DNA of 35,990 nucleotides from Thraustochytrium sp. TN22 (lineage: Eukaryota > Sar > Bigyra > Thraustochytrida > Thraustochytriidae): assembly GCA_013306675.1 (NCBI GenBank), contig JABLUY010000313.1, forward strand, positions 1-35,990. Reading direction: 5' to 3'. The notes beneath the pieces are model-generated. The model worked only from the letters and a program-made list of their open reading frames with translations, was not told the origin of the DNA and made no database searches. This document shows positions 1-35,990 of this stretch, piece by piece; the first letter of the stretch is position 1, and every line of letters begins with the position of its first letter. Both the position numbers and the translations under genes were made by a program.

Positions 1-90
1 CCTCGCCTCGCCTCGCCTCGCCTCGCCTCGCCTCGCCTCGCCTCGCCTCGCCTCGTCTCGCCTCGCCTCGCCGCGCCGCGCCGCACCGCG
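1..90. repeat. CCTCG pentanucleotide microsatellite
   Basis: Eleven perfect CCTCG units run from 1 to 55. They are followed by degenerate units (TCTCG, then CCTCG twice, then CCGCG/CCGCA variants) to about 90. It is not a telomere repeat. The window begins inside the tract, so its true length is unknown. Confidence 0.95.
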
Positions 91-1172
91 TCATTCTCGC
101 TACGAAACGAGCCGCCACGGATCGCAGCGACGAGAGCACAGCGCACAGCTTGCTCGGGCTTGTTCGCAGAAGCGTCCACGTCCTCGTCGAGTGTCCCCAC
201 AAAGACAACGGCACGACGTACACGTGATACGTGCCGTGGCTTGGTGGCTTTCCGCAAGTAACGGGCCTGGTTCCCCAGGCTCACGATGTCGTGACGCGTC
301 GCAAAGCATCGCAATGTGTCGCTGCGCTGCGGCGCACTGCGGCGCCCTGTGCCGGTGGTTAATTGAGCGACCTGATCGTGACGACATGTCTCGCCCATGC
401 GTTGAATGCGGCACGCTTCCTTGCCTGCCTGCCTGCTTGCCTGCGTGCCTCCTGCGTGCAAGCGAGCAAGAACTTGGCATTCATGCAAGAACGCTTTCGC
501 CTCGGAGGCATTCGCCTGCAGGAAGCACGTTACAGGGCTGCGACACAGTGCGGTGCCTACTGACTGTTCGCAGCAACGGACTTCACTCGCGCCAGCGGAG
601 GAAGAGGCCCTCGAAGCGAACATGCAGGTGCGCCTAGACAAGCCAAGGCAAAGGGCTGGAAGGCACGCAGGCCGGCCGCATCTTCGTCGGTTCCGACGGT
701 GCCGGCGTGGCAGCGCGCCACTGTGCCGGAGCCGCGAGCACGCGGACGCTCGTACAAAGCCTGAGCCTATGGTGCTGCCAGCTCAACGGATCGCGGCGTC
801 TCACTGTTCGCCGCACTACAACAGCTGTGGAAAAAAGGAGGAGACACACGCGTCGAGGGCCCAGCCAGAAGCACAGGGAGGAGAGGCGCAACGCGGGCGC
901 AAGGCCAGCGGCGGCAGACCGCGATTGGCGCCCGCTCCGAGGCGCGGTAGCGCGTAAAGTAGCAGGCAAAGTGGCCTGTGGCCGCAGGGCAGGCCGGCCG
1001 CCGCTTGGCGCGAGCCTGGTCGGGGGCGGCACAGTGCTTGGCACGGTGTGCCTCGAGGTGCTGCGCAGCGTGTCCAGGTCTGACGGCGGCAAGCTAGAGC
1101 ACGCCGGTCGCAAGCTAGAGGCTAGGCAATTGCCATTCGCTGCTCGGCGGCAGCTGAGCGACTGCTTGCATC
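91..1172. other. Intergenic stretch with no recognisable gene
   Basis: Open frames exist here on both strands because of the high GC content. Their translations are arginine-, alanine- and cysteine-rich, with no recognisable domain and overlapping alternatives in several frames. A short TGCC/TGCT-rich tract lies near 418-455. The right end must hold the 5' leader and promoter of the carotenoid oxygenase gene, but I see no clear TATA box. Confidence 0.6.
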
Positions 1173-2861
1173 ATGACGCAGCTGGCGCGCCACGAGAGGC
1201 GGCGGATGAGGCCTGACAGGAGCGCTCTTGCACGCTGCAGGCAGTGCGCAGCAGGCCTTGTGGCAATTGCCGCTGCGGTGGCCGCGCCCGGTGCCACGGC
1301 GCTCCAGCTCAACATGCACGAGGTGCAGTCTCGCGAGGCGCACCTCGAGACCGGGGCGCTGCCGAGGTGGATCAAGGGCACGCTGTACATCAACGGACCC
1401 TCCGTCCACGACTTCTCCGACTTCGGGGTGGACCTCGTTACCGAACACTTCTTTGACGGCCTCGGCGCTGTCACAGCGCTCGAACTGAATGCCACGAGCG
1501 TCCATCTCAGCACGCGCATCCAAGAGACCGAGACCTTCCGCCGTCTGCGCGACGAAGGCCGCTACGAGTCCGTCACCTTCGGAACGCCCATGTGCTGGGC
1601 CTCTCTCTGGTACCGGCCGTATGACCTCCTCATTGACAATACCCCCATCAATCTGTACCCGTACGAGGGCAAGCTCTTTGCCACCTCGGACGGCGCATAC
1701 CGGCACGGCATTGATCCAGACACGCTCGAGACCGTGGCTGCACACAACCAGGACCCGATTGGTCCCATGGGCGCCGCCCATCCAGCTGTTGACCCGAGCA
1801 CCGGAGAGGTCTTCAACTATGCGGGTCCGACGCGCGTGCGCCTGGACATGTCGACCTTGGAGCCCGTTGCGGAGTTTCACTTGGTGCAGGAGTTCCACCG
1901 CTCGGATGGCGCCCTGCAGCGTAAGGAGCTCGGCACGGTGTGGGCTCCGGCGCTTTGGATCTCGCACAGCGTCGGCCTCACCGAGGACTTCGTGCTCTAC
2001 CGCATCCTCAGCGAGCGGCCGCGCATGTCGCTCGATACGAGCAGCCTGGCCAACTTTCTGCACTTTGAGCCGGAGCAGAACGTCGAGGTGATCGCGGCGG
2101 GCCGCCGCGGCCAAGGTGTGCACCGCATGGTCTGCAACGAGGCCTTCAGCAGCTTCCACATCGTCAACAGCTTCACGCGCAGAGCCAGCCGCGAGATCGT
2201 TCTTGACTCGGTTGCCTCCGACTCCGGCCTGCTCAACGCGCGCACCAAGGACGTCTTCCACGAGGGCTACAAGCCGACCTCCGCACGACCCAACACCACG
2301 ATGCCTTTCATGGCCGAGAGTATCAACTACTTTTACAAGCGCTGCGTGCTCCGCGGCCTGCCGCTCGGCGACGACGAGGACGACGACCGGGCCGACAAGG
2401 GCCTCCTTGAGCCGACCTGCTCGTGCGCCAACATCTTCCGCTACCCGTTCGAGCTCCCGGTCATTAACCCGCTCTTCCGCATGCGCCGCCATCGCTACGT
2501 GTGGAGCGCGGCGGGCCAGGGCGCGACGCTTTGGTCCAACCAGATTGTCAAGTTTGACATGAAGTACGCCAACCCGAACGCGAAACCGGACGCTTACATG
2601 CTCACGTGGGACCCGCCGGCCGGATTTGTCGTCGGCGAGCCGCGCATGGTGCCCGCGCCAGGCAAGGACAATGCCGAGGAGGACGATGGCGTCATTCTCT
2701 TCATTCTCTATCACGAGACCTTGCCAATTTCGCGTCTCGTCACGCTCGATGCCGCCACGCTCGAGACTATGGCCGTGCACGCCCTTCCGGTGGACATGCC
2801 GATGCAGGTGCACGGCGTGTACAAGGACCTGAATCGCGCAGGGCGCATTTTTGCGAACTAA
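1173..2861 (+). CDS. Carotenoid cleavage oxygenase (RPE65/BCO family), probably secretory-pathway targeted
   Basis: Single-exon 562-residue protein of the carotenoid oxygenase family, non-haem iron enzymes that cleave carotenoid or apocarotenoid double bonds. The family's seven-bladed propeller holds Fe(II) with four histidines. Candidates here are H203 (AAHP), H265 (SHSVGLT), H329 (SFHIVN) and H547 (VHGV). Two of the three second-shell glutamates are visible at E427 (FELPVIN) and E489 (GEPRMVPAPG). The third, expected near residue 173 (ATSDG), appears as aspartate. Other family motifs are GTLYINGP (69-76) and the phrase DGLGAV (95-100). Residues 24-44 form a hydrophobic alanine-rich segment ending in ATA, like a signal peptide; starting at M12 (1206) would give a more ordinary signal sequence, so the start is uncertain. 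An acidic loop (400-406) precedes the E427 motif. The gene converges on the chromatin gene. Substrate and cleavage position cannot be read from sequence. Confidence 0.93.
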   Translation: MTQLARHERRRMRPDRSALARCRQCAAGLVAIAAAVAAPGATALQLNMHEVQSREAHLETGALPRWIKGTLYINGPSVHDFSDFGVDLVTEHFFDGLGAVTALELNATSVHLSTRIQETETFRRLRDEGRYESVTFGTPMCWASLWYRPYDLLIDNTPINLYPYEGKLFATSDGAYRHGIDPDTLETVAAHNQDPIGPMGAAHPAVDPSTGEVFNYAGPTRVRLDMSTLEPVAEFHLVQEFHRSDGALQRKELGTVWAPALWISHSVGLTEDFVLYRILSERPRMSLDTSSLANFLHFEPEQNVEVIAAGRRGQGVHRMVCNEAFSSFHIVNSFTRRASREIVLDSVASDSGLLNARTKDVFHEGYKPTSARPNTTMPFMAESINYFYKRCVLRGLPLGDDEDDDRADKGLLEPTCSCANIFRYPFELPVINPLFRMRRHRYVWSAAGQGATLWSNQIVKFDMKYANPNAKPDAYMLTWDPPAGFVVGEPRMVPAPGKDNAEEDDGVILFILYHETLPISRLVTLDAATLETMAVHALPVDMPMQVHGVYKDLNRAGRIFAN

Positions 2862-3254
2862 TGGCAAAAGGCCAATAGGACCCACATCTCTGCCTCGTGT
2901 CGGGCGTGGACCTCGAGCGCGCGGACGGGTGGGTTGTAACAGAAACAAGTCTCCAACGCAAGCTACGTAGCCTCCTTGATCAAAATGCCTCATCTCATAC
3001 ACGCTTGCTCTAGCTAGCAAGTTGGCTGGCGGTCTAGCTAACCAGGCGTTCCGTCCGGAAAGCCTTCACTTGATGGCCTAACAAAAGGTCGTGTCGTCGC
3101 GGGCCGTCGTTGCAGGCTGTCTAGAGCAGGACTCCTTGCCGCAGGTCGTTCGTCGCGCGGCTCGCACTTGCACATACGCCTAGCACCCACATAATTGTTT
3201 CGTCTTCGTCTTCGTCTTCTTCTTCTTCTTCTTCTTCTTCTTGGCATTCCTCTT
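2862..3254. other. Convergent 3' intergenic region with hairpin and CTT tract
   Basis: This separates the stop codons of two convergent genes. It contains an inverted repeat with a 6-bp stem CTTGCT/AGCAAG (3004-3009 with 3016-3021) and the loop CTAGCT. A CTT/CGTCTT microsatellite lies at about 3199-3241. On the minus strand the latter is a GAA-rich 3' UTR tract of the chromatin gene. Transcript ends of both genes probably lie here, but no standard AATAAA signal was seen. Confidence 0.55.
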
Positions 3255-6200
3255 TCATCTCTTCTTGGCCTTCTTCTTCTTGCGGTTACGTGCGGAGCGC
3301 TTGAGCGCCGAGATGCGGTTCGCACGGCGCGACAGCTCAGGAAACAAAATGGCAGAGTCGAGCGCCGTGATCCGCACAGCCAGGCTGCTGGCCGTCTTGG
3401 TCCGCAGGGCGAAGCCAGCATCGCCGTACAGGTTGTAATACCAATTCTCCAGCGGCACCGCGGTGTCAATGATGGCGCATTCGAGCATGCACGCAGCCTG
3501 ACGCAGGTCGCGCCAGTTGGCTGCCGAAGTGACGAGGCGGATCCAGCCGCGACGGCGGTCGTAGAGCCAGACGCTGTTGTCCTCGATCTTGTGCAGGTGG
3601 ATGGCAAGCTCCATGTTGAGGAGAACAACTTTGAGGTCCAGCAGACACTTGTCCTCGAAGCGGGTACCCGTCTGCAGCTGCACGGGCGAGGCGTCCATCA
3701 CCGCACGCAGGTGACGCTCGCAGGCGTGCGGCCCCACAACCGAAGCCGAGAAGCCCGAGTTGCAGAATCGCTCCGGCGTGGGCGCCGAGGTGCCCTCCTT
3801 GGACACCTCGCGCAGGTGCGCCCCAACCAGCGTGTCCGCGAGCGCGCGGCTCTCCGATACCTTTTCAGCGTGTACCTCAGGCGCCGGCGCATTGCACGCG
3901 TCGTCCAGGAGCTCGAACTTGCGGTCCCACACGTCGCCCCGCGACAGGAGCTTGCAACGGGACTGGATCGAGGTCAGCAGCGCCGCCTCACGCTTGCCCT
4001 TGCCGTTGAGACTATCCAGGAAGCGGTTCATGTTCCGCCGCCCCGCGATGACGCGCCACCCGAGCTCGTCCGGCTCCGCGATGCCATGCTGGACGGCCTC
4101 AGCGCCCAGCAGCACGAAGAGCTTCGAATGGTCCCCGGCAAAGTACATGTACCGGTTGAAGAAGCGGTCCAGACCGAGGAACTTGGGCCGCACCGAAACC
4201 GTCTGCAGCTTCCACTCCAACTCCGCCTTCCAGCGGCGTGCGTCGTCCTTCTGCTTTTTCTTGGCCTTTTGCCGGTCGATGTCGCGCTCCACGCGCTCGA
4301 TCGCACGCAACAGGCTCTTGTTCAGGTCGTTCTCGTGCTCCTTCTTGAACTGCGCAAGCTTGCGACTCATGCGCTTCTGCTCCGCAACGCCCTCGCCCGA
4401 GAGCCGATCCAGAACGCCGTCGTCTTCCTCGTCCGCCGTCTCCGTCTTGGGCGCCGCCTCGATCACCGGCGGGTTCAGCCGCCACTTCTGCCGTGTGCGC
4501 AAGGTGATCCACATGCGTCGGTCAATCTCCTCGCGAAAGAGCGCCGTGTCGCTCGCCAGCTCGCAGAGCACGCGCAGCATCTGCGTGCGCAGGTCGAAAT
4601 CGATGTCCTCGTAGCTCTGCGTGCCGAGCGCAATCACGAACCGCCGAAGAAGCGCAAGCTCGTGCCCATTCGCCCACCGCTCCGGCGCGCATGGGTCCGC
4701 CGCACCGTTCGTTGGCTTGCCGTCCGAACCCTGCATTGCCGCAGCGCGGTAGCGCCGCTGCTCCTCGATTGTCTGCGTCTCGAGTCGCTCCAGCTCGCGC
4801 TTCTCGTCTTCGATGCCGTTGCGCTCGCTGTCTACGGCGAGGAGCGCCGAGTCGCGCTCCATCGCCAGTAGCTCCTCCAAGGTCACGTACTCCACGCGGC
4901 TCTCCAGGTGCACGTACAGCAGCTCGAACTTCTTGGTGGTCTCGTCGTACGAGACGACCGACGCCTCCTTGCAGCCCTCCTCTTCGAAGAATTTCAGCAC
5001 GATCAGGCCCAAGTGCGAGTCTGGCGTGTCGCGCGCCAGCTCCAGGTGCTTGGACCGATCTGCCGGGGGTGCCTTGGGAACATGCTCCGGAGGCAGCTGC
5101 TCGGCGCCCGCGCCCAGCATGCCGGCGGTCAACTTGGCCGGCCCTTCCTCCTCTTCTCCCTCCTGCTCATCGACCTCGGCCTCCTCCTCCTCCTCCTCCT
5201 CCTGCTCCTCCTCACCGTCATCCCCTTCTTCCTCCTGCTCCACGACGTCTTCTTCCGCCTCCACCGCCACTTGCTGCTCCACATGATTGCCGTTGTCCGT
5301 CATGGCAGCACGAGCACCGGCGGGAGCAGAGTCTGCTGCGCCACTCGCAGCTGCCGGGGCCGGGGCCGGGGCCATTTCGACTTCCTCGTCCTCATCCTCG
5401 TTGTCATCGTCATCGTCGTTGTCGCCCTTGGCCCGCTTACTCTTCCTGCGCTCCTTGCGCTTGGCCTTCTTCTCCTTCTTTTTGTCCGCGTAGGCGTCGT
5501 ACAGTGTGAGCGCGCTGGTTAGATCATCCTCGGCCAGGCTCACCTCGGCGCCATCATCATCAAACTTGATGCGCCACATGGGGCCCTTGCTCGAGTAAGC
5601 GACCACGGTGCCGCGAACAAGCGCATCCGGGTCGCTCGCATCTGCAGATTGCGCAACGCGTGAGCCCACATGCAAGCCCTCCTTGCGGAAGCCACGGTGG
5701 CTCAGCTTGTCTGTGAGCGTGTAATCAGCCACGGTCGCACGCACGTGCTTGCGCTTGCGGCTCTTCCTCTTCTTCTTGCCGTCCTCGTCGTCCGCGCCAG
5801 CACCGTCGCCCGCCGCCGCTGCCGCAGTCATCTCGGTGTCACCGTCGTCGGCCTGCGCAGCGCCGCCCCCAGCGCCCGCGCCGTCCTCGCCGGCGTCCGC
5901 TCCCCCTGCCACCTCGGTGCCGCCATCCACGAGCCACGGGGCGGCCGGGAGACCACTGCTGTACGGATACGGGTTCATGGCGAGCATGCTGTCTTCCTTG
6001 AGAACCCAGGCGCGAAAAAGCGTGCGCGTCTTGGACGTGAGCGCATGCGCGAGCTTGTAAATGTAAGAGCCGCGCAGGTTGTACAACTTGCAGTTGAACC
6101 AGATCAGCTCGATGTCGTCCAGGACTTGCCCACAGTCCTGATAGTGCGACGGGTCCTGCAGCTGCTTGTCCACGGTGCGAAGCGCCATGGGCTTGTCTAC

Positions 6201-9200
6201 GATCGCCAGGTAGTCCGGGTAAGTCGCCGTGTCGACCTCCTCCCAGAAAACGCTGGCCTGGTCCTCGTTGCCAATGTGGCGCACCACAGCCTGGCAGCGC
6301 AGACGCAGCTCCGAGGTCGCGTCCACGTTGGCCGCCGCCTCGGACACTGGGTTCGGGCCTTGCTTGGGCGCCTTGCGCGCCGGTGTGGACGCCGCACCGC
6401 CACTTCCGGGCGCAACAGAGCTCGAACCAGTGGCAGCAGCAGCGGCGGCGCCGCTGCCTGTCCCCGTGCTGGAGCGGCTCTTGCGCTTGCGCGAAGATGA
6501 GCTCGTAGCGGCCGCCTTGGCGCTCCCGCCAGCCTTCTTGGCGGAAGAGGTCGAGGCGCGAGGTGCGGCCGCCTGGGCCGCCTCGGACTTGGCGCGCTCC
6601 TCCGCGGCCGCAGCCTCTCCTGCGGCTTCCGCGGCCGTCTCGTCCGCAGTGGCCATGAGCGCTGGATTGATGGCGCGGATCGTATGCACAAGCGCCTCAA
6701 GGATAAGGCGCTTGCACGGGCCGGCGGCATTCGACTTGAAAACGCCCTTGCTGATGCTCTGGTTCAGGGCCGCGCGCAACTGCGTCTCGGACTCCGGGAT
6801 CTGCGGGAGCATCTCGTTGACATGGGCGCGGATGCGCGCGCCGCGGTTCGTGGGCATATCGCGCACCTGGACGAGGCTCTGCACCCAGTCAGGCAACGAG
6901 GCGAGCTTGTCGCCGTTGAGCGCGACAATCTGGGGCGGCACAAGCGTCTGCACGGCCTTGACTTTACCCTTGGCTGCCTTGGCCTTGACCTTGGGCATAG
7001 GGCCAGCGATGGGCGCGAGGCGGCGCACGCCAGCCATGGACGCACCGCCCACTGCTGACGAGGTGTCGGCGTTGCGTGCCGAGGCGGCAGGCGTGTTGCT
7101 CACCTTCGACGCGTTCAAAATGGCCGCCGAGATGGCCTGCAGCTTACCAGCCTCCGTCGGGTAATAAAGGAGGGCCTCCGCGGACCGGCTGCCGCTGTAA
7201 GGCGCCTCCTCGAGCGCGTCCACGCGCGCCAGAATGGCTACCATGGACGCCTCGCGCATCGCTACGAGCCGCATCTTGGCAGCCTTACGCGCCTGGCGCT
7301 TGCTGTGGCCTGTCGGCTCGCCGTCCTCGTCCACCTCATCCTCGTCCTCGTTGTCATCCTCCTCGTCTTCCTCGCCCCGCGCGTTGCGGCTCATGACGCA
7401 GCTCACCGAAACCTGTGTGTGATGCAAAATCTCCTTGAAGTACTGCGTCTCGCGGCCCAGCTCCATCTGCCGAATCTGCAAGATACACAGGTAACGGAGG
7501 AGCTCGGGCCAGGTGGCATCGTTGAGCGGAGCGTATCGGCGCGCCGACACGCTACGTTCGCGCGCAGCTTCGCTCATGTTGCTCTCGTGCGTACTCTGCG
7601 AGCCGAGGAAGAGCATCTCCGCCAGGCCAACGTGCATCGGGACAAGCAGGTGCATGTCGCAGGCGGCAAGCGCCTGCCGCACTTCGGGCAGCAACACAAC
7701 AGGCGTGCGTTCCGTGCCTTCCTTGAAGCGAGGCCGTCCGTCAGCCCGCGGACCGGCCGCGCTCGCGTTGCTCTTGCGCTTAGAGGACTTTGTCTTTTTG
7801 GCCTTCTTGGCTGACCCGGCCTTGGCCTTGGACCTGCCGCCGTTTGCGACAATGGACCCGCGCCGCGAGGCGCCGTCCTCGTCAACGTCCATGTTGTCCT
7901 CATCGTCCTCCTCGTCGTCGTCGTCCTCATCTTCCTCTTCGTCGTCGTCGTCGTCCTCCTCCTCGTCACCGTAGTCGTCGTCCTCGTCGTCGTCCACGTC
8001 GAGATCGTCCTCATTGCCACCCATGTCGAGATCGTCGTCATCATCGCCCTCGCCGTCGTCGTCGTCGTTCGTCGTGAAAAACTCGCCGTCCACACCGGGG
8101 CGCACGAGGCCATCCTCATGCTCCGGGACCTTACACAGGTTGAAGAGCGGGGCAAACTTAGCAAAGAAGTCCCAGATCTCCAGAAGGTCACCGCAGCGCG
8201 GGCCCGGGAAGAGCCTACGCATGGTGTCAACGGCCAGCGGCTTGATGGAGGCGGTGAGCTCCAGGTCGTCCGGGAGGTCAACCTCGGTGTGCGCGCCGAG
8301 GACGTCCTCAATGGCGAGGCCGGCCTTCTCGAGCTGGTCGTAAAAGCCGAAGAGCTCCTTTTTCACCTGTTCGGTGCGGGCTGTCTTACGGCCACGCTCG
8401 CGCTCCGCGTGCTCGAGCTTGTCGAGACGCGCGCGCGCCGCGGCGAGCTTGCGCTGCTGCTTGTCGAACTGATCCTCGGCGCGCTTCAGGTCAGTTCGCA
8501 CGGAGTTCTGCTCCTTCTTGGGCAGCTCGTCAATGTCCGCGGCCGCGGCGGTGGCGCGATCGAGCTCCTTTTGCAAAATGTCCAGGGCCTCCTCCTCGAA
8601 CTTTAGCTGATTGCGAACCATCACGAGCTCCTGCTCCTTCTCGTCCTTGTGTTCATCTCTGTTCTTCTTGATCTCCTCGCGCAGGTCTTTGAGCGCGTCG
8701 AGATGGTCCTGGCGCTCACGGATGCGGGCGTCCTTGTCCTCCTTGCGAATACGCACGACGTCCTGCTTCGCCTTGCGCTTGGTCTCCACGCGCATGGACC
8801 GCGCGTGGCGGTCCTCGATGCGCATGTGGCGGCGCGCTGCGGCTTCGACACGGCGGTCCACGGCGTCCTGGTGCTTCTCCATGCGCTTGAGCGCCTTGTC
8901 GATGCGGTCGCCCACCATCTTGAGCCGCTTCTCGAGCTTTTTGTTCTCCTTGTCGCGACCGCCGCGCTGGAAGCGGAAGTGGTAATTCTGCGCTGCGTCC
9001 ATGAGCGGGAGCGCCTCGATCGTCTCGACGACCTTCTTCTCCTCGATGCCAAACAGATACGAGCCGAGCTGCTCGTTGAGGAGCGGCGTGAGGTCGACCT
9101 GCCACCAGAGAATCTGGTGCGGCTGGGGGAGCAAGTGAAGGTTCGGGGCACCCGCGAGGTAGTTTTTGTCGCCCAAGCCAGGCAGGTCTGGCTTGGTGGT

Positions 9201-12149
9201 GTCCTCGAGCGCGTCGACAGCCTCGTCTATCTTGCGCTCCTCGAGCGTCTTGCGGCGCTCCTCGGCCAGCTCGTCGCCGTGCTCCGCACGCAAGGTCTCG
9301 ATCTTGGCGAGGTCCTCGGCAGTGAGCGCCTTCTTCAGCTTGTCCAGCGTCTCGCCCTGGTACTGGCAGCTCTTCCAGCCATCGTCTGCCATCTTGGACG
9401 GGTTCACAACGCGCTTCATGGTGATGCTAAACGCGGACGGCGTGTCGAAGTGCTTGCCCTCGCAGATGATGATGCCGTCCTCCCGCAGCGAGGCTTCCCA
9501 GAGCTTATGCTTGTACTCGAGGCTGATCCCGGGCCCGTTCGGACCGGCCTGCACACGGCCGAGGCGAATAAAGTCCACGAGCTGTGCCGCGCGACGCTTT
9601 TTATTCAGCTCTGCCTCCGGCCGGCCGGCCGCGCCCGAGACCACCGAGGAACGGTCCGGATCGTCCGTGTTGGCGTCCGACAAGTTGCCGCTCGAGACAC
9701 CCAGAGCGCGTTCGGCCTTGATCTGGGCGGCCCCCGCCGCGCCGCCATCGGGCTCCGCCTTCACTGGCCCCGCCTTGGTCACCACCGAGACCGTCGCGGG
9801 CGTGTCGTCGCCGTCCGCACCGGCCGTCGCCTTGCCCGCGGCCGGCTCGTGATCGTTGTCGTTGTCGTCGACATCGTCGTCGACATCGTCGTCGTCGTCC
9901 TCCTCCTCGTCCTCCTCGTCCTCCTCGTCGTCCTCTTCGTCGTCCGCGTCCGCGTCCGGGTCTGCATCTGCGTTGGCGTCGATGGGGCCCGTCCCAACAT
10001 CAGTCAGCGCGAGCGCACTGCTGGAGGAGGACTCGCGGCGCCGCGCAGCCTCGGCAGCCAGGTCGCGCTTGACGTTGGCCACGACCTTCTTAAGGAGGCC
10101 GTTGAGGATCTTCTTGACCTCTTTGGAGATAATCTTCATCTTCTTGTCGTCATCCTCGACCTTGGCGAGCGCGCGCGAGGCGTTGGACGGCAGCGCGTTG
10201 AGAGCGCAGACGCGCTCCGAAGCCTCGACCCCTGCGGCCATGCGACCCCAGTAGTCATGCATACCGATGAGAATATCGACGATCATGAGTGTCCAGGCGG
10301 CCATAGGGCTGATGCCCTCCTTGCAGAGGCCGGTAGAGACCTCGGTGACGCGGAAGATGGGCGCGACCTGACCCTCGGCCGCGACAATCTCGTTGCGGTA
10401 TGTGGACATGGCCAGCGGGCGCCGCGAGCTAAAGAAGCGGCACTCGCTCAGAAAACCGACCGGGTAGACATGCTTGCGTGTGACGAAGCGCGGCAGGTCG
10501 ACGACCTGGCCCAGCTGCACGAGCGTCACGTAGGCGTTGAGCTTGATAGGCGCCTTGAGTTCCACGGGCGCGCCCACGCGCGTGCCCTCCGGCAGAAGTG
10601 CCCGGACCGCGGCGATTCGCGCGTCTGCCTTGGGACCCTCCACGACAACGAACCGCGAGGCGAACTCCTTGCAGGCAACGCGGAAGGCCTCCTCGCGCGA
10701 GCACTCCTCGTCCGCCGAGAGCCCGAGGTAGCCGGCAACGTCCTTGCGCGTGCGCAGGCGCTTAAACTGCGGCGTGAGGAAGTAAGAATCGGTGCTACCG
10801 GCTGTGACGCCCTGCATACGGCGGATGACCTCGATCGTCCAGCCGCCGAGCTTGTCGCGCGCACAGACGCGATCGAGCCAGCTCAGGATAGCGCGCAGCT
10901 TGGAGAAGTGCGGCTTGAATTCGGCGTTGTCCGAGGCGAAGTCCGGCTCTGTGGCGCTAGTGGTGAAGATAATCTCAATGCCCTTCATGTCACGCGCCGG
11001 CCTGCGACCTGGCGTGGACTTCTTGCCGCGCTTGCCGGGCGTCGCGCCCTTGGCCGCAGTACCGTTCGGGCTCACGCCCGCGGACGACTCTCCGCCGCCG
11101 CCCGCCGCGCCAGACTGCCGCGGGGTCCCAGGCGGGCCCTCGCCGTCGGAGAAGTCAGAGTCCTCATCCTCGTCGTGCAAGTCGTCGTCCTCGTCATCCT
11201 CGTCCAAGTCCTCATCCTCCGCGTCATCGTCCCGAGCGTTCTCCGACGCTTGCTTAGATGGCAGCTTGCGCTGGCGTTTGGGCTTGCGATCTGAGCTGGT
11301 CGCGGCGGCTAGCGTTCTGCTGGCGGCGGCAGCCGGAGCGGTAGTTGCGGTGGTGGCGGGGGTGGTGGTGGTGGCTGCCGCGCGCTTCTTGGACGAGGGC
11401 TCCTTGACTGGTTTGGCTGTTGTCTTGCCAGCGCTCTCGGAGGAAGCCGCGCCAGCAGCCTTGGCAGCGCGTGGCTTGGCCGGCGTCTTGGTCGCGGGCT
11501 TGGTCGCGGGCTTAGCCGCGAGCTTGGCCGCGGGCTTGGCGGCCGTGGTCTTTACAGTTGCATCCTGTGAAAGCTGCGGTTGTGTCTGTGCCGCCAGCGC
11601 CACCGGCGCAGGCAGGACGCCGCGATTGGCCATGGAGGCAGCGAGAAGGGCACTAGCAGCGCTGAGGGGCGAAGAGGCGACCGGGGCGGCCGGTCCCAGG
11701 CCACGCTCATAAATGGCCAGGGGCACGCCGACCCAGACAGGGGCGCCGACAGGGCGCTCGAGCATCCAGGCCTGGAAGAGGCGCGTGAACTCGCTGCGAA
11801 GCAGGCTGGCCATGATGCTGATTGCGGGGTGGCCGGAGATGGCGCACCATGGCTCGAAGACTAGGTGCACGTCGCGATGGAACTCCGCGATGGACTCATA
11901 GGGAGCCGCTCGGGGCTGGTCGCGCTCGAAGGCGGGGCGGCCCGGCAGGCCCAGCCCCCTGGCCGTGGCGTCGAGCCGGGCGTGCACCTGCCTCAGGTTC
12001 ATGGGCGTCTTAACGTGCGCCGCATAGTCCTGATACTCTTGGACCGGGACGTCGGCGCAGAATATGGCGGCCTGATCCGTGCTGGCCAGCTTGCGCACGA
12101 TGGCCTCGGCGGCCTGCACCGCGTCGGCCGTCCAGGCGGCCTTCTCCAT
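3255..12149 (-). CDS. Giant BAZ2-like chromatin protein: bromodomain, TAM/MBD, FYRN-FYRC, RAMA, DDT, WHIM, Tudor-like
   Basis: One uninterrupted 2964-residue frame, probably a nuclear chromatin-remodelling subunit or reader. Approximate layout: a diverged bromodomain at 5-130, starting almost at the initiator methionine; basic Lys/Ala linkers; TAM/MBD fold at 430-475 (GGWTIEVIRR, then LRTRKDVAGYLGL); FYRN at 545-605 (HVYPVGF, then IFRVTE) with a FYRC-like continuation (ISPMAAW); RAMA-like domain at 855-940 (LREDGIIICEGKHFDTPSAF, then DGWKSC); coiled coil at 1065-1290; DDT-like helix at 1320 (LLEIWDFFAKFAPLF); plant-RLT-like TWPELLRYL at 1545; a second bromodomain at 1940-2040 (YPDYLAIVDKPM, then FNCKLYN); Tudor-like barrels at 2153-2217 and 2375-2430; WHIM1 at 2497-2545; WHIM2 at 2650-2725 (LGLDRFFNRYMYF); WHIM3-like C terminus; and a lysine-rich C-terminal tail like a nuclear signal. 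Long Asp/Glu runs separate the modules. No PHD finger and no ATPase are visible. Family knowledge links DDT/WHIM proteins to ISWI motors, so partnership with an ISWI ATPase is inference. Confidence 0.9.
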   Translation of the reverse strand: MEKAAWTADAVQAAEAIVRKLASTDQAAIFCADVPVQEYQDYAAHVKTPMNLRQVHARLDATARGLGLPGRPAFERDQPRAAPYESIAEFHRDVHLVFEPWCAISGHPAISIMASLLRSEFTRLFQAWMLERPVGAPVWVGVPLAIYERGLGPAAPVASSPLSAASALLAASMANRGVLPAPVALAAQTQPQLSQDATVKTTAAKPAAKLAAKPATKPATKTPAKPRAAKAAGAASSESAGKTTAKPVKEPSSKKRAAATTTTPATTATTAPAAAASRTLAAATSSDRKPKRQRKLPSKQASENARDDDAEDEDLDEDDEDDDLHDEDEDSDFSDGEGPPGTPRQSGAAGGGGESSAGVSPNGTAAKGATPGKRGKKSTPGRRPARDMKGIEIIFTTSATEPDFASDNAEFKPHFSKLRAILSWLDRVCARDKLGGWTIEVIRRMQGVTAGSTDSYFLTPQFKRLRTRKDVAGYLGLSADEECSREEAFRVACKEFASRFVVVEGPKADARIAAVRALLPEGTRVGAPVELKAPIKLNAYVTLVQLGQVVDLPRFVTRKHVYPVGFLSECRFFSSRRPLAMSTYRNEIVAAEGQVAPIFRVTEVSTGLCKEGISPMAAWTLMIVDILIGMHDYWGRMAAGVEASERVCALNALPSNASRALAKVEDDDKKMKIISKEVKKILNGLLKKVVANVKRDLAAEAARRRESSSSSALALTDVGTGPIDANADADPDADADDEEDDEEDEEDEEEDDDDDVDDDVDDNDNDHEPAAGKATAGADGDDTPATVSVVTKAGPVKAEPDGGAAGAAQIKAERALGVSSGNLSDANTDDPDRSSVVSGAAGRPEAELNKKRRAAQLVDFIRLGRVQAGPNGPGISLEYKHKLWEASLREDGIIICEGKHFDTPSAFSITMKRVVNPSKMADDGWKSCQYQGETLDKLKKALTAEDLAKIETLRAEHGDELAEERRKTLEERKIDEAVDALEDTTKPDLPGLGDKNYLAGAPNLHLLPQPHQILWWQVDLTPLLNEQLGSYLFGIEEKKVVETIEALPLMDAAQNYHFRFQRGGRDKENKKLEKRLKMVGDRIDKALKRMEKHQDAVDRRVEAAARRHMRIEDRHARSMRVETKRKAKQDVVRIRKEDKDARIRERQDHLDALKDLREEIKKNRDEHKDEKEQELVMVRNQLKFEEEALDILQKELDRATAAAADIDELPKKEQNSVRTDLKRAEDQFDKQQRKLAAARARLDKLEHAERERGRKTARTEQVKKELFGFYDQLEKAGLAIEDVLGAHTEVDLPDDLELTASIKPLAVDTMRRLFPGPRCGDLLEIWDFFAKFAPLFNLCKVPEHEDGLVRPGVDGEFFTTNDDDDGEGDDDDDLDMGGNEDDLDVDDDEDDDYGDEEEDDDDDEEEDEDDDDEEDDEDNMDVDEDGASRRGSIVANGGRSKAKAGSAKKAKKTKSSKRKSNASAAGPRADGRPRFKEGTERTPVVLLPEVRQALAACDMHLLVPMHVGLAEMLFLGSQSTHESNMSEAARERSVSARRYAPLNDATWPELLRYLCILQIRQMELGRETQYFKEILHHTQVSVSCVMSRNARGEEDEEDDNEDEDEVDEDGEPTGHSKRQARKAAKMRLVAMREASMVAILARVDALEEAPYSGSRSAEALLYYPTEAGKLQAISAAILNASKVSNTPAASARNADTSSAVGGASMAGVRRLAPIAGPMPKVKAKAAKGKVKAVQTLVPPQIVALNGDKLASLPDWVQSLVQVRDMPTNRGARIRAHVNEMLPQIPESETQLRAALNQSISKGVFKSNAAGPCKRLILEALVHTIRAINPALMATADETAAEAAGEAAAAEERAKSEAAQAAAPRASTSSAKKAGGSAKAAATSSSSRKRKSRSSTGTGSGAAAAAATGSSSVAPGSGGAASTPARKAPKQGPNPVSEAAANVDATSELRLRCQAVVRHIGNEDQASVFWEEVDTATYPDYLAIVDKPMALRTVDKQLQDPSHYQDCGQVLDDIELIWFNCKLYNLRGSYIYKLAHALTSKTRTLFRAWVLKEDSMLAMNPYPYSSGLPAAPWLVDGGTEVAGGADAGEDGAGAGGGAAQADDGDTEMTAAAAAGDGAGADDEDGKKKRKSRKRKHVRATVADYTLTDKLSHRGFRKEGLHVGSRVAQSADASDPDALVRGTVVAYSSKGPMWRIKFDDDGAEVSLAEDDLTSALTLYDAYADKKKEKKAKRKERRKSKRAKGDNDDDDDNEDEDEEVEMAPAPAPAAASGAADSAPAGARAAMTDNGNHVEQQVAVEAEEDVVEQEEEGDDGEEEQEEEEEEEAEVDEQEGEEEEGPAKLTAGMLGAGAEQLPPEHVPKAPPADRSKHLELARDTPDSHLGLIVLKFFEEEGCKEASVVSYDETTKKFELLYVHLESRVEYVTLEELLAMERDSALLAVDSERNGIEDEKRELERLETQTIEEQRRYRAAAMQGSDGKPTNGAADPCAPERWANGHELALLRRFVIALGTQSYEDIDFDLRTQMLRVLCELASDTALFREEIDRRMWITLRTRQKWRLNPPVIEAAPKTETADEEDDGVLDRLSGEGVAEQKRMSRKLAQFKKEHENDLNKSLLRAIERVERDIDRQKAKKKQKDDARRWKAELEWKLQTVSVRPKFLGLDRFFNRYMYFAGDHSKLFVLLGAEAVQHGIAEPDELGWRVIAGRRNMNRFLDSLNGKGKREAALLTSIQSRCKLLSRGDVWDRKFELLDDACNAPAPEVHAEKVSESRALADTLVGAHLREVSKEGTSAPTPERFCNSGFSASVVGPHACERHLRAVMDASPVQLQTGTRFEDKCLLDLKVVLLNMELAIHLHKIEDNSVWLYDRRRGWIRLVTSAANWRDLRQAACMLECAIIDTAVPLENWYYNLYGDAGFALRTKTASSLAVRITALDSAILFPELSRRANRISALKRSARNRKKKKAKKR

Positions 12150-13514
12150 GCTGCCGCTCGCGCCGTGCCGTGCCCGCGTTGTGCCGTGTCGTGCCGAGGC
12201 GTGCCGTGCCGTGCCGTGCGGGGCCCAGCCAGGCCTTGCCTGGGCCAGACCGAGCGGCCGGGCCTGCGCACCGCGCGCGGCCGCCTCCGGCCGCGCTGCG
12301 CCGCCGGCCGGGCGCCTGCCGCGCGCGCCTCGCCTCGCCGCGCGCCTCGCCGCGCGCCGCCGCTTTCTTTTTCGAAACGCCCGCCGCGCGTATCCACGCC
12401 CGCCCGCCGCCGCCGCCGCCGCCCGCCCGACCTGCCCGCCTGCCAGGCTCGCGCCGCGCCGCCGCGCCGCGGGCGCCGCCGCCGCCGCGCGCCGCGCCGC
12501 GCCGCCGCGGCCGCCGCCGCGCTCCGCAGCCCGCGCGCGCGCCGCGCGCCGCCAGCGGCTCTGCGCCGCGCGCCGGCCCTCCCTCCCTCGCGCGCGCCGC
12601 CTCGCGCGCCGCCGCCGCCCACGCGCGCGCCTCCTTGCTGCCGCGCCTCACTCCCTCCCTTCCCTTCCCTGCCCATCACCCGCCTTGCCTTGCTTGCTTG
12701 CCTATGCCGCCGCCTCTTCACTTGCCTCGAGTCGCCGCCAAGTGCTCGCCGACAAGCGACGCCTGTGCAGCAGTCAGCGCCGCGACTTGCGCCTAATTAA
12801 AAAACACACGGGAGCGGGCTCGGCCAGCAGGACTTGGAGGACGAGGAGGACGAGGACGAGCCCTACGACTCGGAGGGCGGCGGCCGGGCCGCAGCGCTCG
12901 CTCTGGAAGAGAAAGGGCGAGGACGAGGCCGCGCGTGCTGCGCTGATGGAGGGGAGCTGAAAGATGAGCGAAGGGCGCAAGGCGAGCGAGAGCTGCTGCG
13001 ACGGGGAGGCTGACTCGCACTGGAAGAGGATCGTTGGGAGGCTCGAGATCGAGGGGCTCGTAAAGTGTGGTGCGAGCCTCGCGGCGCAAGGATGCAGGAT
13101 GGGGGAAATCCCGTGCCTTCGTGCGGCGGTTAGCACGTGTGCCATTGCTGCATCCCTGCAGGCGTTCCTTTCACAGTCAGTAGCACTGCGCCCCGCAGCG
13201 CAAGGCCGAACCCTTGCTCACCTCGCAGCACCATGTCTTCTCGCGGCGCTCGCAACGGGTCGTCACGCGTGCGGGCAGCCGCCATTTGCCGCGTCCTTGC
13301 AAGCTTAGAGTTGCAGTCTGTGGCAGACCTTCGTCAGCGCAAGGTCGAAATGGCGCTCTCAGCGCGATGAGGATGATGATGATGTATGGATAGCTCGCGG
13401 CGGTCGCAAAATTCGCAGAGGAAGGCCACGCACGTGCAAAGAGAGCCATGGCCGTGTCCGTGCAAGCTTGTGTCAGGCATCTGGGTCAGTTTCCATTTCG
13501 TAGTAGACTATCAA
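12150..13514. other. GC-rich 5' leader/promoter region of the chromatin gene and 3' flank of the HECT gene
   Basis: Residues 12165-12222 carry GTGCC pentanucleotide repeats, and 12300-12660 is extremely C/G-rich with short CCG and CCT runs. The only AT-rich island is around 12793-12806 (CTAATTAAAAAAC), which read on the minus strand is a candidate core promoter about 640 bp upstream of the chromatin gene's ATG. Short frames between 12774 and 13370 on both strands have no domain, conserved start or codon signal that convinces me. A GAT/ATG-rich patch lies near 13367-13386. Confidence 0.5.
12165..12222. repeat. GTGCC pentanucleotide repeat in the leader of the chromatin gene
   Basis: Imperfect tandem GTGCC/GTGTC units lie just upstream of the ATG at 12149, so they probably fall in the transcribed leader. 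The clearest uninterrupted block, CGTGCCGTGCCGTGC-like, is around 12199-12218. Confidence 0.75.
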
Positions 13515-16500
13515 TCAGCAGTTGCCGAAGGAGGCCTCCTGCAGCGCAAGGTCAAACTTGCGCACGAGCTGGGCCTTGGAGGAATACTTGGGCAGCCAGA
13601 GGTGGAAGGAGCATGTGGCTACGCTTGGGAGGCGCTCGTCCTCCGCGGGGGTGTCGACGGAGGTGACCTCAATGGTGAAGGGGCGGTGGGCGAAGCCAGC
13701 CTGGCCGATGGCGCGCCAGCCGGTGGTCCAGAGCAGGAGACGCTGGCGGTCCTTGCGCGAGAGGGCGGAGGCGTACTCCCAGAACCAGCGGAGCTGCGGC
13801 GCATCCTCTTCAGTGGCACCCTTGTACACAGTGTTGGCCTTCCAACGCGGGATGGAGATGTCGCGGTCGCCCTCGACCAGCGCCTGCAGCTCGGTTGGCG
13901 TGAGGAGCATGAGCGCGAGCTGGCGAGGCACGATCTCGTGGAAGCCGCGCTTCACAAATGCCAGCTGCTGGGCTACGTTCTCCACGGAGAGCTTGAAGGT
14001 AAGCAGCTCCAGGTACCGGTCAAAGTTCTCAGGGCGAATCTCGTCCATCTCGCCGCCCTCATACAGGTTGCTCATCATGCGCTGCATGCGGCGGAGCTGG
14101 CCAGGCGAAGCAGCCTCAGAGGCGCGCGCGCGGCGCCGCTCGTCCTCGGAGTCTTCCTCGCCGCTGTCCGTGTCTGCGTCCGCCTCCATGTCGTCGGCCG
14201 GGTGGATCACCGTGGCGGCCGCTGCCACGGTGGTGTCCACGGAGACGCCGCCGTTAGCGGTGCGGCGGCGCTTGGGCGAGGGGGGAGGCGCCTGGGCGGC
14301 GGCGGCGGCGGCGGCGGCGGCGAGGGGCGGCCGAGGGGCGACCATCTCGGCGTTCGCGCTGGGGCGCTCGTCGTTGTGATCGTCGTCCGCGTTGCCGTCC
14401 TCCGCGTCGTCGTTGTCCTCCTCCTCCTCCTCGTCATCTTCCTCCACGATGGTCCGACTGAGCCTGGCAGCAGCCTGGTCGGCGGCGCGCTGCTTCGCGT
14501 CCGCAAGAAGCTGGTTCTGGCGGCTGAGAAGGTTGCGCAGGGCGGCGCGGTCCTGCGTGTCGCGCGCCACCTGGAGAGCGCGCTGCAGCTCGCCGAGCGA
14601 ACGGATCTGGTCGGCGTTCTTGGCGTGCGGGCTGTGGGCGAGCGAGCGCTTGCGCGCCGGTGGCGAGGTGGGCGGCGTGCGCGCGTCGCGCTCAAAGGCC
14701 TCTTTCATCATGAGCTCGCGGCTGTTGACCGTGAAGGTGAGGTCGCGCAGCGAAGCCGCAAACGCGGGCGCGTCCGTGTCGCGCAGCTGGCGCAGGCGCG
14801 AGAAGGTTGAGTAGTACTGCTTGGACACGCTGCGCAGGTCGTCAAAGGTGGGCTGCTCCTCGAGCAGGAGCTTGCACCAGGAGGGCACGAGCGCCACGCC
14901 GAGCGGGTCGCCGTAGAGCACGGAGAGCCCAAGCACGCGACCCATGAGCAGATACCAGCGTTGCTGGTCCTCGTGCGACATGCCAGCGAAGCTGGGGTCC
15001 GGCGAGAGCTGCACGCTGTCGTTCGGGTGGAAGCCGTTGATGACGAGGCCAAAGCGCGGGTCGAAGAGGTCGCGCGAGAGGCGACTGAGCCAGTCGCGGC
15101 GCACGCCACCCGCGTCGATGGCGACCTGCTCCACCTCGGCCGAGACATACTGGATCTTGAGCGCGTTGGCGCGGAGCTGATCCGCGTCGATCGTTTTGAA
15201 CTTGCACATGGTGGACTCGAGGATGTTGCTCGGGTCGATGGCGATCTCGAGCGCTGCGAAGTCAACGTCGTTGGCGGCCGTCAGCGGGCGCGAGCGCGTA
15301 GCGCACGCCAACACCTTGAGGCGCACGTCCAGCGTGACCTTGTCGTGCAGCCCGCTCGGATAGCGCTTGACGATCTCGTGCAGCGCCTTGGCGGCGCTGC
15401 AGACGAGCGGCTGGTTCTTGGCATTGGATGCGATGATGGACGCAAGGAGCGACACGGCGCCCTCGCCGTGCACGGCCTCCACGCAGGCCTCGGCGGCGCC
15501 GCCGTTCATCATGTAGATGAGCGTCCAGAGGCTGTTCCACATGAGCGAGTCGCCCGACGACCCGCTTCGCAGGAGCTCGACCAGCGCCTTGGACGCGGCC
15601 ACGTGGCGCGCCTGCGCAGCCGGGTTCAGAGGCGCCGCTGGGACGCGGCCTGGCCCGTGTGCAGCGAGCGAGGGCCCCGGCACGGCCGTTGCCGCAGAGG
15701 ACGACGAGGTGGCCAGCATACTTTGGCGCTTGTTCAGGTACCCGAGGCCGCCCACGGTATTGAGAAGCACCTCATAGTTGACCTGGCGCTGGCCGCGGTG
15801 CACGAGAACGTCGACAAGCACCTCGTCGCAGTTCCGCTCGAGCGCCAGATCCGTGATCCGCAAGCCCTGCGGCGTGCTGTGCTCTACAAAACAGGCCAGC
15901 GCCCGCGTCGCATTACAGAGCTCCTGCACGGAGGGCGAGCTCGCGATAAAGGTCTTGAGCTCGTCCAAGGCACCTGCCTGCGCCATGTGCAGCCCGAGTC
16001 GCGGCGAGTGCTCCACGAGCAGGCCGACCTCCTGCAAGAGGTCAGCGCGCAGCGCCTCCGGGAAGCCTGCGCTCTGGCGCAGCAGGCCCACGATGCTGCG
16101 GAAGGCGCCGTGCCGCTGCAGCGCGTCGAGCGCCGGGCCGCCCAGCTTCGCCATGCGCCGCAGTACGCGAAGTGCGTTTCCCGTGGTGTGCTGCGCGCGC
16201 AGATAATCATCGGACTCCTCGGGCTCCTCGAGGGTTTGCTCTTGGACTCCTTGTTTCCCCTGCGCGCTCTCGCGCGCGGCCACCGCGACGGCGATGGCGT
16301 CCACAGCCGCCACGAGGCTCTCCACGAGGTTCAGGCAGCGCGCGCTCGCGAGGTCGACAGCTCCCAGGATCCCTGCGAGGAGGCTGGAGCAGGCGTGAAT
16401 GACGCCGTCCTCCAGTCGATGCTCCCGCGCGAGCACCGTGGCGAGCTGTAGCGCGCGCGGCGACTGCGCCAGGCAGCGCGCGCGCGAGGGGCTGCCGTTG

Positions 16501-17417
16501 AGCGCGTAGGTGGTCGTCCAGACGACCGTCTCCAGCAGATGCGGCGTAAGCGCCTCGTGACGCGCGATTAGGCGCATCAAGAGGTCGGGCGCATCCGTAA
16601 GAACGTCCTGCGGAGGCGTAGCGTGGTTGTCGAGCAGGTAGCCGAGGCCCTGGCAGAGCGTGATGCACCGGTTGTCGAGCTGAGTGGATGGCGCGCCGCC
16701 CTCAAGCGCCTCCGCGGTGGCGCGGATCGAGCGCAGGAGGCCCGCAAAGGCCGCCGCGGCGCGCGAGGGGTCCGACTCGCAGATGCGCGCGAGCAGGCTG
16801 GCGACGCGCGCGTTGAGCAGCGAGCTGCGTACGCAGCCGCGCTCCAGCACGAGGATGAGCGCGGCGCCCACGTCGCTGCCGCGCAGGAGGTCGTCAAGCG
16901 CCACCTTAGCCTCCACGAGGAAGACCAGCACCTGGACGGCGAGCAGCAGGACGCCCTCCGTGGAGCTGGGCCGTCGCAGGCGATCGGCGATGGCTTCCAC
17001 GACGCCGGCGCGCAGCGCCTCTTGAATACGGTCGGGGCTGCGCTGCACCATGTAGCCGAGCGCGGCCATGACCTGCAGCACGAAGACCTGCTGCCCATCG
17101 CGCGCCTCGCGCACGCGCTGCACCAGCACGGACACCACGCCCGCGCGTGCCAGCGCCTCCACGTTGCGCGGGTCCTGCTGGATGAGCGCGCGCAGCTCCT
17201 TGAGCCGTTGCAGTTCACGCGCGTCCTCCTCCTCCCAGCCCTCGCCCTCGCCCTCGCCCTCGCCCTCGCCCTGCCGCTGCTCCAGCTCTTCGTGCTCAGC
17301 GCCGTGCTCGGCCGCTGGCGCCAGCGCGTGCCCACGCGCCGCCAGCGCGCTGCAGCCGCCGCCGCCGCGCCCCTCGCGCAGCGCCGCCACCACTCGCGCC
17401 GCTGCGCTCGCCTCCAT
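13515..17417 (-). CDS. Armadillo-repeat HECT-type E3 ubiquitin ligase with large insertion in the HECT N-lobe
   Basis: A 1300-residue ligase that should take ubiquitin from an E2 onto its own cysteine and pass it to substrates. Residues about 70-690 are helical armadillo/HEAT-like repeats (for example PLVCSAAKALHEIVKRYP), probably for substrate binding. The HECT domain begins near 735 and ends at the C terminus. The catalytic cysteine is C1269 in LPSVATCSF, 31 residues before the end, the usual HECT spacing. The N-lobe is interrupted by about 205 residues (roughly 909-1114) of acidic, Ala- and Gln-rich low complexity. I chose the ATG at 17417 (MEASAAARVV). The frame stays open 89 codons further to 17684, but that extension is Ser-Glu-Arg-Ala repeats produced by a GCTC microsatellite. 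A CTCGCC hexamer repeat encodes a Gly-Glu run near residue 50. ARM plus HECT recalls plant UPL3 and animal TRIP12, but orthology is not shown. Confidence 0.93.
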   Translation of the reverse strand: MEASAAARVVAALREGRGGGGCSALAARGHALAPAAEHGAEHEELEQRQGEGEGEGEGEGWEEEDARELQRLKELRALIQQDPRNVEALARAGVVSVLVQRVREARDGQQVFVLQVMAALGYMVQRSPDRIQEALRAGVVEAIADRLRRPSSTEGVLLLAVQVLVFLVEAKVALDDLLRGSDVGAALILVLERGCVRSSLLNARVASLLARICESDPSRAAAAFAGLLRSIRATAEALEGGAPSTQLDNRCITLCQGLGYLLDNHATPPQDVLTDAPDLLMRLIARHEALTPHLLETVVWTTTYALNGSPSRARCLAQSPRALQLATVLAREHRLEDGVIHACSSLLAGILGAVDLASARCLNLVESLVAAVDAIAVAVAARESAQGKQGVQEQTLEEPEESDDYLRAQHTTGNALRVLRRMAKLGGPALDALQRHGAFRSIVGLLRQSAGFPEALRADLLQEVGLLVEHSPRLGLHMAQAGALDELKTFIASSPSVQELCNATRALACFVEHSTPQGLRITDLALERNCDEVLVDVLVHRGQRQVNYEVLLNTVGGLGYLNKRQSMLATSSSSAATAVPGPSLAAHGPGRVPAAPLNPAAQARHVAASKALVELLRSGSSGDSLMWNSLWTLIYMMNGGAAEACVEAVHGEGAVSLLASIIASNAKNQPLVCSAAKALHEIVKRYPSGLHDKVTLDVRLKVLACATRSRPLTAANDVDFAALEIAIDPSNILESTMCKFKTIDADQLRANALKIQYVSAEVEQVAIDAGGVRRDWLSRLSRDLFDPRFGLVINGFHPNDSVQLSPDPSFAGMSHEDQQRWYLLMGRVLGLSVLYGDPLGVALVPSWCKLLLEEQPTFDDLRSVSKQYYSTFSRLRQLRDTDAPAFAASLRDLTFTVNSRELMMKEAFERDARTPPTSPPARKRSLAHSPHAKNADQIRSLGELQRALQVARDTQDRAALRNLLSRQNQLLADAKQRAADQAAARLSRTIVEEDDEEEEEDNDDAEDGNADDDHNDERPSANAEMVAPRPPLAAAAAAAAAQAPPPSPKRRRTANGGVSVDTTVAAAATVIHPADDMEADADTDSGEEDSEDERRRARASEAASPGQLRRMQRMMSNLYEGGEMDEIRPENFDRYLELLTFKLSVENVAQQLAFVKRGFHEIVPRQLALMLLTPTELQALVEGDRDISIPRWKANTVYKGATEEDAPQLRWFWEYASALSRKDRQRLLLWTTGWRAIGQAGFAHRPFTIEVTSVDTPAEDERLPSVATCSFHLWLPKYSSKAQLVRKFDLALQEASFGNC

Positions 17418-17455
17418 CGCGCCTCGCCGCCAGCAGGATCTGGCCGCCGCGCGTG

Positions 17456-17500
17456 CGCGCGCTCGCTCGCTCGCTCGCTCGCTCGCTCGCTCGCTCGCCC
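17456..17500. repeat. GCTC tetranucleotide microsatellite upstream of the HECT start
   Basis: About ten units of GCTC/CGCT lie 40-80 bp upstream of the chosen HECT ATG, within the likely 5' leader. Confidence 0.85.
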
Positions 17501-17763
17501 GCTGCGCGGCGCCGCGCCGCGCCGCTCCGCGCCGCGCGGCCACGCGATCCGTTACGAAGCGCGGACTCAGGCTGCGGGGCCGGCTCCGAGGCCGGCTCGC
17601 GAGCTGGCAGGCAGTAAAGGAGAGGGAATAGCAGTCAAAGACAGACTTGAAGTTGTACCTGGAGGCAAATTGACAGTCAGTCAAGGAGTTGCTCGCGGAG
17701 GCGTCTTCAGGTTGAAGAGGGGAAGAAGCAAGCTGACAACAAGGCAGTGTTTCCTAAATAAGG

Positions 17764-17775
17764 GTACCATGGTAC
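17764..17775. promoter_or_regulatory. Palindrome GTACCATGGTAC, copy 1
   Basis: A perfect 12-bp palindrome about 350 bp upstream of the HECT ATG. An identical core recurs at 18005-18016. A dimeric transcription-factor site is a natural reading, unproven. Confidence 0.4.
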
Positions 17776-17890
17776 AAACTTTCGAAGTTTACTGGCTCCA
17801 TCAACTACTTGAACCATGGCAAATGCGTCCTCGTGAAGCTTGCGGACGCGAGGCGAGAACTGGAAGCCTTGCCCCGCGGCGTGCGTGTGG

Positions 17891-17937
17891 GGAGGCGCGG
17901 CGAGGCGCGGCGAGGCGCGGCGAGGCGCGGCGAGGCG
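17891..17937. repeat. 10-bp tandem repeat CGAGGCGCGG
   Basis: At least four near-perfect 10-bp units in direct tandem, about 475-520 bp upstream of the HECT start. Confidence 0.85.
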
Positions 17938-18003
17938 AGCCACCTTGGCGAAGCAAGGCTCGGATTATGGCTGCTTCGCGCAACCTACTGCAGTGGGTGG
18001 GTG

Positions 18004-18017
18004 GGTACCATGGTACC
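18004..18017. promoter_or_regulatory. Palindrome GGTACCATGGTACC, copy 2
   Basis: A perfect 14-bp palindrome containing the same 12-bp core as 17764-17775. The two centres are about 241 bp apart. Confidence 0.4.
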
Positions 18018-18141
18018 ACCACCACGACGGAAAAAGGCGACGTAAGGTGGTGGACATGAGTCCAGCGCACTGGCAGGTTTGGGAACAGAATTGAGTCCCG
18101 CCGCGATGTGTGCTCCGTGGGGAGTGGAACCAGCCACGCCG

Positions 18142-18210
18142 CGCTGGAAAGCGCTGGAAAGTCGCTGGAAGTCGCTGCAAGGCGCTGGAAGTCGCTGTAA
18201 GGCGCTCTGA
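18142..18210. promoter_or_regulatory. Phased array of CGCTGGAA-like motifs (period 10-11 bp)
   Basis: CGCTGGAA or a one-to-two-base variant begins at 18142, 18152, 18163, 18173, 18183, 18193 and 18203. The period is one DNA helical turn. It lies about 725-790 bp upstream of the HECT ATG. Candidate binding array or plain minisatellite. Confidence 0.5.
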
Positions 18211-18370
18211 CAGTGAGAGGGCGAGCTGCTTGTACTTGGACTGCTTGCTTGACCGCGCGGCCCCGGCCACGACTCGGACGATGGCTCGGCCGGCTCCGGC
18301 TCCGGCCCGGAGGCACGCCAAAAGGGTCCGAAATGACTGTCGAGCGGACACATTCCGAGTCAAGTTAGAA

Positions 18371-18394
18371 GTCCGAGTCCGAGTCCGAGTCCGA
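18371..18394. repeat. GTCCGA hexamer repeat (four units)
   Basis: Four perfect GTCCGA units, continuing into GTCAGG. Related CGAGTC words recur upstream of the large EF-hand/ankyrin gene (35640-35680). Confidence 0.85.
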
Positions 18395-18528
18395 GTCAGG
18401 ATGAACCTCCGAGTCCGCCGGGTTGCGCGCCCCCGGCGCGGAGAACGCGCTGACGTTGACCATGACTGCGGCTCACTCGCCGCACACCTCCTGGCTTGAC
18501 CCCACGAGCAGCCTTCATCATCAGTGCT

Positions 18529-19980
18529 TCACCACGGGTGTACATTTCCCTGGTCTGATCGATGGCGGTCGAAATCGAGCGCGGCCACCCCGGAGCGTAC
18601 TTCGCGCATGAGAGTGTCCTCCAATGCCATACCACTGTCCGTCGACTTGTCGTTGCCTTGCATGTCGAGGGCCACGGAGCGAGCAAATGCTGCGTGACGC
18701 TCGGCCTGCGCAAAGGAGGTCTCCAAGCGCTGGCGATCCTTGGCCTTGGCACATAGCCCGAGGCGGGCCGCGAGCGCGTCTGTGCGGTGCCTACGCGCTC
18801 GGTGGGCGAGCACACGGTCGAAAGGATCGAAGTCCTGGCTTGCACCGAGGTCGAGCGCCGCGTTTGGCTGGCGCGGGTGCGCAACCAAGGCGGACTGGAG
18901 AAGGCAAAAAACCCCGTGCGCCGCCTCGAAATCGCGCCGCTCAGCCAGCAGCGTCCCAAGGCGAAGACGCACGGCGTCCGGGTCCTCCGGCGCGCCTTGC
19001 AGCCTGGCATAGAGCACATCAATGTGCAGGTCGCCCAGTGGCCCAAGTGAGTGTTGGTCCAGAATGACGGCCTGGTCTTCGAGCCGAATGGGCCGTAGCG
19101 TGTCCTCAACGAGGTGCAGCGTGGCGTCCACCTCGTGTAGGGCATCCTCGTCCCACTTGCAAAGATCGAGCCAGGCGCGCATGGCGCCGGCCGCAGCGCC
19201 AAAGTCTGCGGACCGCACGAGTGAGTTGCCCAGCACAAAGCCCAGCTCGAGCCGCACCTCAGCCTGCAGGTGCAGGCAGTTTGCGTGGATTCGCTTTGGC
19301 GTCGCACTGCTGCAGCGTCGCGCTGCACGGTCGAAGCACGCCGCCGCCTCGCGCACGCGCTCGATGTCCATATAGCGCAAGCCGAGCTCGCAATGCAAGA
19401 TGGGGTCCTTCGGGTCCTTTCGAATTGAGCGCTGCAGGACCTCGATGCCGCTTGCGCGGTGCTCGTGGCTCGCGGCACGACGGCGCGCACTGTACTTGTA
19501 TATGGTGGCCCAGGCAGGCCTTGTCACGATCGCCTTGGGCACGGCTTTGCGAGGCGAGAACCCCGCGGACGCGCGCAGTGCCTGTTCGAGCGCCTCGGAG
19601 GACGCCTCGCCGCCACCCTCCTCGCCGGTGCTGACCTCGGTGCCTGCAGGCAGGGTCTCGCCGCGCAGGCGCCACGAGGCGAGCTCGTCGTTCTCGCGGC
19701 GAACCATGAGCAGCGCGGAAGCGGCTCGCGAGCGCTGCGCGCTCAGACGCGCCGCTTCGGCATCGCGCTTGGCGCACAGCGAGGCCGCGGCCTCCTCGCA
19801 CAGCGCGCGCGCCTCCTCGCGCACGCCCATGAGAGGCGCCGAGTTGATGTTGCAGAGCGCCGACGGGCTGGATGGATGGACTCTTGGCGGCGGTGCCGCC
19901 GGCGCCGCGGAGGGTCCGAGTCCTGTGTGCAACTGCGTGCAATGACAACTTGAAGGCTCGGGACGAAAGTGCTTGCGCAC
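18529..19980 (-). CDS. TPR-like repeat protein of unknown function
   Basis: A 483-residue frame with no recognised enzyme domain. Residues about 52-105 are a charged alanine-rich helix, likely coiled coil. From about 178 onward there are TPR-like helical pairs: the clearest runs from IEVLQRSIRKDPKDP to ACFDRAARR (179-222), with weaker ones near 235-275 and 335-370. Such repeats normally hold protein partners. The first methionine (19980) gives a proline- and serine-rich start of little similarity to the rest. M51 at 19830 (MGVREEARAL) begins exactly at the helical part and is an equally good start. No signal peptide or membrane segment is visible. It is transcribed in the same direction as the HECT gene, with about 1.1 kb between them. 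The coding call rests on the long frame, sensible helical composition and lack of a better frame. Confidence 0.7.
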   Translation of the reverse strand: MRKHFRPEPSSCHCTQLHTGLGPSAAPAAPPPRVHPSSPSALCNINSAPLMGVREEARALCEEAAASLCAKRDAEAARLSAQRSRAASALLMVRRENDELASWRLRGETLPAGTEVSTGEEGGGEASSEALEQALRASAGFSPRKAVPKAIVTRPAWATIYKYSARRRAASHEHRASGIEVLQRSIRKDPKDPILHCELGLRYMDIERVREAAACFDRAARRCSSATPKRIHANCLHLQAEVRLELGFVLGNSLVRSADFGAAAGAMRAWLDLCKWDEDALHEVDATLHLVEDTLRPIRLEDQAVILDQHSLGPLGDLHIDVLYARLQGAPEDPDAVRLRLGTLLAERRDFEAAHGVFCLLQSALVAHPRQPNAALDLGASQDFDPFDRVLAHRARRHRTDALAARLGLCAKAKDRQRLETSFAQAERHAAFARSVALDMQGNDKSTDSGMALEDTLMREVRSGVAALDFDRHRSDQGNVHPW

Positions 19981-20374
19981 ACCTGTGGTTCGCTTTACTG
20001 TTGGTTATGGTATGGGCGCTGGCTAGACAGCTAGCTAGCTAGCTAGCATACCGGGAGAAGCAGGGTCAGCTGTGTGCGCCGCTTCTTCGGCCGAAAGATG
20101 TTTGCTTGATGGTTTCTTCGAGGCGGAAATGTCAGCTTCGTCTAGCGGTTGTTCTCTGTCCACGCCTTGATTGCAAGGCATTTTCGCCCTCGTTTCGAGC
20201 ATATTGAGCATAAGCACACGTTCACTGGTTACTCGTGGGATCAAGGGGGGAGGTGTTGTGGGCCCGGGTGATGGAAATTTGGTCCATTCGCACCTCACGG
20301 CCCCAGCCCGGGCCAAAGTCGGTCTGCAGGCCGGCAGGCAGGCAGGCAGGCAGGCAACGGGGATAAGCGCTCAT
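19981..20374. other. Intergenic region with GCTA and GGCA microsatellites
   Basis: This lies between the TPR-like gene start and the reductase stop. It holds a CTAG/GCTA tandem tract at 20030-20047 and a GGCA tetranucleotide tract at 20330-20356. No gene is supported. The TPR gene's promoter should lie here. Confidence 0.55.
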
Positions 20375-21417
20375 TCACTTGGACTTGGCGGCGGCCTTCT
20401 CCTTCTCCAGCTCGGCCTTCATCTTCTTGAAGTCCGGAAGATAGGCGGCGGTGAGACGCGCGGCGTCGGCGATGAAGTTGGCGTCGAGCAGCTTGAGCAG
20501 CAGCTTGACGCAGACAGGGTAGTAACCCTGGTCGATGGTGACGACGCGGCCGACGGAGGCGAGCAGCATGTCAGCGAGGACCTCCGGGCCGGTGGCGGTG
20601 CTCTTGAAGAGCGCCAGGGCGTCGATGTTGTGCGTCTTGTTGTAAAAGTGGGAGGCGACCGGGGACGGGTGGATGACGGCCACGTCAATACCATCCGGGT
20701 ACACCTCCGGAGCGAGCGACTGCGCGAAGTTGGTCAGGTAGGCCTTGGTGGCGCCGTAGAGCACGGAGAAAGGCGTCGCCATGAAGCCGGCGGGCGAGGA
20801 GGTGAAGGTGACGCAGCCGCGCATCTTGTCCTCACGCATCTTGCGCACGAAGTGGTGCGTCATCTCGACGGCGGCCGTGGCGTTGACGTCGTGGTTGGCG
20901 AGCTGGCCCTTGAACTCGGTCTCAGCAAAGAAACCCGTCTTGATGAAGCCGGCGTTGTTGATCACGATGTTGACCTTGAGATCCTTGGTCGCCTCCACGA
21001 CCTTGCCCATGAAGGAGCGGTCCGCCATGTTCACGCCCACCTTGACGAACTGGCACGCCTGGAACTTTTGCTTGAGCTCCTCGATGGCCTTGTCCAGGTG
21101 CTCATCGGGGAAGGCCACAATCACGCAGTTCAGGCCCTGGCCAGCAAGCCGCTCCACGATGGCGCGCCCGATGCCGGTCGACCCGCCCGTCACGATCGCC
21201 CCTGTGCGCGCGCGTTGGCGATGCAAGGCGGCGTGAGTGAGTTCGCCCGCCCCCCTTGCAGTCCTGTCTCACGTGAAAATCCAAACTTACACTCCGCGTT
21301 GTACTTGGACTTGAGGTTCTGCGGCTTCATGAACTTGAGGTAGATCTGCGGCACCACGTACGTGAGCCAGTTGAGCATCCACGCGCCCGCCAGCGCCGAC
21401 ACGAGCCAGCTAAACAT
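20375..21417 (-). CDS. Membrane-anchored short-chain dehydrogenase/reductase, very-long-chain 3-ketoacyl-CoA reductase-like (two exons)
   Basis: Joining 21417-21291 to 21201-20375 gives 317 residues. Residues 1-29 are a hydrophobic membrane anchor. The NAD(P) nucleotide loop reads WAIVTGGSTGIG (43-54), with the tryptophan codon rebuilt across the intron. NNAG sits at 124-127, and the catalytic set is Ser177/178, Tyr191 and Lys195 (YGATK). The C terminus is lysine-rich (KEKAAAKSK). The anchor plus WA(I/L)VTG layout matches ER 3-ketoacyl-CoA reductases of fatty-acid elongation (HSD17B12, yeast Ifa38, plant KCR), which use NADPH. A steroid or other lipid reductase of the same clade is possible. 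I chose the start at 21417 because it supplies the anchor and the correct phase; without the spliced exon the enzyme would begin inside its cofactor site. A TCGATAC array lies about 300-365 bp upstream. Confidence 0.9.
21202..21290 (-). other. Intron in the short-chain reductase gene (89 nt)
   Basis: The donor GTAAGT begins at 21290 and the acceptor CAG ends at 21202. Splicing restores TGG (Trp43) and the canonical Rossmann motif. A CTCAC-like branch candidate lies near 21235-21245. Confidence 0.9.
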
Positions 21418-22337
21418 CTTGGCGGTCCTGGGCAGTGCGATGCCCCGCGATGCGATCGGCTCCCCGCTCTCTGTTCCACGTCACTGCGCTCCTCGCTGCT
21501 CCTTGAGTCCTTGCCACTGCCCTCGTCCCTGCCGGCCGCCCGCTCGCCCGTCGCGCCTGCTTGCTTGCTTGCTTGCAGTTGCTTGCTTGCTTGGTCGCGC
21601 TCTCGGCCTGCTTGGCGATGGCGCGATCCTCGACGTCGTGCGTGCGTGCGTATGTTGATGCGACCATGACAAGTCACAAAGTGCACAACCCCAATTGAGA
21701 ACGCCAGAACGGTAGCATACATTCGATACTGCTCGATACTCGATACTGCTCGATACTCGATACAGCTCGATACATTCGATACAGATTGCATGATGTGCAA
21801 TGCCAGAAAGCAAAGCTCGGTGAGCCACCCTCGGTAAACAACATCACCAAGCACCAGCGAGCATCTGACTCGGCAAACATTGAACGCAAGCACTGCATGA
21901 TGATTTGCAAATCTGAAAGTGCTGACATGTCCACCCGCCTTGCGAACATTTCAAAGCAGGTGGCCGTAGAGTCATCTCTCCTCGCGTGGAGTGAACGCAA
22001 GTCGCATGAAGCATTCGCATTTCGAAGCGCTCGTGAGCGTTCGCAATCACCGACACACAAGCCCAAGCCAGTTTAATGTGTGTTTTCTTGGCATCATCAT
22101 CATCTTCTTCATCTTCATCGCCATCGTCATCGTTATCAGCATCGTCATCGTCATCATCAGCAGGAGCATGAGCGGGCAAATCATTACCACAGCAAGCGGG
22201 TGTGTCATGGTTGGACAGTGAAGTTGCCGCGCTCGAAACGCGCTGCCTTCGCTCGTCGGACTCGCGATTTCATGACTCGTCGGGGCAAGTTAAAGGGGTG
22301 GTCGGCGACGCATACCCTCTCAGCTCACAGAGCTCAA
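21418..22337. other. Intergenic region with motif array and trinucleotide tracts
   Basis: It contains a GCTT/TTGC-rich tract (about 21560-21595), the TCGATAC array (21723-21782), and a long CAT/ATC/CTT trinucleotide-rich tract (22092-22162). The last can be read as an Asp/Glu run on the minus strand, but without a credible protein around it. The promoter of the reductase should be here. Confidence 0.55.
21723..21782. promoter_or_regulatory. Array of seven TCGATAC motifs with alternating 10/7-bp spacing
   Basis: TCGATAC begins at 21723, 21733, 21740, 21750, 21757, 21767 and 21776. Spacings are 10, 7, 10, 7, 10 and 9. It sits 306-365 bp upstream of the reductase start codon (minus strand, where the motif reads GTATCGA). 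Confidence 0.55.
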
Positions 22338-22800
22338 TCAGAGCAAGAAGACCTCCTCCTGAGCCTTGCGCAGGATGCGGTAGCTGGCAGGCTCCTGGAG
22401 CGTGTCGTTGAGCTCCTTCATGACACTCTTGTAAAAGGGCGTCGCGAACCAGCGGTCGAGGTGCTTCATGCTCTCCCACTCGGTAAGAATAAGGTACGAG
22501 GTCGGCTTGGCCACGTCCTTGAGGATCTCGCCGCGAACGAAGCCAGGCTGGTTGCGCACGTTGCGCTCCACGTTGAGCATGAGCGTGCGCACGGCCTTTT
22601 CTGCGCACGTCGCCTCGCAGCCTCGCTCACGTCAGTCCCTCTGCGGCCTCCCACGCATGGCATGCGCCGCGCCGCGTTGCTGCGCGCTACGCCGCTGCGC
22701 GCCTCGCCGCGCCTTTTGGGGCCGCCGCGCCCTGCGCCCGTCACTTACCCTTGCCCGGCACCATGATGCGCTCGCTGAGCACGCGCACACGGCCCGCCAT
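22338..22800 (-). CDS. Small ABM-fold (antibiotic biosynthesis monooxygenase-like) protein, two exons
   Basis: Joining 22800-22749 to 22600-22338 gives 104 residues, the size of a single ABM domain. The sequence has the usual pattern: an opening strand (VRVLSERIMVPGK), a helix, then NQPGFVRGEIL, a strand with YLILTEWESMKHLDRWF, and a final helix with LNDTLQEPASYRIL. ABM proteins are small ferredoxin-fold dimers that include quinone-forming monooxygenases and haem-degrading enzymes; which activity applies is unknown. The start at 22800 is the only ATG before an upstream in-frame stop near 22954, apart from an internal methionine at residue 13. An alanine-run leader lies upstream of the ATG and is therefore not translated in frame from a methionine. 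The neighbouring receptor gene is divergent, with about 1.6 kb between starts. Confidence 0.88.
22601..22748 (-). other. Intron in the ABM gene (148 nt)
   Basis: The donor GTAAGT begins at 22748 and the acceptor GCAG ends at 22601. A good branch candidate, CTGAC, lies at 22635-22631, about 30 nt before the acceptor. Splicing makes the continuous motif VPGKEKAVRTL. Confidence 0.9.
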
Positions 22801-22833
22801 GGCCGCTGCTGCCGCCGCCGCTCTCGCCGCCGC

Positions 22834-22864
<31 letters not shown>

Positions 22865-24396
22865 GCTGCCGCCCGCTCGCGCCGCAGCCGCCGCTCGCGC
22901 TCAAGGTCTGGGGGAGGCGGCGGCGCCGCGAGGCGCGGGATGGTCGTGAGAGCTTGCTACAATCAGCACCAGCCTGATGACAGAGTGGGACTCGCTTGGC
23001 AGGCAGCGCGCCGCTCCGCGTCTGCGCGCGTCTGCTCCCGCGCGAGCGACCTGCCTCGCTGCGCCGGAGGCGTCGAGCTCGTGCCGGGCGGCGGGCGCTG
23101 TGCACGCCGAGCCTCTTGCCCGCGCCCTGCGAGCACGCTTGGGGCTCGCGAGGTTCTCGCGAACCGCCTCGCTTCATTTGTCCGCACAGGACTAGCTAGA
23201 GCGCAGCCGCAGTCCCATGCCGGCAGCATCGAGGTCGACCTGATCTGGCTGACGCAGTCACTGCAGTGGCAGGAAAAGGACTCGACCCGGACGCGAGAGA
23301 GCTGGGGAGGGAGGAGAGTGTCGGGTAGCAAGCACCTCACTCCGCATGAACCGAGCCTTGCAGAGTAGGCGTTGCAGCCTGGAGGCGAAGCGAGAGCCCG
23401 AAAGCTCGGAAACTAGTCGCGTTCGAACTTGGAGAGATGGCTCTGGCGCAGGGCAGGCAAAAAGGCGACGAGACGTCGCCGCCAAAGGAACGAAGTTTTC
23501 ACCGGTTACCACCACCTTTGATGAGGTAGGTTCTTAACGCGACTACATTTCGGACGCGATTGCGACACTCGTGAACGTTGCGAGCCTGACACTTGCCAAG
23601 TCTAGCCGGTGCGGTGCCTCTTCGTTCGAGGTAACGCGCGCGAGAAGACGAAACAACGCACAAGGGTCGCAAAGAGTCCCCCTCGTCTCATCCTGCACCA
23701 GGGTCTTCACCGGCTGCGAAATCTCACGAAGAGAAGCGCCCTCCACAACTTGAAGTTGCGCGGCCCCCCCTCCCCTTTTCTAAATTTTGCACAGGACTAG
23801 TAGCTCAGGCGCGTCAACCTAAGTCGGCGCCAACACGCTTGGCGGTGACAACATTTTGAGCCTTGAGAGGACGGCAGGGCGCAGCCGACCTGTTCTTCAC
23901 AAAACGGCGAAAACCGCGGCGCACAACGAAAAGCGCTCTTGCGGCACCCGCTCGGTCGCATCGGCTCGGTCGCATCGGGCGCATCGGCTCGGGCGCATCG
24001 GCTCGGGCCGGCGACTGGCAACCCGCTTCGCAGTGACGTGCAGTGACGTTCCGGTGACGACATTCCGAGGCTCGGAACCCTGGAAGCTAGCGCATACGCT
24101 GCTTTGCGCCGTTGATCCGTTACGTCGGGGGCAGTCACTGCCCGGACGGGGGCGTACCGGCTGTGGCCGCACAGAAGTTGTGTAAAACGCGCGCTCCGCG
24201 GCCGCAGCATCAGGTTGGGTAGGATGGATGGCCGGGCCTCTGCGGAGGTGAAACTGACGGAAACGAGTTCGGTGGAATCGGTGCGGACAACTAACGACTA
24301 TGTCGGCAGCGCCAATGACCGCATCAGAAAGCTGGAAGGAGGTCCCATGCTCTCTTCAGTCTGCTCGTCATTGACAAAGTAGACTCGAACAGGCCC
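22801..24396. other. Divergent intergenic region between the ABM and Frizzled-like genes
   Basis: No gene is supported. A GCC/GCT trinucleotide run (about 22801-22875) abuts the ABM start. A 14-bp imperfect repeat with unit GCATCGGCTCGGGC lies at 23958-24010. Remaining short frames have random-looking, arginine-rich translations. Promoters of both flanking genes must lie here. Confidence 0.55.
23958..24010. repeat. Imperfect 14-bp tandem repeat GCATCGGCTCGGGC
   Basis: Three near-complete units (the first ending GGTC) plus one shortened unit, GCATCGGGC, in direct tandem. Confidence 0.7.
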
Positions 24397-26370
24397 GTGC
24401 GGCTCGCGCGCGCCGCGAGCGGCCGCGCGAACAGCCAGGCAGGCAGCATGCGGGCTGCGGCAGCGCTGGCGGCCGCTTGGTTCGTCGCCGCCTGTCTTCC
24501 GCGGGGCGAGGCCGCCCTCGCCTGCGAGGCGGTGCCTGAAATCCCCACGGAAGGTGATAGCTGGTTCTGTGGGTTCACGGACGTCACGTACGTGGCGCTC
24601 GAGGACTCGCACGCCTATGTGGCCCCGGTCGGTGAAAGCGTGCGTGCCACAGATGCGCTTGCGCAAGAGGCCTACGAGGCGCTCGTGGACGCCCTCGATG
24701 TGACCTCCGCGGCCTGCCGGGCGGCCATGCGTGAGCTGGTCTGCGCAGCAAACCTTCGACCTTGCGCGAGCGCGTCCATGGTGCCGCGCAAGCCATGTCG
24801 CGGCCTGTGCCGACGCGCGCTGGATGACGTCTGCGCCAATGCCACCGGGCTGCCGCTCCTCGTCGACTGCGACGGGACGGTGGAGGCGAACGAGGCGCTC
24901 TTCGTGCGCATCCGCGAGGACATGCACGGGGTGCCCGCCTTCGCGAACGCCGACATTTACATGAGCAACGGTGCCGCCGTGACTTGCGCAGGGTCCACCG
25001 CGGTGGCGACCTGCCCCGAGCCGTGGACAACCGTCCTCGTCAATGCAAGCACCGCCGGCGCCGCCGCCGAGCTCGCCGGCTCCGGCCAAGCCACGCAACA
25101 TGCGTGCGCATCCCAAGATGCTACGGACCCGGCCTGCTACGCTGCGTGCGAGGCTCCCTGGCCGCTTTACGAGGTGTACTCGCACAGAGCCTACTCCACG
25201 ATTTGGGCGATCACCTGGGCCCCGGCCGTGGTGTGTCTCCCGCTCAACCTCATTGTTCTGTGGGACCATGCGCGGCTAGGTGGCCAGCTTCGGCATGGGC
25301 GCCATCCTGCTGGCAACGCCCGAAGGCGACGCAAGGACGGCAGCATCATTCGCAACGCTGCGGCGCTCTGCGTTCTCCTGAACGTGCTCTGCGCTGGCCC
25401 GGCCCTTGTGCTGCGTGACGACCTTCACTCGTCGGCGACCGTACAGAACGCGGCGGTATGCAGCATCTTTGGGCTTCAACAGCACGTCATCCAGGTGCTT
25501 GGCGCCGCGCTCGTGCTCCTGCACTTTCGGCTCTGGCTGCGTGTGCGCGCCTCCGCGGCCCTCCGCGCCACTGCTACCCCAAGACTGGAGAACCTTCTCC
25601 GCTTGGCGGTGTACGGCATTCCGCTGGTCCTGGCCATTGTCACCCTGGCGCTCGGCTTCTCCGAGGGCACCGCAGACCGACGCGCCAGCAGCATCCTCTT
25701 CCCGTACGCGTGCATGCCGCGTTACTCAAGCCCCGGGTTGCACATGGCAATTGTATTCGCCTACGTGCTGTTCACGGTGGCTGCGCTCGTCTTCTTCAAT
25801 GTGCGCCTGGCGATGGAGCTTCAGCATATCAAACGCGCCACCGCCAAGACGCGCATCGAGCGCAGTCTCGCATCGCTCTCAGCGGGCCGTCTCTACAAGA
25901 GTCACTCCCTCTTTGTCTGCCTCGTAGTGGCGGTACTGATCCCTGCACTGGCCTTACGGATGCATGCTGACCTCGTGCGGCATGCCCAGGTCGCGGCGCA
26001 CGCCGATGCAATGCTCCCCTTTTACAAGGTTTGCCACGATGCGGGCTTCGACTCGGACAGCGTCGACGCGAGCGCTCTTGCCGATGTCCTCGCCGTCTGG
26101 CCGCTGCCGCCGACGACCCTCGCAAACGACCTTTGCAGCCTCGTGCGCGAGGCGCTGCCGACCTTTGCGACGGTCGCGCTCCTCGCCGTCATCCCCTCGC
26201 TCCCGTCGCTCGCCTTTGCCCTTTTCTTTGGTCCAAAGTCGCTGCAACGCCTGCTCCGGGTTCTCCGCCGCCGTCGCGGTCAGCTAGGTCCTTTCGCCCA
26301 GTCCACGGTCGCGCCCAGTTCTGCTTGCCCGACCTCCGCCACGAGCTCCTACGCTCTTCAAGTTCGCTAG
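24397..26370 (+). CDS. Frizzled/Smoothened-like seven-transmembrane receptor (class F GPCR-like)
   Basis: A single-exon 657-residue receptor. Start M1 or, more likely for a signal peptide, M18 (24448: MRAAAALAAAWFVAA). The extracellular part (about 43-158) resembles a Frizzled cysteine-rich domain: C43, C58, C107, C116, C123, then PRKPCRGLC (C134, C138), C146 and C158, in the order typical of the family. More cysteines at 197, 206, 237, 247 and 251 lead into the membrane. Seven hydrophobic helices are visible at about 267-289, 320-340, 357-383, 400-421, 449-472, 504-522 and 590-612. Directly after helix 7 is KSLQRL (614-619), comparable to the Frizzled KTxxxW Dishevelled-binding motif but ending in leucine. 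The C tail is short and basic (LRRRRG). Frizzled-like receptors occur in amoebae and fungi as well as animals. Ligand and signalling partner are unknown. Confidence 0.85.
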   Translation: MRLARAASGRANSQAGSMRAAAALAAAWFVAACLPRGEAALACEAVPEIPTEGDSWFCGFTDVTYVALEDSHAYVAPVGESVRATDALAQEAYEALVDALDVTSAACRAAMRELVCAANLRPCASASMVPRKPCRGLCRRALDDVCANATGLPLLVDCDGTVEANEALFVRIREDMHGVPAFANADIYMSNGAAVTCAGSTAVATCPEPWTTVLVNASTAGAAAELAGSGQATQHACASQDATDPACYAACEAPWPLYEVYSHRAYSTIWAITWAPAVVCLPLNLIVLWDHARLGGQLRHGRHPAGNARRRRKDGSIIRNAAALCVLLNVLCAGPALVLRDDLHSSATVQNAAVCSIFGLQQHVIQVLGAALVLLHFRLWLRVRASAALRATATPRLENLLRLAVYGIPLVLAIVTLALGFSEGTADRRASSILFPYACMPRYSSPGLHMAIVFAYVLFTVAALVFFNVRLAMELQHIKRATAKTRIERSLASLSAGRLYKSHSLFVCLVVAVLIPALALRMHADLVRHAQVAAHADAMLPFYKVCHDAGFDSDSVDASALADVLAVWPLPPTTLANDLCSLVREALPTFATVALLAVIPSLPSLAFALFFGPKSLQRLLRVLRRRRGQLGPFAQSTVAPSSACPTSATSSYALQVR

Positions 26371-27072
26371 GCTAGGCCTAACGTTGCCGGCCGCGCGACT
26401 AACTACTTAGTAGCCAGATGATCAGAAGCAAACTCCCTGTAACCTAGCCTACATTTGATTGATTCCCGGCCCATCAGCCAGCTCGTGCTGGCCGGCCTCG
26501 CCGCGGCACGTCCCGCTGCGTCATCCTCGTGCAAGGCGTCCGCGGAGATCCATCTGTCAATCTGTCATGGCGTCCCGAACTCGAGCCGACGTGACGTGCC
26601 TGTCTGGTCTGACAGTGCAGTGCAGTGGTTGCCTTTCCAGCGCTTCGCGCAGCAAGTTTTCGTCAGCCAGCCTGAGCTCCGCTCTCACGCAGCGCCCGCA
26701 AGCCGGGCAGGCAGCCTGCCCGGCCCTGCCAGTGAGCCTGCCTGGCTCCGGGTCCGAGTCCTCGTGAAGTTGCGGGTCCGGCGTCAACACGAGTCCCGCT
26801 CAGCTGCCGTCACCGCTCGCTCTCCTCGCCTGGCTGGTGCCCGCGCCGCACGCCGCCGCCCGGACGACTGCGCAGCGCGCGCGAGCAGAGCGAGAAGCGG
26901 TGGCGCGCGCGCACGGGCAGGCCGGCGGGCGGGCGCGGGGGTCGCGGGCCCCGGCAGCGGACGTGGCAGTCGGGGCAGGCCGCAGCGGAGCGGACCGGGG
27001 CGGGAGCGCCGCGTTCTGGCACGAGCTCGAGACGTACGAGCTGCGCAGCGGCGCGCAGGAGGCCGAGGAAAG
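26371..27072. other. Intergenic/5' leader region of the folate enzyme gene
   Basis: The reading frame of the downstream enzyme is open back to about 26455 but contains no ATG until 27073. Its translation there is Arg/Ala-rich, so it is treated as non-coding leader. GTGCAGTGCAGTGG-like repeats lie near 26620-26630. No TATA box was recognised. Confidence 0.55.
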
Positions 27073-27981
27073 ATGCTGCGCAAGGTGGACTGCTCGCCGG
27101 TGACGCAGCGGCTGCTGTCCCGGGCGCGGGAGCGCGTGGCGGGCGTGGCAGGGCTCGAGAAGCTGCGCGTCTGCGCACTGCAGGTGGGCGGCGAGCAGCA
27201 GGCGTGGTACCTGAACGGGAGGAAACACGCGGAGCGGCTGGCCAACAAGGTGCTGGGCGTGAACTGGGAGACGCGCGATCTGCCGGCGGACTGCACGCAG
27301 AATGAGGCCCTGGCGTCCATCGCGGCGCTCAACAGCGACCAGAGCGTGGCGGGCATCCTCGTCGTGAGGCCTGTGCCGGAGCAGCTCCCGATTCAGGTTT
27401 TGCAGCAGGCCGTGGACCCGCGCAAGGACGTGGAGGGCATGCACCCGAACTCCATCGGCCGCGTCGTGTATGGCAGCAAGCTCCAGGGCGCCATCCTGTG
27501 GCCCTGCACTGCCAAGGCCTCCGTCGAGGTGCTGCGGCAGGCCATGGTTGACGTGCACGAGAACCCGGAGCAGACCATCCGTGGCGCCGAGGTGCTCGTG
27601 GTTGGCAACTCCGACGTCCTGGCCAAGCCCATCGTGTCCATCCTGCACGGCGAGGGCGCCACGGTGACGGTGTGCAACCCGACCGTGGCCAACTTTGCCG
27701 CCTACACGCGCGCCGCGGATGTTATCATTACCAGCGCCAACCTCGGCAAGCCCATCATCCACGGCGACATGATTAACCCCGGCACTATCCTTCTTGACCT
27801 CGGCATGAACGTTGCGGAGAACAACTTCATCGGCGGTGACGCCGACCTCTCCTCGTGCCAGGACAGGCTCGCCGCCTTTTCGTCCCTGGCGCACGGCATT
27901 GGCCGCGTGCGCTCCGCTGTCCTTGTTGACAACCTTGCGCAGGCCATTCAGGCCAGCTATGGCCGCGGCCCTTTTAGGTAA
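27073..27981 (+). CDS. Methylenetetrahydrofolate dehydrogenase-family enzyme (FolD/MTHFD-like) with substituted catalytic residues
   Basis: A 302-residue protein, the normal length for the family, which oxidises 5,10-methylene-THF and, in bifunctional members, hydrolyses methenyl-THF. Recognisable motifs are GILVVRPVPEQ (94-104), DPRKDVEGMHP (115-125), PCT (144-146), VLVVGNSDVLAKPI (174-187) of the nucleotide site, LGKPIIHGDMI (224-234) and LLDLGMNV (240-247). By alignment to the family, catalytic lysine (human K56) is R50 (YLNGR), glutamine (Q100) is V98, and aspartate (D125) is E121. The usual C-terminal PGGVGPMT is replaced by HGIGRVRS. This suggests a monofunctional dehydrogenase, as in yeast Mtd1, or a changed reaction. 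I chose the ATG at 27073 because it begins at the conserved helix and no other ATG precedes it. No organelle-targeting peptide is evident, so cytosol is the default. Confidence 0.88.
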   Translation: MLRKVDCSPVTQRLLSRARERVAGVAGLEKLRVCALQVGGEQQAWYLNGRKHAERLANKVLGVNWETRDLPADCTQNEALASIAALNSDQSVAGILVVRPVPEQLPIQVLQQAVDPRKDVEGMHPNSIGRVVYGSKLQGAILWPCTAKASVEVLRQAMVDVHENPEQTIRGAEVLVVGNSDVLAKPIVSILHGEGATVTVCNPTVANFAAYTRAADVIITSANLGKPIIHGDMINPGTILLDLGMNVAENNFIGGDADLSSCQDRLAAFSSLAHGIGRVRSAVLVDNLAQAIQASYGRGPFR

Positions 27982-27994
27982 CAGTTCCAGCTAC

Positions 27995-28019
27995 GAAGCT
28001 AGCTAGCTAGCTAGCTAGC
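27995..28019. repeat. GCTA tetranucleotide tract
   Basis: Tandem GCTA units, self-complementary, starting 14 bp after the folate-enzyme stop codon. A similar tract is at 20030-20047. Confidence 0.85.
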
Positions 28020-28047
28020 TATGTGATTTTTCAGCCTTCCTTTGGGC

Positions 28048-28173
28048 CTTGTCGCTGCAGTTGTGCAGTTGAAAGGTGGCTTGGAGTCTTGAACGCCGAA
28101 GACGTGGCGCGACGGGACTGCTCCAGGCCACCTTTCATCCGCCCGCAGGGCTCCGCACAACTGCACAGACAAG
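28048..28173 (+). ncRNA. Candidate structured RNA: long three-stem hairpin in the 3' flank of the folate gene
   Basis: Three nested complementary blocks: CTTGTC 28048-28053 with 28168-28173 (6 bp); TGCAGTTGTGC 28056-28066 with 28155-28165 (11 bp); and GAAAGGTGGCTTGGAG 28071-28086 with 28121-28136 (16 pairs). The only non-Watson-Crick pair in the last is U28081-G28126, a wobble in plus-strand RNA but an A-C mismatch on the minus strand. The apical loop can add a 4-bp CGCC/GGCG stem (28094-28097 with 28106-28109). It begins 66 nt after the folate stop codon, so it could be a 3' UTR element, a small-RNA precursor or a foldback element. Confidence 0.45.
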
Positions 28174-28622
28174 TTCCCCGCACATCCTGACTGTGAGCTC
28201 GGACAGGAGTCGTGACAGTAGCGAGATTGACTCGGCGTTTTGCGCAGAAAAGCTCATCGTAGGTCCAAGGCCCCAAGAAGTAGCCGCGAGGAGCCGCGAG
28301 ACGGCGCGAGAGAGACGCAGTGAGGCCTACGCGGCCTACGCGGCCTACCTACCTGCCAAGTTCTCCCCGGCGTCCTCTTCGCCCTTGATCGCGCAACCAG
28401 GGTGTGTACGGTGAAGTCCCGGACAGCGATCACGAGCCACAAGAGAGGCGAAAGGAGAGCGACGACTCGGAGAGAGCGCCGCGTGGAAGGTAGGGAAAGC
28501 ACTGCACGCTGTCAAAACAAGCAAGCTCTCCTCACCCGCTCGCCATCGCTCGCCCGCCTTGTCGCTGCCGCTTGCCATCGAGCCTTCACAGTCATGAGTC
28601 AGACCTCCTGGCCACGCACGTC

Positions 28623-28743
28623 CTTGACTTGACCACGCACACGGCTTAGCTCTGCCACTGGCAGTGCAGAGCAGTGCAGTGTCTGTCCTCAGATCATGCT
28701 GGGCTTCTTACTAACTGTAGTAAAGGCCTCAAGTCAAGTCAAG
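28623..28743. repeat. Inverted-repeat region with inner hairpins
   Basis: An 11-bp perfect inverted repeat, CTTGACTTGAC (28623-28633) with GTCAAGTCAAG (28733-28743), encloses two hairpins. One is CTCTGC/GCAGAG (28650-28655 with 28666-28671). The other is TTACTA/TAGTAA with the loop ACTG (28708-28723). Function unknown. Confidence 0.5.
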
Positions 28744-29290
28744 TTCGGCCTCTAGTTTCGCCGACCACGGCGACCAAACCGCCCACGCGCGTGCGCCACA
28801 GCCGCGCAGCGCAACTTGCCAGGCTTGCCGGCACAGGCACTTGCGCGCGCGACAACCAACTCGAAGACTCGTGCCGGGGAAACCAGCCACAGCCAGACTG
28901 CGACCGCCGCGAGTGACAGCGTGGCAAGCGGGACTGCGCAGGGAAGGAGACAGAGGAGCGGCGGCGGCGGCTGCGCGCGCGGCGGGTGGCGGCAAACGGA
29001 AACGCGGCGAGGTAGGTGGCGGCGGCGGGGCGGGCGCGGGCGCGGGCGCGGCGGCGGCGGCGCCTGGGCGCGGCGCGGCGCGGCGAGATGCGACGCGACG
29101 CGCTGCGCAGGGCGCGTCGGCGCGCAGGTGGATGCCGGATGCGCATGGCGCAAGACCATTACCAACGGTCGCGAGGAGCGCGGGGTGAACGCGGAGAGCG
29201 CGGCGTGAGCGCGGCAAGCGCGGCGTGAGCGCGAAGGCTGACGAGGGCGCGCAGGCAGACACGACAGCACAAGGCAGGTAGACGGACACC

Positions 29291-30308
29291 ATGGGGCTGC
29301 TGTACAACCCGGACCTGGACTGGTTCCGCAATGTGATTACGCTGGCGGCCTTCGAGTCGGTCATCCACCACAGCTACTTCATCGTGCTCTTCATCCAGCG
29401 TCAGTTCTCCGACACCTGGGAGACCGGCGACCTCTGGAAGCTCAACATGCAGAAGGAGTGCGCCTTCTTCGCCAACCTGTTCGGCGGCGACCCGCAGCTC
29501 TGCGCCGAGGCCACCATGACGCTCTTCTCCGGCATCTGGTTCGACGCCGGCAACCCGACCAACGTGCAGAAGAACTGGGTCGGCCGCATGGTGACCAACT
29601 TTCAGCACTCTGAGGCCATCCTGCACTTCACCATTGTCATTTCCGGCATCCTCATCATGATTTACCACGCCATGCAGAGCAAGAAGAACGGCGTCAAGGA
29701 CGCCCCGCTCTGGCTGCGCTTCGTCTTCTTCCTCTCGCTCTTCATGGAGACCTAGTAAGTTACTGCCCTCCACCCACCCACCCACCCCATCCATCCACCC
29801 CCTTGCGCACCGCAGCACGCTCGAAGCCTGTGCTAACGATTCCGTACTCTCGCGCTCCTCCCGCAGCCTCGTCTGCCACCCTTACAACGTGCTCTTCATC
29901 TGGGCCTGGGTTGCCATGACCGGCGACGACTCGCAGATCCGCCAGACCATCATCGACATGGGCTCCGGCGAGAACCTGTACATGGACGGCATCCAGATGG
30001 GCGCCGCCCTCATTACCATGCTCTGGGTCTCGGTCGTTGTGCTCATCCTCGACGGCTGGGCCATGTACCGCGCCGGCGAGTACCTTTTCGGCCGCTCCTA
30101 CACCACCTTCATCATCCACAGCTCCTTCCACGCCGGCTGCATTGCTGCCTTCATCTACTACACCACGGAGTTCTTCAAGCCCGGCGCGCGCGGCACCTAC
30201 GGCGAGCCCACCCTCGCTACCATCTCCCTGGACTGGCTCCACGGCCTCTTCGGTGACGAGGGCCACATCTCGATGCTCGATGTCGCCAACCTGCACAAGC
30301 AGCAGTAG
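29291..30308 (+). CDS. Unrecognised polytopic membrane protein rich in membrane histidines (two exons)
   Basis: Joining 29291-29754 to 29867-30308 gives 301 residues. I do not recognise the family. Hydrophobic helices are visible at about 15-36, 106-127, 140-172 (long, perhaps two), 198-221 and 234-254. Histidines fall in or beside them: H26, H27, H106, H112, H126, H159, H239 and H243, the last two as HSSFH. There is no cleavable signal peptide; the first helix follows a short polar start (MGLLYNPDLDWF). The C terminus after the last helix (about 260-301) is soluble. The start context ACCATGG is strong and the codon use is very C-ending, as in highly expressed genes. The histidine pattern could suit metal or haem binding, but no known motif is met. 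Its stop faces that of the next gene, about 250 bp away. Confidence 0.88.
29755..29866 (+). other. Intron in the membrane-protein gene (112 nt)
   Basis: The donor GTAAGT begins at 29755, right after the split Tyr155 codon; unspliced reading stops immediately at TAG. A classic branch site, TGCTAAC, lies at 29831-29837, 30 nt before the acceptor CCGCAG ending at 29866. Confidence 0.95.
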
Positions 30309-30557
30309 AGAGCCCTGGCAGACGATTCCTCCGGGGGCCTGCCTTCCTGTGCGGCTCGTTCTCCCTGCTTCCCGCTTGCCCGGCCGTCTAGCTCGCATTG
30401 CGTGCAAGCTGGTGGCGGCAACCCCTGCATTGGTAGCCTGCGTGATGAGATTTGAAAGCATTGGGAGAAATTTGCTCTTGCGAACTGGTATATAAAGCTC
30501 CCTGTCCTGTCCTGTCATGCTTGCATGCTGCCTCACAGAGACCTAACGACCAACTAA
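30309..30557. other. Convergent 3' intergenic region with a TATA-like word
   Basis: Short region between opposing stop codons. A TATATAAAG sequence (30489-30497) stands out in otherwise GC-rich DNA, followed by CCTGT repeats at about 30500-30516. No annotated gene starts nearby. Confidence 0.5.
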
Positions 30558-33500
30558 CTACTCGACACTCTCCGCTGCGGCCTCCCGCAAATGTGCCGCC
30601 GTGCGCGCGTGACCGGCAGCCTGCGCCGCCTGTGCCGGCGTGCGGCACTGCGCGTCTAACGCCGACGGATCTGCGCCAGCACTCAAGAGGACTTGCACCA
30701 TCTCCTCCTGGCCGGCCGCAGCAGCAGCGTGCAGCGCCGTCTGGCCCTGCACCTCGCTATGGGGACCCACGCTGCGAATGAGGCGCAACGCCTGCTTCAC
30801 GTTGCCGTGCTTGGCATACATGTGCAGCGTCTCCTCCTCAGCGAACCGCAGCAGCGCCAGCGACTGCTTGCGGCTCGCTCGCGCGCTCCGCTCTTTACTC
30901 TTGCTCCGCACTGTGCGCGAATGGGGCCGCTTCCCGTCCCTCGCACTGTCATTGACGTCATGACGCAAATCATGTGCCGCACAGGCCACCATGAGCCGCA
31001 TCTTGAGGCGCTCTGCCGACTGCTGCTGTTCTTGATGTTGACCACGATGATGATCATCATCCTCATCATCCATCTTGTCCGCGGTAGACTGCTTGGTCTC
31101 AGCGCTGCCTTTGGATCGAGAGCTGCTGCGACGCGTCTTCGAAGTGGTTCTGCGACTGGCGCTGGCGCGCCCGGTCCTTGTTGCCCCGCGCGTCGTCTTG
31201 CGTCTACTCACCTTGCTGCTCGCCTTGACGGAGCCCGCCTTCGAGTTGGCTGGCGCAAGGTCGCCCGCGCTCTTGGCACCCCGTGACCGAAGGAGCGCGC
31301 CACGTACCTTTTCCGCGGGCGAGTGATCCTTGTCGTCCTCCATGTCAAGATCATCCTCGGCTTCCTCCTCACCCTCTGCAATTTTCGACCTGCTCAGCTC
31401 CTCCTCGCCCTGCTCGCCTGCCAATGGACTCGAGAGAATCGGCTCCGAGGCGCAAGACGTTAGCGAGGCGGCCCCCGCGACCGCGCCTATCGTCGGACGC
31501 GCCATAAGGCCTCCAAAAATCTCTCGCTGCATCGTGTCCCCGCGGAGCGTCCGCATCATGGCCAGACCAGACACGTCGTGAGCCAGCACGTTGGAGGGAG
31601 TGGTCGTGGTTGTGCTTCTACCATCCTCTGGTGCAGGCATGACAGATTGGGAATGGCCGCCCGTCTCCGTCGACCGAAGCGTGCGAATGAGCTTTGCCGC
31701 CGCCGTGCTGACCTGCTGCAAGAGGTCGGGTCCAAGCTGCGCAATACCGTCGTGACGGTACAGGTCCGGATCGTGCTTGGTGCACTCACATGCGACGCAG
31801 GCCAAGTCCACCGCGTAGACCTTGGTGCGGTCATGACGCATGCAGGCGCCAAAGCCCTGGGACACTGCGAAGGAGAGCTCGTCCAAGGCGACGTCACGAA
31901 AGGCGCGGTCGGCCATGGCGACAAACTCCGCCCAGGAGATGAGCCCGGAGCCGTCCGCGTCGTAGCGCTCGAACTTATCGCCCGTACGCGCCCCGAGCCA
32001 GCGGCACAGGTGAGCGTGCATCTCGCGCAAGGACCAGTCCGCGAAGCCGCGCTCGTACATGTCCGGGTCCGGGTCTTGGAACTGGCGCTGACGCACGTAG
32101 GCGCGCAGCTCCGCCGCGTCGATTCTTCCGTTCTGGTCAATGTCGATGATGGCCCAGATGCGCGCGTAGGCGCGAAAGCGCAGGTACCGTCGCAGGACGG
32201 CCTCCTTCTTCATTTTGCGCGAGAAGCGCCCGAGCGAGAAGGCCGACACGGACTGCGTCGCATCCAGCTGCGCAGCCTGCTGCGTCACATTCTCAATGCG
32301 CTGTTTCACGTAGGCCAGAAAGCTTGCCTTGGAGAAGAGCACGCAACCCGAGGCGCGCCGTCGCGCCGCAGAGGCCTCCGGAGCCACCTCATTGTCCTGC
32401 AGGAGTGCCACGACAGCAGCCCAGTCTGGATCGTTCGCGCGCTGCCGCGCAGCGCGCTGCGTGGCGCCGTCAATAAGGGCCGTACGTGTTGTCGTCACGC
32501 CGGCCGGGCCGGCCACATCCTCAAAGAAGGCCTCCAGGGCGGACCACTCCGCCGACTCCTCGCGCTCGCGGTCCGCTGCTCTGTCTGCGAGTGTGGCCGC
32601 CTCCTCTCTGGCCGCCTCATCGAGGACGGCGCGGATGATGTCCTGAGCCTCTTGCGCGAGCGCTGCCTTGCGGCGGCTCTCGCCCTTGCGAGTGGGCACC
32701 TGCCGCTGGCTTTGACGCTGCCTCCCTTCCTTTCGGCTGTTCACGGTCTTGAAGTCGGCATTCTCCGAGAGGTCAGTCTCGCTGTGGTTCTCTCCCGCCT
32801 CTCCGCCGCTGGCGGGCTCTTCCGAGTCACACGCGCTGCTCGAGTCCAGGTCCTCGCTCGTGTGGGCGACCAAGCTGTTGAGCCAGGCGTCCGGGAGGGG
32901 CCGCACGTCGAAGTAGTTGGCCGGAAGGTGCAACACAGCGCGGTCCTTGAGCAGCGGCATGGCCGGTTCCAAGTCCGCGAGGCGAACGGGGTCGCGGATG
33001 ATGCCCACGGCGCAGCGCAGCGTGGCGCGGCCCGTGAGATCCAGATTGAAGTTGATAAGCGCGTGCTTACCAAAGGACGCAAGGAAGCGTGTCAGAAACA
33101 GGTCCGCCGAGGCCACCCGCGTCCCGTCCGCTGTGAACACCTCGACACGCAGTGGCTGCATGAAGAGCTGCTGCAAGCCGGCCCTGCTCGCCAAGAAGTA
33201 ATGTATGCGCAGCTGCCGAACGAGGCCGCGCTCCCCACCGCGTACCTGAACCGGCGCGAGGAATGGGTGAAAGGCATACCGCAGCTCAAAGTGCTCCCAG
33301 GGCGCGTCGATGACCTCCTGCAAAAACAGCACCAGGCGGTGCTGCGCATATTCTTCGGAGGGCAGCTTCGCTGCCTCGCTGGCGCGGATCGTTGCGAGGC
33401 GCATCGCGCTATGATGTGCCATGGACGGCCGCGTGGTCCCCTCGCTGTCCACTTGCTGCATCCGGGAGGTCCCGTGCTGCTGGCCTCGCCCCCCCCCCAG

Positions 33501-35429
33501 CGGTGGCGGCGGGGAGTGCGGCGACCGCGGCGACGGCGGAAGCTGCAACGCCGACCCAGGCCTGGGTCCGTAGCTAGGCGCGCCGGGTAGCACCAGGTCC
33601 GAGGTTTGCGCGTAGGCGAGCCAGCCCAGCTTGCGGCCCACGCGCAGGAGCGCGTCGTTGGCCGTCCACAGGCTGTGGCAGAGCCTACATACGGTGAAGG
33701 AGGCTCCGACCTCGGCGGGCCGGAAGCCGTGCTCGAAGGCGGCGACGTGGTGGCCTCGCAGCTGCAGCTGCGTGCGCATCCCAAGCGCCAGCAGGCTGGT
33801 CAGCTGCGCGTCAGCGTCGGGCTCCAATGCCCGACTGCAGAGCGCACAGAGATGGTGCGCCGCCTCGGTGCGCGACGCGACGGCCCGCACGCGTTCCTCT
33901 GCGCGCTGCTCGCGGATGCGATGGCGCCTCTGGGCCACGTGCATTTTCTCCTCCTCGGAGTCGTAGTAGTCGCCCTGCTCGTGGCGGCGGCGCTCGATGG
34001 CTCGTTCGATGGCGCTTGCCTCGCGGAAGGCCTCGCCCGTCAGCTCGAAGCCGCGCACGCTGATGAGGATCCACTCGTCCTGCGGTGACCGCATGAAGTC
34101 ACATTGCACTTGCTCAAAGGCCATGGCGCGCAAGCCGTAGTCGCGCGCCAAAGAGATCTCCAGGTGGCGCACCACGCGCCGCAGCGCCTCCTCGACCTGC
34201 TCGACAGCCAGGTTCGCAACCTTGAAGGCGGCAACCTTGCCGTCCGAGGCGCTCGGGCAGTACCAAGACGAGAGCAGGCGCTCCTCAAGAAAATGCTGTG
34301 CGCGCGCGCCGCCGTCGCGCGAGATCGAGCTGGTCGCGGGCAGGTCATCCTCGTCCTCATCGCGGGCCACGGCCTGCGAGGCGCTCAGGAAGCTACGCTC
34401 GCCCGCCAGGTTTGTAACGAGAGCTGGCGCGGCCCGCCGCCAGGTGGCGCGGTACACAGACGGCTTGGCGCCCTTGGGGCGCACGAAGCGCTGCACCGCG
34501 CAGACGTCCGGCCGCTGATCGAGCTTGGCGAGCAGCGTTGCGGTGTTCACTGCGCGAGTCTCAAGCCCGTGCGCCGACTTCCACCCGGGCGTCTTGAGCA
34601 CAGCCACCACCGGCTCGCGCTCCGCACCCACCGCGCGCGCCTTGGCGGTCCAGCGCCGGCACAGGTCCTCCTCCCAGCGCTCGGACTCGAGCGCCTCGCT
34701 CACCACGCCGCGCGCCTTGTGGCTGTACCGAAGGAGCAGCCGCCTGCCGCGCCGCCCAAAGACTGCCGTCTCCGCCACGCGCACGTGTAGCACGCCGTCG
34801 CGTGAGTCCTCTGGGAGTCCCTGCATGCGACGGCCCAGCCGTGGGCCCTTGCGCACGGTCCCGCTCAGGGGCCGCAGCTGGAAGAGCATCTCCGGGCCCG
34901 GCTTGAAAGGCAGCTCCGCGTAGTAGTTGCGCAGCCTGGTCTGCTCGTTCGCCTCCACCACGACCAAAGACTCCGGTCTGTCCTTCGCTGGCGCCAGCGC
35001 CGGCCGCAGCGACGGAGTGGGCTCGAGCCTGCCCCTGCTCTGCAGCCTCGCAGACTCCCTGAACTCACCCAGCACCTGCTGCTGGAGGCTGCCCTCATTA
35101 TCGCGGGTGTAGCTTGTCTGTCTTTGGCGGCGGCGCCGCCGTCGCAGCCCGGCCTGCGCGTCCTTGTCCTTGTGCGCGTTGTCCTCCTCCTCCTCGTCCA
35201 GCTCGTCCACGTCGGACTCTGCAGGCGCGCTGCGAGAGGTCAAAAATACGACCTCGCGCGGCGGCTGCGGATGTGGCTCGCGCGCGGACTCCGCGGAAGT
35301 CGGGCTGCCCGCCGTGGCGCCGGCAGCCTCCTGGCCCTCATCCCGGTCGCTCTCGAGCACAAGCGCCACCAGCGGCCCGTGCGCGGTTGGGATCCGGATG
35401 GCGGCCGCTGCCTCCGCCTCCGCCTCCAT
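30558..35429 (-). CDS. Large orphan protein with zinc-knuckle, C2-like region, two EF-hands and ankyrin repeats
   Basis: From the ATG at 35429 the product is 1623 residues. The frame also opens at 35684, but the first 85 codons there look like repeat-rich leader. Order of parts: acidic and Arg-rich N terminus; a conserved-looking block near 350-500 (PSVYRATW, then DYGLRAMAFEQVQCDF); paired CxxC motifs near 526-575 (CALC, CRLC) that could bind zinc; a beta-rich C2-like stretch at about 706-816 (LRVEVFTADGTRV, then FNLDLTGRATLRCAVGII); acidic and Arg/Glu-rich helices; EF-hand loops DIDQNGRIDAAE (about 1095) and DADGSGLISWAE (about 1155), both with good calcium ligands; a Lys/Arg/Ser-rich disordered region; and ankyrin repeats at 1550-1620 (GQTALHAAAAAGQEEMVQVL). 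Calcium-regulated scaffold is a reasonable inference. A flagellar or cytoskeletal role is possible but unsupported. I know no family with this exact layout. Confidence 0.85.
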   Translation of the reverse strand: MEAEAEAAAAIRIPTAHGPLVALVLESDRDEGQEAAGATAGSPTSAESAREPHPQPPREVVFLTSRSAPAESDVDELDEEEEDNAHKDKDAQAGLRRRRRRQRQTSYTRDNEGSLQQQVLGEFRESARLQSRGRLEPTPSLRPALAPAKDRPESLVVVEANEQTRLRNYYAELPFKPGPEMLFQLRPLSGTVRKGPRLGRRMQGLPEDSRDGVLHVRVAETAVFGRRGRRLLLRYSHKARGVVSEALESERWEEDLCRRWTAKARAVGAEREPVVAVLKTPGWKSAHGLETRAVNTATLLAKLDQRPDVCAVQRFVRPKGAKPSVYRATWRRAAPALVTNLAGERSFLSASQAVARDEDEDDLPATSSISRDGGARAQHFLEERLLSSWYCPSASDGKVAAFKVANLAVEQVEEALRRVVRHLEISLARDYGLRAMAFEQVQCDFMRSPQDEWILISVRGFELTGEAFREASAIERAIERRRHEQGDYYDSEEEKMHVAQRRHRIREQRAEERVRAVASRTEAAHHLCALCSRALEPDADAQLTSLLALGMRTQLQLRGHHVAAFEHGFRPAEVGASFTVCRLCHSLWTANDALLRVGRKLGWLAYAQTSDLVLPGAPSYGPRPGSALQLPPSPRSPHSPPPPLGGGRGQQHGTSRMQQVDSEGTTRPSMAHHSAMRLATIRASEAAKLPSEEYAQHRLVLFLQEVIDAPWEHFELRYAFHPFLAPVQVRGGERGLVRQLRIHYFLASRAGLQQLFMQPLRVEVFTADGTRVASADLFLTRFLASFGKHALINFNLDLTGRATLRCAVGIIRDPVRLADLEPAMPLLKDRAVLHLPANYFDVRPLPDAWLNSLVAHTSEDLDSSSACDSEEPASGGEAGENHSETDLSENADFKTVNSRKEGRQRQSQRQVPTRKGESRRKAALAQEAQDIIRAVLDEAAREEAATLADRAADREREESAEWSALEAFFEDVAGPAGVTTTRTALIDGATQRAARQRANDPDWAAVVALLQDNEVAPEASAARRRASGCVLFSKASFLAYVKQRIENVTQQAAQLDATQSVSAFSLGRFSRKMKKEAVLRRYLRFRAYARIWAIIDIDQNGRIDAAELRAYVRQRQFQDPDPDMYERGFADWSLREMHAHLCRWLGARTGDKFERYDADGSGLISWAEFVAMADRAFRDVALDELSFAVSQGFGACMRHDRTKVYAVDLACVACECTKHDPDLYRHDGIAQLGPDLLQQVSTAAAKLIRTLRSTETGGHSQSVMPAPEDGRSTTTTTPSNVLAHDVSGLAMMRTLRGDTMQREIFGGLMARPTIGAVAGAASLTSCASEPILSSPLAGEQGEEELSRSKIAEGEEEAEDDLDMEDDKDHSPAEKVRGALLRSRGAKSAGDLAPANSKAGSVKASSKVSRRKTTRGATRTGRASASRRTTSKTRRSSSRSKGSAETKQSTADKMDDEDDDHHRGQHQEQQQSAERLKMRLMVACAAHDLRHDVNDSARDGKRPHSRTVRSKSKERSARASRKQSLALLRFAEEETLHMYAKHGNVKQALRLIRSVGPHSEVQGQTALHAAAAAGQEEMVQVLLSAGADPSALDAQCRTPAQAAQAAGHARTAAHLREAAAESVE

Positions 35430-35935
35430 CCTGCCGTGTGCAGGTCTGCCCGCGCGCGCGCGCAACCGCGGCGCGGCGCCGAGACCAGGGCGCGCCGCGG
35501 GCGAAGGGACGCGCGCGCCCGAGTTGGTTGCAGGAGTCTTTCGTGCAGGCAAGCATTGAAGCTCGCAGATGGCCGTTGCGCGGGGACTCCGCGGGGACCT
35601 GCCCCCCGCCTCATTTTCACAGCCTGAGTCACTGCAGTGTCTGAGTCGGTCATAGTCCGTCCGAGTCGAGCGAGTCACGGTCACGTTCGAGCATGGGACT
35701 CGCGAGAGCCTATCATGGAGCCCGCCGGCGCGCGAGCGAGCGCGGCGCCGAATGCGGCTGCACGCGCGGCGGTATGATCACTATTATGGAATGATGCTCG
35801 AGTTCGGAATGCCCGTCACGCCGAACCGAGACGAGACCGCGGGCGGACGGTTTTCCTGGAATCACGACCCCGCATGAGTCACGGCACCAACACTTGGCAA
35901 GATGAACGAAGCGGGTCGCGCGCGAGCGACGGGAT
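35430..35935. other. Upstream region of the EF-hand/ankyrin gene
   Basis: The likely promoter region. It holds two perfect TGAGTCA words (35625-35631 and 35875-35881) and repeated GAGTC words between 35640 and 35680. No gene is supported; the frame open to 35684 in phase with the gene is probably leader. Confidence 0.5.
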
Positions 35936-35990
35936 GCAGCGCAGCGCAGCGCAGCGCAGCGCAGCGCAGCGCAGCGCAGCGCAGCGCAGC
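35936..35990. repeat. GCAGC pentanucleotide microsatellite at the window end
   Basis: Eleven perfect GCAGC units run to the last base. The true length is unknown because the window stops within it. Confidence 0.95.

Follow-up and report, generated by a model that had tools for sequence, protein, structure and literature searches.

Domain composition and possible role of an MBD9-like protein carrying a RAMA domain in Thraustochytrium sp. TN22

Does the long open reading frame on a contig of the thraustochytrid Thraustochytrium sp. TN22 encode a chromatin remodeller subunit of a new kind, or does its domain composition have a known counterpart? The window analysed is the whole of contig C237 (JABLUY010000313.1, 35,990 nt), from a genome of 37.9 Mb in 453 contigs. 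The original prediction described the encoded protein, here called P0001, as a BAZ2-like remodeller subunit with an apparently new combination of domains.

Reading frame and domain content

The intron-free ORF of 2964 codons runs on the minus strand from an ATG at 12149 to a stop at 3255, the plus-strand frame over 3255..12149 being interrupted by stops, and the nearest in-frame stop 5' of the ATG lies 166 codons upstream. The single exon of 2964 residues that had been predicted for this interval therefore stands, once it is read on the minus strand. GC3 ranged from 0.72 to 0.89 across 20 blocks of 150 codons each and exceeded the GC content of the other two codon positions in 19 of them, the exception being the acidic block 2251–2400. 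This pattern argues for a single continuous coding exon and suggests that the acidic stretches are coding rather than intronic. Alternatively, two genes (e.g. a BRD1-MBD-FYR-RAMA gene and a DDT-BRD-WHIM gene) could have been joined by chance or in the assembly, with a boundary that could hide in the long disordered and acidic stretches. Against this are the 2964 codons without a stop, the GC3 range and a same-genome protein on contig C110, in which FYRN-FYRC, a WPE motif, a bromodomain and WSD occur in the same order as in P0001 within one ORF of 2232 aa; we consider a fusion highly improbable.

Pfam scans were run twice, with P0001 whole and as eight separate segments, and MBD, FYRC and WHIM1 rose above their cut-offs only as segments. 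The order of the features (Table 1) is bromodomain 1, MBD, FYRN, N-terminal half of FYRC, acidic stretch, RAMA, C-terminal half of FYRC, a charged stretch that is probably a coiled coil, DDT pieces, WPE motif, bromodomain 2, Tudor-like candidate, WHIM1 and WSD. The FYRN, RAMA, TAM/MBD and WHIM domains of the original prediction are supported by these scans, as is WSD, and RAMA and MBD also by PDB matches to MPND and MBD2 (see below). A search of P0001 against the NCBIfam profiles gave two matches only, both irrelevant (E 0.2 and 0.81), and in a scan of viral contigs for relatives none of 600 pattern matches was confirmed. Structure predictions made without an alignment were of low confidence for residues 400–1080 (mean pLDDT 36.9) and 2131–2240 (mean pLDDT 50.6) and speak neither for nor against the domains; Foldseek returned 128 matches to the latter model at E ≤ 10, none of which reached E ≤ 0.001.

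Table 1. Features of P0001 and their positions in the window
Feature	Residues	Position	Strand	Evidence
Single-exon ORF (P0001)	2964 aa	3255..12149	-	Frame reading; GC3 0.72–0.89 over 20 blocks
Bromodomain 1	about 10–131	11757..12122	-	30.4 bits as segment, profile 2–47 of 84
MBD	436–480	10710..10844	-	Pfam segment; PDB MBD2 2ky8
FYRN	534–589	10383..10550	-	Pfam 37 bits whole, 40.8 as segment
FYRC, N-terminal half	about 590–623	10281..10382	-	BLASTP and shuffles vs C110
Acidic stretch before RAMA	705–790	9780..10037	-	>50% D/E in 50-residue windows
RAMA, inside FYRC insert	843–944	9318..9623	-	Pfam 55.7 bits; PDB MPND 7ydt
FYRC, C-terminal half	1027–1061	8967..9071	-	Pfam segment match; shuffles vs C110
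Charged stretch	about 1065–1290	8280..8957	-	Sequence inspection
DDT candidate, first part	about 1314–1338	8136..8210	-	14.4 bits, under cut-off 22
Acidic insert in DDT candidate	1342–1446	7812..8126	-	Acidic composition
DDT candidate, second part, and WPE-type motif	about 1482–1515 and 1542–1563	7461..7706	-	BLASTP, shuffles
Bromodomain 2	1952–2035	6045..6296	-	Best stretch of 82.3-bit match; canonical Asn present
Tudor-like barrel 1, candidate	about 2156–2217	5499..5684	-	Weak similarity; low-confidence model
WHIM1	2508–2543	4521..4628	-	21.2 bits as segment, 17.9 whole, cut-off 19.1
WSD / WHIM2	2654–2730	3960..4190	-	43.3 bits whole, 47.4 as segment

The bromodomain family matched P0001 with 82.3 bits over two stretches. 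The canonical Asn of bromodomain 2 is the residue that forms part of the acetyl-lysine pocket, whereas in one pairwise alignment bromodomain 1 carries Gly at this position and is perhaps degenerate. Both of the predicted bromodomains, including the extra N-terminal one, were thus found by Pfam, the latter with an apparently changed pocket residue. No PHD finger was found by Pfam in the whole protein up to E 10 or by one C4HC3 pattern, as the original prediction had said.

The predicted DDT domain and the two predicted Tudor-like barrels fared less well, and because of them the original prediction is only partly confirmed. DDT stayed under the Pfam cut-off in every form tried (14.7 bits with the pieces joined), and none of the 17 sequences obtained in a PDB search of the region up to E 10 was named as a DDT protein. 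The shuffles are nevertheless in its favour, as the score of the joined pieces was reached by 0 of 2000 shuffles against the DDT-WPE stretch of C77 and by 2 of 2000 against the C4 protein. Taken singly against C77, the first piece had its score reached by 2 of 2000 shuffles and the second, the match of which was the WPE motif, by 7 of 2000. With C110 the alignment was limited to the WPE motif (C110 1262–1283, BLASTP E 0.031). On these comparisons, the DDT candidate may be split by the acidic insert. Tudor-like stretch 1 had no Pfam match and only weakly resembled the corresponding Tudor-like regions in two DDT proteins encoded by the same genome (score reached by 2 and 1 of 2000 shuffles). The second stretch behaved like shuffled sequence in the same comparison (690 and 1278 of 2000) and is hence unsupported, and the two stretches did not match each other (556 of 2000 shuffles reached the score). 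Residues 1600–1700 and 1740–1850, tried as WHIM-like and winged-helix-like regions, had no Pfam match and were dropped. A PDB search with the C-terminal WHIM/WSD region gave 7 sequences, none relevant.

RAMA and the apparently split FYRC

The Pfam match to FYRC covered only positions 50–84 of the 84 in the profile, with 19 bits for the whole protein and 24.2 for the segment (cut-off 21), and the N-terminal half alone gave no Pfam match. The FYRC of C110 is unbroken (profile 1–83 of 84), whereas that of P0001 is interrupted. By BLASTP, residues 541–623 (FYRN and the N-terminal half of FYRC) aligned with C110 265–345 (E 1e-08) and residues 1029–1074 (the C-terminal half) with C110 366–415 (E 0.25), the gap between the halves being 405 residues in P0001 versus 20 in C110. 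When each half was compared with its counterpart in C110, 0 of 2000 shuffles scored as high. Joining the halves raised the Pfam score modestly, to 28.0 bits, or 26.6 with FYRN in front, compared with 22.9 for the C-terminal half alone and 22.4 for the C-terminal half behind a wrong partner; the best stretch remained the C-terminal half even then. The joined FYR region aligned in order with KMT2D 917–989 and 995–1042, with 5 residues between the parts and weak scores (4.2 and 10.8 bits, E 0.035 overall), and TBRG1 aligned weakly from FYRN into the N-terminal half of FYRC (E 0.18, ranked behind an unrelated HSP70 match). By these weak PDB alignments, FYRN and both parts of FYRC, as found in TBRG1 and KMT2/MLL proteins, are recognisable in P0001 too.

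From these alignments, the FYRC of P0001 looks split, with a RAMA-bearing insert between its halves, and the position of RAMA is likely to reflect a domain-in-domain insertion. Alternatively, residues 1027–1061 could be a separate partial FYRC-like stretch, FYRC being unsplit and RAMA merely lying beside the FYR region. The BLASTP match of the C-terminal half, weak by itself, and the restriction of the Pfam match to this half, joined or not, would be in line with that reading, but the shuffles for each half and the occurrence of both parts in order in KMT2D speak against it, and we regard it as improbable. MLL1 has a long insert between FYRN and FYRC, whereas the insert of P0001 lies within FYRC. 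The FYRN-FYRC pair of the original prediction is thus present, but with an FYRC that appears to be divided around RAMA.

The RAMA domain itself scored well above its Pfam cut-off of 35.2 bits, over positions 7–103 of the 107 in the profile, and its sole PDB match up to E 10 was human MPND (7ydt, E 3.3e-09). When we placed the MPND numbering onto the RAMA alignment, taking the contact residues from PMC9963953, T903 (a conservative replacement), S905 and W925 of P0001 aligned with the DNA-contact residues S113, S115 and W135, which are reported to be required for DNA binding by MPND (PMC9963953). The RAMA sequence, the contact Ser/Thr, Ser and Trp and an acidic neighbour are therefore common to both proteins, but in MPND the partner of RAMA is an MPN domain, whereas in P0001 RAMA is part of a remodeller-type subunit. 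Among the papers listed in literature searches, judged by title, opening of the abstract and term counts, none describes a RAMA domain joined to FYR or DDT-WHIM, although an earlier mention is possible. In these searches we found no precedent for RAMA in an MBD9-like protein, nor for its apparent place within a split FYRC.

Comparison with MBD9 and BAZ2

The MBD of P0001 scored 23.8 bits as a segment and 20.2 in the whole protein (cut-off 21), with MBD2 as best PDB match (2ky8, E 8.7e-07), and was the one match among 2 candidates scored when the profile was searched against its own genome. A single C5-methyltransferase frame was found in this genome, above the cut-off for PF00145 and below that for TIGR00675, and from its motifs we take it to be DNMT2-like. 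R444, Y456 and R466 of P0001 align, with the same spacing, with R166, Y178 and R188 of MBD2, which are described as critical to its selectivity for methylated DNA (PMC9520026). An MBD with apparently intact mCpG residues does not fit neatly with such a genome.

Among known proteins, Arabidopsis MBD9 (At3g01460) has the closest composition. Its listed domains are MBD, bromodomain, two PHD fingers, FYRN, FYRC, DDT and WSD (PMC10451976); on this list, MBD, FYRN, FYRC, bromodomain and WSD are held in common with P0001, together with DDT as a candidate. Differences from MBD9 are as follows: 1) No PHD finger was found in P0001, versus two in MBD9. 2) RAMA within FYRC and the extra N-terminal bromodomain are found in P0001. 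3) The mCpG residues are kept in the MBD of P0001, whereas that of MBD9 is described as lacking key residues (PMC10451976, PMC6659704). MBD9 is reported to associate with SWR1, and strongly with ISWI (CHR11/17) (PMC6659704, PMC10451976). As the closest known composition is that of plant MBD9 rather than BAZ2, most of the domain combination is already known. The original prediction was thus reasonable in proposing a remodeller subunit, but less so in its BAZ2 likeness and in the novelty of the combination as a whole.

In BAZ2 proteins, the PHD finger and the bromodomain are C-terminal, after MBD-DDT-WHIM; bromodomain 2 of P0001 precedes WHIM1/WSD, unlike this arrangement. The composition given for BAZ2A/B is MBD, DDT, WHIM1, WSD and bromodomain (PMC5575660), so that MBD/TAM, WHIM1, WSD and bromodomain are common to BAZ2A/TIP5, BAZ2B and P0001, with DDT again as a candidate, but neither FYR nor RAMA, both present in P0001, appears in that list. 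These shared domains, the R/Y/R residues of the MBD and its best match to MBD2 would suit a silencing subunit of the BAZ2/TIP5 type, with an MBD reading methyl-CpG. We think such a subunit quite improbable, given the FYR region, the lack of a PHD finger, the position of bromodomain 2 and a sole C5-methyltransferase that is presumably DNMT2-like, so that mCpG may be absent. Since the PHD fingers are missing, we do not assign P0001 to either the MBD9 or the BAZ2 family; most likely, it works like MBD9.

Same-genome partners and proposed role

Searches of the TN22 genome were run exon by exon, so that absences in them are soft. P0001 and C110 aligned collinearly by BLASTP in the bromodomain (E 7e-04) and WSD (E 0.002) also; in addition to the uninterrupted FYRC, C110 differs in having Med26/TFIIS-N-like and WW domains and in matching neither MBD nor RAMA at E ≤ 0.1. 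In the C4 protein, DDT, bromodomain and WHIM1 are ordered as in P0001. WSD gave 4 matches, P0001 included, and DDT 3 matches above the cut-off, P0001 not among them. For FYRC, 2 candidates were scored and the 1 match at E ≤ 0.001 was C110, the FYRC of P0001 not being reported. RAMA gave 4 matches in 3 genes, all above the cut-off, and the other two RAMA genes carry a PHD finger (one above and one below the Pfam cut-off). One ISWI with SLIDE and one YL1 protein were also found. As a separate observation, a PfaA-type PUFA synthase frame of 3044 codons (2539.7 bits with its neighbours, cut-off 1010.1) is adjoined by a divergent, ketosynthase-bearing frame of 2083 codons. This pairing, the scarcity of introns and the size of the genome would suit a thraustochytrid.

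MT-A70 gave 2 matches, both above the cut-off. The first, an exon on C71, scored 189.5 bits against the Tetrahymena MTA1-complex chain (7f4r, 7yi8) and 96 against METTL3; in these PDB entries, the chain is named MT-a70 family protein. This MTA1(AMT1)-like exon presumably excludes the catalytic DPPW region, so that the evidence covers only part of a putative MTA1-like enzyme. The second, a gene on C332, matched 5 PDB sequences at E ≤ 0.001, which are MTA9/AMT7 chains or an unnamed putative methyltransferase.

The composition, the relative on C110 and the partners that seem to be present in the genome all suggest that P0001 acts with ISWI and may serve SWR1 as well. We consider it probable that P0001 assists a nucleosome remodeller (ISWI, perhaps SWR1) as a non-catalytic accessory subunit similar to MBD9, an estimate that leaves aside any reading of N6-methyladenine (6mA). 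Counting against it are the DDT score below the cut-off, the lack of a PHD finger and the DDT and FYRC of P0001 that went unreported in the genome searches. What the sequence shows is the architecture; by analogy with the families concerned, i) DDT and WHIM1/WSD would hold the ISWI ATPase and help to set nucleosome spacing, ii) bromodomain 2 would read acetylated histone tails, iii) the FYR region would fold as one unit, with RAMA projecting as a loop-mounted DNA-binding module, and iv) RAMA and the MBD would dock the complex on linker DNA. In a further and most speculative step, RAMA would prefer 6mA put into post-promoter linkers by the MTA1(AMT1)/MTA9-like enzymes, and P0001 would then tie adenine methylation to the spacing, or to the H2A.Z loading, of the first nucleosomes. 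That P0001 couples AMT1-type adenine methylation to spacing in this way, as an ISWI/SWR1 subunit with a 6mA-sensing RAMA mounted in FYR, is possible but doubtful.

It is in this last step only that a second reading departs from the MBD9-like subunit, so that our confidences in the two overlap: the role would be the same, but RAMA would be a clamp on DNA or histones that is independent of sequence and methylation, 6mA would be irrelevant, and the neighbouring acidic stretch would help histone contact. We give this reading a little less than an even chance. For the RAMA of MPND, contacts to the DNA backbone but none to bases and no effect of 6mA on binding were reported, and the acidic regions of MPND raise histone binding (PMC9963953); in P0001, too, an acidic stretch precedes RAMA. 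On the other side are the 6mA preference of MPND reported by Kweon et al. 2019, as cited in PMC11037411 and PMC9963953, and the fact, suggestive only, that the genome holding the MTA1- and MTA9-like sequences has three RAMA genes. As PMC9963953 found no such preference, it is disputed whether RAMA reads 6mA; the hypothesis that the RAMA of P0001 senses 6mA is plausible given the genome and put in doubt by the MPND data.

In a survey of 18 species, robust 6mA was found only in those encoding AMT1, and in most of the AMT1-encoding protists surveyed, one thraustochytrid included, it lay between the nucleosomes that follow promoters (PMC12695648). For Aurantiochytrium limacinum, which is a thraustochytrid (PMC7262427), three 6mA peaks per gene start were described (PMC12695648). 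According to the authors of the survey, the role of 6mA in nucleosome positioning is unclear and the finding of potential readers is key (PMC12695648). P0001 unites RAMA with the make-up of a remodeller subunit and is encoded alongside MTA1- and MTA9-like sequences, which makes it a concrete candidate for the missing link between 6mA and nucleosomes. Should the proposed role be borne out, P0001 could contribute to an explanation of how 6mA and nucleosome placement are linked.

Neighbouring ORFs and other loci

The features located in the window and elsewhere in the TN22 assembly are listed below. On contig C124, the PfaA-type frame together with a divergent ketosynthase-bearing frame is the typical thraustochytrid arrangement.

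Features in the window and on other contigs (C) and loci (L) of the TN22 genome
Feature	Location	Strand	Match
RPE65/carotenoid oxygenase family ORF	window 1173-2858	+	236.9 bits
MBD of the 2964-aa protein	window 10710-10844	-	sole MBD match in genome
HECT E3 ligase ORF	window 13515-17417	-	172.4 bits
Methylene-THF dehydrogenase/cyclohydrolase ORF	window 27073-27978	+	
EF-hand and ankyrin-repeat ORF	window 30558-35429	-	
MTA1/AMT1-like exon	C71, L009		
MTA9/AMT7-like gene	C332, L010		
Second FYR remodeller-type protein (2232 aa)	C110, L018 765-7463	+	domain matches
PfaA-type PUFA synthase frame (3044 codons) and divergent ketosynthase-bearing frame	C124, L025-L028		
Additional RAMA gene	C398, L022 394-5370	+	
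Additional RAMA gene	C435, L023 3460-6123	-	

Candidate DNA methylation enzymes

The MBD retains the mCpG-binding residues, although the only C5-methyltransferase found in the genome is DNMT2-like, a combination that fits together poorly. An exon-by-exon search for MT-A70 genes matched only C71 and C332 and turned up nothing of the METTL3 or METTL14 type. By sequence, the MTA1/AMT1-like exon and the MTA9/AMT7-like gene hint at a putative DNA 6mA writer pair.

FYR and RAMA proteins

The second FYR protein contains FYRN-FYRC, a Med26/TFIIS-N-like domain (in two stretches), a bromodomain, WSD and a WW domain. One of the two additional RAMA genes carries a pair of RAMA domains together with a PHD-like finger that scores below the cut-off; the other encodes PHD and RAMA. 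RAMA seems to recur as a chromatin module in this genome.
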